Assembly (NCBI GenBank): GCA_002747395.1
Contig: PDPE01000025.1
Location: forward strand, 1-64,000
Source: Pseudomonadota bacterium
Lineage (GTDB): Bacteria; Pseudomonadota; Gammaproteobacteria; Pseudomonadales; Oleiphilaceae
DNA: 64,000 nt
Direction of reading: 5' to 3'
Position numbers and translations under genes: made by a program. The notes beneath the pieces were generated by a model, which ran no database searches, had not been told where the DNA came from, and saw only the letters and a program-made list of their open reading frames with translations. Below, piece by piece: positions 1 through 64,000 of the stretch. The first letter of the stretch is position 1. The number at the start of each line of letters is the position of its first letter.

Positions 1-365
1 GCGAAAGAAATGAAGTGAGATACGACTTCATCAAGTCCGAGTCAGCCAATTTTACTGTGGTTATGTTGTGCCGAGTTATGAAAGTGAGTGGCTCAGCCTG
101 CTACAGTTGGTTGCGACGAGGGCCACGACTGGATGAATGTGATTTGCAGCTGTTTCGGCGCGTGAAAGCGCTGTTTGCACGCAGCCGAAACGGTCCTGGC
201 AGCCGGGGAATGATGAAAAGTTGCGCGAAGAAGGTTATCGAATTGGTCGCTACCGGGTACGTCAACTGATGAAACAACTGGGATTGGTTGTGACCCAGAG
301 AGTGGCGTACAAAGTGACGACAAGACGCAAGCACAGCGATGCGGTAGCATGCTCAACCAGAACTC
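1..365 (+). mobile_element. IS3-family insertion sequence remnant
   Basis: The first 18 bases read in frame as the tail of an IS3 OrfA (ending AKEMK, stop at 16-18), overlapping a GTG start for OrfB at 15, the usual IS3 arrangement. The OrfB-like sequence then continues in two frames and loses similarity at about 350-365, before the DDE integrase core. The left part lies outside the window, so the left terminal repeat cannot be seen. No right terminal inverted repeat or target duplication is evident at the break. The element is a dead fragment. The 145 bases between it and the next gene show nothing I recognise. Confidence 0.8.
15..365 (+). pseudogene. IS3 OrfB transposase, frameshifted and truncated
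   Basis: Residues from the GTG at 15 match the IS3 OrfB N-terminus: an FIKSESANF-like opening, a CRVMKVSGSACYSWLRR-type helix-turn-helix region, then a GSR segment. At about 215-221 the frame shifts: adding one A to the run of four A's near 216 would restore an MMKKLREEGYRIGRYRVRQL-like continuation, which is instead read in the frame starting at 221. A second frame break follows near 345, where an LNQN-like piece appears out of frame. The catalytic DDE domain is absent, so no active transposase can be made. The shift is not at the orfA/orfB junction where IS3 elements use programmed frameshifting, so I read it as decay. Confidence 0.8.
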
Positions 366-510
366 AGAGAGCGTTATATGTTAAGCGTTTAGAGAATTGT
401 GTCCGGTTTTGCTTGACCAGAACACTTCTGGATAGTCTCATTCTCAAGCATACGGCTAATCGCCTGTCAGTCACGGCAAAACAATCTCCATCTCAAGCGA
501 GGTCTTAACA

Positions 511-696
511 ATGCAAGCACATAGCGCTAAACAAGATGCCTTAAACGCCATACAGCAACTCCCTGATAATGTGGATTACGAAGAAATCATGTATCGACTC
601 TACGTTTTGGAGCAAGTACGAAAAGGCCGCGAAGATGTGGCTAATGGTCGGGTAATCAGTGCGGAAGATTTGAGGCAAGAAATTAAATCATGGTGA
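511..696 (+). CDS. Antitoxin of a ParDE/RelBE-type pair (predicted)
   Basis: A 61-residue acidic, mostly helical protein containing a YRLYVLEQVRKGREDVANG segment and ending near an ISAEDLRQEI motif. This layout is common in small antitoxins placed directly before ParE-type toxins. Its stop codon (694-696) overlaps the ATG of the toxin gene at 690, so the two are translationally coupled. By analogy it would bind and neutralise the toxin and repress the pair's promoter. No clear DNA-binding fold can be assigned by eye, so the family is inferred mainly from context. Confidence 0.65.
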   Translation: MQAHSAKQDALNAIQQLPDNVDYEEIMYRLYVLEQVRKGREDVANGRVISAEDLRQEIKSW

Positions 697-989
697 ATTG
701 GTCACTACGTGCCAGACGGCAGCTAAAAGAGATTTATGAGTTTATTGCCGAAGATTCTGAAAGCTCTGCCGAACGTGTTACTGATGAAATGGTGGAATAC
801 TCCATGGGGCTAGACAACCTGCCCCATCGTCACAAAATGATGCCTGAACCGGGTGATGAGTGTGTGCGGGAATTTTCGATGTATTCCTATCGGGTGATCT
901 TCGAGGTCATGCCCGATGACAACATTGCGATAATCGCCGTTGTTCATAAACGGCAGGATATCCAACCGGAGGATATTAGCCGTGCTTAA
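690..989 (+). CDS. RelE/ParE family toxin
   Basis: A 99-residue protein with the ParE-type layout: an N-terminal WSLRARRQLKEIYEFIAED helix-rich start, a central REFSMYSYRVIFEV strand pair, and a C-terminal IIAVVHKRQDI strand that in ParE toxins ends the sheet. Family members poison DNA gyrase or, in the RelE branch, cut mRNA on ribosomes; the sequence alone does not decide which, though the VVHKRQD ending is more ParE-like. It overlaps the antitoxin gene by 7 bases and is followed at once by a strong terminator, so the two form a complete bicistronic module. It lies outside the direct-repeat-bounded island that starts at 1161. Confidence 0.8.
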   Translation: MVNWSLRARRQLKEIYEFIAEDSESSAERVTDEMVEYSMGLDNLPHRHKMMPEPGDECVREFSMYSYRVIFEVMPDDNIAIIAVVHKRQDIQPEDISRA

Positions 990-998
990 TCAATAAAA

Positions 999-1030
999 GC
1001 CCTGCCTGCTCTATACTGGCAGGGCCTTTA
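999..1030 (+). terminator. Rho-independent terminator after the toxin-antitoxin pair
   Basis: Perfect 8-bp stem GCCCTGCC (999-1006) / GGCAGGGC (1018-1025) with an 11-base loop, followed by a T-rich run from 1026. It starts ten bases after the toxin stop codon. Confidence 0.85.
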
Positions 1031-1160
1031 TTATAGGTCAGAATAAATTCAGTCTGGTTACTTTAGTTGATTTTTTCCTACTGAGTTTGAGTGAGGTGGT
1101 CTGATAGACCTGTGCAACCCGGTTAATAGATAATGATCTTGACTGTGCGCTTGCGACAAC

Positions 1161-1243
1161 TGTTCTGGTTTATGTAACAGACTGGTTTTACTGGCGATAA
1201 ATGGAAATCAAAGCCCTTTGAGTGTGTAAGCATTTGAAGGGCT
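1161..1243 (+). repeat. Left 83-bp direct repeat of the defence island
   Basis: Matches 13562-13644 over 83 bp without gaps: I count 6 substitutions, and the last 43 bases (1201-1243 and 13602-13644) are identical. The left copy lacks the T-run that follows the right copy. The pair fits attL/attR-like boundaries or a duplicated recombination target. The other bases between the terminator at 1030 and this repeat show nothing I can assign. Confidence 0.85.
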
Positions 1244-1328
1244 GAAACCGCGCAGATGCTCCGGCTTTTTGATAAAGAGATACCGCCATCCGGGGGCATT
1301 TAGTGGGCTTGGTTTGCAAGGATTAAAC

Positions 1329-1356
1329 TTGACAAAGCTTGACAGCGGCATATACT
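1329..1356 (+). promoter_or_regulatory. Sigma-70-type promoter for a leaderless mRNA
   Basis: Perfect -35 TTGACA (1329-1334), 16-bp spacer, -10 TATACT (1351-1356). The expected transcription start, about 7 bases past the -10, falls on the ATG at 1363, so the transcript would have no leader. A second TTGACA (1340-1345) is too close to the -10 to be used with it. Confidence 0.75.
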
Positions 1357-1362
1357 TCGCGC

Positions 1363-2508
1363 ATGCAGAAGAGACTGAATACTGATATAGCGCAACAGGC
1401 AATCGACAAGGCGGGGTTAACCCAAACTGCCGTCGCTGATGCTTTAGGCGTAAGCAGAGAAGCCGTTTCCCAGTGGCTCTCGCACAAGTCTTTTCCGCGT
1501 CCCAACAAGCTGCTTCAATTAGGCAAGTTGTTAAATCTCTCCTTTGATGATTTGGTCGTCAAGGAAGATCCGTATGCCCCGAAAGTCGCATTTCGCAAAA
1601 TGCGCGGCACCAAAACAAAGGATCACCATATCGAAAAAGCGCAGGAGATTGGCCGCTTTTTACGTCACCTCGTACCCTATCTGCCGTTTGATACCTTTGA
1701 AATGCCGCCGGTACTCAAGTCACCTGGCTGTGATTATGACTACCTGCGCAGGGTAACAGCGAAAGTCAGAGAAGACATTAATCTTGGCCCGGTAGAGTGT
1801 GTGGACTTCACGCACCTGATTCGCCGCTTCAGTGAACTACAGGCCGTTGTGGTACCTGTCATGTGGGGGGCAAAGCAGCGCCATGAAAATGCGGTGCATA
1901 TACACCTTCCCGACTCGGTCAGTACATGGGTTTACTTGAATCTGGACACTAATGTCCATGACTTCAAGTTCTGGATGGCGCATGAATTGGGACATTGCTT
2001 ATCGCCAAGCCTTGAAGGCAACGAAGCTGAAGACTTTGCGGATGCTTTTGCGGGTAGCTTGCTGTATCCGTATGAATTGGCCGAGAAAGCCTATGTTTCC
2101 ATCAATTCACAAGCCTCTTCTCCTGCCAAAATTGCCCATGTTATCGGTTTGGCTGATAAGTTAACCATCTCTCCTTGGACAGTCATTGGACAAGTGAATA
2201 AGTATGCTGAATTCACTGGGCAGCCTGAAATAAAACTGAGTCAGTCTGCTTTCCCTGGTGCAGTCACCAATTTCAATAAGAAGTACAAAAACCTCAGTGA
2301 GGCTTTGTATGGAGATACTGAACTCAACGAATATGGTCAGCCAAGCGCCCGTGACTATATTGAAAAAGCAGAAGCTTTATTTGAAACTCCTTTTTTCGAC
2401 TTGCTCAGACAATACCTAAAAGAGCACGATAAGGGGCCAGGATATGTTCAAACTGTGTTGGATATGCCACTACTTGATGCACGGAGTATCCACGCAGAGT
2501 TGACTTGA
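1363..2508 (+). CDS. XRE helix-turn-helix / ImmA-IrrE peptidase fusion
   Basis: A 381-residue protein counted from ATG 1363. Residues 8-65 form an XRE-type HTH (GLTQTAVADALGVSREAVSQWL). The C-terminal half is an ImmA/IrrE zinc peptidase with the metal motif HELGH at about 207-211 and acidic residues just after it (NEAEDFADAFA). Related proteins cleave a partner repressor or antitoxin, which couples a stress signal to gene release. TTG 1339 opens the same frame but lies between the two TTGACA boxes of the promoter, so ATG 1363 is preferred and the mRNA is likely leaderless. The next gene overlaps the stop by one base. Function as a regulator or antitoxin is inferred from domain and context. 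Confidence 0.8.
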   Translation: MQKRLNTDIAQQAIDKAGLTQTAVADALGVSREAVSQWLSHKSFPRPNKLLQLGKLLNLSFDDLVVKEDPYAPKVAFRKMRGTKTKDHHIEKAQEIGRFLRHLVPYLPFDTFEMPPVLKSPGCDYDYLRRVTAKVREDINLGPVECVDFTHLIRRFSELQAVVVPVMWGAKQRHENAVHIHLPDSVSTWVYLNLDTNVHDFKFWMAHELGHCLSPSLEGNEAEDFADAFAGSLLYPYELAEKAYVSINSQASSPAKIAHVIGLADKLTISPWTVIGQVNKYAEFTGQPEIKLSQSAFPGAVTNFNKKYKNLSEALYGDTELNEYGQPSARDYIEKAEALFETPFFDLLRQYLKEHDKGPGYVQTVLDMPLLDARSIHAELT

Positions 2509-3056
2509 TGCCGCAATCGAAAATCCTCATTGATACCAATGCCTACCTAAGGTTGGCTAAAACCATACGCCCTTTACTGTTCGTGCCCTTCGGTGATAAT
2601 GAATACTGCTTGTACATTCTACCCGAACTCAATGACGAGCTGGCAGGCAGGAAGCTCCAAAGTAAATTCCATTGGATTGATGAAGAGGAATTTACGGAGA
2701 ATCGTAAACACTTCCCCAATATTGGAAGAAAGCAGAAAAAGTCTATCGAGCAAACCTTTGGATACATCTGGGATCACGTGCAGACAGAACTGCCTGGTCC
2801 GTCCAGAGTGGATGCTTGGTATATTGCTTATGCACTAGAACTCGATGTTCCAGTAGTAACTGACGACCAGGATATGACCGAGTTAGCTAAAGCTTTCGAC
2901 GCGCAAATAATGCCAACATTAGAGCTACTCAAAACTATGCTGGACAGCGGCCATACAGATATGAAAACCATTGATGGCTTGGTTGACTATTGGAAATATT
3001 TTTCTGACATGCCCGCCAACTTCAAGGCTGATTATCAACGCCTGTTTGGTGATTAA
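2508..3056 (+). CDS. PIN-domain protein, DUF4411-like (probable toxin)
   Basis: A 182-residue protein that starts ILIDTN (acidic residue D9) and carries a later VDAWYIAYALELDVPVVTDD block. Spaced Asp residues of this kind form the metal site of PIN-fold ribonucleases. Its ATG overlaps the stop of the XRE/ImmA gene by one base, so the pair is co-translated. XRE-ImmA genes followed by a DUF4411 PIN gene are a recurring bacterial pair thought to act as toxin-antitoxin or stress modules. Nuclease activity and toxicity are predicted only. The C-terminal 50 residues show no motif I can name. Confidence 0.7.
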   Translation: MPQSKILIDTNAYLRLAKTIRPLLFVPFGDNEYCLYILPELNDELAGRKLQSKFHWIDEEEFTENRKHFPNIGRKQKKSIEQTFGYIWDHVQTELPGPSRVDAWYIAYALELDVPVVTDDQDMTELAKAFDAQIMPTLELLKTMLDSGHTDMKTIDGLVDYWKYFSDMPANFKADYQRLFGD

Positions 3057-3078
3057 TAAACCTGAAAGCCTCTCTTGC

Positions 3079-3106
3079 TTGACCTGCTTTCAAGCTTCTA
3101 TATATT
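3079..3106 (+). promoter_or_regulatory. Predicted promoter of the hsd defence operon
   Basis: -35 TTGACC (3079-3084), 16-bp spacer, -10 TATATT (3101-3106), placed 41 bases before the HTH gene that opens the operon. It lies directly after the PIN gene, with no obvious terminator between. Confidence 0.5.
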
Positions 3107-3147
3107 GACACTTTTGTACATTTTCGACACTGGCGAGATTTTTCGTC

Positions 3148-3357
3148 ATGAGTGACCCCATACTGACCATCAAAGATGTGGCTAAATACCTCAAGGTTAA
3201 CGAGCGGACCACTTACCGCTTGGCCACAAGCGGTAAGCTACCGGGCTTTAAAGTGGGTAACTCCTGGCGCTTTAAACAAAGCGAGCTGGAGCAATACATT
3301 GCCTCTCAGCACAACCGCTCCAATATTAGCGCACCGAATAAACCAGAAGAGAATTAG
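3148..3357 (+). CDS. Excisionase-like helix-turn-helix protein
   Basis: A 69-residue protein of the MerR-like/excisionase HTH_17 class. The sequence TIKDVAKYLKVNERTTYRLA gives the helix-turn-helix, and GKLPGFKVGNSWRFKQSELEQYI is the wing typical of the family. Such proteins act as excisionases in mobile elements or as small regulators beside restriction-modification genes. Here it sits 12 bases before hsdM and shares its promoter, so it may control expression of the modification genes or the behaviour of the island. Which of the two applies cannot be told from sequence. Confidence 0.75.
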   Translation: MSDPILTIKDVAKYLKVNERTTYRLATSGKLPGFKVGNSWRFKQSELEQYIASQHNRSNISAPNKPEEN

Positions 3358-3369
3358 GAATCCGCCCCC

Positions 3370-5511
3370 ATGGCACAACTGGAAAATATCGAAGCAATTG
3401 AAAAACGCCTGTGGCAATCGGCTGATACCCTGCGTGCCAACTCCGAGCTGGCGAGCAACGAATACTTTTTACCGGTAATGGGGCTGATCTTTCTGCGCCA
3501 CGCCTACAGTCGCTACCTCTCGGTAAAAGATGAGATTGTCGCCACCTTGCCCAGGCGCGGAGGTAAAACCCGCGAACCTACCAAAGAAGACTTCTCCAAA
3601 AAGAGCGCCATCTATTTGAAACCCGAAGCAGAGTTTGACTACCTGATCGTGCTCACCGATGCCGACAATCGAGCTGAAGCCATCGTTCATGCAATGGAGT
3701 CCATCGAGGCAGATTACACCAACCTGCGCAATCAGCTGCCAAAGCAGGAGTACAACAACATTCCCAACGACGTACTGGGTATGTTGCTGCGCACCCTGAA
3801 CCCGGAAGAATTAAAGAACGCGACGGGCGATATTTTTGGGCGTATTTACGAATACTTCCTCACCCGGTTCGCCGATCAGGGCGCGCATGATGGTGGTGAA
3901 TTTTTTACGCCTGTCTCATTAGTGCAGTTGATTGTGAATGTGCTGGAGCCAGATCACGGCAAAATTTTTGACCCCGCTTGTGGTTCTGGTGGCATGTTCG
4001 TACAAAGCGCCCATTTTATGGAACGCCACGCGCAAGACCCGCATGAACTCACATTTTACGGTCACGAGAAAAACCGGGTGACTACACGCCTGGCTAAAAT
4101 GAACCTGGCAGTACATGGTCTGGAAGGCAATGTAGAAGGTGGTGAGGCCGCCATTACCTACTATAACGACCCTCACCAAGGTCTGTTCGGCACCGTCGAT
4201 TATGTAATGGCTAACCCGCCCTTTAACGTAGACGAAGTGGACGCCGATAAAATCAAAGGGGATAAGCGACGCCTGCCGTTTGGTTTGCCGGGCGTGAATA
4301 AAAATAAAAAAGTCAGCAATGCCAATTATCTGTGGATTCAGTATTTCTACAGCTATTTGAACGACACAGGGCGGGCCGGTTTTGTTATGTCATCTCAGGC
4401 TTCCAGCGCCGGGCGGGATGAAGCCAGGGTGCGGGAGCAGTTAGTGAAAACCGGCCATGTAGACATCATGATCGATATTCGCGGTAACTTTTTCTATACC
4501 CGCACCGTGCCCTGCCAGCTTTGGTTTTTAAATAAAAACAAACCCGCACACCTGAAAGACAAAGTGCTGATGCTGGATGCCCGCAATGTCTACCGCAAAG
4601 TCACCCGTAAGATATATGACTTCAGTCCGGAGCAGCAGCGAAACCTCACCGCCGTGATCTGGCTGTACCGTGGCGAAGGCGAGCGGTTTGTTGCGCTGGT
4701 GCAGCAGTATATCGATAAGGCCATGTTTGCAGCGCGTGATTGTGAAAAATCTGACGCCTTGGCCTGCGAACCAGTACCGGACTTTATCGCTCAGCTGGAA
4801 AAATTCAGCCAGGCCGTTCAGCCCTTTATGAAGAAGCTGGAGCAAAACGGCACAAGTGTTGAGCCTTTTGTGGACTTCCTCAAAGCCAAAGGCTCGGTCG
4901 AGAATGGTTGGTCTGCCTTTCAAACCCTGACCTGCGACCTGCAAAAGAAGTGGAATAAATACGACTACAAGGACGCTGCCAGCCTGTTGGGCTTTATCGA
5001 CAACGATACTGGCTTAAAAGACCTGGCGGAACAAAGCCGCAACCTGATTAAAGAAATTGACCTGGCCTATAAGCTGGTAACCCGCGTGATTGACCTGGCC
5101 GAAGCCCATAACGCTAAAGACAGCGAACTGTGGGATAGCACGCTGCTCAATGGCCGTGGTCGTAGCAATTTAAAGAAAACCACCGATAAAGCCCGCAAGC
5201 TGGCGGTGGAGCAACTCAAACAGGTGCGTTACTTCTACAAACAAGCCCAGTGGTTATTAAGCCGCTTCCCGGAAGGCAAACTCTGCGATGTCGAAGGCCT
5301 GGTTAAACTGGTGGACATCGCAGACATTGAAACCGCCGACTGGAGCCTGACACCGGGCCGCTACGTGGGTGTGGCACCAGAAGAAGTGGATGAAGACTTC
5401 GATTTTGAAGAAGCCCTGCGGGATATTCATATTGAACTGCAAGGCTTAAATACCGAAGCTGCTGAGCTGGCTGCAAAAATTGCCCGTAATTTTGAGGAGT
5501 TGGGGGTATGA
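3370..5511 (+). CDS. hsdM: Type I restriction-modification, DNA methyltransferase subunit
   Basis: A 713-residue N6-adenine methyltransferase. An N-terminal HsdM_N region precedes the SAM-binding motif DPACGSGG (about 201-208) and the catalytic NPPF (282-285), with an EFFTP segment just before the SAM domain. With HsdS it methylates the recognition site; with HsdR added it forms the restriction enzyme. Most HsdM proteins are about 500-550 residues, so this one has a long C-terminal extension (roughly 440-713), rich in charged helices, of unknown role. The stop overlaps the hsdS start (ATGA at 5508-5511). The start at 3370 follows an AGGA at 3357-3360. Confidence 0.93.
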   Translation: MAQLENIEAIEKRLWQSADTLRANSELASNEYFLPVMGLIFLRHAYSRYLSVKDEIVATLPRRGGKTREPTKEDFSKKSAIYLKPEAEFDYLIVLTDADNRAEAIVHAMESIEADYTNLRNQLPKQEYNNIPNDVLGMLLRTLNPEELKNATGDIFGRIYEYFLTRFADQGAHDGGEFFTPVSLVQLIVNVLEPDHGKIFDPACGSGGMFVQSAHFMERHAQDPHELTFYGHEKNRVTTRLAKMNLAVHGLEGNVEGGEAAITYYNDPHQGLFGTVDYVMANPPFNVDEVDADKIKGDKRRLPFGLPGVNKNKKVSNANYLWIQYFYSYLNDTGRAGFVMSSQASSAGRDEARVREQLVKTGHVDIMIDIRGNFFYTRTVPCQLWFLNKNKPAHLKDKVLMLDARNVYRKVTRKIYDFSPEQQRNLTAVIWLYRGEGERFVALVQQYIDKAMFAARDCEKSDALACEPVPDFIAQLEKFSQAVQPFMKKLEQNGTSVEPFVDFLKAKGSVENGWSAFQTLTCDLQKKWNKYDYKDAASLLGFIDNDTGLKDLAEQSRNLIKEIDLAYKLVTRVIDLAEAHNAKDSELWDSTLLNGRGRSNLKKTTDKARKLAVEQLKQVRYFYKQAQWLLSRFPEGKLCDVEGLVKLVDIADIETADWSLTPGRYVGVAPEEVDEDFDFEEALRDIHIELQGLNTEAAELAAKIARNFEELGV

Positions 5512-6731
5512 AGCAGTACGACCTTGTAAAGTTGTCCGATTTCTGTGAAATCACATCCAGCAAGCGAATATACGCAAAAGAATATACGAACTCAGGGATA
5601 CCTTTTTATCGGGGAAAAGAAGTGGTTGCAAGTTTTTCTGGCGGCTCTATTAATGACCCATTATTTATTCCAGAAGATAGATTCGAGTCAATAAAATATA
5701 GATTTGGTGCTCCAGAAAAAGGTGACTTATTATTAACTTCTGTTGGAACAATAGGTGTTCCTTATAGAGTTTCCGGGGATTTTGATTTTTACTTCAAAGA
5801 TGGAAACTTGACTTGGTTTAGAAATCTTAATGGCGTAGACGCAAACTTCCTTTATTACTGGCTCCAGTCTCCACAGGGCAAGGCTCAATTATCGAAGTGT
5901 ACTATTGGTGCTGCTCAGCCCGCTTATACAATCGAAAGACTTAAAGAAATCCATATTAAGCTACCTCCGGAAGTGGCTCAAAAAGAAATAGCCTCTGTAA
6001 TAGCCACTTACGACAACTTAATCGAAAACAACCGCCGCCGTATTCAGTTGCTGGAAGAATCCGCCCGCTTGTTGTATCAGGAGTGGTTTGTTCACATGCG
6101 CTTTCCCGGCCATGAGCAAGTGAAAATTACCGATGGCGTGCCGGAGGGGTGGAATAAAACTACCGCAGATAGAATTATGGATGTTTTAAGTGGCGGCACT
6201 CCAAAAACAAAGGTTCCTGAGTTCTGGGGTGGTGAAATTCCTTTCTTTACACCTAAAGATGCCAAAGGTCTTTTTACGTACAATACTGAAAAGTCCATCA
6301 CTGAGCTGGGCTTGTCGAAATGTAATAGCCGCCTTTATCCAAAATATACAGTATTTATTACCGCCAGAGGCACCGTAGGTAAGCTCTCTTTTGCTCAGCG
6401 ATCAATGGCTATGAACCAGTCTTGTTATGCGTTAATTGCTAAAGAAGGAATATCGCAGGAGTTTTTATATAGTTCACTTAAAGCGTCAATAGAACAGTTT
6501 AAGGCGAGAGCTAGTGGAGCTGTTTTCGATGCTATTGTCGTTGATACGTTTAAAAACATTTCGTGCTTGATTCCTTCATCAAGTCTGATAGATGAATTTA
6601 CTGCACAAGCTAAAGACGTATTCAGTCAGATAGATAATTTGAGCATTCAAAATCAAAAGCTAACCCAAGCCCGCGACCTACTTCTACCCAAGCTAATGAG
6701 CGGCGAGCTAACCGTATCAATCAAGGAGTGA
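5508..6731 (+). CDS. hsdS: Type I restriction-modification, specificity subunit
   Basis: A 407-residue two-domain specificity subunit. The first target recognition domain (about 1-155) is followed by a conserved helical repeat with IENNRRRIQLLEESARLLYQ; the second (about 205-350) is followed by a similar repeat with QNQKLTQARDLLLPKLMSGE. Each recognition domain reads one half of the bipartite DNA site. Both are visibly richer in A and T than hsdM and hsdR, consistent with the frequent exchange of HsdS domains between strains. The recognition sequence cannot be deduced. The gene overlaps hsdM by four bases and ends three bases before the ATG of the helicase gene. Confidence 0.93.
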   Translation: MKQYDLVKLSDFCEITSSKRIYAKEYTNSGIPFYRGKEVVASFSGGSINDPLFIPEDRFESIKYRFGAPEKGDLLLTSVGTIGVPYRVSGDFDFYFKDGNLTWFRNLNGVDANFLYYWLQSPQGKAQLSKCTIGAAQPAYTIERLKEIHIKLPPEVAQKEIASVIATYDNLIENNRRRIQLLEESARLLYQEWFVHMRFPGHEQVKITDGVPEGWNKTTADRIMDVLSGGTPKTKVPEFWGGEIPFFTPKDAKGLFTYNTEKSITELGLSKCNSRLYPKYTVFITARGTVGKLSFAQRSMAMNQSCYALIAKEGISQEFLYSSLKASIEQFKARASGAVFDAIVVDTFKNISCLIPSSSLIDEFTAQAKDVFSQIDNLSIQNQKLTQARDLLLPKLMSGELTVSIKE

Positions 6732-6733
6732 TT

Positions 6734-8845
6734 ATGAACCCGAATACCGAAAAACAGCAAGCCCGGAAATTACTGCAAACCGCTTTAGCTAATCCCACCG
6801 CCGAATTCCGCGATGGCCAATGGGAAGCTATCGATGCCCTGGTGAATCATCGGCAAAAATTATTAGTGGTGCAGCGTACCGGTTGGGGCAAAAGTTCGGT
6901 GTACTTTATCAGCACCAAAATCTTTCGTGATCGTGGTATGGGACCGACCATTATTGTCTCCCCCTTGCTGGCATTGATGCGCAACCAGATTGAATCGGCC
7001 CAGCGCCTGGGCATTGTCGCCGAGACCATGAACTCAACCAATACCGCAGATTGGCCGGCGGTGACCCAGCGCATTCTTAACAATCAAATCGACTGCTTGC
7101 TGATTTCCCCTGAGCGCCTGGCTAACGACAGTTTTATTGAAACGGTATTACAGCCGATTGCTGACTGCATCGCCCTGATGGTGATTGATGAGGCCCACTG
7201 TATTTCGGACTGGGGCCACGACTTTCGCCCCGATTATCGCCGTATTGTAAATATTCTGCGCCAGTTACCAGCCAACACGCCGGTACTGGGGACGACCGCC
7301 ACAGCCAATAACCGCGTAGTTGCGGACATACAAACCCTGCTGGGTGATATTCAAATTCACCGAGGCCCGCTTATCCGTGAAAGCCTCGCGCTGCAAACCA
7401 TGGTACTGCCCGATCAGGCATCCCGTTTGGCCTGGTTAGCGCAGGTGATACCCACGTTACCGGGTACGGGCATCGTTTACACCCTAACAGTGCGCGACGC
7501 CGAACAGGTCGCTGAGTGGTTAAGTTCCAACGGTATAGACGCCAGGGCTTACCACGGTAGTGTTGAAGCCGGTGGTTTTGAAAACAGTAACGCTTATCGC
7601 CAGTATCTGGAAGAGTTACTACTTAACAACCAGTTAAAGGTGTTGGTGGCCACCACCGCCCTGGGGATGGGCTACGACAAACCGGATTTAAGCTTTGTGA
7701 TTCACTATCAAGCGCCGGGCTCTATCGTTGCATATTACCAACAGGTGGGGCGCGCCGGGCGTGGCATTGATCATGCCGTGGGTGTGTTGATGTCGGGGAT
7801 GGAAGATGAAGAGATTCACGAATTTTTCCGTAACTCGGCCTTCCCTTCAGAGGCGCAGGTCAATGAGATTTTGCAAGCATTGGAAAACAGCGATGGTTTG
7901 TCGGTTCGTGGCATTGAAGAGCAAACCAATCTGCGTCACGGCCAGATTGAAAAAGTGCTGAAGCTGCTGAGCGTGGAAAGCCAGGCTCCCGTTATAAAAG
8001 ACGGCAGCAGTTGGGTTAGAACGCCAGTGCGCTACCAAATGGATCATGCCCGAATCGCGCACTTAACCGGGCAGCGTGTGCAGGAATGGCAGGAGGTTCA
8101 AGCGTATCTGGGTGATGCTGGTTGCAAGATGACATTTTTACAGCGGGCGCTGGACGATCCCGATCCCACGCCTTGCGGTAAATGCGCTTCGTGCCTGGGT
8201 CGGCCGGTTATCAATGTGTCGGTTGATTCTGCTTTGGCCCATCGTGCGGGTACTTTCCTAAAGCACGCGGAAATGGTGATTACCCCAAAAGCACAGGTGG
8301 CAGCCAATGCTTTTCTGGAATACGGCTTTCGCGGCAATCTACCCCAGCAACTTCGCGCACAGGAAGGCCGCGTTTTATCCCGTTGGGGCGATGCCGGTTG
8401 GGGGCGCACGGTTGCCGATAACAAACATGCAGGGGAGTTTAGTGATGACCTGATTGAGGCTATGGCTGAAATGATTCAGCAGCGTTGGCAGCCCAATCCT
8501 GCACCTCAGTGGGTTTGTTGCGTGCCTTCTCGTAATCATCCGGAGTTAGTACCGGGTTTTTCCCGTAGGCTGGCTGTTCGGTTGGGATTGCCTTTTGTCG
8601 ATGCGATAAGAAAAGTTAAAGATAACCAGCCGCAAAAAAGCCAGCAGAATCGCTTCCACCAGTGCCGCAACCTTGATGGAGCGTTTGAGGTGACTCAGCT
8701 TTGCCAAGGGGAACCGGTTCTGTTAGTGGATGATATTGTAGACTCCGGCTGGACGCTGACGGTTATCGCAGCACTTTTGCAACAAGCAGGCAGCGGTGTG
8801 GTTTATCCCGTCGCGCTGGCTTCATCTTCGGTGAAAGGCTCATGA
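6734..8845 (+). CDS. RecQ-family helicase fused to a phosphoribosyltransferase domain
   Basis: A 703-residue protein counted from ATG 6734, which has AAGGAG at 6723-6727 at good spacing; a GTG at 6728 would abut that site. Residue numbers here count from that GTG. The N-terminal half is a superfamily-2 RecQ-type helicase: Walker A TGWGKS (51-56), DEAH (154-157), TTATA (189-193), and a QQVGRAGRG motif VI. A zinc-type CGKCASC (483-489) follows. The last 130 residues carry a PRTase/ComF-like PRPP loop, VLLVDDIVDSGWTL (664-677). It sits between hsdS and hsdR and overlaps the DprA-like gene by ATGA. PRTase plus DprA is the ShosTA layout, and helicase, PRTase and DprA recall ComFA/ComFC/DprA. An anti-phage or DNA-uptake-sensing role is inferred. 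Confidence 0.85.
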   Translation: MNPNTEKQQARKLLQTALANPTAEFRDGQWEAIDALVNHRQKLLVVQRTGWGKSSVYFISTKIFRDRGMGPTIIVSPLLALMRNQIESAQRLGIVAETMNSTNTADWPAVTQRILNNQIDCLLISPERLANDSFIETVLQPIADCIALMVIDEAHCISDWGHDFRPDYRRIVNILRQLPANTPVLGTTATANNRVVADIQTLLGDIQIHRGPLIRESLALQTMVLPDQASRLAWLAQVIPTLPGTGIVYTLTVRDAEQVAEWLSSNGIDARAYHGSVEAGGFENSNAYRQYLEELLLNNQLKVLVATTALGMGYDKPDLSFVIHYQAPGSIVAYYQQVGRAGRGIDHAVGVLMSGMEDEEIHEFFRNSAFPSEAQVNEILQALENSDGLSVRGIEEQTNLRHGQIEKVLKLLSVESQAPVIKDGSSWVRTPVRYQMDHARIAHLTGQRVQEWQEVQAYLGDAGCKMTFLQRALDDPDPTPCGKCASCLGRPVINVSVDSALAHRAGTFLKHAEMVITPKAQVAANAFLEYGFRGNLPQQLRAQEGRVLSRWGDAGWGRTVADNKHAGEFSDDLIEAMAEMIQQRWQPNPAPQWVCCVPSRNHPELVPGFSRRLAVRLGLPFVDAIRKVKDNQPQKSQQNRFHQCRNLDGAFEVTQLCQGEPVLLVDDIVDSGWTLTVIAALLQQAGSGVVYPVALASSSVKGS

Positions 8846-10206
8846 ATATATCTCGCTTGTCATCAGTTGATGGCGCTTTATCCTCCACGGCGCAAGCGAC
8901 CTTGCTGCTGACCAGCTATTTTTCAAAAGCCAGTAGTGAAACCGCAAAGCCGCTAGGCAATGCGGAATGGGGCCGTTTTGCTTTATGGTTAAAAGACAAG
9001 TCCATTACACCTGCCGACCTGCTGGTTACCGATCCGAAGGCCCTGCTGCAAGGCTGGCATGATGCACGTATCAGTGCAGATCGAATTATCGCGTTGCTGA
9101 ACCGGGGCCATAGCCTCGCACTGGCTATGGAAAAGTGGCAAAGGGCGGGTCTCTGGGTAGTCACCCGTTCCGATCCGGAATATCCGAAGCGTTTAAAACA
9201 GCGCTTGAAAACAGATTCGCCACCGGTGTTGTTTGGCTGTGGTAATAAAGCTTTGTTAGATGTCAGAAGCCTGGCGGTTATCGGTTCACGCAATGCCAGT
9301 AAGTCTGATCTTGCCTTTACCGATCAAGTGGGTGCGAAAGCAGCAGCAGAGGGCATTGCTATTGTCTCCGGTGGTGCGCGCGGCGTGGATGAGGTGGCGA
9401 TGCTGGGTGCCATCAAGCAAGGCGGTGTTGTAATCGGTGTGGTGGCCGATAGTTTGCTAAAAGCAGCAACCAGCAGCAAATGGCGCAAAGGCCTGATGGA
9501 TGACCATGCTGTGTTGATATCGCCCTTCTACCCAGAGGCAGGGTTCAGTGTAGGTAATGCCATGGCCCGCAATAAATACATTTATTGTCTGGCAGACAGT
9601 TCTTTAGTGATTCACTCTGGTAAAAAAGGTGGCACGCTCAACGGTGCAGAAGAAAACTTGAAAAAATCCTGGGTGCCGCTGTGGGTTAAACAGACGACGG
9701 ACCAAGACGCTGCCAATGCCAATTTGGTTGCCAAAGGCGGCCGTTGGCTGAATGCGGATATTCAGGCTTTTACTATTTCGGATTTAATGGGTAATGAAGC
9801 TGGCTGTGCGAACCAGGTAAATGAGCCAATGGGTGATCTCTTTTCCTCGACTGCGCAGCCTGAGTTGTTTGCAGAGTCTGAACCGAGACCAGAATCTGAA
9901 CCTGAAAAAAACGTTACCGCAGCAAAAACCGATAATACAATTATCGAGGTGCAAACAGAGGTTGAGGCCTGTCCAGAGCAGCTTGCCGAAGGTGAGGCTA
10001 TCCCATCGGGCCCTATCGATTTCTATCAACTGTTCACTTACGAGCTTCAACGCCTCGCCAATGAGCCGGTTACTGTCGATGAGATGACTGAACTCACTAA
10101 ACTTCATAAGTCTCAGTTAACTGCATGGTTGAAACGTGCTGTCAATGATGAGGTAGTGAAGAAGCTCAATCGCCCTGTACGTTATCAACTTAAGCAAAAG
10201 GAATAG
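8842..10206 (+). CDS. DprA/Smf-like protein (ShosA-like) with winged-helix tail
   Basis: A 454-residue protein. The N-terminal part resembles the DprA helical region; residues 140-290 are a Rossmann-like DprA domain with VIGSRNAS (146-153), VSGGARGVDE (175-184) and a KKGGTLNGAEE segment. The canonical RNRIIAG stretch of competence DprA is replaced by NAMARNKYI, so it is a divergent branch. A Glu/Pro-rich linker (about 345-385) leads to a C-terminal winged helix of DprA_WH type. True DprA loads RecA on incoming single strands; ShosA, also DprA-like, is the antitoxin of a PRTase toxin. The four-base overlap with the helicase-PRTase gene suggests a functional pair. Whether it is antitoxin or effector is unknown. 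Confidence 0.85.
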   Translation: MNISRLSSVDGALSSTAQATLLLTSYFSKASSETAKPLGNAEWGRFALWLKDKSITPADLLVTDPKALLQGWHDARISADRIIALLNRGHSLALAMEKWQRAGLWVVTRSDPEYPKRLKQRLKTDSPPVLFGCGNKALLDVRSLAVIGSRNASKSDLAFTDQVGAKAAAEGIAIVSGGARGVDEVAMLGAIKQGGVVIGVVADSLLKAATSSKWRKGLMDDHAVLISPFYPEAGFSVGNAMARNKYIYCLADSSLVIHSGKKGGTLNGAEENLKKSWVPLWVKQTTDQDAANANLVAKGGRWLNADIQAFTISDLMGNEAGCANQVNEPMGDLFSSTAQPELFAESEPRPESEPEKNVTAAKTDNTIIEVQTEVEACPEQLAEGEAIPSGPIDFYQLFTYELQRLANEPVTVDEMTELTKLHKSQLTAWLKRAVNDEVVKKLNRPVRYQLKQKE

Positions 10207-10218
10207 AAGGATTGACTC

Positions 10219-13200
10219 ATGGCCATGAATGAAGAAACCCTGGTTCAGGAAGTTACCGCTGACTACTTGCTGAATCAATTGCAGTGGGATGAATCTGTTC
10301 TGGGCATGCATGAAAAGCTTGGCAAAGAGGGTGATTTAGGGCGAATTTCAGAGCAAGAAGCTGTATTAACGCGCTATTTGGGCGAGAAACTGATTGAGCT
10401 AAACCCAGGCCTGCCTGATATCGCCTACCAGGAGGCATTGCGCGTGGTCTGTGAGATGCCAGTGTCTACCAGTATTGTGGCCGTGAATAAGGAGAAATAC
10501 CATCTCCACAAAAATGGCGTTGAAGTGAGTTTTCATAACGAGAAAGGCGAGCGAGTAAAGAAACGACTTCGCCTGTTTGATTTCGACAATTACGAAAACA
10601 ACCACTTCCTACTGGTCAGAGAGTTTTGGATCAAGGGCGATATTTATCGTCGCAGAGCGGATCTTGTCGGCTTTGTAAACGGCATTCCATTACTCTTTAT
10701 GGAAGTGAAAAATGTCCATAAAAACATCCGAGCCGCCTATGACAAAAACCTGGCAGATTATAAAGACACGGTGCCCCACCTGCTTTACCACAATGCCTTT
10801 ATTATTCTGGGCAATGGCATTGACGCCAAAATTGGTTCGGTTTCCAGCAAGTTCGAGCATTTCAATGACTGGAAACGCTTGAAAGAGAGTGAGCCAGGCG
10901 CGGTGGAGATGGAAACCTTGCTGAAGGGGACTTGCTCCAAAGCCAACCTGATGGACATCTTTGAAAACTTCACCCTGTTTGACCAGAGTTCCGGTCGTTT
11001 GGTAAAAATCGTTGCCCGGAATCACCAGTATCTAGGTGTCAGTCGCGCTATTGGTGCCGTTGTTAATCGAGGCGAGCGTTTGGGTAAATTAGGCGTTTTC
11101 TGGCACACCCAGGGCTCGGGCAAGTCGTATTCGATTGTATTTTTTGCCCAGATGGTGCATCGAAAACTGGGTGGTAATTATACCTTTGTGGTGTTAACGG
11201 ATCGCGAGGATTTGGACACGCAAATTTATAAAACTTTTGCCGGTTGCGACCTGGTCGATAACGATAAAGACCCGTGCCGAGCGGATAGCGGGAAAGACCT
11301 GAAGGCACTGATCAGACAGCAAAAAGCCTTTGTGTTCACCCTCATTCAAAAATTTAACGAAAAGATCGACCCTGAGAAACCGTATTCCGAGCGTGACGAC
11401 ATTATCGTTATCACCGACGAAGCTCACCGCACACAATATGGCACCTTGTCATTAAACATGCGCAATGCCTTGCCCAATGCCAGCTTTATCGGTTTTACCG
11501 GGACGCCATTATTTAAAAATGACGAGATTACCAAAAAGGTTTTTGGTGATTATATTTCTACCTATGACTTCCAACGGGCGGTTGAGGATAAGGCGACCGT
11601 GCCATTGTACTACGATGCCCGTGGCGAAGAGTTGGTGTTTACCGATGACGATGGCAATGAGCATACGGTTGCTGATCCTAAGGGCATTAATGAGCGCATT
11701 GCGGAAAAGCTGGATGAATTGGAAATTGAGGATGTGGACGTTCAGCAAAGATTGGAGCGAGAACTAAAGCGCGATTATCACATCATCACCGCAACCAGCC
11801 GACTGGATCAGATAGCCCGTGACTTTGTTGCCCATTATGCTAATGCCTGGGAAACCGGCAAGGCGATGTTTGTATGTATCGATAAGATCGCTTGTGTGCG
11901 GATGCACAAGTTGATCGACTTTTACTGGCGGCAAGCGATTAAAACTAAAGAAAAGGCACTCGCGGCGGCTACCGATGAGCAGGATCTGGCCTGGCGAGAG
12001 CGGCAATTGATGTGGATGAAAGAAACGCTGATGGCGGTTGTAGTCAGTGAAGAACAAGGTGAAGTTGCCAAATTTGAAAAATGGGGGCTGGATATCAAAC
12101 CTCACCGCAAGCTGCTTAAAGCCGGGTTTGAGCTGGCTGATGGTTCTCGTCTGGATATGGAGGAAGCGTTTAAGTCCAGCGAGCACCCCTTCAGAGTGGC
12201 TGTTGTTTGTGCTATGTGGTTAACCGGGTTTGATGTGCCAACACTTTCTACCCTCTATTTAGACAAGCCGTTGAAGGCACATACCTTAATGCAAGCCATC
12301 GCCAGGGCAAACCGCGTAGCGGAAGGCAAGAACAACGGCTTGATAGTGGATTACTGCGGGATACTAAAAAACCTGCGTAAAGCCCTGGCGACATTCGCCG
12401 GTGCTGGCGACGAGGGCCATGGCGGAGGTGAGGGCGAAAATGAACCCACCAGGCCTAATGAGGAGTTGCTGGAAAGCCTGAGTGAGTCGATCAGCGTTGT
12501 TGCAGAGTTTTTACGAAAGCATGATTTTGAACTAAGCCGGATTATTACAGAAACTGGCTTTGACCGGAATGCAGTGATTGCTCAGGCCAAGGAAATTATT
12601 AATCAAAATGATGAAACACGAAAACGTTTTGAGGTAATGGCCCGAGAGGTGTTCAGCAAGTTTAAAGCCTGTATTAACGTGCCGGGTGTGAATGGTTATC
12701 GTGATTTACGTGATGCCATAAATGTGCTTTATAAAAGTTTGCAGGCAGACAGAGAAAAAGCCGACATCTCCGACATCATGAAAGCACTCCATGGAATTGT
12801 TGATAGCAGTATCGACACCAAAAGACAAGTTAAAGAGCCAAAGCCGGATGGTGATCGAATCTACGATATCAGCAAAATCGATTTTGAGCGACTCCGCCAG
12901 GAGTTTTCCAGATCAGAGCGAAAGAATACAACGGTGCAATCGCTGAAAGCTGTGGTTGAGAAGAAACTGGCTCGGCTCATGATGCAGAACCCGTTACGTA
13001 CTGATTATCAAGAGCACTACGAAAAACTGGTTAGGGAGTATAACCAGGAAAAGGATCGCGTTGTTATTGAAAAAATCTTTGAGGAACTGTTAAGACTGAA
13101 TGAAGAACTTTCCCATGAAGAGAAGCGTGCAATCAGGGAAGGCCTTGATGAGGAGTCTTTGGTGTTGTTTGATCTCCTTAATAAACCAAATTTGCAACCA

Positions 13201-13461
13201 AAGGAAATTTCCAGGATCAAACAAGTCGCTACTACTTTGCTGGCAACGCTAAAGGCAGAGCGGCTTAAGGTTGCCAATTGGCAACAGAAGGAATCGACGC
13301 GCGACGCGGTCAAGCAACAGATATTTGATTTTCTCTACGATGAAAGAACGGGGTTACCCGTTGAGCAATACCAAGAGGATGAGATTTCAGACATCACTGA
13401 AAAGGTGTTTCTTCATATACATCGGGCCTACCCTGAACTGCCATCGCCCATCTATGGATGA
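10219..13461 (+). CDS. hsdR: Type I restriction enzyme, endonuclease/translocase subunit
   Basis: A 1080-residue HsdR of normal length. The N-terminal PD-(D/E)xK nuclease has RADLV (D148) and MEVK (E162, K164). The motor shows Walker A HTQGSGKS (296-303), Walker B region ITDEAHRTQ, and motif VI MQAIARANR. The C-terminal helical region docks to HsdM. It translocates DNA from an unmethylated site and cuts at a distance. It starts 12 bases after the DprA-like gene (ATG 10219; a second in-frame ATG is at 10225). Thus hsdM-hsdS and hsdR are split by the helicase-PRTase and DprA-like genes within one unit. Confidence 0.95.
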   Translation: MAMNEETLVQEVTADYLLNQLQWDESVLGMHEKLGKEGDLGRISEQEAVLTRYLGEKLIELNPGLPDIAYQEALRVVCEMPVSTSIVAVNKEKYHLHKNGVEVSFHNEKGERVKKRLRLFDFDNYENNHFLLVREFWIKGDIYRRRADLVGFVNGIPLLFMEVKNVHKNIRAAYDKNLADYKDTVPHLLYHNAFIILGNGIDAKIGSVSSKFEHFNDWKRLKESEPGAVEMETLLKGTCSKANLMDIFENFTLFDQSSGRLVKIVARNHQYLGVSRAIGAVVNRGERLGKLGVFWHTQGSGKSYSIVFFAQMVHRKLGGNYTFVVLTDREDLDTQIYKTFAGCDLVDNDKDPCRADSGKDLKALIRQQKAFVFTLIQKFNEKIDPEKPYSERDDIIVITDEAHRTQYGTLSLNMRNALPNASFIGFTGTPLFKNDEITKKVFGDYISTYDFQRAVEDKATVPLYYDARGEELVFTDDDGNEHTVADPKGINERIAEKLDELEIEDVDVQQRLERELKRDYHIITATSRLDQIARDFVAHYANAWETGKAMFVCIDKIACVRMHKLIDFYWRQAIKTKEKALAAATDEQDLAWRERQLMWMKETLMAVVVSEEQGEVAKFEKWGLDIKPHRKLLKAGFELADGSRLDMEEAFKSSEHPFRVAVVCAMWLTGFDVPTLSTLYLDKPLKAHTLMQAIARANRVAEGKNNGLIVDYCGILKNLRKALATFAGAGDEGHGGGEGENEPTRPNEELLESLSESISVVAEFLRKHDFELSRIITETGFDRNAVIAQAKEIINQNDETRKRFEVMAREVFSKFKACINVPGVNGYRDLRDAINVLYKSLQADREKADISDIMKALHGIVDSSIDTKRQVKEPKPDGDRIYDISKIDFERLRQEFSRSERKNTTVQSLKAVVEKKLARLMMQNPLRTDYQEHYEKLVREYNQEKDRVVIEKIFEELLRLNEELSHEEKRAIREGLDEESLVLFDLLNKPNLQPKEISRIKQVATTLLATLKAERLKVANWQQKESTRDAVKQQIFDFLYDERTGLPVEQYQEDEISDITEKVFLHIHRAYPELPSPIYG

Positions 13462-13561
13462 AGAATTACGCGGAGTTACGCATGTGGCGTGTAATTGTGC
13501 ATAATTTGAGGTAACTCTATCGCAAACCTCAAATAGGGCGACTGTTTATTGGGTGGTGTCC
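13462..13561. other. Spacer after hsdR with inverted repeats
   Basis: A perfect 9-bp inverted repeat ATTTGAGGT (13504-13512) / ACCTCAAAT (13526-13534) with a 13-base loop lies 43 bases after hsdR. It lacks a T-run, so it may be a weak terminator or a protein site. Just before it, an imperfect inverted repeat AATTACGC...GCGTGTAATT spans about 13464-13497. No ORF is supported here. Confidence 0.5.
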
Positions 13562-13644
13562 TGCTCTGGTTTACGTAACAGATTGGTTTTACCGGCGATG
13601 GATGGAAATCAAAGCCCTTTGAGTGTGTAAGCATTTGAAGGGCT
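13562..13644 (+). repeat. Right 83-bp direct repeat of the defence island
   Basis: Partner of 1161-1243 (6 substitutions in 83 bp; the final 43 bp identical). It contains the 8-bp palindrome TTACGTAA (TTATGTAA in the left copy) near its start. Here the repeat runs directly into a T-run, which makes its 3' part a working terminator. The left copy lacks the T-run, so this side looks like the ancestral flank. Confidence 0.85.
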
Positions 13645-13649
13645 TTTTT
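13611..13649 (+). terminator. Terminator formed by the end of the right repeat
   Basis: AAAGCCCTT (13611-13619) pairs with AAGGGCTTT (13638-13646) and runs into TTTTTT. It would insulate the defence island from the pilus operon that follows. Confidence 0.7.
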
Positions 13650-13873
13650 GTGTTTGTCCCCGCGTAAATGGATATTGGCAGGTCAGAATCAGGTCGATAA
13701 ACATGATGGGGAGCTGAATATCTGTTTTGGTATGGCAATAGTGATTTAACACAGGTAAAAAAGGTCATATATATTTCATACCTTGTGAAGGTCAGGAGGA
13801 GGGCATTGTCGGGTTGACTTGCAGGTTGGTGTTCAATGCGCTGATTGGCCTGGCCGTGTTCCTGATAAGTGAT

Positions 13874-13901
13874 TTGCAACAATGAGTTAGTGAACTATGC
13901 T
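13874..13901 (+). promoter_or_regulatory. Predicted promoter of the MSHA pilus operon
   Basis: -35 TTGCAA (13874-13879), 16-bp spacer, -10 TATGCT (13896-13901), about 20 bases before the first pilus gene. The rest of the interval 13650-13873 shows no gene or clear structure. Confidence 0.5.
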
Positions 13902-13921
13902 AATACCCAGGTGCAGATTTT

Positions 13922-14872
13922 TTGGGGTGGCGTGTTCTGATTAACTGGTTTGGCAAGCGTAAAAGTTCATCTTTTGTGGGAGTCGAGATTCGCACGGATG
14001 GCATCTCTTTGGCGAAAACCTGTGCGTCCGGGGATGGTAGGCGTTCGCTTGAATTTCATGGTTTTGAGCCCTGCAATGCGGCTGACAGGGAAAATGCGCT
14101 GACAAAACTGGTCGAAGCCTCCCGCTCTTCAGGGGCTTCCTGTAATCTGGTGCTGACCAACAATCAGTATCAGGTGTTTCAGATTGAACGGCCCGCAGTG
14201 GATGACGCCGAGTTGCGCGACTCCCTGCACTGGAAATTGAATGATTTGATCGATTACCCGCTTGATGATGCCGTATCTGATCTGTTTGAGTTTCCGGAAG
14301 ATGCATCACGAGGCCGAAAGCTGATTAACGCGGTTTGTGCGCGTAAGAGTATTCTCAAGGAATATGTAGCCTTATTGAAAAAGTGTCACCTGGATTTGGT
14401 CTCGATTGACATTATCGACCTGGCGCTGAGAAATATCGCCAGGACTTTTATCGGGACAGGTATTGAGACAGAAGGTGCGGTCGGGTTTCTCTATTTGAGA
14501 AACGGTTTTGGCATGATGATACTGGTAAAGGGCGAGAATCTGTATCTGTCGCGCAAGATCGACGTGGATGTGGATGCGTTGAAAGACCCTTCCCGACAGG
14601 AGACAGTGATGCAGAAGTTGTCTCTTGAGGTTCAGCGATCACTGGATTACGTTGAAAGCCAGTTGCGGCAGATCCCCCCCCGACAACTTTTACTTCTGGG
14701 CCCGGATATTTCGTTTCCTTTGCCTCAGTTGCTTGACCCCTTACTGGCTGTCAGTGTTGAAGATGCCAATTTTGACGGGCTTTTGCCCGAGCAGGATTCG
14801 GCGAACCTGACGACCCTGGTGCAGACCCTGGTTGCTGTCGGTGGTGCCTGTCGGCGGAGTGAGGCGGTGTAA
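13922..14872 (+). CDS. mshI: MSHA pilus biogenesis protein MshI (PilM-like)
   Basis: A 316-residue cytoplasmic protein of the actin-like PilM/GspL class. It has an SFVGVEIRTDGISLAK opening, a central DDAELRDSLHWKL segment, and a later GFLYLRNGFGMMIL strand region. In type IV pili this protein binds the N-terminus of a PilN-type partner and links the cytoplasmic motor to the inner-membrane platform. It heads the pilus operon and its stop overlaps the next ATG by one base. The best start is TTG 13922, with no upstream ATG in frame and no obvious ribosome site, so the true start is uncertain. In Vibrio, mshH precedes mshI; here the defence island's boundary lies there instead. Confidence 0.8.
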   Translation: MGWRVLINWFGKRKSSSFVGVEIRTDGISLAKTCASGDGRRSLEFHGFEPCNAADRENALTKLVEASRSSGASCNLVLTNNQYQVFQIERPAVDDAELRDSLHWKLNDLIDYPLDDAVSDLFEFPEDASRGRKLINAVCARKSILKEYVALLKKCHLDLVSIDIIDLALRNIARTFIGTGIETEGAVGFLYLRNGFGMMILVKGENLYLSRKIDVDVDALKDPSRQETVMQKLSLEVQRSLDYVESQLRQIPPRQLLLLGPDISFPLPQLLDPLLAVSVEDANFDGLLPEQDSANLTTLVQTLVAVGGACRRSEAV

Positions 14873-15516
14873 TGCAGCAGATCAACCTTTACACGGATGA
14901 ACTCAGGCCCAGGAAAACGCCTTTGTCCTTGTTGCACATGGTTACTGCCCTGGTTCTGGTGATCCTGGTTCTGGTCGGGGTAACCATTGTTACCTATCGG
15001 GAACATCAATCTGTGACTGTTGAGTTGGCGAAAAAGCGGGAAGCGGCCGGTCACCTGGAACAAGGTGTTGAATCGTTGAGAGAGCGTACTGCCGGTATCG
15101 TCCGGAATGACGCTTTGGCGGCAGCAAATGATCGACTCCAAAAGCAGCTTGAAAATCGTGAACGCTTTGTTGATTCACTGGGGGCGAAGCTGGAAAGTGG
15201 AAGCCATGGATTTTCCAGTCTGCTGGTGGGTTTGGCCAGGCAAAAACGGGATCATCTCTGGCTAACCCGGGTGCACGTGAGTGAAGGCGGTGGCAGTTTC
15301 GGGCTGGAAGGCGTCGCTTCTTCGCCGGAGCTGGTTCCGCAGTATATTCAGGCGCTGCGTGCAGAGCCTGCTTTTTCCGGGAGGAGTTTCGACCTGTTTG
15401 AAATGAACCAGTCAGAAACGTCGCATTTACTGGATTTTTCATTGACATCCGGGAAACCCGAATCGGCAGAAAGTGAATCCAACCCGACCCGTCGGGGATG
15501 GTCGCGGTCGAAGTAA
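14872..15516 (+). CDS. PilN-like MSHA biogenesis protein (second mshI product)
   Basis: A 214-residue bitopic membrane protein. The start MQQINLYTDELRPR is the classic PilN cytoplasmic peptide (INLxP/E-type) that docks onto PilM. A transmembrane helix lies at about 22-44, then a coiled coil (about 45-110) and a periplasmic domain. With MshI and MshJ it forms the inner-membrane alignment complex of the pilus. Some Gammaproteobacteria carry this as a separate gene after mshI. It starts at the base where mshI ends. The last 25 residues are Ser/Glu/Arg-rich and probably disordered. Confidence 0.8.
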   Translation: MQQINLYTDELRPRKTPLSLLHMVTALVLVILVLVGVTIVTYREHQSVTVELAKKREAAGHLEQGVESLRERTAGIVRNDALAAANDRLQKQLENRERFVDSLGAKLESGSHGFSSLLVGLARQKRDHLWLTRVHVSEGGGSFGLEGVASSPELVPQYIQALRAEPAFSGRSFDLFEMNQSETSHLLDFSLTSGKPESAESESNPTRRGWSRSK

Positions 15517-15597
15517 CCAGTGACTGACCTGGCAGATACCGGTGACAAGGGTGATGACAGACGGCAAGGGGTGTGAAACAGGGGTGAGCAATACACT

Positions 15598-16335
15598 ATG
15601 AAGGCTTACTGCGAAAGAATATCGGCTTTTCTTGAAAGGTTGACGCTGCGGGAGCGTGGAATGCTGCTGTTGACAGTGATAGTGGTGATTGTCTTTCTCT
15701 GGTTCCAGTTCGTCTTTAGCCCGCTGGACGAAAAAGTCAAGGCCGGTAAGGCGGCGATTTCTGCGTTGAATGGCGAGATGGGTGCCTTTGGAACTGAAAT
15801 GACTCTTCTGGAAGAGCGCTTGAAGGTTGACCCGAACCAGAGTTTGAGAGATGAACATGCCAGATTGAAGCTCGCCCTGAAAGTTCAGCGCGATGAACTT
15901 GAATCGAAACTGAGTGCGCTGATTGCCCCCGAGCGGATGGCTGATGTGCTGCGTGATGTACTGGCCGGGTTTTCAGGCCTGACTTTGCGCAGTGCCAGGA
16001 ATTATCAGGTTCGCCCGTTTTCTGTCAGGGACGGGCAGGCACAAGAGAAGCAGGCACAAGAGGGGAGGGCAAAAGGCAAATATCCTCCAGAAGAAAAAAA
16101 CGGGAGCAAGGATTCAGCTGTTGAAAAAGGGGAATTGCCGATTTATCAACACAGCTTTGAACTCTCCCTTGTTGGTAATTTTTTTGACCTGTTGCGATAC
16201 CTGAAAAGGCTTGAAGGGCTGGATGAGGATTTTCAGTGGTATTTGCTGGATATTCGGGTCAACGACTATCCTCAAATGGAAGTGCGGGTGGTGGTCAGAA
16301 CATTAAGCCTTGAGCAGGAGTGGATTGGTGTGTAG
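15598..16335 (+). CDS. mshJ: MSHA pilus biogenesis protein MshJ (PilO/GspM-like)
   Basis: A 245-residue protein with a short cytoplasmic part containing RLTLRERGMLL, one transmembrane helix at about 22-40, and a periplasmic coiled coil, as in the PilO/GspM family that pairs with PilN. A Gln/Lys-rich insertion at about 144-180 includes a 15-bp tandem duplication (16036-16065) encoding QAQEK/QAQEG. It follows the PilN-like gene after 81 bases, with AGGGGTGA upstream as ribosome site, and overlaps mshK. Confidence 0.8.
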   Translation: MKAYCERISAFLERLTLRERGMLLLTVIVVIVFLWFQFVFSPLDEKVKAGKAAISALNGEMGAFGTEMTLLEERLKVDPNQSLRDEHARLKLALKVQRDELESKLSALIAPERMADVLRDVLAGFSGLTLRSARNYQVRPFSVRDGQAQEKQAQEGRAKGKYPPEEKNGSKDSAVEKGELPIYQHSFELSLVGNFFDLLRYLKRLEGLDEDFQWYLLDIRVNDYPQMEVRVVVRTLSLEQEWIGV

Positions 16336-16690
16336 GTGTCTGATTGTCGTCTGTTTGTTGCTGGGTACCGGCTCCACCTTTGCCGGCTCCCCCGTCATCG
16401 ATGGTGTGTCACTGGCAGATCCGTTTCGACCGGATCAGGTGACGGGCGCAAAAAGGGTAGCAAAAACCATTGTCGGCCCGTTGAAGCTGAGCAGTATTCT
16501 GGTCGGCAGGCATCGTCGCCAGGCCAGGATTAACGGAAAGCCGGTTCAGGTTGGAGATAGTGTTTCCGGTGCGGTTGTCGAGCGGATTGAACGAGATTAT
16601 GTCCGGTTGATACGGCAGGGCGAAATCGTTGAGCTGCGCAACAAACAGAGCGGGCTGGTCAAGAAGCAGGGTGTGTTGGTCAGGAAATAA
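16328..16690 (+). CDS. mshK: MSHA pilus biogenesis protein MshK (PilP-like)
   Basis: A 120-residue secreted protein. After a signal peptide (CLIVVCLLLGTGSTFAG) comes a DPFRPDQ segment and a compact KLSSILVGRHRRQARING...VGDSV domain like that of PilP/GspC pilotins that connect the inner-membrane complex to the secretin. GTG 16328 is preferred because AGGAG at 16316-16320 lies seven bases upstream; TTG 16310 and 16325 are alternatives. The gene overlaps the end of mshJ. Its stop codon lies in the first copy of a 21-bp tandem repeat. Confidence 0.75.
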   Translation: MCRCLIVVCLLLGTGSTFAGSPVIDGVSLADPFRPDQVTGAKRVAKTIVGPLKLSSILVGRHRRQARINGKPVQVGDSVSGAVVERIERDYVRLIRQGEIVELRNKQSGLVKKQGVLVRK

Positions 16691-16710
16691 CGTGTGTTGG
16701 TCAGGAAATA
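16671..16710 (+). repeat. 21-bp tandem duplication over the mshK stop
   Basis: Two copies of a 21-bp unit beginning GTGTGTTGGTCAGG, at 16671-16691 and 16692-16710 (second copy two bases short). The first copy includes the mshK stop codon, so the extra copy became spacer. Confidence 0.8.
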
Positions 16711-16754
16711 TCGATCATGTTCAAGAACAGGGTAATCAGAGGTCTTTGCTGCCA

Positions 16755-18452
16755 ATGAATGTCAAGAGGCTACAATCACAAACGCCGGGGTATCTGCTTG
16801 CCGTTGTATTGCTTTTCGGCTGTGCTGAAAACCCCATGCGTGGAACCGGTCTGAATACCAATGTTGCAGTGGACACTTCGACCATCAGTCATATCGGCGA
16901 GGTGATGGATGACGCACTTGCTGAACCGGAGGCAAGTGTGAATGAGGTGCCTGAGCAAGTATCCCTTGCTCTTATTCCAGAGCTTGCGCCTGCAGGCTCG
17001 CAACCCGAAACAGAAGAGCGTTTTGACCTGTCGGTGAGTGGTGCGTCTGCACAGAGCTTTTTTCGCGATCTGGTCAGGGGGACTGACTATAACGTGGTGG
17101 TTCACCCGGATGTTGCGGCGACAATCTCCATTGAACTCGGTCAGGTTACGATTCCCGAGGTGATTGACATTGTTACAAAGACCTGGGGTCTGGTCAGTCA
17201 GACTGAAGGGCAGCTGGTGAAGATACTCCCTGGAGGACTTCAAACAGAGGTTTTTCAGATCAACTATCTGAATATTTCCCGTAAAGGAGATTCAAATACC
17301 AGAGTCAATTCCGGCCAGATTTCATCGATGGCAGTTCAGGGAGGCGGCAGCGGTTCCATCTCAGGCGGTCAGCAATCTGGTGTATCAGGAAGCAGTGGCA
17401 CCAGTATCACTACTACTAACACCCATGATTTCTGGGCCGAACTGAAAGAAATGCTGGTGTCTATTGTGGGAGAAAAGGGCGGGCGCAGGGTGGTCACCAA
17501 TCCTTATGCAGGTATCGTCGTGGTCAAGGCCATGCCTGACCAGTTGGCCATGGTCAGGGAATTGCTCGGGAAGGCTGACCTGATTATGCAGCGCCAGGTC
17601 ATTCTGGAGGCCAAAATTCTGGAAGTGACCCTTTCTGAAGGATACCAGCAAGGTTTGCAGTGGTCTGGCATGACGCAGTTGGGTCATGGCAAGAATGCTG
17701 CCGGTGCAGCTGATAAGTATCTGTCGGGTGATTTGAGTTCACGAGCGGTCACTGATGAGGCTGTTGAAGGAGTGTTTAGTGCCGCTCTCCGTATCCATGA
17801 CTTTTCAACGGTGATACAGCTATTGGGCAGGCAGGGGAATGTTCAGGTACTGTCCAGCCCCCGCATCTCAACGGTAAATAACCAGAAAGCCGTAATCAAG
17901 GTGGGGACGGACGAGTTTTTTGTCACCAACGTCGATATTGACGACAGCAACGGCTCGGATTCGGATCGGACGTCAACCGATGTCGAACTGACACCCTTTT
18001 TCTCCGGTATTTCATTGGATGTCACCCCTCAGATCGGGGACGATGGCAATATTATTCTCCATGTTCATCCCTCTATCAGTGAAGTTCAGGATCAGCAAAA
18101 AGTGATTTCATTGGGTGATCGGACTCTGACCTTGCCCATGGCATTGAGCACCATTCGTGAAACAGATAGTGTAATCAGTGCCGAAAACGGGAAAATAGTG
18201 GTGATAGGGGGGTTGATTCAGCATACCAACAGAGAAGATAACGCCAGCACTCCCCTGTTAGGTGATATTCCGCTATTGGGCGAAGCGTTCAAACAGAAGA
18301 GGCAATCCGGGCAAAAGAGCGAGTTGGTGATTTTGCTGAAGCCGATGATCACCAGTCGGGAAACCTTCCGGGGTGATGTGGAAAAAAGTCGGTCTCGGCT
18401 CAAAAGTCTGGGAGAGGTGCTTTCTTCTCCTCCCGAACCGACGCTGTGGTAG
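16755..18452 (+). CDS. mshL: MSHA pilus secretin MshL
   Basis: A 565-residue outer-membrane secretin. The N-terminus is a lipoprotein signal ending in the lipobox LLFGC. A secretin/TonB short N-terminal domain (about 85-150) with FFRDLVRGTDYNVVVHPDV is followed by a Gly/Ser-rich stretch (about 200-225) and the C-terminal secretin domain with VPLLGDIPLLGE-type signature (here TPLLGDIPLLGEAFK). It forms the pore through which the pilus exits. The frame is open from 16629, but the lipoprotein signal fixes ATG 16755 as start. It lies between mshK and mshM in the standard order. Confidence 0.92.
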   Translation: MNVKRLQSQTPGYLLAVVLLFGCAENPMRGTGLNTNVAVDTSTISHIGEVMDDALAEPEASVNEVPEQVSLALIPELAPAGSQPETEERFDLSVSGASAQSFFRDLVRGTDYNVVVHPDVAATISIELGQVTIPEVIDIVTKTWGLVSQTEGQLVKILPGGLQTEVFQINYLNISRKGDSNTRVNSGQISSMAVQGGGSGSISGGQQSGVSGSSGTSITTTNTHDFWAELKEMLVSIVGEKGGRRVVTNPYAGIVVVKAMPDQLAMVRELLGKADLIMQRQVILEAKILEVTLSEGYQQGLQWSGMTQLGHGKNAAGAADKYLSGDLSSRAVTDEAVEGVFSAALRIHDFSTVIQLLGRQGNVQVLSSPRISTVNNQKAVIKVGTDEFFVTNVDIDDSNGSDSDRTSTDVELTPFFSGISLDVTPQIGDDGNIILHVHPSISEVQDQQKVISLGDRTLTLPMALSTIRETDSVISAENGKIVVIGGLIQHTNREDNASTPLLGDIPLLGEAFKQKRQSGQKSELVILLKPMITSRETFRGDVEKSRSRLKSLGEVLSSPPEPTLW

Positions 18453-18470
18453 CAGCGGGGAAGAAATCCT

Positions 18471-19379
18471 ATGTATGAAGCTTTTTTTGGTTTGAAGGAG
18501 CCCCCTTTCTCTCTGACTCCCAACACGCATTACTTCCTGAGTTCAGAGACCCATCAGCAGGCATTGGAATTGTTGTTGGTCGCGCTGCGCAACAAAGAAG
18601 GCTTTATCAAGATCACCGGTGAGGTGGGCACGGGTAAAACCATGCTTTGCCGCATGCTGCTCAATGCCCTGGAGCCGCCCTTCCATACGGCCTATATTCC
18701 CAATCCCGGACTGAGTCCTGTGGGCCTCTACATGGCGGTCGCTGAAGAATTGGGGATTGAGGTGGACAGGGAAAAAGGCAGCCATCACCTGCTCAAATGC
18801 ATTGATACCCTGCTGATAGACCTGGCCGGACAGGGCAGGCAGGTTGTTTTGATCATTGATGAAGCCCAGGTCATGTCTCCAACCACAATAGAAGCGCTTC
18901 GGTTATTGACCAATCTGGAAACAGAGTCATCCAGGTTGTTGCAGGTTGTGTTGTTTGGCCAGCCCGAGCTGGATGTCATGCTGAATCAGGACAATCTGCG
19001 TCAGTTGCGGCAACGAATCACCTTTCATCAACGCATACTGCCTCTGGACAAGCGGGAAGTCGGTCACTATGTGGGGCACAGGCTGTCGTTGGCCGGGTAT
19101 AATGGCCCCGCACTGTTTGATAACCGCGCCATCAGCTTGCTGTATCGTGCCTCGGGTGGCATTCCCCGTCTGGTTAATATTCTCGCTCATAAAGCCTTGA
19201 TGTCTGCCTATGGGCAGGGGCAGAGGGTAATCAGACGGAGCCATATCAAACGGGCAATTCGGGATACAGAGAGCGTGGCCATGCCAGGGTTTGGCCGGCT
19301 GCCTGTTATGGGCGGCATCGTTTTGCTTGTCGGCGCGACAGTGATGATTGGCATCATGCTCGGGGGAAACCTGTTATGA
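18471..19379 (+). CDS. mshM: MSHA biogenesis ATPase MshM (ExeA/AAA family)
   Basis: A 302-residue AAA ATPase starting MYEAFFGLKEPPFSLTP, the hallmark of the ExeA/GspA group. Walker A GEVGTGKT lies at 50-57, a Walker B VVLIIDEAQ near 120, and a single transmembrane helix at about 280-300 close to the C-terminus. Homologues help insert or arrange the secretin through the cell wall. It starts 18 bases after mshL and its TGA overlaps the ATG of mshN. Confidence 0.9.
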   Translation: MYEAFFGLKEPPFSLTPNTHYFLSSETHQQALELLLVALRNKEGFIKITGEVGTGKTMLCRMLLNALEPPFHTAYIPNPGLSPVGLYMAVAEELGIEVDREKGSHHLLKCIDTLLIDLAGQGRQVVLIIDEAQVMSPTTIEALRLLTNLETESSRLLQVVLFGQPELDVMLNQDNLRQLRQRITFHQRILPLDKREVGHYVGHRLSLAGYNGPALFDNRAISLLYRASGGIPRLVNILAHKALMSAYGQGQRVIRRSHIKRAIRDTESVAMPGFGRLPVMGGIVLLVGATVMIGIMLGGNLL

Positions 19380-20695
19380 GCCTGGTCAATGATATGCTGA
19401 GGGACCTGGATCGGCGTCAGGCTCCGGGAAATACAACATCGGCCGATAGCGCAGCCTATGGTGCCCTGACCGGTTCCGGAATGGCGAGTGCCTCCCGAAA
19501 TGGTCTGATAAAATTGCTTTTTGCAGCGTTGATCGTTTTGTTGTTGGTGGCGTCGGGGCTTGCTTATCTGCTTTGGTATAAAGACGATTTTGCCTTTTTA
19601 GAACGCCGCCAGGTTGCACTCCCGGCTCAGGTACCCGCTCCCGCTCTTGGTCGTCAACCGGTGATGGAAAGGGAAACCGAAAAGCAAAAACAGATGAAGA
19701 GCGAGCAGGTTGTCGTAAACGGTAGTGTCACTCATGCTCCCGAACAGAGTGACCATGTGGACGAATCGCCGACGGGGAGTCCATTACCGGTAAAGAACAG
19801 CGAAAACACCCCGCTTGAAACCGCAGCAGAATTACCCCTTGCTCCCGAGCCGGCGCCCGGATCAGATAGAGCCGAGCCCGCGGTTACCAAAGAGCCTGCG
19901 GTTACCAAAGAACCGGTGGCGACAACCGGGCCAATGGTTGGCAACGAACCCCTGGTTACAGCAGGGCCAGTAGAACTGAAGACCGGGGCCGGAGCCGATC
20001 GACAGGCCGAAGAAACCGGTTCCGTTGAGGCGTCAGGCAGGGTCGCTGACCGCCAGAGTGGCCAAATCGCCGACCGGCAGGCAGACCCTGGCCGATTGGC
20101 CAGGCGGCGAGTGTTGACCCCGCTGGAAGTGGATGTCAGGTCTGCCCGGGAGGCAACCAGACGCTATCAGAAAGGAGATGGAGAAAATGCCTTGCGACAG
20201 TTGCGCCGGTTTATTGCCTCACACCCGGAGCATGAACAAAGCAAATATGCACTGGCCTCCCTGTTGATACGGGAAGGCAAAAGCGATCAGGCCGAAGCGG
20301 TTTTGTCCGGGAAGGACGTGCAACAGAGTGCCTCTTTACGTGAACTCAAGGCCCGGCTCCTGTTTTCTCGGGGCGAGAAGCGTGAGGCCATTCAATTACT
20401 GGAAATATCCCCGCCAGAATTGACTCGCCATACCAGGTACCATGAATTGATGGCAGCGTTTTATCAGCAAACTTCTGATCATACCAGAGCCGTTGCCAGG
20501 TACGCCGAGTTGCTTCGGAGCCGACAGGCTGAAAAAAAATGGTGGGTCGGGCTGGCGATCTCGCTGGAAGCACTGGGTAAAACCGGAGCGGCAGAAAAAT
20601 CGTATGAAAAGGCACTCGCAGGCAACACCCTGCCTGCGCAACTGGCGGAATATGCGCGTCAGCGAAGTAATTCTCTTGCGAAGCTGAATCAGTAA
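19376..20695 (+). CDS. mshN: MSHA biogenesis protein MshN (TPR protein)
   Basis: A 439-residue bitopic protein: SLVNDMLRDLDRRQ cytoplasmic start, transmembrane helix at about 45-65, a long Pro/Glu/Val-rich periplasmic linker (about 80-235), then tetratricopeptide-type helices from 250 to 430. The linker includes an 18-bp tandem duplication (19880-19915) that encodes AVTKEP-like units. MshN is thought to work with MshM and MshL in the assembly platform. It overlaps mshM by four bases. Confidence 0.88.
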   Translation: MSLVNDMLRDLDRRQAPGNTTSADSAAYGALTGSGMASASRNGLIKLLFAALIVLLLVASGLAYLLWYKDDFAFLERRQVALPAQVPAPALGRQPVMERETEKQKQMKSEQVVVNGSVTHAPEQSDHVDESPTGSPLPVKNSENTPLETAAELPLAPEPAPGSDRAEPAVTKEPAVTKEPVATTGPMVGNEPLVTAGPVELKTGAGADRQAEETGSVEASGRVADRQSGQIADRQADPGRLARRRVLTPLEVDVRSAREATRRYQKGDGENALRQLRRFIASHPEHEQSKYALASLLIREGKSDQAEAVLSGKDVQQSASLRELKARLLFSRGEKREAIQLLEISPPELTRHTRYHELMAAFYQQTSDHTRAVARYAELLRSRQAEKKWWVGLAISLEALGKTGAAEKSYEKALAGNTLPAQLAEYARQRSNSLAKLNQ

Positions 20696-20770
20696 ACGAG
20701 AGCGACCGGAGGCAGGAACCATTCCTGTTTCGGAGTTTTTGAAAACGGCAAAGGTGACTCAGGTTGACTT

Positions 20771-22522
20771 ATGGCAGAACCGAAGAAAAAAATTCGTATT
20801 GGTGATTTGCTGGTTCAAAACGGCGTCGTAACTGAAGATCAGTTAATGAACGCTCTGAAAGAACAAAAACGAACCGGGCGCAAACTGGGTCAGACCCTGA
20901 TTGACCTTGGCTATGTGGATGAGGATCAGCTGTTAACGCTGCTCTCTCAACAATTGGGTATTCCCTTTGTTCAGTTGCGTAATTATCAGTTTAACAACGA
21001 GTTGATCAAACGGCTGCCGGAAAGTCTGGCCCGGCGTTTCAGGTCGCTGGTTTTGGCCGATCAGCGAGGGGTCTTGCTGGTTGGTATGGCCGACCCCCTG
21101 GATATATTCGGCTATGATGAGCTGGTTCGCGCGCTCGGGCAGCCAATCACGCTTGCCGTGGTTCGGGAAAGTGAGTTGCTGGATACCCTGGACAGGGTAT
21201 ATCGGAAAACCGAAGAAATATCCAGTATAGCAGGAGAGTTGGAGGAGGAGTTAGGCGAAGATGCCTTCGACCTGGCCGACCTGACGGCCACGGACGATGA
21301 CAATGAGGCGCCGGTAGTCCGGCTGCTGCAATCCATCTTTGAGGATGCCATACAGGCCAGGGCTTCTGATATTCATATTGAGCCGGATGAAAATGTTGTG
21401 CGTATCCGGCAAAGAATCGACGGCGTGTTGCAAGAGCATGTGATGAAGGAAAAACGGATTACTGCGGCTCTGGTGTTACGCCTGAAACTGATGTCCGGCC
21501 TGAATATCTCGGAGAAACGGGTGCCACAGGACGGACGCTTCAATGTGCGTGTAAAAGGCAAAAGTATCGATGTGCGGGTTTCCACCATGCCGGTTCAGTA
21601 TGGAGAGTCCGTCGTTATGCGCTTGCTGGATCAAAGTGCCGGCCTGTTGAATCTGGAGGCGACCGGGATGCCTGAAGAGATTCGGGAGCGTTTTCGAATA
21701 CTGATCAGTCGTCCCCACGGAATGATTCTGGTTACCGGGCCAACGGGAAGTGGTAAAACGACCACTCTGTACGGCGGCCTGACAGAGCTGAACAAGCCTG
21801 AAATAAAAATTATCACAGCGGAAGACCCGGTCGAATACCGGCTGTCCCGGGTTACCCAGGTACAGGTGAACCCCAAGGTAGGGTTGCACTTTTCTACCGT
21901 ATTGCGGGCCTGTCTGCGTCAGGATCCGGACGTCATACTGGTTGGCGAGATGCGCGATCAGGAAACCGCCGAAATCGGCTTGAGGGCGGCAATGACCGGT
22001 CACCTGGTGCTTTCCACCCTGCATACCAACGATGCGGCAAGCAGTTGTATGCGCCTGGTGGATATGGGGGCTGAACCCTATTTGGTTGCAAGTGCCTTGA
22101 TTGGTGTGCTGGCCCAGCGCCTGATTCGTAAAACCTGCCCTGATTGCGCCCAGCCTTATCTGCCGACCGAGCAGGAAAAGGTCTGGTTGGCTGCCATGCA
22201 GGCGGTGAGCCCGGGTAGTGATAACAACTTCCGGAAAGGGACGGGGTGTTATCAATGCAGTAACACGGGATATCGGGGGCGGATGGGTGTGTACGAGTTA
22301 CTGGAAATGAACGACGAAATGCTGAATGCCTTGCGTAAAAATGACAATGCGGAGTTTTTCGCTGCGGCCAGACGCAACAAGGGTTACGTACCTCTGGAGC
22401 TGAGTGCGCTGAACTATGCCCGGCAGGGGGTGACCACGCTGGATGAGGTTTTCCGTTTGTCCGCGACCCTGGAGGAGCGGGAGCAGCGAACAGGCAAGGG
22501 CGAAAGCCTGTCGCTGTCATAA
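20771..22522 (+). CDS. mshE: MSHA pilus extension ATPase MshE with cyclic di-GMP-binding N-domain
   Basis: A 583-residue GspE/PilB-type hexameric ATPase that powers pilin polymerisation. The N-terminus carries two consecutive 24-residue MshEN motifs, RIGDLLVQNG...Q (9-32) and KLGQTLIDLG...Q (38-61); R9 and Q32 occupy the ends of motif 1, as in Vibrio MshE, where this domain binds cyclic di-GMP. Walker A GPTGSGKT is at 323-330. Two CxxC pairs (C456/C459 and C493/C496) make the usual zinc site, followed by YRGRMGVYE. It starts 75 bases after mshN. Regulation of pilus output by cyclic di-GMP is therefore expected. Confidence 0.95.
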   Translation: MAEPKKKIRIGDLLVQNGVVTEDQLMNALKEQKRTGRKLGQTLIDLGYVDEDQLLTLLSQQLGIPFVQLRNYQFNNELIKRLPESLARRFRSLVLADQRGVLLVGMADPLDIFGYDELVRALGQPITLAVVRESELLDTLDRVYRKTEEISSIAGELEEELGEDAFDLADLTATDDDNEAPVVRLLQSIFEDAIQARASDIHIEPDENVVRIRQRIDGVLQEHVMKEKRITAALVLRLKLMSGLNISEKRVPQDGRFNVRVKGKSIDVRVSTMPVQYGESVVMRLLDQSAGLLNLEATGMPEEIRERFRILISRPHGMILVTGPTGSGKTTTLYGGLTELNKPEIKIITAEDPVEYRLSRVTQVQVNPKVGLHFSTVLRACLRQDPDVILVGEMRDQETAEIGLRAAMTGHLVLSTLHTNDAASSCMRLVDMGAEPYLVASALIGVLAQRLIRKTCPDCAQPYLPTEQEKVWLAAMQAVSPGSDNNFRKGTGCYQCSNTGYRGRMGVYELLEMNDEMLNALRKNDNAEFFAAARRNKGYVPLELSALNYARQGVTTLDEVFRLSATLEEREQRTGKGESLSLS

Positions 22523-22576
22523 CTGTCATGGAAGAGGGTAGTAACAAAACAGGGTAAGAGAACAAGAAAATTGCGG

Positions 22577-22600
22577 ATGCGTAAATGCGTAAATGCGTAA
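22577..22600 (+). repeat. 8-bp tandem repeat before mshG
   Basis: Three perfect copies of ATGCGTAA (22577-22600) in the mshE-mshG spacer. They are followed by two related copies of an AGCAGCCAAT-like segment, the second of which runs into the mshG start. Confidence 0.8.
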
Positions 22601-22630
22601 AAGAGCAGCCAATGTGTAAGAGAACAGCCA

Positions 22631-23860
22631 ATGGCCTTATTTAGTTATCGTGGAAGAAATGCCAGGGGTGAGTCAGTGAATGGCTCCCTTGAAGCTGCGA
22701 CAAAGCAGGCTGTGGCGGGTGAATTGCTGAAAAGGGGAATCACTCCGGTTCAGATTGCCGAGCAGGTTCAGGCTGTAGAACTGGCGGAGCTGTTCCGGGG
22801 AATCAAATTGTTTCAGCCAAGGGTGTCCCTGGATGAGCTGATTATTTTTACTCGTCAGATGAATGCACTCACCCGTTCAGGTATTCCGATTATCCGGGCT
22901 ATGCGGGGTTTGGCCGATACCACCAAATCTGACAAGCTGAAAAAGGTGTTGGTCGATGTATCAAACAGGCTGGAGTCGGGAGTCAACCTGGCAACATCGA
23001 TGCAAACCCATAAAGAAGTATTTGGCGAGCTTTATATCAGCATGATTCATGTGGGTGAAAACACCGGGCAACTGGAAGATGCCTTTCTCCAGCTCTCTCA
23101 TGCGCTGGAACTGGAGCGGGAAACCAAAAAACGTATCAAGTCTGCCACCCGCTATCCGACCATGGTGATGGTCGCCCTGATTGTTGCCCTGTTGATTGTC
23201 AATTTCTTTGTTATTCCGAAATTCGCAGGCGTATTTGCCAAATTCGGGGCCGATCTGCCTGTTTTCACCAAAATACTGGTCGCCTCCTCTGATTTTCTGT
23301 TGGGATACTGGTGGCTGGTATCGGGGTTGTTTGCCGTTGTGTTTTACGGATTCAGGCAGTGGAAAAAAACCGCATCCGGGCGCATGATCTGGGATCGGAA
23401 AAAGATGCGGATTCCCGTTATCGGCCCATTGTTCGAGCTTATTATCCTGTCCCGATTTGTTAGAAACTTCTCGATGATGCTGAAGTCGGGAATGCCCATT
23501 ACACTGGCATTGGCAGTATCGGCGGAAGCCGCCGACAACCGATACATAGGCAAAAACATTCTGGATATGAAAACGGGTATTGAGCGTGGCGACAGCCTGC
23601 TAAGAACGGCCAATGCGACCGGCATGTTTACCCCGCTTGTGCTGCAAATGATTGCTGTGGGTGAGGAAACCGGGCAAGTGGACAAGTTGCTACTGGATGT
23701 TGCGGACTTTTATGATGAAGAGGTGGACTATGGTTTGAAGAGACTGGCTGAATCAATAGAGCCGATCCTGATACTCGCCATGGGCGGGCTGGTGCTGGTA
23801 CTTGCCCTGGGTGTCTTTTTGCCCGTATGGGATCTGGGCAAGGCAGCGATCGGTCATTGA
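22631..23860 (+). CDS. mshG: MSHA pilus inner-membrane platform protein MshG (GspF/PilC family)
   Basis: A 409-residue polytopic protein with two repeats of the GspF/PilC fold. FTRQMNALTRSGIPIIRAMRGL and the later FVRNFSMMLKSGMPITLALAVS are the two family signatures. Transmembrane helices lie at about 180-205, 225-245 and 380-400. It forms the base at which the MshE motor drives pilin into the fibre. It lies directly after mshE in the standard order. No strong ribosome-binding site precedes ATG 22631. Confidence 0.93.
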   Translation: MALFSYRGRNARGESVNGSLEAATKQAVAGELLKRGITPVQIAEQVQAVELAELFRGIKLFQPRVSLDELIIFTRQMNALTRSGIPIIRAMRGLADTTKSDKLKKVLVDVSNRLESGVNLATSMQTHKEVFGELYISMIHVGENTGQLEDAFLQLSHALELERETKKRIKSATRYPTMVMVALIVALLIVNFFVIPKFAGVFAKFGADLPVFTKILVASSDFLLGYWWLVSGLFAVVFYGFRQWKKTASGRMIWDRKKMRIPVIGPLFELIILSRFVRNFSMMLKSGMPITLALAVSAEAADNRYIGKNILDMKTGIERGDSLLRTANATGMFTPLVLQMIAVGEETGQVDKLLLDVADFYDEEVDYGLKRLAESIEPILILAMGGLVLVLALGVFLPVWDLGKAAIGH

Positions 23861-23868
23861 CCTTTGTT

Positions 23869-24465
23869 ATGGCGGGATATCGTGATTCACGGATAAGTGC
23901 CAGGCTGCTGGTTGTTTTGACCTGCTTTGTCCTGATCTCGGTTTTCGCTGCCGTTCTGCTTCATTATGTGGACAGAGAGGCACGAAGAATGGAGGCCGCC
24001 ATGATGCTGACAGTTCTGGCGCAAATCAGGGAAACAGTGATCGTCAAAACGGCAGAGCAGAGAGTGTTAAATCAGAAAGAGGATTTGAAACAATTTGTAA
24101 ATGCCAACCCCATGAACTGGATGAAGCAAACGCCCTTGAACTATAGTGGAATAATAGACGGCAGTGGAACAGCAGATCATGGAAACGATCTGGCCGGTTT
24201 GCCGGGGGCCAGGTGGTATTTTGACCAGTCGAAAGGGCAGTTACTCTACAAGGCATCCAGCCTGGAAGACCTGATCATTGACGGTGTGCCGGCGACTGAG
24301 GATCACGCCATATTACGGTTCCGGATCGCTCTGCACTTTCTGGACAGAAACAAAAACCGGCAATACGACGAAAATTCGGACAAAATCCTGGGGTTGCGTG
24401 TTCAGCCCCTGCAGCAATTTGAATGGATAAATCTCGGGCGGACAAGTGGACAGAGTCAACAATGA
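23869..24465 (+). CDS. mshF: MSHA biogenesis protein MshF
   Basis: A 198-residue protein with one N-terminal transmembrane helix (about 12-34, RLLVVLTCFVLISVFAAVLL) and a periplasmic domain ending in a FRIALHFLDRNKNRQYDENSD segment. It matches MshF by position between mshG and mshB and by overall layout; it has no motif that gives a function. The frame opens earlier, at 23827 inside mshG, but ATG 23869 directly after the mshG stop is the natural start. Its TGA overlaps the ATG of mshB. Confidence 0.75.
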   Translation: MAGYRDSRISARLLVVLTCFVLISVFAAVLLHYVDREARRMEAAMMLTVLAQIRETVIVKTAEQRVLNQKEDLKQFVNANPMNWMKQTPLNYSGIIDGSGTADHGNDLAGLPGARWYFDQSKGQLLYKASSLEDLIIDGVPATEDHAILRFRIALHFLDRNKNRQYDENSDKILGLRVQPLQQFEWINLGRTSGQSQQ

Positions 24466-25007
24466 AAACACAATGTAACCGAACCAGGCAAATTCAAAAC
24501 GAAAAGCTACCCACAAAACCGGCAAAAGGGTTTACCCTGATCGAGATGGTGGTGGTTATCACGATTCTGGCCATCCTGGCGGCGGTCGCACTGCCCAGGT
24601 TTGCCGAGATTGCTGATGAGGCACATCATGCGGCTATTGAAGGGGCTGCGGGCGGGCTTGCTTCCGCCGTCACACTGGTACGTTCACAGTGGCTGGTACT
24701 GGGACGGAAGGGGGCAAGGGCAAACCTGCCCGGTTACGGTAATGAAACCGTGGATGTCAGTGTGGATGGATGGCCAACGGGAGTCAATGGCAATACCGAC
24801 CCGGGTGGCATGTCTGCGGCCGAGTGCAATGCTCTCTGGACTGCCCTGTTGCAATCCAATGCACCCGATGTCAGCACCTCTCCAGGCAGTGATTATCAGG
24901 CTTCAGTTTCAGGCAATGTCTGCCGATATACTTATCAGCTGGATGCTGCAGGCAGCCATATAGACTACGACCCCGCGAGCGGCGAAGTATCATCCACATT
25001 AAACTAG
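24462..25007 (+). CDS. mshB: MSHA minor pilin MshB
   Basis: A 181-residue type IV prepilin. A long basic leader of 23 residues ends KPAKG, with predicted cleavage before FTLIEMVVVITILAILAAVALPR; the Glu at +5 is present. A globular domain follows, with a GNVCRYTYQLDA segment near the end. It lies immediately before the major pilin gene and is the usual mshB. ATG 24462 overlaps the mshF stop; the frame is open from 24423 but the overlap start is preferred. Confidence 0.85.
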   Translation: MKTQCNRTRQIQNEKLPTKPAKGFTLIEMVVVITILAILAAVALPRFAEIADEAHHAAIEGAAGGLASAVTLVRSQWLVLGRKGARANLPGYGNETVDVSVDGWPTGVNGNTDPGGMSAAECNALWTALLQSNAPDVSTSPGSDYQASVSGNVCRYTYQLDAAGSHIDYDPASGEVSSTLN

Positions 25008-25052
25008 ACAGGGTTTGACGTGTTCATCCCGAGCAGGAATATGGAGGTAGAA

Positions 25053-25529
25053 ATGATTAAGGTCCAATCTGGCAGGCAGCGTGGCAAACAATCCGGTTTT
25101 ACCCTGATTGAGCTTGTCATGGTTATTGTTGTTTTAGGTATCTTGTCGGCTTTTGCATTACCCCGGTTTGCCAATTTGGGCAGCGATGCCAGAAGGGCCA
25201 CCATTGAAGGCCTGGTCGGTTCGCTCAGGTCAGCCGCAGCAATAGCACATGCGAAGCAGCTGGCTAGAGGCCTTGGCCCGGGTGTTTCCGTGGGACTGGA
25301 AGGGGCCAATATTACTATGGTGTTCGGGTATCCGAGAACTCGCAGTATTGGCATTGCCGCCGGTGTCTCAAGTAATGACTTTGTGTCAACCATAAATGGT
25401 GAAGAGTCTGTATTCTTTACCATACGCAACTTTACGCCAGCAGCGGGCCAGCAATGTCGTGCGGTATACAGGCCCCCGGTGGACGCAAGACATTCCTATC
25501 AAGTGTCAATGCAAGTGAATGGGTGCTGA
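25053..25529 (+). CDS. mshA: MSHA major pilin MshA
   Basis: A 158-residue type IVa prepilin. The leader ends KQSG, then FTLIELVMVIVVLGILSAFA, with Glu at +5, gives the hydrophobic spine of the fibre. A pair of Cys near the C-terminus (QQC ... VNGC) makes the D-region loop usual in MshA. GGAGGT at 25043-25048 is the clearest ribosome site of the operon, which fits a strongly made subunit, and places the start at ATG 25053. It is separated from mshB by 45 bases. This strain's pilus would be assembled from it. Confidence 0.9.
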   Translation: MIKVQSGRQRGKQSGFTLIELVMVIVVLGILSAFALPRFANLGSDARRATIEGLVGSLRSAAAIAHAKQLARGLGPGVSVGLEGANITMVFGYPRTRSIGIAAGVSSNDFVSTINGEESVFFTIRNFTPAAGQQCRAVYRPPVDARHSYQVSMQVNGC

Positions 25530-25544
25530 TGCAGGGAATGATTG

Positions 25545-26051
25545 TTGAGACAAGGTTACGGTTTCACTCTTATCGAACTGGTCACGGTGCTGGTTCTCGT
25601 TGGCATCCTTTCCCTGGGTGCCATGGGGCTTTTTGCTTCCAAAAGCGGTTTTTCCGCTTCGCTTGCTAAAGACCAGTTTGTCGCTGCTGTGCTTCAGGCC
25701 CAGCAGCGGGCACTGGCTCACCGCACCGCTTCTTCTGCCCCGGTCACGCTCCGTGTCGTTCAATCCCCCGATGAATGGTTTTTGTCTGTTTTTCAGGGTA
25801 CAGCTCCAACCGATACCCGTTGTTCCACCGACAATGCAGCACTGTTTCACGATATCTGTCTTGAGCGTGCCGGTGCAGCACTCAGTATTGCCGGTGTTAC
25901 CATGAGTGATGGTGCGACCAGAGATATCACCTTTGCCCAAAACGGAAATACCAATGAGCCTGGAAGTATTGAAGTCGTCTTTACCGGAGAAAACCGCTTT
26001 ACTCTGTGTGTGACAAAAACCGGTTTTGCATTCGTTGGCAGATGCCCATGA
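25545..26051 (+). CDS. mshC: MSHA minor pilin MshC
   Basis: A 168-residue prepilin with a very short leader: MRQGYG, then FTLIELVTVLVLVGILSLGA. The frame has a stop just upstream, so only TTG 25542 or TTG 25545 can start it; 25545 is preferred because AGGGA lies at 25533-25537. A TTG start implies lower translation than mshA. The C-terminus (FTLCVTKTGFAFVGRC) resembles minor pilins of the GspH group. Its stop overlaps the mshD ATG. Confidence 0.8.
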   Translation: MRQGYGFTLIELVTVLVLVGILSLGAMGLFASKSGFSASLAKDQFVAAVLQAQQRALAHRTASSAPVTLRVVQSPDEWFLSVFQGTAPTDTRCSTDNAALFHDICLERAGAALSIAGVTMSDGATRDITFAQNGNTNEPGSIEVVFTGENRFTLCVTKTGFAFVGRCP

Positions 26052-26644
26052 AAATATCCACAAGATTGCGCGAGAGAATGTCCGGAAGGGTGTCCAGAGG
26101 AGTGTCCAGGAGAGTGTCCAGGAGAATGCTCACAAGATTTAAGGGCCATATTTACGGTACCACCTTTATCGAGCTGATTATTACCATGGTGATTATCAGT
26201 ATCGCACTGGTGTCCGTGACAAGCCTGTTCTCGGCCACGGTTGGCAGAAGTGCCGACCCGCTCTGGCAGGTTAAAACGCTGAAACTGGCCCAGTTCTATA
26301 TGGATGAAATTCTGTCAAAAAGATACGATGAAACCACTCCGGTTGGCGGTGTACCGGCCAGCACCGCGGTCCATTGCGGCTCGTTGGGCCCGGAGGAAGC
26401 GAATCGGGAAGACTTTGACGATGTGGATGATTATATTACCTCCGGCATTACACCGACTATCGTCAACTCCGGTTCGATAAATATGGACACTTCCTACACG
26501 CACTATCGCATTGCCATCGATGTGGCGTGTCGCGGCGGGGATCTCGGGTTGTCGCCCGAAAACGCGAAAAAAATCACCCTGACAATCACCCCTCCCGGTT
26601 CCATGTCCGTCTCGACATTCACCACCTACAAGGGGAACTTCTGA
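26048..26644 (+). CDS. mshD: MSHA minor pilin MshD
   Basis: A 198-residue prepilin-like protein. The leader is unusually long and basic (about 37 residues) because of four 12-bp near-repeats (26078-26125) that encode RVSR-type units. The cleavage site departs from the norm: the hydrophobic helix starts GTTFIELIITMVIISIALVS. The minor-pilin domain follows. ATG 26048 overlaps the mshC stop (ATGA). It lies in the standard place for mshD. Confidence 0.82.
   Translation: MKISTRLRERMSGRVSRGVSRRVSRRMLTRFKGHIYGTTFIELIITMVIISIALVSVTSLFSATVGRSADPLWQVKTLKLAQFYMDEILSKRYDETTPVGGVPASTAVHCGSLGPEEANREDFDDVDDYITSGITPTIVNSGSINMDTSYTHYRIAIDVACRGGDLGLSPENAKKITLTITPPGSMSVSTFTTYKGNF
26078..26125 (+). repeat. 12-bp tandem repeat inside mshD leader
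   Basis: Four units of consensus GTGTCCAGGAGA (26078-26089, 26090-26101, 26102-26113, 26114-26125); the last two are identical. The unit keeps the reading frame. Confidence 0.8.
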
Positions 26645-27480
26645 TGCGGGCCGAAAGGGGGTTTACCCTGGTTGAGCTGGTCATGGTCATTGTTATCGGG
26701 TCGATTCTGGCAATGGTTTCTGTCCGGTTTATTGCCAGCTCCATGCAAGGGGTGGTCGATACGGCTGGCCGTCAGCAAATGGCGATGACCATTGCGCTGG
26801 TATCTGAACGAATCTCCAGGGAGTTGAGGCAGGCACTACCAAACAGCGTTCGGATCTATGACCCTGACTCGGATTCTGAAAACGAGTGTATCGAGTTTGT
26901 GCCTGTGCGTGCTGCTTCCAGGTATAGTGGCAGCCTGGCCGGTAGTACGGTGACCCGCCTGAATGTGATGTCACCCGGTGCTGTCAAGGGTTTTGTGTCA
27001 GTCTACCCGATCACTGATACGTCCGTTTATCCGAATGGCAGTACCAGTACAGTGTCACCCGGGGAGATTGATTTTTCTGATAACCTGGATTGCCCGGCCA
27101 ACGGGGATATGCTGGCCTGTTCAGGCTATGAAGATGGAACCGGGATTTCCCAGGCATTTCCTTTCGATTCACCACAAAAGCGATTTTTTGTCACTGGCCA
27201 GCCGGTGAGTTTCTGTCGCGGTATTATCGGTGGCGAGTCCTTTCTGTTGCGTTATTTTGATTACGGTTTTCAGGGCATCGCTGGCAATGGAATAACAACG
27301 ACGGCTTGCCCGGCGGCAACCTGCCAGGTCGTCACCAATCATATTTCCCGACTCGAGTTCAGCTATTCGGCCGCCTCGCTTTCACGATCCGCCGTAGTCA
27401 CCTTTCTGGTCGAACTGGTCAATGATCAAAACGAAACGCTGAGCCTGAATCAGCAAGTGCAGGTCAGAAATGTACCCTGA
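26644..27480 (+). CDS. mshO: MSHA minor pilin MshO (PilW/GspJ-like)
   Basis: A 278-residue prepilin. MRAERG is followed by FTLVELVMVIVIGSILAMVS, with Glu at +5. The remaining 240 residues form a larger minor-pilin domain of the GspJ/PilW type with several Cys (for example NECIEF, DNLDCPANGDMLACSG, CPAATC). Minor pilins prime fibre assembly and may form the tip. ATG 26644 shares one base with the mshD stop. The frame is open further upstream inside mshD but has no prepilin signal there. Confidence 0.85.
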   Translation: MRAERGFTLVELVMVIVIGSILAMVSVRFIASSMQGVVDTAGRQQMAMTIALVSERISRELRQALPNSVRIYDPDSDSENECIEFVPVRAASRYSGSLAGSTVTRLNVMSPGAVKGFVSVYPITDTSVYPNGSTSTVSPGEIDFSDNLDCPANGDMLACSGYEDGTGISQAFPFDSPQKRFFVTGQPVSFCRGIIGGESFLLRYFDYGFQGIAGNGITTTACPAATCQVVTNHISRLEFSYSAASLSRSAVVTFLVELVNDQNETLSLNQQVQVRNVP

Positions 27481-27937
27481 ACCCGCCCGCGCCCTGCAAA
27501 AGGGAATAGGCTTGCCTGGTGCCCTTTTCGTTCTGGTTATTCTGGCCCTGATTGTGGTTGCGCTGACCAATATGGAAATCCAGCGGGGAGAGGCATTCGT
27601 TCAGGATATTCAATCAACTCGTGCCTGGTTTGCTGCCGAGTCGGGTGCCCAGGCGGGTTTGTCCCATCTGCTTGGCCCGGGCGAGTCTGGCAGTTGCCCG
27701 ACCGCATGTGCGTCCGGTTCCAGTGTTGTGGCCAACCTGAACCTTGATTCTGTTTCCGGGGGGGCGCCGCCGGGGTTGAGTCGTTGTGGCTATTCTGTCA
27801 CCTGTTGCAGGCAGGTGGATAGTGATGGCAATGTTTATTATTCGCTAACCAGTACCGGATTCTGCGGTGATGCGGCAACCCCGCTGGACAGGGCACAGCG
27901 AATTATAGAAGTCGGCGTAAGGGCTGAGGCGCCATGA
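27470..27937 (+). CDS. mshP: MSHA biogenesis protein MshP (PilX/GspK-like)
   Basis: A 155-residue protein with an N-terminal prepilin-like segment that departs from the norm: KGIGLPGALFVLVILALIVVALT, with no Glu at +5, as in PilX/GspK-like minor pilins. It continues with an AWFAAESGAQAGLSHLL motif typical of that group. Six Cys lie in the second half. It overlaps mshO by 11 bases and its stop overlaps the ATG of the small ORF at 27934. Confidence 0.85.
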   Translation: MYPEPARALQKGIGLPGALFVLVILALIVVALTNMEIQRGEAFVQDIQSTRAWFAAESGAQAGLSHLLGPGESGSCPTACASGSSVVANLNLDSVSGGAPPGLSRCGYSVTCCRQVDSDGNVYYSLTSTGFCGDAATPLDRAQRIIEVGVRAEAP

Positions 27938-28077
27938 ATCTGTTTCTGCGCCTGACCGGAAGGCTTTTCGGTATGAAGATACCCGCAGATATGAAAAGAC
28001 CCGCCGATATGAAAAGACCCGCCGACATGAAAAGACCCGCCGACATGAAGAGGTATAGTGATGAAGTTTCCCGGTAA
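27934..28077 (+). CDS. 47-codon repeat ORF linking mshP and mshQ (uncertain)
   Basis: A short ORF whose ATG overlaps the mshP stop (ATGA) and whose stop (28075-28077) lies 17 bases inside mshQ. Residues 1-13 are hydrophobic/basic (MNLFLRLTGRLFG); then comes MKIPAD, three copies of MKRPAD and MKRYSD. The underlying 18-bp unit begins ATG each time, so the region offers several in-frame starts. It may simply couple translation from mshP to mshQ, or encode a small basic peptide. No homologue is known to me; whether it is a real gene is open. Confidence 0.35.
   Translation: MNLFLRLTGRLFGMKIPADMKRPADMKRPADMKRPADMKRYSDEVSR
27973..28062 (+). repeat. 18-bp tandem repeat between mshP and mshQ
   Basis: Consensus ATGAAAAGACCCGCCGAY. 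Units: 27973-27990 (diverged), 27991-28008, 28009-28026, 28027-28044 (near-perfect), 28045-28062 (diverged). Each unit carries an ATG in the frame of the small ORF, and the last one ends next to the mshQ start codon. Confidence 0.85.
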
Positions 28078-30925
28078 TCAGGTTCACCGGTTGACACTGG
28101 TTCTTCTTTTGGTGTTGCCGGTGCTTTGCCAGCCATGTGTGGCAGATTCTTCTTTAATTGCCGAGTATCGACTGGATGGCCCCGACTATTCGGGCGCGAC
28201 GGGAGTGACAGACTCGAGCGGTCATGGCCTGCATGGTTCAGCGAAGGGGAATGCCCGGCCCGGAGTGGCAAAAGTCTGTCTGGGTGCGCAACTGGATGGT
28301 GATGGTGATTATATTGAAGTGGCCGATGCCCCGGCTCTGGACATTGCTGACGAGCTGACGGTGATGGCCTGGGTGAATCCGGACAGGCTTCCGGTCAGTG
28401 GCTTTAACACTATCCTGTCCAGGAAAGGCAGTTTTGAATTGCATGTAAATGCGGCAGGCAGGCTGTTGTGGAAGTGGTATGAGTCCGGGAACAGCAAGGC
28501 CAAAACAATGACATCAGGTGCCTCGTTACCTGTTAACGCCTGGTCACACGTTGCCATCGTGTATTCCCGCCAGGCGGGAACACAAAAAATCTATGTCAAC
28601 GCTGTGCAACAGGCTGACCGGAGTGAGGTGAGCCGACCATTGGAAACCAATGATGAGCCGCTGTTGATCGGGATGCACCGGGACTTTCGAAGCCAGGCTT
28701 TCGCAGGCAGGATTGATGAAGTAAAAGTGTTTGCGCGGGCACTGTCAGGGGAGGAGGCAGATTTCCATCGTGGCGTGTCGCGGGTTTGCCCGGATACCGG
28801 TTGTACGCTTGGTTCGTTTGAGATAGAGCAGGATGATTACGGCCTGGCGTGCCCGTCTGTCCGGGCTTCGGTGACTGTCAAGGCAGTCTGTGATGACGGA
28901 ACGACAATCAAGGATGACTATACCGGGACTGTCAGCTTTTCAGCGACTCCGACAGGCACTGATTCGGTTACCAGGTTTTATCTTGCCGCGACCGGGGGCT
29001 CGCCTGTATCCGGCTATCGCTTTACCGGTTCGGAAAGGGGGGAAATGATCGCCTATATTTACCACAATAATGAAAATGATGTACGGGTCAGCGTGGCGGA
29101 TACGGCCGCAGGGGTTGTGTCTGTTTCTTCCAGCAACACGAAATTCCGGACAGAAGGTTTTGCCGTGACGAACCCCGGTAACCTGGTTTGCGGGAGCTCT
29201 GGCACCTTAACCATCACAGCGATGGGGCAAAATCCGACAAATTCCGGATGCCGCGTGTTAACCGGATTTTCCGGTAACAAGTCACTAAAAGCCTGGTTTG
29301 CCGCAGCCACCGATCATGGTACCGGAGTGGATGACGCCGGCGTCGCCCCCATCAGCCTGGATGGACAGGCACTGGCTGTTCAGAATCGGCCCGACGTTGA
29401 CAATATCACGCTCGCTTTTAGCAAGGGAAAGGCAACCCCTGATGTTACCTACGGGGCGGGTGCAGCCACCTATGTGGCCAACATCAAGGCGATTAACCTG
29501 GAGTACAGTGCCTCGCCCCATGATGGCGTGACGCTATCGGTCATCAAGGGCTCAGACTCCACCGATTTTGTTTTCTACCCGCTGCATGCTTTCACTGCCA
29601 TTGCCGCCCCTGATTCGAGTTGTCCGGGTGGCAATGCGTCGTGTTCCAAATTTGTTCCTGCAGGCAGCAGGTTTGACCAGGAGACCAGCCTGGTGTGCAG
29701 CGATGGAGACAATACTGATTTGACGGACAATCCGAAAGCAATGCAGTTCAAGACAGCGGGTACTCCGCTAACGCTTGATTATACCCCGATGGCGGGCACC
29801 CGTTGTGATGATTCTCCTTCAGGGCACAATGGTGCCTGCCTTGGTGTTGATTCGGTGACGATAAGCAATGCCTCCAGAGAAATATCGCAATCCTATGCCG
29901 AGGTTGGTGTGGTTCGACTGGAAGTCAATGATTACGACTATTTTGGTGTCACCGTTCCCGGTTATGCTCAGGTAGCGGGGCGTTTTTATCCGGATTATTT
30001 CGAAGTCTCTGTCAATGAGCATGGCAGCTTTTCTGATGGTTGTGGCTCGTTTACCTATATCGGGCAGTTGGATGCCGCGCTGAATGGAGCAATAAAATAT
30101 GTCACCCCCCCTGAACTGCAGGTGACTGCCTTTAACTCGGCCGGATCACAGGTGATGAATTATCTGGATGGTTTTAACCGGTTGTCTGGTAACAGTTTTA
30201 CTGTACTGCCTCCGACTGGCGACAAAAATAAAAAAGGTGAAGACGGCTCAACCCCGATGGTGGTGACATCCGTGATCTACTCTGCTGTGCTGACTCAGAA
30301 TGATCCGGTGCCAGGTGTGACCAGCTATCAGTTTTCCAGTCTGGATAATTTCGTTTTCGAGAAAGATGCCAATTCACTGGTCGCACCATTTACCAGTCAC
30401 CTGGAATTTTCGGTTACCGGGTTGGAAGACGCTGATGGCGTCACCGCGAACAACCTGCCCGTTGCGGTGCAGCCGGTTGGAGGAGAGCTTCGCTATGGCC
30501 GCTGGAGAATGGAGAGCGAGTTTGGTTCAGAGTTGGCGGGGCTGACCATGACTGCACGCGCTGAATACTGGGATGGTTCCGCCTTTACGATCAATACGGC
30601 AGACTCATGCACTGACCTGACCGGGCTGATTTCAAGCCCGCAGGACCCTGACAATGATTTGTCTGATATTGCTGTAGGTGGTGGCACCACAGATTTTACC
30701 TTTAATGGCCCTCTGGTTTCCGGAGAAGGCGGGTTTGCTTTCACCGGCTCCGGCGAAAACAACCAGGGCCAGGTGAACCTGGAGGTCGATCTTTCCTCAT
30801 TGCCCTGGCTGAAATTTGACTGGCACAAGACAGGTGTGCCGGAGTCTAATCCGCCGGTATCTGCCAGCTTTGGCCGATATCGCGGCCATGACCGTGTGCT
30901 TTACTGGAAAGAAGTTGTCCAGTGA
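28061..30925 (+). CDS. mshQ: MSHA pilus-associated protein MshQ (LamG and DUF6701 domains)
   Basis: A 954-residue exported protein, the largest of the operon. A signal peptide (TLVLLLVLPVLCQPCVA) is followed by a LamG/concanavalin-type domain (about 35-235, with VMAWVNP, WSHVAIVYSR and FAGRIDEVKVF), a Cys-rich middle region with several CxxxC-like spacings, and a long C-terminal part of the DUF6701 type (GRFYPDYFEVSVNEHGSFSD and GRWRMESEFG). It is probably displayed at the pilus tip or cell surface as an adhesin. ATG 28061 is preferred over GTG 28058. An unclear hairpin (30952-30982) follows the gene. Confidence 0.88.
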   Translation: MKFPGNQVHRLTLVLLLVLPVLCQPCVADSSLIAEYRLDGPDYSGATGVTDSSGHGLHGSAKGNARPGVAKVCLGAQLDGDGDYIEVADAPALDIADELTVMAWVNPDRLPVSGFNTILSRKGSFELHVNAAGRLLWKWYESGNSKAKTMTSGASLPVNAWSHVAIVYSRQAGTQKIYVNAVQQADRSEVSRPLETNDEPLLIGMHRDFRSQAFAGRIDEVKVFARALSGEEADFHRGVSRVCPDTGCTLGSFEIEQDDYGLACPSVRASVTVKAVCDDGTTIKDDYTGTVSFSATPTGTDSVTRFYLAATGGSPVSGYRFTGSERGEMIAYIYHNNENDVRVSVADTAAGVVSVSSSNTKFRTEGFAVTNPGNLVCGSSGTLTITAMGQNPTNSGCRVLTGFSGNKSLKAWFAAATDHGTGVDDAGVAPISLDGQALAVQNRPDVDNITLAFSKGKATPDVTYGAGAATYVANIKAINLEYSASPHDGVTLSVIKGSDSTDFVFYPLHAFTAIAAPDSSCPGGNASCSKFVPAGSRFDQETSLVCSDGDNTDLTDNPKAMQFKTAGTPLTLDYTPMAGTRCDDSPSGHNGACLGVDSVTISNASREISQSYAEVGVVRLEVNDYDYFGVTVPGYAQVAGRFYPDYFEVSVNEHGSFSDGCGSFTYIGQLDAALNGAIKYVTPPELQVTAFNSAGSQVMNYLDGFNRLSGNSFTVLPPTGDKNKKGEDGSTPMVVTSVIYSAVLTQNDPVPGVTSYQFSSLDNFVFEKDANSLVAPFTSHLEFSVTGLEDADGVTANNLPVAVQPVGGELRYGRWRMESEFGSELAGLTMTARAEYWDGSAFTINTADSCTDLTGLISSPQDPDNDLSDIAVGGGTTDFTFNGPLVSGEGGFAFTGSGENNQGQVNLEVDLSSLPWLKFDWHKTGVPESNPPVSASFGRYRGHDRVLYWKEVVQ

Positions 30926-30951
30926 TAGCCGCCATCATCGCGCAGAAGCTG

Positions 30952-30992
30952 CCAGGCAGCCAGAGTCCAGTATATGGCCTGGTTAAATTTAT
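30952..30992 (+). terminator. Possible terminator after mshQ
   Basis: CCAGGC (30952-30957) pairs with GCCTGG (30977-30982), followed by TTAAATTTATTT. The 19-base loop makes it weak. It lies between convergent mshQ and higA. Confidence 0.4.
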
Positions 30993-31289
30993 TTATGCAG
31001 ATTGAAAATTGTATGGTGAAACAAGCAATGATTCCTTTTCGAGCCTGGTTTGCCAAAGATCATAGGCGTTTTGTAAACGCAACCAATGATCTGCTGAAGG
31101 TTTACCAAAAACCAACTCCAGGCGAACTGCCATTTCAGGAGTGATGGCACCCCTTGCATTTAAGACTTTAGATAAGGTTTTACGGCTAACATCCAGGTGA
31201 CTGGCCACATCGGTAATAGTTAACCCTAATGATTCAATGACCAGTTCTTTTAAAATTTCGCCTGGGTGTGCCGGATTAAACATAGCCAT
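30993..31289 (-). CDS. higA: HigA-type antitoxin (XRE family)
   Basis: A 98-residue XRE protein. [20 protein letters not shown] is the HigA/VapI signature, and the helix-turn-helix is [20 protein letters not shown]. It would bind HigB and repress their shared promoter. Its ATG (31289, alternative 31283) overlaps the higB stop, so the gene order is toxin first, as in other higBA loci. It is convergent with mshQ and lies downstream of ntrC on the same strand. Confidence 0.88.
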
Positions 31290-31567
31290 TAGTGATAATC
31301 CTCATAATTTACAATTTCAACATCTCGCCCATCGAAGCGGTAAGTTACTCTCCAGTTACCGCTAACACGCACTGACCAGATACCTTTGCGATCACCTTTG
31401 AGCTGATGCATAAACAGACCGGGCAAGTCCATATCCTCTGGATTTTCAGCCTGATCCAGGTTGGTAAGAATGATACGCAGTTTCTTCTCGTGTTTATCCT
31501 GGATGCCAGAAGTATTACCCGAGGTATAAAACTTTTGCAGACCTTTGTGGACGAAGCTTTTAATCAT
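31289..31567 (-). CDS. higB: HigB-type toxin (RelE fold)
   Basis: A 92-residue mRNA interferase of the HigB/RelE family, opening [16 protein letters not shown] and ending [23 protein letters not shown]. HigB proteins cut mRNA on the ribosome. ATG 31567 fits the family's usual MIKSF start; ATG 31576, three codons earlier, has a GGGG upstream and is possible. Only 45-55 bases separate it from the end of ntrC, so some read-through from the ntr genes is possible. Confidence 0.88.
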
Positions 31568-31621
31568 GTCCAACATTGTAACCCCGAAGGTATCATGGAG
31601 TCACGATGTATATTTTAGAGT

Positions 31622-33055
31622 TTAACGGTCTTCCTCCGCATCATCATGCCCTGACAATCCCAATTCCCTTATTTTTCTTGTCAGGGTATTTCTTCCCCAG
31701 CCGAGCAAGAGTGACGCGTCCCGCTTTCGTCCGCCTGTGTGCTGTAATGCCGTTTCGATCATTACCCGCTCAAAGTCTGGCAACGCCTCATCAAGAATCG
31801 ATTTTTTACCCCGTTTCAGTTCCTGATCTGCCCATATTCTCAATCCTTCCTGCCAGCCTGTTCCCGTCGGTGCTGTCTCTGTGTGGTCTAAAAGCTCGGG
31901 GGGTAAATCCGATATATGAATTTCTCTGCCGCTGGCCATAACAGTCAGCCAACGACAGGTGTTTTGCAGTTGTCGCACGTTACCGGGCCAGGGCAGGCCA
32001 GTCATAAATTCCTCGGTATCCGCTCTGAGTTCCTTGGCTTCAACATTGAGTTCATCGGCGGCACTGTTCAGGAAATGGCGGGTCAGTCGGGGAATATCTT
32101 CTCTTCTTTCAGTCAAACCGGGAAGGTGAATCCGAATCACGTTCAGACGATGGAACAGGTCTTCTCGAAAACTTCCATTTGCGACCAGTCTTTCCATATT
32201 CTGATGAGTTGCCGCTATGATTCTGACATCCACCCTGACCGGTGTATTGCCGCCCACCCGGTAAAACTCTCCATCGGCCAGCACTCTGAGCAGGCGGGTT
32301 TGTGTTTCGGGAGGCATGTCTCCGATTTCATCAAGAAACAGGGTGCCATGATTTGCCTGTTCAAACCGGCCCAGGCGTTGCCCCCCGGCTCCGGTAAACG
32401 CCCCCTTTTCATGGCCAAAGAGTTCGGATTCCATCAGGTCTCCGGGGATGGCTGCCATATTCAGTGCAATAAATGGTGACTCCCGCCTCGGGCTGTGCTG
32501 GTGAAGAGCCTGGGCGACCAACTCCTTGCCCGTGCCGGACTCGCCATTAATCAGCACCGTGATATTTGATTGAGACAGCCTGCCAATGGCTCTGAACACT
32601 TCCTGCATGGCGGGTGCCTCGCCGATTATTTCGGTGGATGTGACGGGGGTGTCTGCCTGGTCAGGCAATTCGGCCCTTGTTTCCTGTGCGTGAGCGACGG
32701 CCCGTTTGATCAGGGACACTGCCTCGTCTACATCAAAAGGCTTGGGAAGATAGTCAAAGGCACCACTTTGGTAGGAGGATACGGCGCTGTCCAGATCGGA
32801 GTGTGCAGTCATCACAATAACGGGCAGGTTCGGACAGTTTTCATGGATCTGCTGTAACAGATCCAGCCCGTTGATCCCGGGCATGCGTATGTCTGTGATA
32901 ATGGCCTCCGGTTGCTGACCGGATAGCCGTTCAAGAATGGTGCTGCCATTTTCAAAAGACTCTGTTGATATACCTGCTTGTTGCAGGGCGCGTTCAATAA
33001 CCCATCTGATGGATCGGTCATCGTCAATTACCCAGACATTGGCGGCTGTACTCAT
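31622..33055 (-). CDS. ntrC: Nitrogen regulation response regulator NtrC
   Basis: A 477-residue sigma-54 activator. The receiver domain has acidic pair D11/D12, phospho-acceptor D55 and K105. The AAA domain has Walker A GESGTGKE (171-178) and the sigma-54-contacting loop GAFTGA (218-223). A Fis-type helix-turn-helix (about 435-470) ends the protein. Phosphorylated by NtrB, it activates glnA and other nitrogen genes; two matching sites lie upstream of glnA in this window. Its ATG is directly next to the ntrB stop. Confidence 0.97.
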   Translation of the reverse strand: MSTAANVWVIDDDRSIRWVIERALQQAGISTESFENGSTILERLSGQQPEAIITDIRMPGINGLDLLQQIHENCPNLPVIVMTAHSDLDSAVSSYQSGAFDYLPKPFDVDEAVSLIKRAVAHAQETRAELPDQADTPVTSTEIIGEAPAMQEVFRAIGRLSQSNITVLINGESGTGKELVAQALHQHSPRRESPFIALNMAAIPGDLMESELFGHEKGAFTGAGGQRLGRFEQANHGTLFLDEIGDMPPETQTRLLRVLADGEFYRVGGNTPVRVDVRIIAATHQNMERLVANGSFREDLFHRLNVIRIHLPGLTERREDIPRLTRHFLNSAADELNVEAKELRADTEEFMTGLPWPGNVRQLQNTCRWLTVMASGREIHISDLPPELLDHTETAPTGTGWQEGLRIWADQELKRGKKSILDEALPDFERVMIETALQHTGGRKRDASLLLGWGRNTLTRKIRELGLSGHDDAEEDR

Positions 33056-34216
33056 TCAATTTGCTCTCATGTTCGTGCGTCTCAGGGGAATATAAATGTT
33101 AAATGCCGTATTGCCTGGCTCACTCTCACATTCCACAAGGCCACCATGCTGCCCGATAATGCTTTGTGTGATGGACAGGCCAAGCCCTGTGCCCCCGGCC
33201 CTGCCGCTGACCATGGGATAAAACAGGGTATGCAGCATATCATGGGGAATGCCGGGGCCGTTATCGATGATTTTGATCTGACAGACCAAACGATGGCGAC
33301 TCTGATCCAGGGTAAACTGGCGCAGTATCCGGGTTGCTATCCTTATGGTTGGAGGCGACCGCTCTGTGTTGTCAGTTGTGCTGTTGGTATTGGTGTTGGT
33401 ATTGGTACTGGCATTGGTGTCACTGTCCAGTGCCTGCATGGCATTTCGGGCAATATTGAGAAACGCCTGAATCAGCTTTTCCCTGTCGCCCTCAAACTCG
33501 GGAATACTGGGGTCGTAGTCTTTAACCAATGTGATAAGACCTCTGGACTCAACGCTGACAAGGTTGAATACCCGTTCCAGTATTTCATGCACGTTGATGG
33601 ACTCCAGCCGCACCAGATTGTTTGGCCCGGGCATTCGGTCAACCAGGTTTCTGAGGCGGTCAGACTCTTCGATGATAATACGGGTATATTCTTGCAGAGA
33701 AGGGTCCGGCAACGCCCGGTCGAGTAACTGTGCGGCACCCCGAATCCCGCCCAGCGGATTTTTGATTTCGTGTGCCAGGCCCCGAACCACAATACGCGAG
33801 GCTTCTCGCCGGGCTTGCATTTCGTCTTCGCGGCTGATGCGAATGAAGCGGTCGCGTGTCAGCAATTCCACCAGCAATTTGGCCCTGTTACCATCCTGAA
33901 ACGGGGTGACTGTGTAATCGACACTGATGGTGTTGCCTGAGTGCAGGTGTAGCCTGGCTTCACGCTTGGTATACGGAGTGTCGCCGTGCAAAGACTCCCT
34001 GATGGAAACAAGCACTTCTTTTGAATCAACGAATAATTCCTGGATGGACGTGCCTTTAAGGCGTTTTTCACTGGTTTCAAGCAGCATCTCCGCTGCAAGA
34101 TTCAGGTACACCACTTCCATATTGTCATTCAGCAGCACAACCGAGCTGGACAGGTTTTCCAGAATTTTTTTGTGTAAATTCTTCTGAACGTTCTTTTGTA
34201 AAATGCCGGGGAACAT
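33056..34216 (-). CDS. ntrB: Nitrogen regulation sensor kinase NtrB
   Basis: A 386-residue soluble histidine kinase counted from ATG 34216: PAS domain (about 15-125), HisKA with phospho-acceptor GLAHEIKNPLGG (H149), and HATPase with NIARNAMQAL and GGTGLGL. It donates phosphate to NtrC under nitrogen limitation and is turned into a phosphatase by PII protein. A low-complexity Asn/Thr/Ser stretch (ASTNTNTNTNS), encoded by a 6-bp repeat near 33380-33421, is inserted in the ATPase domain just after the N-box, where other NtrB have a short loop. The frame is open to 34264, but 34216 has AGAGG upstream. Confidence 0.95.
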   Translation of the reverse strand: MFPGILQKNVQKNLHKKILENLSSSVVLLNDNMEVVYLNLAAEMLLETSEKRLKGTSIQELFVDSKEVLVSIRESLHGDTPYTKREARLHLHSGNTISVDYTVTPFQDGNRAKLLVELLTRDRFIRISREDEMQARREASRIVVRGLAHEIKNPLGGIRGAAQLLDRALPDPSLQEYTRIIIEESDRLRNLVDRMPGPNNLVRLESINVHEILERVFNLVSVESRGLITLVKDYDPSIPEFEGDREKLIQAFLNIARNAMQALDSDTNASTNTNTNTNSTTDNTERSPPTIRIATRILRQFTLDQSRHRLVCQIKIIDNGPGIPHDMLHTLFYPMVSGRAGGTGLGLSITQSIIGQHGGLVECESEPGNTAFNIYIPLRRTNMRAN

Positions 34217-34318
34217 AGTCTCTACCTCTGCATTGACCTGAAAAACCGCAGCAGGCGTTAACATGGCGCAAGTGAGCAGTACGAATTGTGTGACAGGCCA
34301 TGTATCGTTATGTCAGGT

Positions 34319-34846
34319 TCAATGGCTCGATTTTTTCACTTTCACTGTCGGGCGGTGAATGGTAAACCTGTTGGTCGCGCTTCCCGTGACGTTGCCTGCC
34401 TTATCCTGTATCTGTACAGTGAGTGTGTGGCTTCCCCTGTCCAGGTGATTCAGCATGTGTTTTGATTGTGTTCCCTGATAAAGCCGACGTCCGTCAATCA
34501 GGTAGGAAATCCTGTGATTATCCTGCAGTTCCGGTTTGACTGCGACCTCAACCTGAAGGTTGCCAGATGGCGAGTGGAAGGCTGAATCCCTGGTCGGGCT
34601 GACGATCGTGACGGTGTAGCCGGAATTTGACCCTTTTGCCGGTTTCGCTGAATAGGCGTTGAAATTTTCTTTTTTGGGGAATGGCGTTGTTGGCAGTGGC
34701 TGGACACGGATTTTTTCAGCTTGCTCGACAGGTTCATCCCCGAAGTGAACGATGCCATTTTCGTCTACCCAGCGATACACCTCGGTTGCCTGGCTCAGGG
34801 TTGCACCGGAAAACAGGATGAAAAAAATAAATGGCAGTGTACGCAT
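34319..34846 (-). CDS. DUF4124 domain-containing exported protein
   Basis: A 175-residue protein with a signal peptide (LPFIFFILFSGATLSQA), then the DUF4124 motif VYRWVDENGIVHFGDEP and a C-terminal Ig-like/fibronectin-like domain (HTLTVQIQDKAGNVTG). The function of DUF4124 is unknown. A DUF4124 gene between glnA and ntrB is common in Gammaproteobacteria, so it may be expressed with the nitrogen genes. It begins about 70 bases after the glnA terminator. Confidence 0.8.
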   Translation of the reverse strand: MRTLPFIFFILFSGATLSQATEVYRWVDENGIVHFGDEPVEQAEKIRVQPLPTTPFPKKENFNAYSAKPAKGSNSGYTVTIVSPTRDSAFHSPSGNLQVEVAVKPELQDNHRISYLIDGRRLYQGTQSKHMLNHLDRGSHTLTVQIQDKAGNVTGSATNRFTIHRPTVKVKKSSH

Positions 34847-34913
34847 GGCAAGGCACCTTGTTCAGGGTTGTGCCAAACGGTTGCTGTCAGAGAGCGATCC
34901 ATCAGGCCGGTGC

Positions 34914-34943
34914 AAAAAAGCCGACGGGATTGTCAGCTTTTTT
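34914..34943 (-). terminator. Bidirectional-looking terminator after glnA
   Basis: AAAAAAGC (34914-34921) pairs with GCTTTTTT (34936-34943), with an inner GAC/GTC. On the minus strand the stem ends in a T-run, so it would stop transcription leaving glnA. A second long imperfect hairpin lies at about 34952-34980 next to the glnA stop. Confidence 0.7.
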
Positions 34944-34998
34944 GTCTGCTTCAGGTGACTGGCTGACTGCCAGACACCTGATTTTTGCGGGAGCAGGA

Positions 34999-36405
34999 TT
35001 AGCAAGAGTAATAGAGGTCAAACTCGACAGGGTGAGTGGTCATGTTCAAACGCTCAACTTCGTTACGCTTCAGTTCGATATAACCTGCAATCATATCTTC
35101 AGTGAAGACGCCACCCTTGGTCAGGAAGCTGTGATCGGCTTCCAGGCTGTCCAGAGCAGACTCAAAGGTCTCGGCGACCGTCGGGATATTCAGTGCTTCT
35201 TCTTTGGGCAGATCATACAGATCCTTATCCATGGCATCGCCAGGGTGGATCTTGTTCTGAATACCATCCAGGCCAGCCATCAGCATGGCTGCGAATGCCA
35301 GGTAGGGGTTCGCTGTCGGATCAGGGAAGCGCACTTCGATACGACGCGCCTTGGCGCTATTGACGAAAGGAATCCGGATAGAAGCAGAGCGGTTGCTTGC
35401 GGAGTAAGCCAGCATGACAGGTGCTTCAAAGCCGGGAACCAGGCGCTTGTACGAGTTGGTGGAGGCGTTGGTGAAGGCATTGATCGAGCGGGCGTGTTTG
35501 ATGATGCCGCCGATGTAGTACAAAGCGGTTTCAGACAGGCCGGCATAGCCGTCGCCAGCCATGATGTTGACACCATCTTTTTGCAGGGACTGGTGAACGT
35601 GCATACCGGAGCCGTTGTCACCAACAACCGGCTTGGGCATAAATGTGGCTGTTTTGCCATAAGCATGAGCCACATTGTGGACACAGTACTTGAGGATTTG
35701 CACTTCATCTGCTTTTTTGACCAGAGTATTGGCACCAACACCAATCTCACACTGACCTGCGGTGCCCACTTCGTGGTGGTGAACCTCGATTACAAGCCCC
35801 ATGGATTCCATTGCTGAACACATGGCACCACGCAGGTCGTGCAGGGAGTCAACCGGAGGAACCGGGAAGTAGCCGCCTTTAACGCCGGGGCGGTGGCCGG
35901 TGTTGCCGCCTTCAAATTCTTCGTGTGATACCCAGGCCGCTTCATCAGAGCTGACCGAGTACATGGCGCCGTTCATGTCGGTTTTCCATCGAACATCGTC
36001 GAATACGAAAAACTCTGGCTCAGGGCCAAACAGTGCGGAATCGGCGATGCCTGTCGAACGCAGGTATTCTTCTGCACGCTCCGCAACCGAGCGGGGGTCA
36101 CGCTCGTAGCCTTGCATGGTGGTGGGTTCCACGATGTCACAAGTGATATTGACGGTGGCGTCTTCTGTGAACGGGTCGAGAACACAAGTGCTGTCATCGG
36201 GCATAAGAATCATGTCAGATTCGTTAATACCTTTCCAGCCCGCAATGGATGAGCCGTCAAACATCTTGCCTTCTTCAAAAAAATCTTCAGAGATTTCAGA
36301 TACCGGAAGAGTGACGTGTTGCTCTTTACCGCGGCTGTCTGTGAATCGCAAGTCAACCCATTTTACATCGTTTTCCTGGATAAGGTTCAGGGTTTTCTCT
36401 GACAT
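34999..36405 (-). CDS. glnA: Glutamine synthetase, type I
   Basis: A 468-residue enzyme that makes glutamine from glutamate and ammonia with ATP. Signatures: FDGSSIAGW (49-57), metal and ATP residues in GPEPEFF (127-133), catalytic [10 protein letters not shown] (264-273), and the adenylylation Tyr397 in KDLYDLP. Full length for the family. GGAG lies about seven bases before the ATG. A sigma-54 promoter and two NtrC sites lie upstream (36653-36799), so nitrogen control by the nearby ntrBC is expected. The predicted 5' leader is about 236 bases. Confidence 0.98.
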
Positions 36406-36652
36406 AAGCTTACTCCGTATTTCCTGTTAATGTTTTCTGTTGAAACTGGTGTTTTTTGCGTTTGTTTCCGAGTCTGTTTCGCCGCTTTGTTCTGCGGGCT
36501 CGTTATACTCTCGATAGTCCTTGCCTTGCCTTGTTCTGCATTGCTATCTCTGCACTGCACTCGTATGGCCGGGTGAAAATCATACCATGACTTGCAAAGG
36601 TGCGCTCAATAATTTGGCTTCGGAAAACTCTTGTGCCAATGTTGCGAGTCAA

Positions 36653-36667
36653 GCAAACAGGGTGCCA
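36653..36667 (-). promoter_or_regulatory. Sigma-54 promoter of glnA
   Basis: On the minus strand TGGCAC (complement of 36662-36667), five bases, TTGC (complement of 36653-36656): a full match to the -24/-12 consensus with GG and GC ten bases apart. The predicted start is near 36641. Confidence 0.85.
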
Positions 36668-36753
36668 ACACAAAGAATGGTTGCTAATGGTTTGAAATAG
36701 AAAGAGAATTTGGTTGGGTTTCCGGGTGTGTGACTATTTTCAGGTTTTTTTGT

Positions 36754-36768
36754 GCGCCAATCCGGTGC
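36754..36768 (-). promoter_or_regulatory. NtrC-like binding site, proximal
   Basis: GCGCCA-ATC-CGGTGC matches GCACYA-N3-TGGTGC at 10 of 12 positions. Its centre is about 120 bases upstream of the predicted sigma-54 start of glnA. Confidence 0.7.
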
Positions 36769-36815
36769 AAGGCTGATTTTTCGGGCACGCAAATGGTGCG
36801 TGTGCCGGATTGGCG
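36755..36815. repeat. 11-bp inverted repeat spanning the NtrC sites
   Basis: CGCCAATCCGG (36755-36765) and its exact reverse complement CCGGATTGGCG (36805-36815) enclose both NtrC-like sites; an inner GGCAC/GTGCC pair (36784-36788 and 36802-36806) surrounds the distal one. Single strands could fold into a long stem. Confidence 0.6.
36785..36799 (-). promoter_or_regulatory. NtrC-like binding site, distal
   Basis: GCACGC-AAA-TGGTGC matches the consensus at 10 of 12 positions. Its centre is 31 bp, three helical turns, from the proximal site; in E. coli glnA the two strong sites are about the same distance apart. Confidence 0.7.
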
Positions 36816-36888
36816 TATGCTTTTAAGAGGTTGTGTAAAAATTGCTCTGTCTTGTCAGGTTTTGATAGGTTTTAAACGGTCATTTGAG

Positions 36889-36894
36889 TATAAT
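36889..36894 (+). promoter_or_regulatory. -10 box of the typA promoter
   Basis: Perfect TATAAT at 36889-36894, 33 bases before the typA start. The -35 is weak (TAGGTT at 36866-36871 at 17-bp spacing, or TTGATA at 36862, too far). The rest of the 520-base glnA-typA interval holds the regulatory sites listed and no gene. Confidence 0.55.
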
Positions 36895-36927
36895 CCGCGG
36901 TTTTTGTAGCAAGCAGGCTGAAATAGA

Positions 36928-38739
36928 GTGATTGATAACTTAAGAAACATTGCGATTATTGCCCACGTTGACCACGGTAAAACCACGCTGGTAGACAAAT
37001 TACTGCAGCAGTCCGGCACCCTTGAAAGAAAGGAGCAGGAAGGTGAGCGGGTAATGGACTCGAATGACCAGGAAAAGGAGCGGGGCATTACCATTCTGGC
37101 GAAAAATACCGCCATTACCTGGAATGATTACCGCATCAACATTGTGGATACACCGGGACATGCCGATTTTGGTGGTGAGGTGGAACGTGTGCTTTCCATG
37201 GTGGATTCTGTCCTGCTGCTTGTGGATGCAGTGGACGGCCCCATGCCCCAGACCCGTTTTGTGACCCAGAAAGCGTTTGAGCAAGGCTTGAAGCCTATCC
37301 TGGTGATTAACAAGATTGACCGGCCTGGTGCCCGTACGGATTGGGTCATGGGTGAAGTGTTCGACCTTTTTGACAGGTTGGGAGCGACGGAAGAGCAGCT
37401 GGATTTTCCCGTCATTTATGCTTCTGCGCTGAATGGTATCGCTGGTGATGACCCGGAAAACATGCATGAGGACATGACGCCGCTGTTCGATATGGTGATC
37501 AATAATGTTCCCGCCCCTTCGGTAGACCCCGAAGGGCCTTTTCAAATGCAGATATCATCACTTGATTACGATCCCTATGTGGGTGTTATCGGTATTGGCC
37601 GGATTTCTCGCGGCAAGCTGAAGCCCGGTACGTCTGTGACACTGGTTGACCGGGAGGGTCAATCCAGAAATGGCCGGGTGCTGGAAGTCAAAGGCTTTAT
37701 GGGGCTGCAGCGGGTTATTGTGGATGAAGCCTCTGCCGGGGACATTGTCTGTATTTCGGGAGTTGACAAACTGAATATATCCGACACCCTGTGCAGTCCT
37801 GATGCGGTTGAAGCCTTGCCTCCACTGAAAGTGGATGAGCCTACCATCACCATGACGTTTCAGGTAAATGACTCACCATTTGCCGGCAAGGAAGGCAAGT
37901 ATGTGACCAGTCGCAATATCAAGGATCGGCTGGACAAGGAATTGATTCACAACGTGGCCCTGCGTGTTGAGCCCGGTGAAACGCCTGAAAAATTCCGGGT
38001 GTCCGGGCGCGGCGAATTGCATTTGTCGGTATTGATCGAAACCATGCGTCGAGAAGGCTTTGAACTGGGTATTTCGCGACCGGAAGTGGTGCAAAAAGAA
38101 GTGGATGGCGAAATTCACGAACCCTTTGAGTATGTGGTGATCGATGTCGAGGAGCAGCATCAGGGCTCGGTTATGGAGGAAATGGGGAATCGTCGGGGTG
38201 AGTTGAAAAACATGACACCGGATGGCAAGGGACGTGTCAGGCTGGAGTTTATTGCTCCGGCACGCGGGCTGATCGGTTTTCGCTCCCTGTTTCTGACGCT
38301 GACCTCGGGATCAGGTATCATTACCAACGTATTTGATCATTACGGCCCGGCCAAACCAACAGAGCTGGCTTCCCGCATTAATGGTGTATTGGTCTCGATG
38401 GTGAATGGCAAGGCGTTGGGGTATGCCCTTTACAACTTGCAGGATAGGGGGCGAATGTTTATTGACCCGGCTACCGAAGTTTATGAAGGCATGATTATCG
38501 GCTTGCATAGCCGTGATAATGATCTGGTCGTCAATCCGACCAAAGCGAAGCAGTTGACCAATATACGGGCTGCAGGTAGCGATGAAAATATCGTTTTGAC
38601 CCCGCCTGTCAAACATACACTCGAACAGGCACTCGAGTTTATCGAAGACGACGAGTTGGTCGAGGTGACACCCGCATCGATCCGGTTACGGAAGAAGTTC
38701 CTGAAAGAGCATGAACGGAGAAGAGCCGGTAAATCCTGA
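36928..38739 (+). CDS. typA: Ribosome-associated GTPase TypA/BipA
   Basis: A 603-residue translational GTPase: G1 [10 protein letters not shown] (12-21), G2 RGITI, G3 DTPGHADFG, and NKID. EF-Tu-like domain II, EF-G-like domains III and V, and the BipA-specific C-terminal domain follow, in the normal length. It binds ribosomes and helps large-subunit assembly and stress or cold adaptation. The start is GTG 36928, since no ATG lies in frame nearby. It is divergent from glnA, the usual arrangement in Gammaproteobacteria. Confidence 0.97.
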
Positions 38740-38822
38740 CAGGGTCGGCACAACCGGGGGGGTTGCCCCCGGGGCGGTTGATGAACCGAAGGGCGGCTCA
38801 CTGAAGCGAGCGTATTGCAGTG

Positions 38823-38857
38823 AAAGGGAGAGAACGATTAGTTCCGCTCCCTTTTTT
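38823..38857 (+). terminator. Rho-independent terminator after typA
   Basis: AAAGGGAG (38823-38830) pairs with CTCCCTTT (38847-38854), with an inner GAAC/GTTC, then a T-run. A GC-rich hairpin at about 38749-38780 precedes it. Confidence 0.8.
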
Positions 38858-38994
38858 GCGTTATAGTTTCTCCCTACTTGAAAAAAACGGGAAGTCTTGG
38901 TCTTATAGTCGGGGATATTCCCATACAGAAAGAACAGGTCTTTGAGCCATTTTTGAGCCATTAATATTAATGATAAGAGAATGACAAGCAGGTT

Positions 38995-39957
38995 ATGTTG
39001 ACACTATACCCGGAAATCAAACCGAACAAAGAGTACCGTCTGAAGGTTGATGACATGCATGAGTTGTATGTTGAGGAATCGGGTAATCCGAAAGGAATTC
39101 CGGTGTTGGTTGTGCACGGAGGGCCAGGCGCGGGTACCGAGCCCTATCTCCGTCGCTTTTTTGATTCCGAGCGCTTCCGCATTATTCTCTTTGATCAAAG
39201 GGGGGCCGGCAAATCGACACCCCTGGCGGAACTGAAAAACAATACTACGGCACACCTGTTGGCAGACATGGAGAAGATTCGCGCATTGTTACATGTCGAT
39301 AAATGGCTTTTGTTTGGTGGTTCCTGGGGTTCCACGCTAAGTCTGGTGTATGCACAGAGTTACCCGGAGCAGGTGCTGGGTCTGATATTGCGAGGCATCT
39401 TTCTGTGCCGGGATCAGGATTTTCACTGGTTCTACCAGGAGGGCGCTTCCAGGGTCTTTCCTGATCACTGGGAGTCTTTTGTCGAGCCTATCCCCGAGAG
39501 TGAACGTGATAACCTGATGGAAGCCTACTATCGGCGACTTACCAGCAATAATGAGCTGGAACAGATGCAGGCAGCGAAAGCCTGGTCGATCTGGGAAGGG
39601 CGATGTGCAACCCTGCACCCGAACCGGAAAGTCGTCGATCACTTTGGCCACCCCCATATTGCCATTGCGTTGGCACGCATCGAATCACATTATTTTGTCA
39701 ACAGGATTTTTTTAAAGGACAATCAGATACTGTCCGAAGCTCACAAGCTGAAAAATATTCCCGGTATTATCGTGCATGGTCGCTATGATATGGTTTGTCC
39801 CCTGGATAATGCGGTAGCATTGAAAAAACACTGGGAAACTGCCGATTTAAACATTATTCGTGATGCGGGGCATTCGGCCACAGAGCCTGCAATTATTGAT
39901 GCGCTGATCAAGGCCTGCGAAAAAATGAGTGAAAGATTTGGTTCTGATTTTTTATGA
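38995..39957 (+). CDS. pip: Prolyl aminopeptidase (proline iminopeptidase)
   Basis: A 320-residue alpha/beta hydrolase of peptidase family S33. Signatures: HGGPGAG (41-47) near the oxyanion hole, FDQRGAGKS (66-74), nucleophile S110 in GGSWGS, D265 in GRYDMV and H293 in DAGHSA complete the triad. It removes N-terminal proline from peptides in the cytoplasm. It starts at ATG 38995, 138 bases after the typA terminator. An 11-bp tandem pair TTTGAGCCATT (38941-38962) lies just upstream. Confidence 0.92.
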   Translation: MLTLYPEIKPNKEYRLKVDDMHELYVEESGNPKGIPVLVVHGGPGAGTEPYLRRFFDSERFRIILFDQRGAGKSTPLAELKNNTTAHLLADMEKIRALLHVDKWLLFGGSWGSTLSLVYAQSYPEQVLGLILRGIFLCRDQDFHWFYQEGASRVFPDHWESFVEPIPESERDNLMEAYYRRLTSNNELEQMQAAKAWSIWEGRCATLHPNRKVVDHFGHPHIAIALARIESHYFVNRIFLKDNQILSEAHKLKNIPGIIVHGRYDMVCPLDNAVALKKHWETADLNIIRDAGHSATEPAIIDALIKACEKMSERFGSDFL

Positions 39958-40023
39958 CATGTCAATCGAATTTGGTGTAACTGTCTGGTTTTAGTGTGAA
40001 AGTTCTAAATCACGGGTGTACTC

Positions 40024-40077
40024 TTTTGGGTGAGGTGATGGTTTTGGGTGAGGTGATGGTTTTGGGTGAGGTGATGG
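40024..40077 (+). repeat. 18-bp tandem repeat before dtd
   Basis: Three perfect copies of TTTTGGGTGAGGTGATGG at 40024-40041, 40042-40059 and 40060-40077, in the spacer between pip and dtd. Confidence 0.9.
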
Positions 40078-40129
40078 TCTTGAGCAGGACTTCGGGTAAG
40101 GCAGCGCTGCCGCCGATGGGATCTACCCT

Positions 40130-40567
40130 GTGAAGGGGTTGATTCAGCGGGTCTCTTCTGCGAGCGTGGTGATCGAGGGTAGTACAGTCGGGGAGATCGG
40201 GCAGGGTTTGTTGTTGTTTTTGGGTATCGAACGAATGGATACCGAAGAGTTGGCTCACAAAATGCTGAGAAAGGTGTTGTCGTATCGCGTGTTTGCTGAC
40301 GACCAGGGCAAGATGAACAGGAGTTTGTCTGACGCAGGGGGGGGACTTCTGGTGGTATCCCAGTTTACCCTGGTTGCAAACACCGCAAAGGGGTCACGAC
40401 CGGGTTTTTCGTCCGGTGCTTCGCCGGAACTCGGGGAGAGGCTGTACGACTGCTTTCTCCGGCAGGCCAGGTTGGTACACCCCGTGGTGGGATCTGGAAT
40501 TTTTGGTGCGGACATGCAGGTGAGTTTGACCAACGACGGGCCGGTGACCTTTCTTTTGGAGGTTTAA
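40130..40567 (+). CDS. dtd: D-aminoacyl-tRNA deacylase
   Basis: A 145-residue enzyme of normal length. It begins MKGLIQRVSSASV, carries the catalytic-site motif SQFTL and the cross-subunit Gly-Pro motif NDGPVTFLLEV at the C-terminus. It hydrolyses D-aminoacyl-tRNA and glycyl-tRNA(Ala), keeping D-amino acids out of proteins. GTG 40130 is the only start that gives the full conserved N-terminus. In many Gammaproteobacteria pip and dtd are neighbours. Confidence 0.96.
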   Translation: MKGLIQRVSSASVVIEGSTVGEIGQGLLLFLGIERMDTEELAHKMLRKVLSYRVFADDQGKMNRSLSDAGGGLLVVSQFTLVANTAKGSRPGFSSGASPELGERLYDCFLRQARLVHPVVGSGIFGADMQVSLTNDGPVTFLLEV

Positions 40568-41164
40568 ATAAGGGTTCGCTGGTATTGAATTCAGCTTTTT
40601 ACAAAATGATACGAAAAATTTCATAAAGAAAATTTGCATAATTTAACAGAGTGTATTACACCTTAATTACAGGTATTGGTTTAAATCACGACGCTAACCC
40701 TTTGTTTTCACGGTGTAACGACATTTCGTTTGCGGGTTCTTGACAATGGGTTCCTGATAAATGGGTTCTTGATAAACGGGAGGAGGGTGTAACCAGATAC
40801 AAGTGTAACCGGATACAAGTGAGAAATTTCCTGGTGTGATATCGTAACGTTTCAGTTTGTTTGGGGTTTGTTTGTCCTGTAATGATTTACCTGATCAGAA
40901 TCAAGGCAAAAACCCGGGATTTTGAGAAAACTGGTTGAGGGACGGGTATCACGTTTGTGTTGTACGATTTTAGTAGCAGTTTTCGACTAAAGTTTGATTT
41001 GGTTGTGCGTTTTTTCACAAGAAATGATTGGAATATGTCACAAAAATGGCATATGGTTTTAACATAAATGCGGGCGATAGTGCGCATAATAATAAAGAGT
41101 ACAAGGGCCTGGCCCGAATACTTCATAATAGAAGTTAACTTTTAACTCACAAAAGGAAGACGAA
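40568..41164. other. 597-base non-coding interval before the porin
   Basis: No supported gene. It holds two tandem duplications: TGGGTTCYTGATAAA twice (15 bp, 40747-40776) and a 16-bp unit GTGTAACCRGATACAA twice (40787-40818). AT-rich sequence follows. A -10-like CATAAT at 41124-41129 and a purine-rich ribosome site AAAGGAAG before the ATG support a porin leader of about 30-40 bases. A long upstream region is common for regulated porins; no operator can be named. Confidence 0.5.
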
Positions 41165-42076
41165 ATGAAAAAGACTCTGATCGCTTCAGCTATAGCAGCT
41201 GTGACTCTATCTGCAAATACCTTTGCCATGGACCCGACAACAGAACTGGCTGAGCGCCTGGACGCCATGCCAACTTTTTACGGGAATATTCAGTTGGCTT
41301 TTACAGCTACTGATAATGGTGATAACTGGGATGAAGATTTTTTCGATAATGGATCAACCCTCGGTGTCAAGCATTCTCATGAAATATCTCCAGGCCTGGA
41401 AGGCTTCCTGAAAGCTGAATTCGAATTTGATGCGGATGATAAAAAAGCATCCTCAGGTCTGAGTAAGCTTGATGAAGCTTATATCGGTTTGAAAGGTGAC
41501 TTTGGTAAGGTCTGGTTCGGTACTGATGATAGTGCGTATGAAAATGTCGATGTGATCAACCATAACGAGGCCATTGGTATCGCGGGTGATTTGGCTGGCG
41601 TACACGAGGGTGACACCTTGCAGTACAAAACACCCGAAATAGCTGGTGGTCTGGCGGTTCAGCTTACCTTTGAGATGGAGTCTTCAGCGAAGCATGATGG
41701 TGCGATTTCTATTGAATATGCGATGGATGGTATTACGTTGATTGGTGCTTATGCACTGGCTGACGAGGGTGATGATGCCTATGGTCTGGCCGTGACAGCA
41801 GAGTTGGGCGATATTACGGTCGCTGCCCAGTTTGAAAACGAGGATGACATCAATCTGTATGGTGTCAATGCGGTTTTTGTTATGGGCGACAATCAGTTTG
41901 CCGCCGGTGTTGCCTATGCGGACGATGATACTGATGAAGTACTGGGCATTTCGGGCCAGGCATTACACAATCTGTCGGACAATATGTATGTGTACGTGGA
42001 AGGGTATTACGAAGACGTGGATAGCAGAAAGGATGCAGAGACCTCTTTGGCTTTGGGTGCAACTTACTCATTCTAG
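41165..42076 (+). CDS. Acidic outer-membrane porin (Gram-negative porin family)
   Basis: A 303-residue beta-barrel protein. Signal peptide (KKTLIASAIAAVTLSANTFA), then TFYGNIQLAF, GSTLGVKHSHEIS and LDEAYIGLKGDFGKVWFGTDD, the typical start of general porins, and a final aromatic ATYSF. It is rich in Asp and Glu and poor in basic residues, so the surface or the channel is strongly negative, a trait seen in marine bacteria. Substrate preference cannot be read from sequence. AAAGGAAG is a strong ribosome site just upstream. Confidence 0.9.
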   Translation: MKKTLIASAIAAVTLSANTFAMDPTTELAERLDAMPTFYGNIQLAFTATDNGDNWDEDFFDNGSTLGVKHSHEISPGLEGFLKAEFEFDADDKKASSGLSKLDEAYIGLKGDFGKVWFGTDDSAYENVDVINHNEAIGIAGDLAGVHEGDTLQYKTPEIAGGLAVQLTFEMESSAKHDGAISIEYAMDGITLIGAYALADEGDDAYGLAVTAELGDITVAAQFENEDDINLYGVNAVFVMGDNQFAAGVAYADDDTDEVLGISGQALHNLSDNMYVYVEGYYEDVDSRKDAETSLALGATYSF

Positions 42077-42110
42077 GCTTGCCTGATTCAGTACAGGTTA
42101 GTCCCTGTAG

Positions 42111-42143
42111 AAAAACCGGTGCCCCGTGTGCCGGTTTTTTTTT
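42111..42143 (+). terminator. Rho-independent terminator after the porin
   Basis: AAAAACCGG (42111-42119) pairs with CCGGTTTTT (42131-42139), then a T-run. Confidence 0.9.
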
Positions 42144-42178
42144 GCTGGCTGTTTTAGAGAAGGAAAGAAAATATAGTA

Positions 42179-43156
42179 ATGGCTACTGAAATAGAGTTGA
42201 AGTGTACCACCTCATTGCCCTGCCTGGACATGGCCCGAAAGCTGTTTATGTCGATGGATTTGCTGGAATCAAAGCAGGTCAGACTGGTTAATCGTTATTA
42301 CGATACACCCGATTTTCAGCTGAACAGGCATCGAATGGCGTTGCGAATCAGAAAGCAAAATGACCGGTTTATACAAACCCTGAAAACCATGGGAAGCAGC
42401 GCTGGCGGGCTGCACCGGAGGGGAGAATGGGAGTGGCAGTTGCCGGGAGATAACCTGGATTTGGCCTTGCTGCAGGAAGCTGCCTGGCCAGGGGGGATCG
42501 ATATCCAATCACTGAAACCGGCGTTTGAAACGAATTTTGACAGAACCCGGATTACCCTGCGGTTTCATCAATCGGAAATCGAGGTGGCAATTGACCAGGG
42601 AGAGGTCTGTTCGTCCGGGCAAGTTATGCCCTTGTGTGAAATCGAGTTCGAATTGAAAAATGGAGAAGTGGCTGACCTGTTTGGTATTGCCAGATTGATG
42701 GCTCAAACGATACCGTTTCAGGTGAGTGACGTGAGTAAAGGGGAAAGAGGATACTTTTTAGACGGTGTGTTGCCTTTGTCTTCTGTTGGGGAGTTGCGGT
42801 CGGCACTCGAACAGGTCACGGGTGATGCGACGGTTTCAGGCTGTATCAAAACCTGGGTTGAGGCCCTGGACAATACCTATTTAACGGGTGATGCCGAGTA
42901 TCCGGGTGTGGCTATGGCCGCAATAGAGCTTCTGACAACGACGGTTTCCGGTCATTCGCTGTTTAACGGTGGGCAGAAGGCACAGCTTGAAGCCTGGTTG
43001 TTGAAGGAGCATGGTCGATTAGGCCTGATTGCGTCACGAGTGACGGAGCGATTTGATCAAACCGTTGCACAAGGAAGCCTTGAGGCGGCCAATGCCCTGA
43101 TACTTTTAATGGAGTGCACGATGAACAATGGAGTGCAAGACGAAAGGGAAAAGTGA
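42179..43156 (+). CDS. CYTH-domain inorganic triphosphatase (YgiF-like)
   Basis: A 325-residue protein with the CYTH signature ExExK at the start (EIELK, residues 4-8), RYYDTPDFQL, ALRIRKQND and EWEWQLP. Metal-dependent CYTH enzymes such as E. coli YgiF hydrolyse inorganic triphosphate. YgiF is about 430 residues with a C-terminal CHAD domain; this protein is shorter and its C-terminal 120 residues do not show an obvious CHAD His pattern, so it is CYTH plus a shortened tail. It follows the porin terminator, so it has its own or a read-through promoter. Confidence 0.82.
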   Translation: MATEIELKCTTSLPCLDMARKLFMSMDLLESKQVRLVNRYYDTPDFQLNRHRMALRIRKQNDRFIQTLKTMGSSAGGLHRRGEWEWQLPGDNLDLALLQEAAWPGGIDIQSLKPAFETNFDRTRITLRFHQSEIEVAIDQGEVCSSGQVMPLCEIEFELKNGEVADLFGIARLMAQTIPFQVSDVSKGERGYFLDGVLPLSSVGELRSALEQVTGDATVSGCIKTWVEALDNTYLTGDAEYPGVAMAAIELLTTTVSGHSLFNGGQKAQLEAWLLKEHGRLGLIASRVTERFDQTVAQGSLEAANALILLMECTMNNGVQDEREK

Positions 43157-43227
43157 TCAGGGAGGTAAGGAGAAACGACGAGACAGCAACGGGCAAGGCT
43201 GACCTGACAGGAAAGGCAACGTAGCGC

Positions 43228-43275
43228 CCGGGCCTGTAGCGGCCCGGTGATCACCACCCCCGCGGAAAGGCCGCG
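43228..43275. repeat. Paired GC-rich hairpins between convergent genes
   Basis: CCGGGCC (43228-43234) / GGCCCGG (43241-43247), and CGCGG (43261-43265) / CCGCG (43271-43275). They lie between the convergent CYTH and ompW genes. They lack T-runs, so they may act as processing or Rho-assisted ends. Confidence 0.55.
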
Positions 43276-43313
43276 AGAGTGGCTGATCCTTTATAAAATG
43301 CCTGACCTGCTGC

Positions 43314-44066
43314 CTAAAACTTGTAGCTGGCAGAGATGAAATAAACCCATGGGTCTATTTTAACGTCGGTCGTCGCGGTCACTGTGCCCGCATTGGTTTC
43401 TGCAGTCACTGTGGCTTCCGTGTCGATATCAATCCACCAGGCCGCTGCGTTAATGCCAAATTTATCGGTGATGGCATAGTCAAAGCCGAGCTGCAGAGAG
43501 GCGCCAACCGAGTCATCAAGTTCCAGATCCGTGCTGGTTGCGGTCACGCCGGAGACTGGTGTTTCCGCGAGACTGGCCAATACACCAATGGAGTCAGTCA
43601 GAGTGCCGGTCGTATCTTCCTGGAAGAAGATCGTATAGTTGATTCCTGCTCCTACATAAGGTTGGAATTTATCTTCCGGGAAGGGGAGGTAGTATTGTAC
43701 AGACACGGTAGGAGGCAGGTGTTTGGTTGAACCCAGTTTGCCAACACCTGCAATCGCGCCGGCGGCATAGACGTCGTGTTTGAATGGTGTTGCAGCCAAT
43801 ACTTCAACGCCGATCTGGTCGGTTAACATGTAAGTAGCGGTCAGGCCGAGTTGGACGTTGTTGCCAACTCCAACCTTTGCACCTGCCACATAGCCGAGTT
43901 CCGGGGAATCCACCCGAATACTTGAGCTGTCTTCTCTCGGTTCAACCAGAATTGGCCCGGCCCTGAGGATCAGGTCACCCTTTTCATGGGCCAGTACGGC
44001 ACCTGAAGTTGTTGCAGTCGTCACGACCGTAGTCATTATCAGGGTGTTTAACAGTTTTTGAGCCAT
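43314..44066 (-). CDS. ompW: OmpW family outer-membrane protein
   Basis: A 250-residue beta-barrel protein. Signal peptide ending TTSGAVLAHEKG, then the OmpW signature DLILRAGPILVEP, VLAATPFKHD, PPTVSVQYYLPFP...FQPYVGAGINYTIFF and the C-terminal KIDPWVYFISASYKF. OmpW is an eight-stranded barrel with a hydrophobic groove implicated in the passage of small hydrophobic molecules and in stress response. It is transcribed alone; about 200 bases separate it from the permease gene upstream on the same strand. Confidence 0.92.
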   Translation of the reverse strand: MAQKLLNTLIMTTVVTTATTSGAVLAHEKGDLILRAGPILVEPREDSSSIRVDSPELGYVAGAKVGVGNNVQLGLTATYMLTDQIGVEVLAATPFKHDVYAAGAIAGVGKLGSTKHLPPTVSVQYYLPFPEDKFQPYVGAGINYTIFFQEDTTGTLTDSIGVLASLAETPVSGVTATSTDLELDDSVGASLQLGFDYAITDKFGINAAAWWIDIDTEATVTAETNAGTVTATTDVKIDPWVYFISASYKF

Positions 44067-44269
44067 ATTCTATTCCCACTCTACTTAATTTGTCAGAAGG
44101 TGGATTGTAGTGGTGATCCACATATTTTTTTTGACCTGAGGCAAAGAATGTTGACCTGTTGAACAGGGTCAGCCTGGTTAAGAACAGGTCTTTGATTTGC
44201 GTCAACTCAGGGGCTGCCCGGCATCTGCATTTGTCTTTATTCCCGGTTTCAGGTTTTGTTTATCCTCAT

Positions 44270-45358
44270 TTATTTTCCGCTGCCAGTCTCATCCTCCGGC
44301 AGGGCATCGCTAAACGGGGGGGTGTTAAACTCGTCAATGAATATTTGCCAGAACGCCAGGAACAATGCAGCAAGAACCGGCCCGATTACAAAGCCGTTCA
44401 GGCCAAACAGGGTAATTCCACCGATAGTCGATAGCAGTACCAGGTAGTCCGGCATTTTGGTGTCTCGTCCAACCAGAATGGGGCGCAGTATATTGTCCAC
44501 GAGACCGATCGCGAAAAATCCGAACAAGACCAGAATAATACCTTTTATCACTGCTCCTGTAACAAAAAGATAAAGCGCTGCCGGTGCCCAGATCAATGCA
44601 GAGCCTACCGCAGGCAGCAGAGACAGTATAACCATGACGACCCCCCACAGCATCGCCCCCTCGATACCCAGTAACCAGAATATCGCGCCTCCCATGGAGC
44701 CTTGTACAACAGCAACAACCAGGTTGCCCTTGATCACGGCCCGGGAAACTTCTGCAAATTTTTGAAACAGGTGCCGCTCCCGCGCGTCACCAAGGGGCAG
44801 TGCCCGTACCAGTAATTCGATCAGGCGATGGCCGTCACGCAGAAAGAAAAAGGTCAGATAGACCATTAACACAAAATTGATTGCGAACAAGACATACTGC
44901 TGACCAAAGGAGAAGGCCTGGGTAGCGAAATACTTGCTGGAGCCCAATGCCAGTTTTGACAAGAGTTCTTTCACCTTCAGCAGGTCTATGTTGAATCGTT
45001 CAGCCAGGCTCTCAATTACCGGTATCGCGGATTTGATCTGGTCAAGCGACTCTTGCACCCTGAATTCGCCGGAGCTGACTTTTTTGTAAAAAGCGGCGCC
45101 TTCCACCCCGAGCATGGCAAGCACAATCCACAGCGGAATAACCACGATCAACAGGCTGGCAGACAGGGTAAGCAAGGCATTGGAGTTGTCTCGCCCCTTG
45201 AAGCGGACTTTCAGGTAACTTTGAAGGGGGTTGAACAATATGGCCAGCATGGCTGCCCAGAATATGGCAGAATAAAACGGCTGAATGATGGCGCCAAAGG
45301 TAAGAGAGACAACGACCAGCAATAATAGAAACGACATATCTTCCAGTTTGTTCTGCAT
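44270..45358 (-). CDS. AI-2E family transporter (PerM/DUF20)
   Basis: A 362-residue inner-membrane protein with about eight transmembrane helices: two pairs near the N-terminus (about 8-45 and 60-80), then a soluble coiled region (85-150), then helices from 155 to 345 with FFLRDGHRLIELL and the family signature NILRPILVGRDTKMPDYLVLLSTIGGI split by its conserved Gly residues. Members export small molecules or antiport cations; AI-2 export is shown for only a few. The substrate cannot be told here. Confidence 0.85.
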   Translation of the reverse strand: MQNKLEDMSFLLLLVVVSLTFGAIIQPFYSAIFWAAMLAILFNPLQSYLKVRFKGRDNSNALLTLSASLLIVVIPLWIVLAMLGVEGAAFYKKVSSGEFRVQESLDQIKSAIPVIESLAERFNIDLLKVKELLSKLALGSSKYFATQAFSFGQQYVLFAINFVLMVYLTFFFLRDGHRLIELLVRALPLGDARERHLFQKFAEVSRAVIKGNLVVAVVQGSMGGAIFWLLGIEGAMLWGVVMVILSLLPAVGSALIWAPAALYLFVTGAVIKGIILVLFGFFAIGLVDNILRPILVGRDTKMPDYLVLLSTIGGITLFGLNGFVIGPVLAALFLAFWQIFIDEFNTPPFSDALPEDETGSGK

Positions 45359-45423
45359 GGGGGTTCCTTTTTTTCCTTGTTATCAAGTACGGGTTCAATG
45401 AGGAGGCCGGGTGTTCCAGGTGG

Positions 45424-46578
45424 TCAGCTCCCGGCAGGTCTGGTGGCGAGTGACTGATATAGCGCCAGCGTCCGATTTTGCATTTCAGAGAGAAGAAACA
45501 GCGTATTTCGCCTTACTTCGGGGTGATTGCCCTCGTACAGCTCCTGCAGTTTTTCCTGCACTTGTGCGGGCCGGTTCACCTCGCATCGACCGGAGGGATA
45601 GAGTGCGCACAATATCTCGCCCACGCCTCCCCGGTCATATCCGATCACCGGAGTGCCTATTGCCAGCGCCTCCAATACAGTCCTGCCAAAAGACTCGGGT
45701 TTGGCGGAAAGCGAGAGTACAACATCAACGACCGAGTAAATCTCTTTCATGTCCGGGCGATGGCCGGTGAAAATGATATCATCTTTCAGCCCCAGTTCGG
45801 CCACCCGTTGATAAATTTCACGGGCATAGTTTTTTCGTTTCGGGTCTTCGCCGCCAACGATCAGCCCTTTTATTGGCGGGCACCTGTTTTTCGGGTACAT
45901 GTTTTTCAGTGCGGCGATGAGGGTCAAGAACTCATTGTGACCTTTTAATCGGGTCAGCCTGCCTGGCAGGGCGATAACGAAAGCCTGCCTGAGGGCGGGG
46001 TAGTGCTCATACCACTGACCTTGCCAGTTGGTGTCGGCCTGGTAGCCGTACGGAAATTCCCTATCGTCAACACCTCGATAAATCAGCCGGATTTTTTCCT
46101 GCCGGGTGGCGGGGTAATTCCGGGTGATATAGTGCTGGCAGGTTTTGGAAACGGCGATTACCCGCTCACCACAGGTCATTATTTCACTGTACTTGCTGAC
46201 GCTGTGAAGACCATGCATGGTGCTGACCAGGTGTGAGTGTTGCCTGATTTGGTCAGGCAGCTTTCGCCATGCCAGCCAGGTGATCCAGGCCGGCATGCGC
46301 GAGCGCACATGAATGATATCAAACTGTTGCTGTTGCAGCCATTGTCTCAGTTTTCTTACCTGAAGCAGGGTAAGCGGGGATTTTTTACCAATATCCCATT
46401 CCTTGTGGTGTGAACCACCCGCTTCAAGTTGGCTGACCAGTTTTCCTCCTGAAGAAATAACCCAGGATTCATGCCCGTCGAGCACCAGGGCGCTGGCAAT
46501 TTCCAGGGTGCCTCGCTCTACTCCACCGTTTTCCAGGCCGGGCAAGACTTGTAATACTTTCAGGTGGCGTCTGGTCAC
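45424..46578 (-). CDS. Glycosyltransferase family 4
   Basis: A 384-residue GT-B enzyme. LQVLPGLENGGVERGTLEIA is the start usual in WaaG-like GT4 enzymes, and ESFGRTVLEALAIGTPVIG carries the nucleotide-sugar-binding E-x7-E pattern. Its neighbours, an ELM1-like gene and waaA, point to assembly of the LPS core; the sugar donor is unknown. It is on the minus strand 46 bases after the ELM1-like gene, so the two form a likely operon. Confidence 0.88.
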   Translation of the reverse strand: MTRRHLKVLQVLPGLENGGVERGTLEIASALVLDGHESWVISSGGKLVSQLEAGGSHHKEWDIGKKSPLTLLQVRKLRQWLQQQQFDIIHVRSRMPAWITWLAWRKLPDQIRQHSHLVSTMHGLHSVSKYSEIMTCGERVIAVSKTCQHYITRNYPATRQEKIRLIYRGVDDREFPYGYQADTNWQGQWYEHYPALRQAFVIALPGRLTRLKGHNEFLTLIAALKNMYPKNRCPPIKGLIVGGEDPKRKNYAREIYQRVAELGLKDDIIFTGHRPDMKEIYSVVDVVLSLSAKPESFGRTVLEALAIGTPVIGYDRGGVGEILCALYPSGRCEVNRPAQVQEKLQELYEGNHPEVRRNTLFLLSEMQNRTLALYQSLATRPAGS

Positions 46579-46624
46579 GAGTGTTTTTTTCCTGGTTGTC
46601 CCGAAGCATGAGTATCAGGGTGCT

Positions 46625-47632
46625 TCATCCGGTTGATTTTTCTTTTTCACCCGGATTCACCCGGAGTTGTTCAAGAAGCCAGCGGGCGGCTCGTTCCGCT
46701 TCACAAAACGCGGTGCCCTCCCGAGTGCGATGCACTTTACCAGACCGCTTCCAACAGGCAAAGGGCGTCACCCGGTGATGCTCGATCAGCTTGTTGATGC
46801 CGGTGACAATTCTGCCCGTTTTAAGCGGTGTCATATCAAACAGGCCGGTGGCAGCGCCTGATGTGATGGCTTCGTATACCATTGAAACACTATCCGGTGT
46901 TACCCAGATTTCTTCTGCACACTGATACTGATTGGTCAGCCAGTCCGGCCCGGTGGTGTCATGGGGGAAAACAGAAACTCGCCCGGCAAGGTTGTTTTCT
47001 GCCAATTGTTGCCGCAATTCCGGCAGGAATTCGTCCGGTGTTCTTCTTGAATTGGTGAGATGCCAGTGGCGCTGGCTGTTGGATACCAGAGAGACAACCT
47101 GGCTGATTATGCTGGCGCCTGACCACTCATAATGCCTGGATTCACCGCCAATGAGCATTAACCCCGGAGGGTGCTGCCCGGCGCGGGCTTCCGCGTGACC
47201 GGTTGCCGGGCAGGCAGTTTGCGGGCGTACCTGATTCAATACCCCTTCTGTTGTCAGGACGTTTTTTCTTTCGGCGACATTGTCATGGGCCGGGATGATT
47301 GCGTAATCAAACAGGAACAGTGGTAAGTGAGGCTTCATCAGTATGCAGGTTTGCGCGTGCCGACCCAGAATCAACACCTGTTTTTGGGTTTTGCGCCCGG
47401 CTCCGATAACGATATCCGGGGTAAAGTCACCTTTCTGTCTGGTAAAGCAGCGTAACCATGAGTTTTTTAACCATGCGCTTTCCCGGTCGTTTACATTAAC
47501 CCACCTTGCCGTGACCTGTGCCAGGTTCTGTAACTGAAAAAGCAGGCCCTTCAGCTGGTTCAGGTGGCCGGGTTTGCCATCGGTGACCAAAAGGATGTTG
47601 AGCGCGGTGTTGGCGTTGCGGGAACAGGGCAT
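46625..47632 (-). CDS. ELM1/GtrOC1-family putative nucleoside-diphosphate-sugar epimerase/transferase
   Basis: A 335-residue protein of the ELM1-like family: LLVTDGKPGHLNQLKGLL at the start, PDIVIGAGRKTQ, MLIGGESRHYEW and WVTPDSVSMVYEAITSG. The eukaryotic relative is called mitochondrial fission ELM1, but the fold is GT-B-like and bacterial members cluster with LPS core genes. A role in cell-envelope sugar transfer is inferred from that and from waaA next door. It starts about 210 bases from waaA, which is divergent. Confidence 0.8.
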   Translation of the reverse strand: MPCSRNANTALNILLVTDGKPGHLNQLKGLLFQLQNLAQVTARWVNVNDRESAWLKNSWLRCFTRQKGDFTPDIVIGAGRKTQKQVLILGRHAQTCILMKPHLPLFLFDYAIIPAHDNVAERKNVLTTEGVLNQVRPQTACPATGHAEARAGQHPPGLMLIGGESRHYEWSGASIISQVVSLVSNSQRHWHLTNSRRTPDEFLPELRQQLAENNLAGRVSVFPHDTTGPDWLTNQYQCAEEIWVTPDSVSMVYEAITSGAATGLFDMTPLKTGRIVTGINKLIEHHRVTPFACWKRSGKVHRTREGTAFCEAERAARWLLEQLRVNPGEKEKSTG

Positions 47633-47759
47633 GGGTCAGGTTGCGGTTTCCATTGTTGTTGCTGTTTCTATTGTTGTTCTGTTTCTGATGTTGTTGCGGT
47701 TGAGCGCGTAAAGCGTTCCGCTATTGTAAAGCGCCGAATTTTACATATAGTAGTTGAGG

Positions 47760-47789
47760 TTATCTGAAATAATCAGACTGATTTATAAT
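47760..47789 (+). promoter_or_regulatory. Predicted promoter of waaA
   Basis: -10 TATAAT (47784-47789) with an 18-bp spacer from a weak -35 TTATCT (47760-47765). The short perfect inverted repeat TCTGA-AATAA-TCAGA (47763-47777) overlaps this spacer. It is 54 bases before the ATG. Confidence 0.5.
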
Positions 47790-47842
47790 AGTCGGATTAA
47801 CTTGCGGATGCTATCAAATTTGCCTTTGCGATTGAAACCATT

Positions 47843-49153
47843 ATGGGGCGTTATCTTTACACCTTTATCTATTGTCTGATTTTTCCCTTTATTTTACTCC
47901 GATTGCGTTACCGGGCAGGCAAGGCACCTGCCTACCTGCAAAGATGGCGGGAGCGGCTTGGCCGGGTGCCGGTTCCGTCTATGGTTCGTTTGCTCAGGCA
48001 TCAGCACAATTCCGGGGCAAAGACACTCTGGCTGCATTCAGTGTCGGTGGGAGAAACGGTGGCGGCGATACCTCTTGTCCGGCAACTTCTGGCCCGGCAC
48101 TCGAACCTGGAAATTGTGGTGACCACCATGACACCCACCGGCTCCGAACGGGTTGTGCAAACCTTTGGTGACCAGGTGGTGCATTGTTATGCACCCTATG
48201 ACACTCCCGGTGCGGTCAAACGATTTTTGTCAACAGTCAGGCCGGATATGCTGGTCATCATGGAAACAGAGTTGTGGCCGAATATGATTTATTACTCGCG
48301 TCAGGCCGGTGCAGAGGTGATAGTGGTCAATGGCCGGTTATCGGCACGCTCCGCCCAGGGGTATAGCCGGGTTGGCTGGCTGTCTGCTCCGATGATTCGA
48401 ATGATCTCTCGTCTGCTGGTTCAAAATGATGAGCACGCAAGGCGTTTTGGTTCCCTGGGTGCAAAGCCTGAACAGGTCAATGTAACAGGCAGCATCAAAT
48501 TTGACATCAGCGTGGAGGAAAGGGTTCGATTGGCAGGTCAGTCGCTTCGGGCTTTACTGGGGCAGGAGCGCCGGGTATGGATTGGGGCAAGCACTCACCA
48601 GGGAGAAGATGAAATCCTGCTTCGGGTACACCAGAAACTCCTGGAAGCCTGCCCCGACAGCGTTTTGATTTTGGTGCCCCGGCATCCGGAAAGGTTTGAC
48701 TCTGTCATCAAACAGGTGGCAGACTCGGGCTTTCAGTATTCCCGGCAAAGTGCCTGCTCCGGGTTGGCTGAAAACCGGGGGGTGCAAGTGCATGTGGGTG
48801 ACACCATGGGAGAAATGCTGTCACTGTATGCGGCGAGTGACGTCGCTTTTGTGGGGGGCAGCCTTGTGCCAGGTGGTGGGCATAACCCGATAGAACCGGC
48901 GGCCCTGGGCCTGCCTGTAATTATGGGGGCGCATGTATTCAATTTTCTGGAGATTTGCCAAAATCTGCAAGCCGCAGGCGGACTGGAGCTGATCGACGGT
49001 GAGGACGCTCTGTTTGTCGCCATTCATGCTCTTTTTACCGACCCGGAAAAGTCTCGAAGGGCGGGGCAGGCCGGACAGCAATTTGTTGAGGATAACCGGG
49101 GAGCCCTGGCGCGTTGTGTCAACGAAATCAACAGGTTGTTGTTTGATTTATAA
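47843..49153 (+). CDS. waaA: 3-deoxy-D-manno-octulosonic acid transferase
   Basis: A 436-residue GT-B inner-membrane enzyme that adds Kdo to lipid IVA, the first core step of LPS. It has an N-terminal membrane segment (about 3-22), WLHSVSVGETVAAIPL, the MTPTGSE segment, METELWPNMIYY, GASTHQGEDEIL and the late GGHNPIEPAALGLPVI. Length is normal. It is divergent from the ELM1-like/GT4 genes, forming a small LPS locus. Confidence 0.96.
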   Translation: MGRYLYTFIYCLIFPFILLRLRYRAGKAPAYLQRWRERLGRVPVPSMVRLLRHQHNSGAKTLWLHSVSVGETVAAIPLVRQLLARHSNLEIVVTTMTPTGSERVVQTFGDQVVHCYAPYDTPGAVKRFLSTVRPDMLVIMETELWPNMIYYSRQAGAEVIVVNGRLSARSAQGYSRVGWLSAPMIRMISRLLVQNDEHARRFGSLGAKPEQVNVTGSIKFDISVEERVRLAGQSLRALLGQERRVWIGASTHQGEDEILLRVHQKLLEACPDSVLILVPRHPERFDSVIKQVADSGFQYSRQSACSGLAENRGVQVHVGDTMGEMLSLYAASDVAFVGGSLVPGGGHNPIEPAALGLPVIMGAHVFNFLEICQNLQAAGGLELIDGEDALFVAIHALFTDPEKSRRAGQAGQQFVEDNRGALARCVNEINRLLFDL

Positions 49154-49247
49154 GGTGTTTTGTTGCTTTTCTTGTAATGCGAAGGGTGGGGGTCTATGCT
49201 TGGGTTAATGTTCTTGTTCCGTGTAATTATTCCCTGCGAACCCGTTT

Positions 49248-51419
49248 ATGGAGAAGCCCTCTCTTCCCCGATCCTGCCTGGATGAACTGGCCGCCTGTCC
49301 CGGTGAGCGTATCACCGTGCCTGGTAAAGAAAAACTGATTGAACAGGGAGCGCCCAATACCTGTTTTTTTCGGTTTGTAAAAGGCTCGGCTGTAATTCAG
49401 CTGAAACTGCGTAGCAGGCGGGTTTCGGTGGCCTGTTTGGAGCCGGGTGACTGGGTGGGAGCGGTTGGTTGCGGTTCCGATGATACTTTCTTTTTTAATC
49501 TGGTCTGCCTGTCCGAATGTGAGTTTGAGCAGTACCAGTGGCCGGAAGTCATCGAACGCCTGTCAACTCTCTCGCCTCTGGAACGCTATTTTGATTATCT
49601 TGCCCATTCATTGCGTATCTACCAGTTGCTTGTTCAATCCTTTGATAAAGCGTATCGAGGCATCAGTGTCGCTTTTTTGCAGGATATTATCCAGCGCGGC
49701 AGGTTTATCGAGTTGCAGGAAAACGAGAAGCTGTTTGAAGAAGGCGATACCGCCAGGGCGATGTATTTTTTGTTGAGTGGGAAAATAGATGTCTATGTCG
49801 GAAGAAGTGGCAGCCCGGTTCGGGTCGGGCAGATTTATCGGGGTGAGCCGTTTGGAGAAATGTCACTGTTTACTGGCGAGAATCGGAGCGCGACACTCGT
49901 CGCAAGCCGTGCCTGCCACCTGATCAGCCTGGATCGGGAGAGCTTTGATCATTTGAGTGCCCGCTATCCCCAGTTGAGTACCTATATTGTCACCAGCCTG
50001 ATAGGACGAATAAAAAAACAGAACGAGCAACACAAGCATGAGTTCAAGCCGGTCAACAGATTTATCCTGTATTTCTCCAGTTCCCGATCACGAGCGGCTG
50101 CAACCAGGATAGCAGATTTGCTGGCTCGGGCAGAGGTCAATGTGCTTTCGGGCACATCGGTGTTGCAACGCTTTAATCAGGCTGATTTTTCTGGCGTGTC
50201 TCACTCCCGGTTGGCGGATTATCTGGAGCAGGTTGAGCACGACAAGCCAAAGAATTTTTATATTTCTGATTCAGGCTCGCCGGACTGGATTAAAGTTTGT
50301 CTGGAGCGCTCGGATGAAATCTGGTTTATTGTTGATAGCCATTCCGATGCTGCAGAGCTGAATGCCGTGCTGGCCGGTTACAATCGCCTGTTTGGCCGGG
50401 AAAGGCAAAAGCGTATGTTGGTGCTGGTGAGAGGAGCTGCCGAGCCGATAACCGGAACGGCGGCCTGGTTGAAGGCAATCGATGCAAGGCACCATTTTCA
50501 TCTTGAGCAAGGAAACCGGGCATCGGAGCGGCGTTTGCTTCGTTTTATGACGGATCAGTCTCTGGGCATGGTTCTGGGCGGAGGGGGAGCCAGGGGGTTT
50601 GCCCAGATTGGTGTGATACGCGCCTTCGAGGAGGCCGGTATTGATGTTGACTGGATTGGTGGCACCAGTATCGGCTCGATTATCGGAGGCTGGCTGGCGA
50701 TGGGGTGGAACAGTGAGAGCATAGAAAAGGCGGTTCACCGTTTTTTTGTTTCAGTCAACCCCCTGGGAGATTACACGCTCCCCCTGATATCGTTGTCGAA
50801 AAGCAGGCGGCTGGATGCCTTGTTGCGGGAAGGTTTTGGAACAGTGCAGATAGAGGATTTGCCCCTGCCTTATTTCTGCGTCTCGTCTGACATGAGTCTG
50901 GCTGAAGAACGGCACCATGAAAGCGGGGTGCTTTGGCAAGCGATACGAGCCAGCATTTCGATTCCGGGTGTGATTGCTCCGGTTATCGAGGGTGGTCATT
51001 TTCTGGTTGATGGCGGGTTACTCAATAATCTTCCATGTGATTTGATGTGTGCACGCAATAACGGCCCCGTTGTGGCGGTTGATGTCAGCCCGGATGAAGC
51101 CTTTGTCACACAGCTGGAAACCCTTCCCTCACCCTGGCAAGTGTTGAAGAATAAACTGCTGGGGCATCGCCAACCCGGGGTGGCGAGTATTCTGGAAACC
51201 ATGCTTCGCTCTTCCCTGCTGGCAAGTGTCAAGCACCAGAAAAGTAACCGGGAGCTTGTGGATTTTTATGTGCGGCCCGATGTCAGCGGGATTGGCATGC
51301 TTGAATTCAGGAAAGTCGAAATGGCAATCGAGGCCGGTTACAGGGAAGGTGTTCAGACCCTGGATGCCTGGCGACGCAGCGGGAAGACATTTTCCCCTGC
51401 GCCTGCTCCGGATGAATAG
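49248..51419 (+). CDS. Patatin-like phospholipase with cyclic-nucleotide-binding-type domains (NTE family)
   Basis: A 723-residue protein. Residues about 10-110 and 135-260 both look like cNMP-binding domains; the second has the clear EGDTARAMYFLLSGKIDV and GEPFGEMSLF signatures, the first is degenerate. A Rossmann-like region follows (about 270-430). The patatin domain has oxyanion-loop GGGGARG (444-450), nucleophile S474 in GTSIG and D588 in DGG. It is a predicted serine lipase/lysophospholipase of the RssA/NTE type. It overlaps nothing; tolC is convergent, ending five bases away. Confidence 0.92.
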   Translation: MEKPSLPRSCLDELAACPGERITVPGKEKLIEQGAPNTCFFRFVKGSAVIQLKLRSRRVSVACLEPGDWVGAVGCGSDDTFFFNLVCLSECEFEQYQWPEVIERLSTLSPLERYFDYLAHSLRIYQLLVQSFDKAYRGISVAFLQDIIQRGRFIELQENEKLFEEGDTARAMYFLLSGKIDVYVGRSGSPVRVGQIYRGEPFGEMSLFTGENRSATLVASRACHLISLDRESFDHLSARYPQLSTYIVTSLIGRIKKQNEQHKHEFKPVNRFILYFSSSRSRAAATRIADLLARAEVNVLSGTSVLQRFNQADFSGVSHSRLADYLEQVEHDKPKNFYISDSGSPDWIKVCLERSDEIWFIVDSHSDAAELNAVLAGYNRLFGRERQKRMLVLVRGAAEPITGTAAWLKAIDARHHFHLEQGNRASERRLLRFMTDQSLGMVLGGGGARGFAQIGVIRAFEEAGIDVDWIGGTSIGSIIGGWLAMGWNSESIEKAVHRFFVSVNPLGDYTLPLISLSKSRRLDALLREGFGTVQIEDLPLPYFCVSSDMSLAEERHHESGVLWQAIRASISIPGVIAPVIEGGHFLVDGGLLNNLPCDLMCARNNGPVVAVDVSPDEAFVTQLETLPSPWQVLKNKLLGHRQPGVASILETMLRSSLLASVKHQKSNRELVDFYVRPDVSGIGMLEFRKVEMAIEAGYREGVQTLDAWRRSGKTFSPAPAPDE

Positions 51420-51423
51420 CGGT

Positions 51424-52737
51424 TTATTTTTTTTCCAGCCACCTGTTAATGTCAATAATGTCCTGTGGACTGAGTAATCCGGTTATCTGTTTCAGTCGCA
51501 AGCTGTCAATAACATAGTCATAGCGTGCTACTGCATGGTCTCTGAGTGCCGAGAAATAGTTTCGCTCGGCATCAAGAACTTCGACAATATTGCGCGTACC
51601 CACCGAATATCCTGCCCGGGTCGCTTCCAGTGCGCTTTCCCGTGAAACGATGTTTTGTTTTTGGGAGTGGACGGTTTCGATATCGGTGAGGATTGTACGG
51701 TAAAGCGTCGAGGTTTGGAGCCTGACATTCCTTCTTGCCGTTTCAAGATTCAGTCGGGCTTCTTCTAGTTGGTATCTGGCCTTGCTGATGGAGGCCTGGG
51801 TGCCACCCCCCTGGTACAGGGGCATGTTCAGTTGCAGGCCCAGAGCAGCCGTTCTTGCGCTGTTGTCTACCGGAGCCATGCCGTGGTTTTCTGTGTCATT
51901 GTAGCTGGCGACCAGATCCAGGGTCGGGTAGTGGCCGGCCTGGCTGGTTTTTAGTTGTAATTGCCTGGCTTCTGTTGCCAACTGGCTGACCTGCACGGAT
52001 AAATTGTCTCTGGTTGCCTGTTCGATCCAGATGTCCACGTTTGCAGGTGTCGGTTGTACAATCGGGAATCCGGCTTTCAGGTCGAGAATGAAGGGATAGT
52101 TGACGCCTGACAATCGGCTCAGTGTCGCATTGGCAATATCGAGTTGGCTTTGCGCCTGAATACTGGCGGTTTGGGTTGCATCATAATTGGCCTTGGCTTC
52201 ATGTACTTCGGTAATGGTAATGAGTCCAACATCAAACCTTTCCTTTGCCTGTTCCCATTGGCGCTTGAATGCCGCTTCGGCGGATTGTCTCGTTGTCAGG
52301 CTTTCCTGGGCTTTCAGTACATTGAAATAGGCCGTGGCAACATCAAGGATAAGTTGCTGTTGGGCGATGGAGAAGCGGGTTTCGGCAATCTGCGTATTTT
52401 CCCGGCTTGCCAGGTAACTGAACCAGGTTTGCGCTCTGAAAACCGGCTGGGAGAGGCTGAGTCCAAAGGCGGTGGTTTTATGGCTGCCACCCGTTCGGTC
52501 AGCTGATGTGTCGATATGCTGTGCAGACCCGGTGAAACTGATTGCTGGCAGCAAGCCTGCCCTTGCTTGTGATTCCCCTTCTTTTTCTGCCATCAGTGAG
52601 GCCCTGGATGCGGCAAGGCCGGAATCATACCTTACCGCATCCTGGTAGGCTGTCATCAGGTCTGCAGCCGGTGTGAAGGTGGACGTGCCGAGCAAGGTAA
52701 CCAGTGTGATTGCCTTGAAGTGTCTGATTTTGGTCAT
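51424..52737 (-). CDS. tolC: TolC family outer-membrane channel
   Basis: A 437-residue efflux/secretion duct. Signal peptide (ITLVTLLGTSTFTPAA), then DLMTAYQDAVRYDSGLAASRASLMAEKEGE, the classical TolC start, two related halves of beta strands and long helices, and a late GTRNIVEVLDAERNYFSALRD. It bridges the periplasm for tripartite pumps. The frame is open to 53178, but only ATG 52737 gives a signal peptide. It runs toward the patatin gene and is divergent from nudF. Confidence 0.93.
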   Translation of the reverse strand: MTKIRHFKAITLVTLLGTSTFTPAADLMTAYQDAVRYDSGLAASRASLMAEKEGESQARAGLLPAISFTGSAQHIDTSADRTGGSHKTTAFGLSLSQPVFRAQTWFSYLASRENTQIAETRFSIAQQQLILDVATAYFNVLKAQESLTTRQSAEAAFKRQWEQAKERFDVGLITITEVHEAKANYDATQTASIQAQSQLDIANATLSRLSGVNYPFILDLKAGFPIVQPTPANVDIWIEQATRDNLSVQVSQLATEARQLQLKTSQAGHYPTLDLVASYNDTENHGMAPVDNSARTAALGLQLNMPLYQGGGTQASISKARYQLEEARLNLETARRNVRLQTSTLYRTILTDIETVHSQKQNIVSRESALEATRAGYSVGTRNIVEVLDAERNYFSALRDHAVARYDYVIDSLRLKQITGLLSPQDIIDINRWLEKK

Positions 52738-53040
52738 TGCGATATGATTCTCTTTTTTTATTTCGCCAGTAATAAGCCTGTTGCGCCGTTTACCTCTGGT
52801 ATTCGAAACTCGAACCGCGATGCAAAATGCCAGAGTGGTATGGAAAAACCGGTTCTGATAATAAATGTGCAGGTGAAAACACTGCGACACCAGCACAAAC
52901 AAAGCGACATTAGCACAAACAAACTTGCGCGGCAAAGCCGCTGTATTTCCGATAGTGGCGACTTCTACTAATAGTGGGAACAAAGGTGTAGTATAGGCAG
53001 AAACGCGGATGTAAAAGCAAAATAACCGGAGCCAATCCTG
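52738..53040. other. 303-base spacer between divergent tolC and nudF
   Basis: No gene supported. It should contain both promoters; no convincing -35/-10 pair is seen for tolC, and a TAGTATAGG-like -10 near 52991 may serve nudF. The segment AGCACAAACAAA occurs twice, 26 bases apart, at about 52891 and 52913. Confidence 0.4.
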
Positions 53041-53661
53041 ATGAAAGCACGTCAAACGTATGGCAGGGAAGACATGGAAATAGTTGGCGACGAGCTGGTC
53101 TATGATGGCTTCTTTTCCATGAAAAAGCTTGCCTTGCGCCACAGATTGTTTGCAGGTGGCTGGACTCCGGTTTTTCATCGGGAAGTATTTTGTCGCGAAG
53201 AAGCGGCTTGTGTATTGCCTTATGACCCGATAAGGGATGAGGTCATTTTACTGGAACAGTTTCGAATCGGGGCGGTTGACAGTGATCAATCTCCCTGGTT
53301 GATCGAGTTGGTGGCAGGGATCAATGATAAGAATGAACAGCCGGTAGAGGTTGTCCGAAGGGAAGGAATGGAAGAGGCGGGTATTGAAATTGGAGAGTGC
53401 CTGTCAATCTGCGAGTATTTTGTTTCGCCGGGTGGTGCCACAGAAAAGGTGCATATTTTTTGTGGTCGGGTCTTGGCCGAAGGAGCGGGAGGGATTCATG
53501 GCCTGCCCGATGAATGTGAAGATATCAAGGTGCATGTCTTACCCAGAGAAGCTGCCTGTGCTATGGTGGAGTCCGGAGAAATAAACAATGCGGCTTCCAT
53601 TATTGCCTTGCAGTGGCTGCAGTTGAATTACCAAAAGATCAGGCAAAGGTGGAACCCTTGA
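53041..53661 (+). CDS. nudF: ADP-ribose pyrophosphatase
   Basis: A 206-residue Nudix hydrolase. The Nudix box is complete: G93-x5-E99-x7-R107 E108-x2-E111 E112-x-G114. It is preceded by the NudF-type start (FFSMKKLALRHRLF) and followed by YFVSPGGATEKVHIFCG, where ADP-ribose pyrophosphatases have a conserved Pro/Gly region. It splits ADP-ribose to AMP and ribose 5-phosphate. Its TGA overlaps the start of the DUF1249 gene. nudF-yqiB-cpdA is the usual order in Gammaproteobacteria, often with tolC divergent, as here. Confidence 0.96.
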   Translation: MKARQTYGREDMEIVGDELVYDGFFSMKKLALRHRLFAGGWTPVFHREVFCREEAACVLPYDPIRDEVILLEQFRIGAVDSDQSPWLIELVAGINDKNEQPVEVVRREGMEEAGIEIGECLSICEYFVSPGGATEKVHIFCGRVLAEGAGGIHGLPDECEDIKVHVLPREAACAMVESGEINNAASIIALQWLQLNYQKIRQRWNP

Positions 53662-54128
53662 GTGTGCTGAGTGCGGGACATAAAAGAAAGAAATACGTGG
53701 CAGACCTGCGTCGACTCGGTGCCCTGGGTGAGTCCAATTACCGCCGTATTCTTCAATTGACGGGAGACAGCGAGACCGGCCTTGCTCGTGAATTCAGTCT
53801 TCAAAGTGGTGAGACCTGTATGGGGGTGGTAAGTATTTCGCTGATTGAGCGGTGCAAGTATACCGACACCCTGTATCTGGAGCAGGTGCACAACAGTGGC
53901 AAGTGGTTAAATAATCCGCGCTTTACAGTGCGAAGCTACCACGATGCCAGGGTTGCAGAAGTGATCAGCTGTTTTCGTCACCAGCGTATCGAAGCGGTCA
54001 ACGCCTTCCCCAACAAGTTTATGCATCACCCTGATGAGAAAGTGCAAATCAATGCGTTTCTGTCTGATTGGCTCGCCTTCTGTCTCAGGTTCGGCCACTC
54101 TTCATGCTCGATTACGCCTCCCCTCTGA
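53658..54128 (+). CDS. yqiB: DUF1249 family protein YqiB
   Basis: A 156-residue protein of the YqiB/DUF1249 family, with YVADLRRLGALGESNYRRIL near the start and the conserved Tyr-rich segment RSYHDARVAEVISC. Its function is unknown; conservation of place between nudF and cpdA is its main clue. TTG 53658 is the likely start: AGGTGG lies five bases before it and it overlaps the nudF stop as TTGA. GTG 53613 inside nudF is less likely. Confidence 0.82.
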   Translation: MSVLSAGHKRKKYVADLRRLGALGESNYRRILQLTGDSETGLAREFSLQSGETCMGVVSISLIERCKYTDTLYLEQVHNSGKWLNNPRFTVRSYHDARVAEVISCFRHQRIEAVNAFPNKFMHHPDEKVQINAFLSDWLAFCLRFGHSSCSITPPL

Positions 54129-54395
54129 TGCTGCCGGGCATTTTTTCCTGTGTCATGTTACCCCGCGCCTTGTTGCCCCGGCTTTTTTCCCAGAGAGAAT
54201 TTTGCCGAATCGGCATTGATGAAAATGACGGGTCAAATAATCGGCCAGGTTACAAATATCTGTGTATACTTGTCGATTAAAGTCGAGTGAGTAGCAAGAA
54301 TTCGCGGTTCGGGATACCGGGCCGTTTTCAATCCCTGGCCGGATAAACCGGAATCGGGTGCCCGGTCTTCATCTGTGGCTGTAAACGGGAAAGCA

Positions 54396-55220
54396 ATGCC
54401 AGAAAAAGCAAAGCCGGAAAAGGCAAAGCCGGAAAAAATAGTGCAAGTTGTTCAGATCACTGACTCTCACTTGAGGCGAGAGCCGGATGGCAAGCTGCTG
54501 GGCGTGAATACTCGTGACAGTTTCGATGCCGTACTGGAGTTGGTGAGGGCAAATCATCCGTCGCCGGATATTGTGCTTGCCACCGGGGATATAGCCCAGG
54601 ACGGGGAGGCAGCGGCATACCACTGCTTCAGGGAGAAGACGGCATTTTTTGATTGCCCGGTCTGTTGCATTGCCGGAAACCATGACGATGCCGATACGAT
54701 GGAGCGGGTGCTGGGTGGCGGCAAGTCGCTGTCCAGGCAAGTCAGGATCGGGAACTGGCAATTGGTGATGCTGAACTCCTCGGTGAAAGGTCAGGTGTTC
54801 GGGGAAATTGGCTCTTCTGATCTGGCACTGCTGGAACGAGCGCTTGACGACTCATCCGGCCTGAACTGTCTGGTTTGTTTTCACCATCAGCCGATTGATA
54901 TCCAGTGCCAATGGCTGGATGCGATCGGGTTACATAATCGTGATCGGCTATTCGACATACTGGGGCAGTACGATCATGTCAGAGCTGTTTTATGGGGGCA
55001 TATTCATCAGGAGCTGGATCAGATCATAGATAACATCCGTTATCTGGCAACGCCTTCAACCTGCGTACAGTTTGCGCCCAAAACAAGGGATTTTACTGTT
55101 GATGATCAGGCGCCGGGATACCGGTGGCTGGAATTGCATCCCGGTGGGGATATTCATTCCGGCGTCATTCGGGTCGAAAGTCGTGATTTCGGGGTTGATC
55201 GTAACAGCAGAGGGTACTGA
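54396..55220 (+). CDS. cpdA: 3',5'-cyclic-AMP phosphodiesterase CpdA
   Basis: A 274-residue calcineurin-like metallophosphoesterase. Metal-site motifs are QITDSHL, TGDIAQDG, AGNHDD, FHHQP and WGHIHQE. It hydrolyses cAMP and so lowers CRP activity. The N-terminus carries a Lys/Pro/Glu leader (PEKAK units), encoded by two 15-bp repeats (54399-54428) absent from E. coli CpdA. ATG 54396 is preferred; GTG 54375 is in frame upstream. The spacer from yqiB (54129-54395) contains a -10-like TATACT (54265-54270) without a clear -35. Confidence 0.92.
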   Translation: MPEKAKPEKAKPEKIVQVVQITDSHLRREPDGKLLGVNTRDSFDAVLELVRANHPSPDIVLATGDIAQDGEAAAYHCFREKTAFFDCPVCCIAGNHDDADTMERVLGGGKSLSRQVRIGNWQLVMLNSSVKGQVFGEIGSSDLALLERALDDSSGLNCLVCFHHQPIDIQCQWLDAIGLHNRDRLFDILGQYDHVRAVLWGHIHQELDQIIDNIRYLATPSTCVQFAPKTRDFTVDDQAPGYRWLELHPGGDIHSGVIRVESRDFGVDRNSRGY

Positions 55221-55288
55221 CAAATACAGGGTGAATCTGTAACAAGGTGAGCCTGTCTACAAGGTATATTCTATTCACAGGGTGAATC

Positions 55289-56389
55289 ATGGGATACAGA
55301 ACCGCACTTTATAACTCGCACCTGGACTGTGGTGCGAAAATTGTCGATTTTGGTGGCTGGGACATGCCGCTGCATTATGGTTCGCAGATTGAGGAGCATC
55401 ATGTTGTGCGAACCGGGTCGGGTATGTTTGATGTGTCGCACATGACAGTGATAGATATCACCGGTTCCCAACGAAAGGCTTTTTTATCCTTTCTTCTGGC
55501 CAATGACGTGGATAAGCTGAAAGTATCCGGGAAGGCCCTTTACTCGGCGATGCTCAATGATGATGGCAAGGTGCTTGACGATCTGATCGTGTATTTTTTA
55601 CCCGAAGACAAGAAATACCGGCTTGTGGTCAATTGTGCGACGCGAGAAAAAGACCTGGCATGGATGAACCGACAGGCTGAAAACTTCGAGGTTGGCGTTG
55701 CCGAGTTGCCGGAGATGGCGATGGTGGCCGTTCAGGGGCCGGAAGCGATTTCCCGGGTATTGCAAATATCGGATGAGCGGGTGCAGGCAGCGATACGAAG
55801 CCTGAATGTGTTTCAGGGAGAGTGCCTGGGCGAGTGGATGTATTGCCGCACCGGTTATACCGGGGAAGACGGGCTTGAAATAATACTGCCGAATGACGAC
55901 GTGGTTGCGTTTTGGGAAGGGTTAAAAAGTGTCGGTGTGGTTCCCTGCGGCCTGGGAGCGCGTGATACACTCAGACTTGAAGCAGGAATGAATCTGTACG
56001 GGACTGACATGGACGAAACTGTCACTCCGCTGGAAAGCAATATGGCCTGGACTGTGGCCTGGCAGCCTGAAAATCGTGACTTTATTGGCAGAGAGGCGCT
56101 GGAACGACAAAAAGCCGGGGGAGTACCGCACAAACTGGTTGGTGTGGTTCTTGAGGAAAAAGGCATTCTCCGGTCTCATCAGAAAATCGGTTTGGCCGAC
56201 GGCAGTACCGGAGAGCTCACCAGCGGTTCCTTTTCACCGACGCTGGGCTGCTCGATTGCACTTGCCCGAATCCCCGCCAGTGCCAGCGGACAGGCCGTGG
56301 TTGAAATGCGCAAGAAAAAACTGCCGGTACAACTGGTCAGGCCTCCCTTTGTGCGAAAAGGAGAAAAAGTGTTTGTCCCGGTTTCCTGA
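55289..56389 (+). CDS. gcvT: Glycine cleavage system T-protein (aminomethyltransferase)
   Basis: A 366-residue enzyme that moves the methylene group from lipoyl-GcvH to tetrahydrofolate, releasing ammonia. YNSHLDCGAKIVDFGGWDMP is the family start, with folate-site residues in VSHMTVIDITG and CRTGYTGEDGLEI. It opens the cluster gcvT-gcvH-gcvPA-gcvPB, with a 150-base gap before gcvH. The 68-base interval before it is too short to hold a glycine riboswitch. Confidence 0.96.
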   Translation: MGYRTALYNSHLDCGAKIVDFGGWDMPLHYGSQIEEHHVVRTGSGMFDVSHMTVIDITGSQRKAFLSFLLANDVDKLKVSGKALYSAMLNDDGKVLDDLIVYFLPEDKKYRLVVNCATREKDLAWMNRQAENFEVGVAELPEMAMVAVQGPEAISRVLQISDERVQAAIRSLNVFQGECLGEWMYCRTGYTGEDGLEIILPNDDVVAFWEGLKSVGVVPCGLGARDTLRLEAGMNLYGTDMDETVTPLESNMAWTVAWQPENRDFIGREALERQKAGGVPHKLVGVVLEEKGILRSHQKIGLADGSTGELTSGSFSPTLGCSIALARIPASASGQAVVEMRKKKLPVQLVRPPFVRKGEKVFVPVS

Positions 56390-56539
56390 AGTGGTTAAAA
56401 CGCATTGAAAAAAGTAGGTCAGCAGCGATAGAATTTGTCGTTAATACCCCTCTTGCCGGCTTGCCCGAGCGAAAGGCAGGTCAGAGAGAGTCGGATGCCA
56501 AACAAGCATGTCAAGGAAATATTTTGAGGAAATAATTGT

Positions 56540-56938
56540 ATGAGCCAAATACCCAGTGAATTGAAATATCTGTCTTCTCACGAGTGGGCCCGACTTGAGG
56601 CCGATGGAGAGACAGTGACCGTTGGTATCACAGACCACGCTCAGGATTTATTGGGAGATGTGGTTTTTGTCGAGGTGCCAGAGGTCGGGGCAACGGTAAA
56701 TGCCGGTGATGAAGCGGGTGTTGTCGAGTCGGTCAAGGCTGCCTCGGATATTTTCAGTCCGGTGTCCGGTGAGGTGGTAGAAATCAATGAAAGCCTTGAA
56801 GATGCACCGGAGCAGGTTAACACCGACCCCTATAACGACGGATGGTTCTACAAGGTAAAAATCAGTGATGCCTCCGAGCTGGAATCCTTGCTGGATGCCG
56901 AGGGCTATGCAGCCCTTTGTGAGGAAGAAGCCCACTAG
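56540..56938 (+). CDS. gcvH: Glycine cleavage system H-protein
   Basis: A 132-residue lipoyl carrier that shuttles the aminomethyl group between P-, T- and L-proteins. It opens [15 protein letters not shown], and its lipoylated Lys is K66 in ESVKAASD. Full family length. It lies between gcvT and gcvPA. AGGAAA at about 56525 fits a ribosome site. Confidence 0.97.
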
Positions 56939-57003
56939 CCTGGCCCAACGGCTTGTCAGTATTAGTGATAACAGTCCCCTTGACTTGAGCACAGGAAGCA
57001 CTC

Positions 57004-58380
57004 ATGCCATTTATTCCCCATACCCGGCAGGATCAGAAATACATGCTGGATACCATTGGTGTCGACAGTGTTGCAGACCTGTTTGATGAAATTCCCTCCC
57101 GTTTGTTATGTGATTCCCTGGAGGGCGTGCCCGCCGGGCATACAGAAATGGAAATGCTGCGCTTGATGCAGGAGCGGGCAGACCAGGATGCCGGAGCACT
57201 GTGTTTTTTGGGAGCCGGAGCTTACGAACATCATATCCCGGGTGCGGTGTGGGATATTGCAACCCGCGGCGAGTTTATGACGGCCTATACCCCCTATCAG
57301 GCCGAAGCCAGTCAGGGCACCTTGCAGCTGGTGTACGAATACCAGTCGATGATGGCCGCACTGACCGGAATGGATGCCTCCAACGCATCGCTTTATGACG
57401 GTGCATCTGCGCTGGCAGAGGCGGTATTGATGGCGATAAGGGCTAACCGGAAATCGAAAAGCAGGCAGGTGTTAAGCCTGGGTACGGTTCACCCGACCTA
57501 TCGCAAGGTACTGAAAGGCATTGTTGGCAATCAGGGTATCAGTGTCGTTGATTTGCCGGTGACAGATGAGCTGTGCGTCGATATGCAGGAGCTGAAAGCG
57601 CGAGAAGGGGAAGATTTTGCGGCACTGGTTATTTCACAGCCAAACTACTTTGGCAGTCTGGAGCAGGTTGACGAACTGACCGACTGGGCCCGGCAGCAGG
57701 GCTGGCTGGTTATCGCCGTGGTCAACCCGATGTCTCTGGCGATGTTGAAGCCGCCGGGTGAGTGGGGTACCCAAGGTGTGGATATCTGTGTCGGAGATGG
57801 CCAGCCGCTCGGTATTCCAATGGCTTCCGGCGGGCCTTACTTCGGATTTATCTGTTGCAGGCAAAAGCTGGTACGGCAAATGCCCGGGCGTATTATCGGC
57901 AAAACCGTCGATAGTAACGGCAAGGAAGGCTATACCTTGACCTTGCAGGCCCGTGAGCAGCATATTCGCCGGTCAAAGGCGACATCCAATATCTGTACCA
58001 ACCAGGGGCTGGCCGTCACCGCCGCAACGATTTACATGAGTTTGCTTGGGGCGCAAGGGTTGCTGTCGGTCGCTTCCTCGTGCCACGAAAACACCAGAAA
58101 GCTTCGCTCCATGCTGGCAAGGCAGGGAAGGGTGAAACTGCTGCAGTCTGCCGACTATTTTCACGAGTTTGTCATTCAGTTGCCTGTGTCGGCTCGTCTG
58201 GTGCTGGAGCATATGGCAGAAAGGGGAGTTATTGCCGGTTGTTTGCTGGAACCGGATTATCCTGAGCTCCCCAATGCAATTCTGGTCTGTGTGACCGAAA
58301 CCAAAAACGAAAATGACCTGGCGATCTATGTCGAGGCCCTGGCATTGGCACTGGATGAAGTGGAGAGCAACGCATGCTGA
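57004..58380 (+). CDS. gcvPA: Glycine dehydrogenase (decarboxylating) subunit 1
   Basis: A 458-residue protein matching the N-terminal half of P-protein. It has [17 protein letters not shown] at the start, [36 protein letters not shown] and [18 protein letters not shown]. In this split form it pairs with gcvPB to decarboxylate glycine. Most Gammaproteobacteria have one P-protein of about 950 residues, so the split version is of note. The next gene overlaps it by seven bases. Confidence 0.95.
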
Positions 58381-59855
58381 TATTTGAACCTGGCAGTCAG
58401 GGCAGGGCTGCCTCTGCACAAATGCCTGCTGAAGGAACAGATTTGCCCCGAGATATTTCTTCCGACCATTTCAGGCGCTCTGCTCCTGCTCTGCCATCGG
58501 TATCCGAGCTTCAGGTGGTGCGTCATTACACCAATCTGTCGCGGAAAAATTTTGCCATTGATACAAACTTTTACCCGCTTGGCTCCTGCACGATGAAGTA
58601 CAATCCAAGGGGAGCGCACCGTGCCGCTTCCATTCCGGGGTTTCTGAATCGTCACCCCCTGGCTCCGGATGAATTGAGTCAGGGCTACCTGTCCTGTGTG
58701 TATGATCTCCAGGAAATACTCAAGGTGGTGACCGGTATGGCAGGAGTTTCTCTGGCTCCCATGGCTGGTGCCCAGGGCGAGTTTGCCGGTGTGGCCATGA
58801 TCAAGGCCTACCACGAACAGCGACAGGACTTTGCCCGGAAGGAAATTCTGGTGCCCGTTGCGGCACACGGGACTAACCCCGCCACGGCGGTGATGTGCGG
58901 TTATAGTGTTCGGGAAGTACCCGTTACCGAAGAAGGTGATGTCGATCTCGCTGCTCTGGAGTCAATGGTTGGCCCTGAAACCGCCGGAATTATGATGACC
59001 AACCCTTCCACCTGTGGCGTTTTTGAGCGCCAGATAGAAAAAATTGCCAGCCTGGTGCATAACGCAGGCGGTTTGCTCTACTACGATGGTGCCAACCTGA
59101 ATGCAATTCTGGGCAAGGTTCGCCCGGGTGATATGGGCTTTGATGTGATGCACATCAATCTGCATAAAACCTTTGCCACGCCTCATGGTGGCGGCGGGCC
59201 CGGTTCTGGCCCGGTGGCAGTGAACGAGCGTTTGCTTCCGTTTCTCCCGGTTCCGGTTGCAGGCAGGGAAGATGTCGGTGGCGAGGTCAATTATTGCTGG
59301 CTGGATGAAGACGCTCTGCCGGATACCATTGGCAGGCTGTCTGCCTTTATGGGGAATGCGGGCATTATTCTGAGAGCCTATGCCTATGCGCTGTTGCTCG
59401 GCAGGGAAGGCATGGTTCGGGTCGCTGAAAACTCCACTCTGGCGGCAAACTATATGGCAGCCAGAATGCAGGCCGAGGGTTTTGACCTGGCTTATCCGAA
59501 TCGAAGGGCCACTCATGAGTTTATCGTTACCCTGTCAGCCCAGCTAAAACAGTATGGGGTAAGCGCAATGGATTTTGCCAAGCGCCTGCTGGATTACGGG
59601 GTACACGCTCCGACCACCTACTTCCCCATGCTGGTTCCCGAGTGTTTGCTGATTGAACCAACGGAAACAGAAGCGCTGGACGAACTGGATGGTTTTGTTG
59701 ACGCTATGGCTAAAATACTGGCCGAAGCCCGGGAAAACCCCGAAATGCTCAAAGGAGCTCCCTATACCATGCCGGTGCGTCGTCTGGATGATGTCAAGGC
59801 CGCCAGAGAGCTGGATCTGGCATACAGGCCAGAGCCTTCAGATCAGGGTTTTTAG
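58374..59855 (+). CDS. gcvPB: Glycine dehydrogenase (decarboxylating) subunit 2
   Basis: A 493-residue PLP subunit matching the C-terminal half of P-protein. It contains [35 protein letters not shown] and the PLP-binding [20 protein letters not shown] region with K265. The pair with gcvPA forms the (alpha-beta)2 enzyme. It overlaps gcvPA and ends the cluster before a terminator. Confidence 0.96.
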
Positions 59856-59884
59856 ACCTCGGTTTTTAGACTCGGGTTTCCAGG

Positions 59885-59908
59885 CCCGGGTTTCCTGACC
59901 CGGGTTTT
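59885..59908 (+). terminator. Terminator after the glycine cleavage genes
   Basis: Perfect CCCGGGT (59885-59891) / ACCCGGG (59898-59904) stem followed by TTTT. The preceding bases repeat a CGGGTTT-like unit three to four times at about 15-bp spacing (59860-59908). Confidence 0.75.
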
Positions 59909-59997
59909 CAATTTCTGCTTTTTTCGACCAGGATCGCACCTTTCTCGGGAAAGGTGCCAGCTCTCGAACTCTCAAGGATCACGCGAAGGAGAAGCGT

Positions 59998-61194
59998 ATG
60001 GACTCGGGTATTATCACATTGAAAGGTCAGGCAGATCGGCGTATCAAGGCCGGACATGTCTGGGTGTACAGCAATGAGGTGGACAACAAAAAAACGCCAC
60101 TCAGGCAATTTTCACCCGGCCAGGAAGTGGCCGTGCATGCGGCCAACGGCAAGCCCCTGGGGCGAGGCTTTGTCAACCCCAATGCCCTGATTTGTGTGCG
60201 CCTGTTCAGCTCGCGGGCGAGTGATCCTTTCTCGGTCAATCTGCTTAAAAAGCGCTTCAGTGATGCGTTGTCTCTGCGAGAAATGCACTTTGACAAGCCT
60301 TTTTATCGCTTTGTTTTTGGTGACAGTGATGGTCTGCCAGGTTTGGTGGCAGACCGGTTTGACGACATCCTGGTAGTGCAGATTTCCAATGCGGGCATGG
60401 AAAGATTCAGGGCGGAAATCTGTGAAGCGCTTGTTGCCATTCTTCACCCCAAAACCATTTTGTTAAAAAATGATGGCAAAATGCGCGAAGTGGAAAAGCT
60501 GGAATCCTACGTGGAATGCCTGCTGGGTGAAATGCCGGAAACCATTATGGTGGAGGAAAACGGGGTCAGGTTTGAAATCGACCCGGTTGCAGGTCAGAAA
60601 ACCGGTTGGTTCTATGATCATCGAATGAATCGCCTGAAGCTGAAACACTATGTTGCAGGCAAAAGAGTGCTGGATTTGTTTAGCTATGCGGGTGGCTGGG
60701 GTGTTCAGGCTGCCTGTTTTGGCGCTGACCAGGTTGTGGCTGTGGATGCGTCACAGAAAGCACTGGCCGCCTTTGAGAACAGTGCCTCCTTGAACGGGAT
60801 GAGGGACAAATGCCAGGCCAGGTCGGGAGATGTATTTGAAGTATTGAAAGCGCTGTCAGCCGAGGGCGAAAAATTTGATGTGGTGATCTGTGATCCTCCG
60901 GCACTGATTCCGCGACGAAAAGACATGAAAAACGGTGAGCAGGCGTATGCCCGATTGAACCAGATGGCGTTGCGCGTGCTGTCCAATCGGGGCATTCTTG
61001 TTTCTGCATCCTGTTCCATGCATTTAAGTGCAGAAAAGCACATGGATATTATTCGTTCTTCCGGTCGGCACGTAGACCGGTTTTTACAGGTGATCGACCG
61101 CGGAGGGCAGGCGCCCGATCACCCCGTTCTACCCGGAGTGCCTGAAACAGAATACCTGAAGGCGATCTTTGTCCGCTCCAGTTGGGGGTGGTGA
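59998..61194 (+). CDS. rlmI: 23S rRNA (cytosine-C5)-methyltransferase RlmI
   Basis: A 398-residue SAM-dependent enzyme. N-terminal PUA domain (about 5-75, ADRRIKAGHVWVYSNEV), then a Rossmann methyltransferase with VLDLFSYAGGWGVQAA and VVAVDAS, a catalytic VICDPPALIPRRKD and a late SASCSMHLS where the nucleophilic Cys lies. It methylates C1962 of 23S rRNA. GGAG lies nine to twelve bases before ATG 59998. Confidence 0.94.
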   Translation: MDSGIITLKGQADRRIKAGHVWVYSNEVDNKKTPLRQFSPGQEVAVHAANGKPLGRGFVNPNALICVRLFSSRASDPFSVNLLKKRFSDALSLREMHFDKPFYRFVFGDSDGLPGLVADRFDDILVVQISNAGMERFRAEICEALVAILHPKTILLKNDGKMREVEKLESYVECLLGEMPETIMVEENGVRFEIDPVAGQKTGWFYDHRMNRLKLKHYVAGKRVLDLFSYAGGWGVQAACFGADQVVAVDASQKALAAFENSASLNGMRDKCQARSGDVFEVLKALSAEGEKFDVVICDPPALIPRRKDMKNGEQAYARLNQMALRVLSNRGILVSASCSMHLSAEKHMDIIRSSGRHVDRFLQVIDRGGQAPDHPVLPGVPETEYLKAIFVRSSWGW

Positions 61195-61275
61195 GCCGGG
61201 AAACAGATACATGGAGACCGGACAAGGATGGAGCTGCTGTAGTGGTTCTTTTAGGTAGTGGTTCTTTTTCAGCTT

Positions 61276-61950
61276 TTAGTGGCTGTCTTTGGCTGCCTGG
61301 CGGAATGTCAGCAGTTGCCAATGATTCTCCAGTGCGTGGGCCTTGAGCCTTTCGTCCGGGTCAACAGCAACCGGGTGATCGACCTGCTTCAGCAAAGGGA
61401 GGTCATTATGGGAGTCACTGTAGAACCAGGAACCCTTCAGTGTCCTGTTGTTTTGATCCAGCCAGGTTTGCAGGCGAGAGACTTTTCCTTCCTGAAAACT
61501 CGGGGTGCCGGAAACCTTCCCGGTATATTGGCCGTCACGCATTTCGAGGTCGGTGGCAATCAAATGGTCGACATTGAACAGTAAGGCAATCGGCTCGGTA
61601 ATAAATCGATTGGTCGCGGTGATGATCATGGTGAAGTCGCCGTTTTTCCTGTGTCGCTCAACGGTGGCTTGTGCAGCTTCCAGTATGACCGGTTTGATTT
61701 TTGATTCGACAAATGTCCGTCGCCACTGATGCAGCGCCTCGACCGGGTGGTTTTGCAATGGTGCCAGTGAAAACTCAAGATAGCGCATCATATCGAGTTC
61801 GCCATTCAGGTATTCCTGATAAAACCGGTCATTCGCCTTTTGGTAAATTTCCTTGTCGACAATACCTTGCTCGACCAGAAAATCTCCCCAGGCATGGTCG
61901 CTATCCCCTGCGATCAGGGTGTTATCCAGGTCAAATATAGCTAACGCCAT
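61276..61950 (-). CDS. HAD-IB family phosphatase (SerB/histidinol-phosphatase type)
   Basis: A 224-residue HAD hydrolase. Motif I is FDLDNTL (nucleophile D7, D9), motif II TATN, and motif IV SDSHNDLPLL, all intact. The family includes phosphoserine phosphatase and the histidinol-phosphate phosphatase found in Pseudomonas, where a related gene likewise stands next to rppH and ptsP. The substrate here is not certain. The frame is open to 62076 but ATG 61950 with GGAGA upstream is preferred. It is divergent from rppH. Confidence 0.85.
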   Translation of the reverse strand: MALAIFDLDNTLIAGDSDHAWGDFLVEQGIVDKEIYQKANDRFYQEYLNGELDMMRYLEFSLAPLQNHPVEALHQWRRTFVESKIKPVILEAAQATVERHRKNGDFTMIITATNRFITEPIALLFNVDHLIATDLEMRDGQYTGKVSGTPSFQEGKVSRLQTWLDQNNRTLKGSWFYSDSHNDLPLLKQVDHPVAVDPDERLKAHALENHWQLLTFRQAAKDSH

Positions 61951-62228
61951 GATACATCTCCGTTCTCCTGGGTTTATTAAGAAAGTTAATCTATTATTAA
62001 AGCATATTCTCGCCATTCCTGGTGTTTTATAAAGCAGGAACCCGGGAGCTGGCGCAAGATTTGCGTAACAGCTCAAATTTTGGAAGAATTGGGCGCATGA
62101 CCGTTTCAGGTTTTACGGTTTCAGGTGGTACAGTTGCAGGCCGTACAGGCAAGTAAGAGACACTTTGATAAAGAGAAAGTTTGACAGAAAGACAGTTTGT
62201 CAAAAAGACAATGTAAGGGTTAACAGAT

Positions 62229-62717
62229 GTGATTGATGCCGGCGGCTTCAGGCCGAACGTCGGAATCATACTGGCAAACCAGAATTGCGAATTATTTTGG
62301 GCGAGAAGAATCGGTCAGGACTCCTGGCAGTTTCCCCAGGGGGGCATTAAAACGGACGAAACACCGGAACAGGCGCTTTTTCGGGAACTTGAAGAAGAGG
62401 TGGGTCTGGCCCCGCAGGATGTTGAGGTGCTGGCTTGCACTCGTGGCTGGTTACGCTATCGTCTGCCCAAAAAAATGATACGGTATCATTCGCAGCCGGT
62501 TTGTATCGGGCAAAAACAAAAATGGTTTTTGCTCCGTATGGTTTCGCCTGACAACAGTGTTTCCATGACGAAGTCCGAATCACCGGAATTTGATGGTTGG
62601 CGGTGGGTAAGTTATTGGTACCCTCTGGGTCAGGTGGTTGCATTTAAACGTGAAGTTTATCGCAGGGCACTGAAAGAACTTGCTCCCAGACTGTTTAGTG
62701 GACTGGATACCAGGTAG
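62229..62717 (+). CDS. rppH: RNA pyrophosphohydrolase RppH
   Basis: A 162-residue Nudix enzyme that removes pyrophosphate from the 5' end of mRNA and so starts RNase E decay. It opens [12 protein letters not shown], followed by the complete Nudix box from G39: GIKTDE, R52 E53, E56 E57, G59. The start is GTG 62229 with AAGGG nine bases upstream. It is followed after 12 bases by ptsP, the usual gammaproteobacterial pair. Confidence 0.97.
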
Positions 62718-62729
62718 AGATGCTGATTG

Positions 62730-64000
62730 ATGTTGAGTACGCTTCGAAATATCGTTCAAAAGGTTAATTCTGCCCGGGATCTGGCCGAGGCGCTGAATAT
62801 TATCGTCACCATGGTTCAGGGCTCGATGGAAACGGAAGTGTGTTCTGTCTACCTTTCTGACCCCGACACGAATCGATATATCCTCATGGCGACGCAGGGG
62901 CTGAACAAATCGGCGGTTGGCCGAGTCAGTCTCGGGCACTCCGAAGGTCTGGTTGGCCTGGTCGGGGTTCGCGAAGAACCGATTAATCTTGAAGACGCGC
63001 CATCCCACCCCAGGTACCGATATTTTCCTGAAACCGGTGAGGAAAGATATCAATCTTTCCTTGGCGTCCCCATTATTCACCACCGTAAGGTTCTGGGTGT
63101 CATCGTTGTTCAGCAGCAGAAGACCAAACGTTGCTTTGATGAAGGTGAAGAAGCGTTTCTGGTAACGGTTTCAGCCCAGCTTGCGGGTGTGATTGCCCAC
63201 AGCGAAGCCACCGGCGTGATTGGTGGAAAAAGCCTGTCAGGCACAAAGGCCAGAGATGTCTGTTTTCAGGGGGTGGCCGGGGCGCAGGGGGTTGCAATCG
63301 GGCAGAGTGTCGTGATGTTCCCGCCGGCAGACCTTGATTCTGTTCCCGATGTTTTTGGCAATGACGTTGCCCGGGAAATCAAGTCCTTCGAGAACGCACT
63401 TCTGGCCGTCCGTAAAGATATAGAGCGCGTTGGTCGCCGGCTTGAATCCCGACTTCGACCCGAGGAGCAGGCCCTGTTTGATGTTTACCTGCGTATGCTC
63501 GATGACAATGCATTGGGAGGTGAAGTCATCTCCCGAATAAGGGGCGGCAACTGGGCCCAGGGTGCATTGCGGGAAGTGACTAACGAATATGTACGTCATT
63601 TCGAGATGATGGGAGATAATTATCTTTCGGAGCGTGCAGTAGATATCAAGGATCTGAGCCGGAGGGTTCTGGCCTATCTGCAGGAGAATGTAGATCAGGT
63701 TAAAAGAGAGTACCCGGATAACACGATCCTGGTGAGTGATGAGCTGACTCCCTCGATGCTGGGCGAAGTGCCCAAGCAAAAACTGCTCGGCCTGGTGTCG
63801 GTCAAGGGGTCCGGAAATTCCCATGTGGCGATTCTGGCGCGAGCCATGGGAGTGCCGACCGTAATGGGGGCGGTTGACATCCCGGTTTCCCAGCTTGATG
63901 GGCGAGAGCTTATTGTCGATGGTTACAACGGCCAGATATATGCCTCTCCATCTGCAAAACTCAAAGGCTATTATGACTCGATTGTAGAGGAAGAAAAGGA
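62730..64000 (+). CDS. ptsP: PTS-Ntr enzyme I, PtsP (cut by the window end)
   Basis: Starts at ATG 62730 and is open to the end of the window (423 codons seen; the family has about 750). An N-terminal GAF domain (about 15-160; LGVPIIHHRKVLGVIVVQ) is followed by the enzyme I helical domain and the phospho-His domain, whose active-site motif GNSHVAILARAMGVPTVMG is seen at about 63811-63867. It takes phosphate from PEP and passes it to NPr in the nitrogen-linked PTS. The PEP-binding C-terminal barrel lies beyond the window. Confidence 0.95.
   Translation, partial: MLSTLRNIVQKVNSARDLAEALNIIVTMVQGSMETEVCSVYLSDPDTNRYILMATQGLNKSAVGRVSLGHSEGLVGLVGVREEPINLEDAPSHPRYRYFPETGEERYQSFLGVPIIHHRKVLGVIVVQQQKTKRCFDEGEEAFLVTVSAQLAGVIAHSEATGVIGGKSLSGTKARDVCFQGVAGAQGVAIGQSVVMFPPADLDSVPDVFGNDVAREIKSFENALLAVRKDIERVGRRLESRLRPEEQALFDVYLRMLDDNALGGEVISRIRGGNWAQGALREVTNEYVRHFEMMGDNYLSERAVDIKDLSRRVLAYLQENVDQVKREYPDNTILVSDELTPSMLGEVPKQKLLGLVSVKGSGNSHVAILARAMGVPTVMGAVDIPVSQLDGRELIVDGYNGQIYASPSAKLKGYYDSIVEEEK

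Follow-up and report, generated by a model that had tools for sequence, protein, structure and literature searches.

PsyrTA is known from Pseudomonas syringae (Sberro et al. 2013, via PMC8790059 and PMC4670107), and E. coli carries the pair RqlH/RqlI (Russell and Mulvey 2015; PMC4670107). The toxicity of RqlH requires its PRTase, and RqlI binds RqlH and counters the toxicity (PMC4670107). The exchange D663A abolishes the effects of RqlH on growth, SOS and filamentation, leaving a modest loss of viable counts, and the loss of rqlHI had no measurable fitness cost in vitro or in mice (PMC4670107). For PsyrTA in one E. coli strain no phage protection could be detected; its expression led to a growth defect (PMC12409345). 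ShosTA consists of a PRTase toxin and a DprA-like antitoxin (PMC9122126; PMC12593503 citing Pu et al. 2025), and protection against T7 and lambda has been reported for a pair of DprA and PRTase (PMC9122126).

Host-damaging genes inside type I operons are also described. PrrC of EcoprrI, a nuclease acting on tRNA, is kept in check by the restriction complex itself (PMC3874165, PMC12707154). The DarTG2 pair occupies the hsdS-hsdR gap of a type I operon that also has RptR, in a seven-ORF island that was probably acquired horizontally; the authors call this site a potential recombination hotspot and cite a preprint on embedded defences (Payne et al. 2024) (PMC12255303). PsyrTA and GInt are named together in one figure legend of PMC10121019. 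In the passages on PsyrTA retrieved by a partial literature search, a position inside an hsd operon is not stated and neither trigger nor substrate of PsyrT is given; the words "restriction" and "hsd" are absent from PMC4670107 on RqlHI. The PsyrTA family is already known; less known is its recurrent place inside the hsd operon.

Identity of the psyrT-psyrA pair

The window, i.e. the whole analysed stretch of 64,000 nucleotides, contains a gene whose product joins a RecQ-type helicase to a PRTase with PRPP loop at its C-terminus. A DprA-like gene follows directly (Table 1). An ATGA overlap joins the end of psyrT (8845) and the start of psyrA (8842), and both frames are open. Counted from GTG, the psyrT ORF (6728-8845) encodes 705 aa; translation more likely starts at the ATG at 6734, which is closely preceded by AGGAG and was also the start in the original prediction. 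In the 705-aa numbering, the Walker A motif TGWGKS (residues 51-56), DEAH (154-157), motif VI (339-346), the Cys motif (466/483/486/489) and the PRPP loop VLLVDDIVDSGWTL (664-677) were located. K49, D148 and D663 of RqlH correspond to K55, D154 and D669 of the window protein by a constant offset of 6, as read from the motifs without alignment.

The Pfam domains DEAD, Helicase_C and Pribosyltran on PsyrT and DNA_processg_A on PsyrA each scored above cut-off. With PADLOC, the PsyrT model reached 1045 bits over residues 7-703 and the PsyrA model 567 bits, both near full length. Judged by sequence, the pair is full-length PsyrTA (RqlH/RqlI), a published toxin-antitoxin family. The original prediction had recognized the helicase-PRTase fusion with its motifs, the DprA-like partner overlapping by ATGA and the insertion between hsdS and hsdR, all of which were recovered. 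Its view of a new ShosTA/ComF composite has to be given up, since the pair is a named system; the restraint of the PRTase by the DprA-like protein, which it had assumed, is published for RqlH/RqlI (PMC4670107).

ShosTA shares the PRTase toxin and the DprA-like antitoxin with the window pair, in which the PRTase is, in contrast, fused to a RecQ helicase with Cys motif. An identity with ShosTA was rejected because of this RecQ core and the scores of the ShosA models, which gave 99 and 41 bits for the PsyrA protein against 567 for the PsyrA model.

Conservation was examined in 82 PsyrT sequences (80 PsyrT loci, the window and one E. coli copy). Across all 82, no variation was seen in Walker A or in D, E and H of the DEAH motif. 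In the PRTase, D668, D669, D672, S673, W675 and T676 were invariant in the 78 sequences ungapped there; the G of the PRPP loop varies. The psyrA gene directly follows psyrT in 76 of the 80 loci. As to the exceptions, the contig ends at the PsyrT match in L038, L057 and L072, and psyrT is split in L051.

AlphaFold2 models had a pLDDT of 88.4 for PsyrT and 83.6 for PsyrA, with residues 1-9 and 320-389 of the latter below 50. The PsyrT model matched the RecQ catalytic core (4tmu, E 2e-28). For PsyrA the best fold match was ShosA (8zva, E 7.5e-16), and DprA (3uqz) was also matched; residues 394-450 are modelled as helix-helix-helix-strand-strand, consistent with the winged-helix tail suspected earlier. 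The structural comparison proposed with the original prediction supports the RecQ core and the ShosA/DprA fold, but helicase matches filled the PsyrT lists and masked the PRTase part. The PRTase domain, on which that prediction hinged, was found by sequence. A PRTase-only profile gave weak but on-target matches, confined to the stretch that binds PRPP in PRPP synthetases (best E 6.8e-4) and in PRTases (5esx, E 0.005).

The surrounding type I operon and its recurrence

In the window hsdM, hsdS and hsdR lie in the same direction with their own domains present, which marks a type I restriction-modification operon, and psyrT-psyrA sit between hsdS and hsdR.

Table 1 Features of the psyrTA-containing type I operon (positions refer to the window)
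Feature	Position	Strand	Remarks
HTH (XRE-type) + ImmA/IrrE-like	1339..2508	+	Pfam HTH_3 over cut-off; Peptidase_M78 below (17.5 of 22)
PIN-like partner of HTH gene	2505..3056	+	overlaps HTH ORF; name from reading of sequence
Sigma-70-like promoter before small HTH gene	3079..3106	+	consensus match only, 10/12
Small excisionase-like HTH, 69 aa	3148..3357	+	PDB 6ama, E 0.004
HsdM, type I methyltransferase subunit	3370..5511	+	Pfam N6_Mtase, HsdM_N; PADLOC MTase_I 891 bits
HsdS, specificity subunit	5508..6731	+	Pfam Methylase_S, 2 stretches
psyrT (PsyrT/RqlH)	6734..8845	+	C-terminal PRTase fused to RecQ helicase core with Cys motif; open frame from GTG 6728
psyrA (PsyrA/RqlI)	8842..10206	+	DprA-like antitoxin, winged-helix-like tail; 454 aa
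HsdR, type I restriction motor/nuclease subunit	10219..13461	+	Pfam HSDR_N, SWI2_SNF2, T1RH-like_C
Intrinsic-terminator-like hairpin after hsdR	13611..13646	+	16 pairs, T tail

The HTH-ImmA-like ORF gave a weak PADLOC match to RmrA, and the E. coli homologue can be aligned to it from ATG 1363 onwards. The PIN-like protein had no hit in any of Pfam, PADLOC and NCBIfam, and the PDB yielded no meaningful one. The small HTH, whose E. coli copy scores above cut-off for HTH_17, is possibly a regulator of the operon. The promoter before it comes from a scan with 11 sites overall, fewer than in shuffles (mean 15.2); the terminator scan yielded 21 sites (shuffle mean 14.7).

The DarTG2 island provides a published precedent for a toxin-antitoxin pair in the hsdS-hsdR gap. 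It differs from the window in toxin and antitoxin, and the window has the HTH-PIN-like pair ahead of hsdM. RptR-controlled islands are characterized by an RptR gene together with two or more binding sites in the promoter. Control of the window operon by RptR is unlikely: TAGCTA, the variant of the RptR site searched, occurs 4 times in the 64 kb (5.1 by chance) and not at all in 3057-3147, between the PIN-like and the small HTH gene.

The order HTH-ImmA-like, PIN-like, hsdM, hsdS, psyrT, psyrA, hsdR was found in 12 of 80 PsyrT loci; among 5426 E. coli genomes, 53 have it. The cassette recurs in diverse gammaproteobacteria. The PIN-like gene accompanies the HTH-ImmA-like gene in all 12 cassettes and the small HTH gene was detected in nine; L023, L032 and L060 have no room for it, and hsdR is short in L032. 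Distances are narrow, with 7-18 bp between hsdS and psyrT and 6-18 bp between psyrA and hsdR (n=12). Among 14 cassettes, the mean pairwise identity was 40% for hsdS versus 72-90% for hsdM, psyrT, psyrA and hsdR. Spearman values of pairwise identities, computed on non-independent pairs, were 0.81 for PsyrA-HsdM and 0.79 for PsyrT-HsdM without three E. coli-type copies; with these included, PsyrT-HsdM falls to 0.26 and PsyrT-HsdR to 0.10. The E. coli-type cassettes (L089, L043, L044) carry a divergent psyrT allele, and PsyrT of L044 is 37-53% identical to that of the window within residues 361-540. In these cassettes HsdM and HsdR remain close to those of the window, as does PsyrA over its main part.

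Outside this cassette, psyrTA adjoins type I genes of another family in L022 and L056. In 51 of 80 loci no hsd gene or scar was detected with the hsd genes of the window and related cassettes as queries, many of the contigs being short. In contrast to the window pair, which recurs with hsd, the single ordinary E. coli rqlHI examined stands alone between gntU and yhgN.

Another 12 of the 80 loci keep an intact PsyrTA next to scars or remnants of an hsd operon. Thus, PsyrTA need not depend on the restriction enzyme. The scars of L012 and L041 are weak (57-80 bases, E about 1e-6). L017 has no scar directly next to psyrT; what remains there are the HTH, the PIN-like and the small HTH gene upstream. 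In L013 psyrTA lies after ssb, like the E. coli element (uvrA and ssb were named there from sequence reading). Because of the remnants and this position, the scars are taken as loss of the operon. The tree, built by a quick method with 18 open forks and without the fragment rows L038, L051, L057 and L062, cannot separate gain from loss; the cassette required a minimum of 10 changes on it, 6 of them forced by starred branches, and the scar label a minimum of 7, with 5 so forced.

The hsdS-hsdR gap and mobile DNA

A survey chosen by HsdR gave 27 readable hsdS-hsdR gaps. Cargo was present in 17 of them: two of the occupied gaps held PsyrTA and 13 held other toxin-, nuclease- or defence-type matches. 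The gap was empty in seven related hsd operons (7/27). HsdR-anchored evidence for a fixed PsyrTA in this hsd lineage is thin: it is carried by both genomes with an HsdR 93% identical (L143, L151) and by a near-clonal E. coli set. The survey suggests that the hsdS-hsdR gap is an efficient place to find abortive-infection modules.

The cassette rides several kinds of mobile DNA. Tn7-like neighbours were TnsC, TnsD/TniQ and TnsE in L033 and TnsD/TniQ in L015 and L060; a single integrase is the neighbour in L010 and L032. A GInt-like trio, whole or partial, was found in E. coli, L043, L044, L011 and L151. In all six E. coli insertions examined, ssb is directly followed by genes for two tyrosine recombinases, for a third protein resembling integrases and for a short protein. 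By arrangement and site they resemble GInt islands, which have three integrases plus a short protein at one end and insert at specific sites such as ssb (PMC5385486). GInt-like genes are not visible in the window, where the contig starts at position 1. Scans of IMG/VR with HsdR and PsyrT, which detect close relatives only, gave no indication of a phage-borne origin. None of 25 matching INPHARED records covers 80% of PsyrT, and the best 20 of these 25 matches do not extend beyond residue 489 and fail to reach the PRTase.

Proposed function

PsyrTA in the portable type I operon is probably a back-up abortive-infection and addiction module. By analogy to RqlHI and ShosTA, the PRTase would disturb nucleotide or DNA metabolism and cause DNA damage, and the DprA-like protein, aided by the helicase domain, would restrain it. 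PsyrA may bind single-stranded DNA or sense a phage-altered replication state and release PsyrT, so that the cell would die or stall when restriction fails to clear the phage. In uninfected cells the pair might also punish loss of the element.

That PsyrTA only stabilizes the restriction operon or the mobile element, with no role in infection, seems unlikely. The published toxin-antitoxin behaviour of RqlHI (PMC4670107), the mobile nature of every visible vehicle and the failure of PsyrTA to protect one E. coli strain detectably against phages (PMC12409345) are consistent with pure addiction. However, the pairs persist in 12 of 80 loci where hsd genes are gone, and thus PsyrTA is not solely a stabilizer of the restriction-modification system. 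Furthermore, other cargo of the hsdS-hsdR gap is often abortive-infection-like, and the related pair ShosTA blocks phages (PMC9122126).

A more far-reaching view, which we regard as doubtful, takes the hsdS-hsdR gap as a standing cargo bay for swapped abortive-infection modules and PsyrTA as a putative restriction-coupled fuse. If the fuse were real, the RecQ helicase would read HsdR-made DNA ends or single strands, or stalled restriction, and arm the PRTase; one transcript would combine first-line cutting with second-line suicide.

It is quite improbable that PsyrT is a guard like PrrC, controlled by the type I complex, or fired by HsdR-made ends or single strands, or by an anti-restriction block. 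EcoprrI likewise has the gene of a host-killing effector embedded in a type I operon, and this precedent (PMC12707154, PMC3874165), the shared operon with short conserved gaps and partial co-divergence, the RecQ helicase core and the position of psyrTA beside type I genes of another family in two loci would fit such a coupling. Unlike PrrC, PsyrT is paired with an antitoxin of its own and is retained where hsd is missing. The 12 loci with whole PsyrTA lacking hsd argue against obligatory coupling, as do the 51 loci without hsd gene or scar by the queries used; the solitary E. coli rqlHI and the seven related hsd operons with an empty gap also speak against a guard. The recurrent unit and the natural copies lacking the enzyme offer matched pairs for asking if restriction feeds the trigger of PsyrT.

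A helicase-ComF-DprA machine for uptake or repair of incoming single strands, for which the weak resemblance of the PRTase part to comF and GntX and the DprA fold of PsyrA could speak, is very improbable in view of separate recQ-, dprA- and comF-related loci in the genome, low equivalog scores, nearly end-to-end matches to the PsyrT and PsyrA models and the mobile, patchy distribution. The role in DNA uptake envisaged in the original prediction is accordingly not supported. PsyrA reached 103 of 191 bits for the dprA equivalog and PsyrT 267 bits for RecQ (cut-off 640). Housekeeping recQ was rejected by this RecQ score and by another RecQ relative at C43, and the uptake genes ComFA/ComFC/DprA were rejected since the window pair are not the best comF and dprA representatives of the genome. 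For comF, the relative at C51 scored 98 bits versus 29 for PsyrT, both below the cut-off of 234. The relatives of RecQ at C43 (37% identical), DprA at C23 (29%) and ComF at C51 are likelier the housekeeping copies than psyrT and psyrA, which also answers the doubt that the pair might be housekeeping recQ or comF genes.

The psyrT-psyrA pair in the window

The original prediction of a RecQ helicase-PRTase fusion followed by a DprA-like gene was confirmed: both open reading frames lie where proposed, and motifs, Pfam domains and structure all agree. PADLOC assigned the pair to PsyrT and PsyrA with nearly full-length matches. The most likely psyrT start is ATG 6734, with AGGAG at the hsdS end; the PRPP loop predicted at residues 664-677 matches a numbering counted from GTG 6728. 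The small HTH gene, hsdM, hsdS, psyrT, psyrA and hsdR follow in this order, all on the forward strand, with overlaps or gaps of at most 12 bases. Signals and flanking genes are listed in the table.

PsyrT relatives were collected by genome scan, and the best 80 of 280 were retained as loci (L0xx). In 76 of these 80, psyrA directly follows psyrT; in the four exceptions the contig ends at the PsyrT match (L038, L057, L072) or psyrT is split (L051). Walker A and the D, E and H of DEAH were kept in 82/82 PsyrT sequences, Cys 466/483/486/489 in 81/81 ungapped sequences and the PRPP-loop residues D668, D669, D672, S673, W675 and T676 in 78/78 ungapped ones. In PsyrA the DprA Rossmann glycines are retained, with some substituted. 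Elsewhere in the genome, separate loci related to recQ (C43, 600-residue frame), dprA (C23) and comF (C51) were found. Thus, psyrTA is an addition to this genome.

Recurrence and vehicles of the unit

The order HTH, PIN-like, hsdM, hsdS, psyrT, psyrA, hsdR was detected in 12 of the best 80 of 280 PsyrT loci. Nine of them carry the small HTH gene (L009, L010, L011, L015, L016, L033, L034, L043, L044), and in L023, L032 and L060 the spacing between PIN-like gene and hsdM is too short for it. The hsdR of L032 is interrupted, since its frame has 582 amino acids; L039 holds a partial unit at a contig end. Among the unit loci, the named genera are Pseudomaricurvus, Kluyvera, Alteromonas, Vibrio, Halomonas, Providencia, Neptuniibacter, Chelonobacter and Neiella. 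Mean pairwise identities across 14 cassettes (the 12 loci, the window and the E. coli copy) were 90% for HsdR, 88% for HsdM, 82% for PsyrT, 72% for PsyrA and 40% for HsdS. By these values, the toxin pair stays and the specificity subunit HsdS is exchanged. The psyrT of L044, near-identical in L043 and L089, appeared mosaic-like when scored against the window per 30 residues: identity was 70-100% up to residue 270, 43% in 271-300, 83-87% in 301-360, 37-53% in 361-540 and 80-93% after 541. Despite this, the hsdM and hsdR beside it share 91-94% identity with those of the window.

With 12,108 bases of E. coli strain 2/0, comprising all eight genes, as query, 53 of 5426 E. coli genomes (54 records) covered at least 80% at an identity of at least 99%; one further genome matched the first 13% only. 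A separate hsdR DNA search likewise gave 53 of 5426, the two sets being matched by count, not by name. Isolate 68 carries two cassettes, a chromosomal and a plasmid-borne one.

Upstream of the E. coli unit lie genes for two tyrosine recombinases, for a third protein whose integrase match stays below threshold, and for a short protein. An ssb gene immediately precedes each of the six insertions opened, one of which is a stub; it is the chromosomal ssb1 in four, an ssb carried by a plasmid in one and a pseudogene of ssb in the sixth. Identity of chromosome and plasmid copies begins at the last ssb codons, and CCGTTCT recurs at the right end. In the E. coli regions L175, L176 and L178-L181 the element is located at the codons that specify the SSB C-terminal tip, in chromosomal, plasmid and island ssb copies. 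The integrase trio with the short protein at ssb corresponds to the GInt arrangement (PMC5385486). The same trio was found, whole or in part, in L043, L044, L011 and L151. Other cassettes directly follow Tn7-like genes (L033) or TnsD/TniQ with look-alike neighbours (L015, L060); L010 and L032 each carry an integrase of phage type, and the L016 cassette lies behind a glmS-like gene. The flanking stretch examined in L009, L023 and L034 showed no recognisable vehicle.

PsyrTA beside operon remnants

Apart from the 12 unit loci, another 12 of the best 80 have complete psyrT and psyrA frames beside remnants of the operon (table). The remnants are hsdS ends, hsdR starts, or an hsdM or small-HTH piece; in L017 they are the upstream HTH and PIN-like genes. 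Remnants flank psyrTA on either side in L014 and in L013, the latter located after an ssb gene. Because some loci are closely related (three are Photorhabdus and two Psychrobacter), the events are fewer than 12. In a quick PsyrT tree, scar copies are interleaved with intact ones. Type I genes of another family occur near psyrTA in L022, L050 and L056, directly adjoining it in L022 and L056, and an HsdR of 65% identity is directly downstream in L067. With the window's hsd genes and related cassettes as queries, no hsd gene or scar was detected at the remaining 51 of the 80 loci. Judging from the scars, PsyrT can be held in check without hsd; restriction may still supply a trigger, which is compatible with them.

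By transfer from known systems, a PRTase toxin would be held back by its DprA-like partner. For E. coli RqlH, PMC4670107 states that toxicity needs the PRTase, D663A abolishing the effects on growth, SOS and filamentation, that helicase mutants raise SOS and filamentation, and that RqlI binds and counteracts RqlH. ShosTA is described in a review as a PRTase/pyrophosphatase disturbing purine pools, with a DNA-binding antitoxin and T7 Gp0.7 as trigger (PMC12593503). By analogy, PsyrTA would act as ShosTA does and be released during infection. For one E. coli PsyrTA, no phage activity was detected (PMC12409345).

Cargo between hsdS and hsdR

PsyrTA itself is already known, as is the placement of a toxin-antitoxin pair, DarTG2, in the hsdS-hsdR gap (PMC12255303). 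What this analysis adds is the recurrence of the PsyrTA version, the variety of its vehicles, its persistence where hsd is lost and the range of cargo in the gap, any of which may have been printed earlier beyond the literature searched. HsdR served as query against 194 genomes from the order and 369 from the class (own genome in both), which avoids selection on PsyrT. We opened 32 regions (L143-L174), made up of all 23 other class genomes at E <=1e-150 plus the nine highest-ranking additional places from the order search. In 27 of them hsdS could be seen, in five it could not (L149, L152, L161, L166, L174). The gap was occupied in 17, empty in seven (L146, L148, L154, L159, L160, L167, L168) and ambiguous in three (L165, L169, L172; about 0.3-1.3 kb without convincing reading frame). 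Some operons appear broken, e.g. L147 and L148.

By tblastn, PsyrTA is the cargo in L143 and L151, both in genomes with an HsdR 93% identical to the window's; the next best HsdR has 69%. Cargo of 13 further gaps was named by Pfam or PADLOC (table). The rest of the 17 are L145 (table) and L163, where the one reading frame scanned had no family match.

Features of the window and of related loci
Feature	Location	Strand	Content or basis
Short transposase-like frames at contig start and ParE-like toxin gene	window 15-508 and 690-989		by eye; Pfam ParE_toxin
Promoter-like matches	window 1329-1356 and 3079-3106		consensus match; such matches no commoner than in shuffles
Second pair, head of unit	window 1339-3056		HTH-ImmA-like and PIN-like, the latter without family match
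Terminator-like hairpin	window 13611-13646	+	hairpin scan
Genes resembling MSHA-type pilus biogenesis cluster, after cassette	window 13922-20695		by eye
Tn7-like genes	L033:49-4620		TnsC, TnsD/TniQ, TnsE
Scar loci			L012, L013, L014, L017, L018, L020, L021, L026, L027, L029, L030, L041
L144 cargo			ABC-3C/DUF2326 with RhuM-Fic and AAA/DUF4143
L145 cargo			RhuM-like fragment, by eye
L147 cargo			OLD/Gabija-like with ImmA-DUF4411
L150 cargo			OLD/Gabija-like with PIN and RhuM-Fic
L153 cargo			HicB
L155 cargo			SoFic
L156 cargo			Schlafen
L157 cargo			ImmA-type
L158 cargo			YhcG nuclease
L162 cargo			KwaB
L164 cargo			GmrSD
L170 cargo			HTH-Fic
L171 cargo, five genes	L171:1198-9931		GmrSD, OLD-like ATPase, UvrD helicase, one unnamed, NYN/LOTUS protein
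L173 cargo			AbiE

The pair at the head of the window's unit is a second putative toxin-antitoxin-like pair. The ImmA-DUF4411 pair in the L147 gap is a clear one; pairs of this type, judged partly by likeness, are cargo in L157 and adjoin psyrT in L067.
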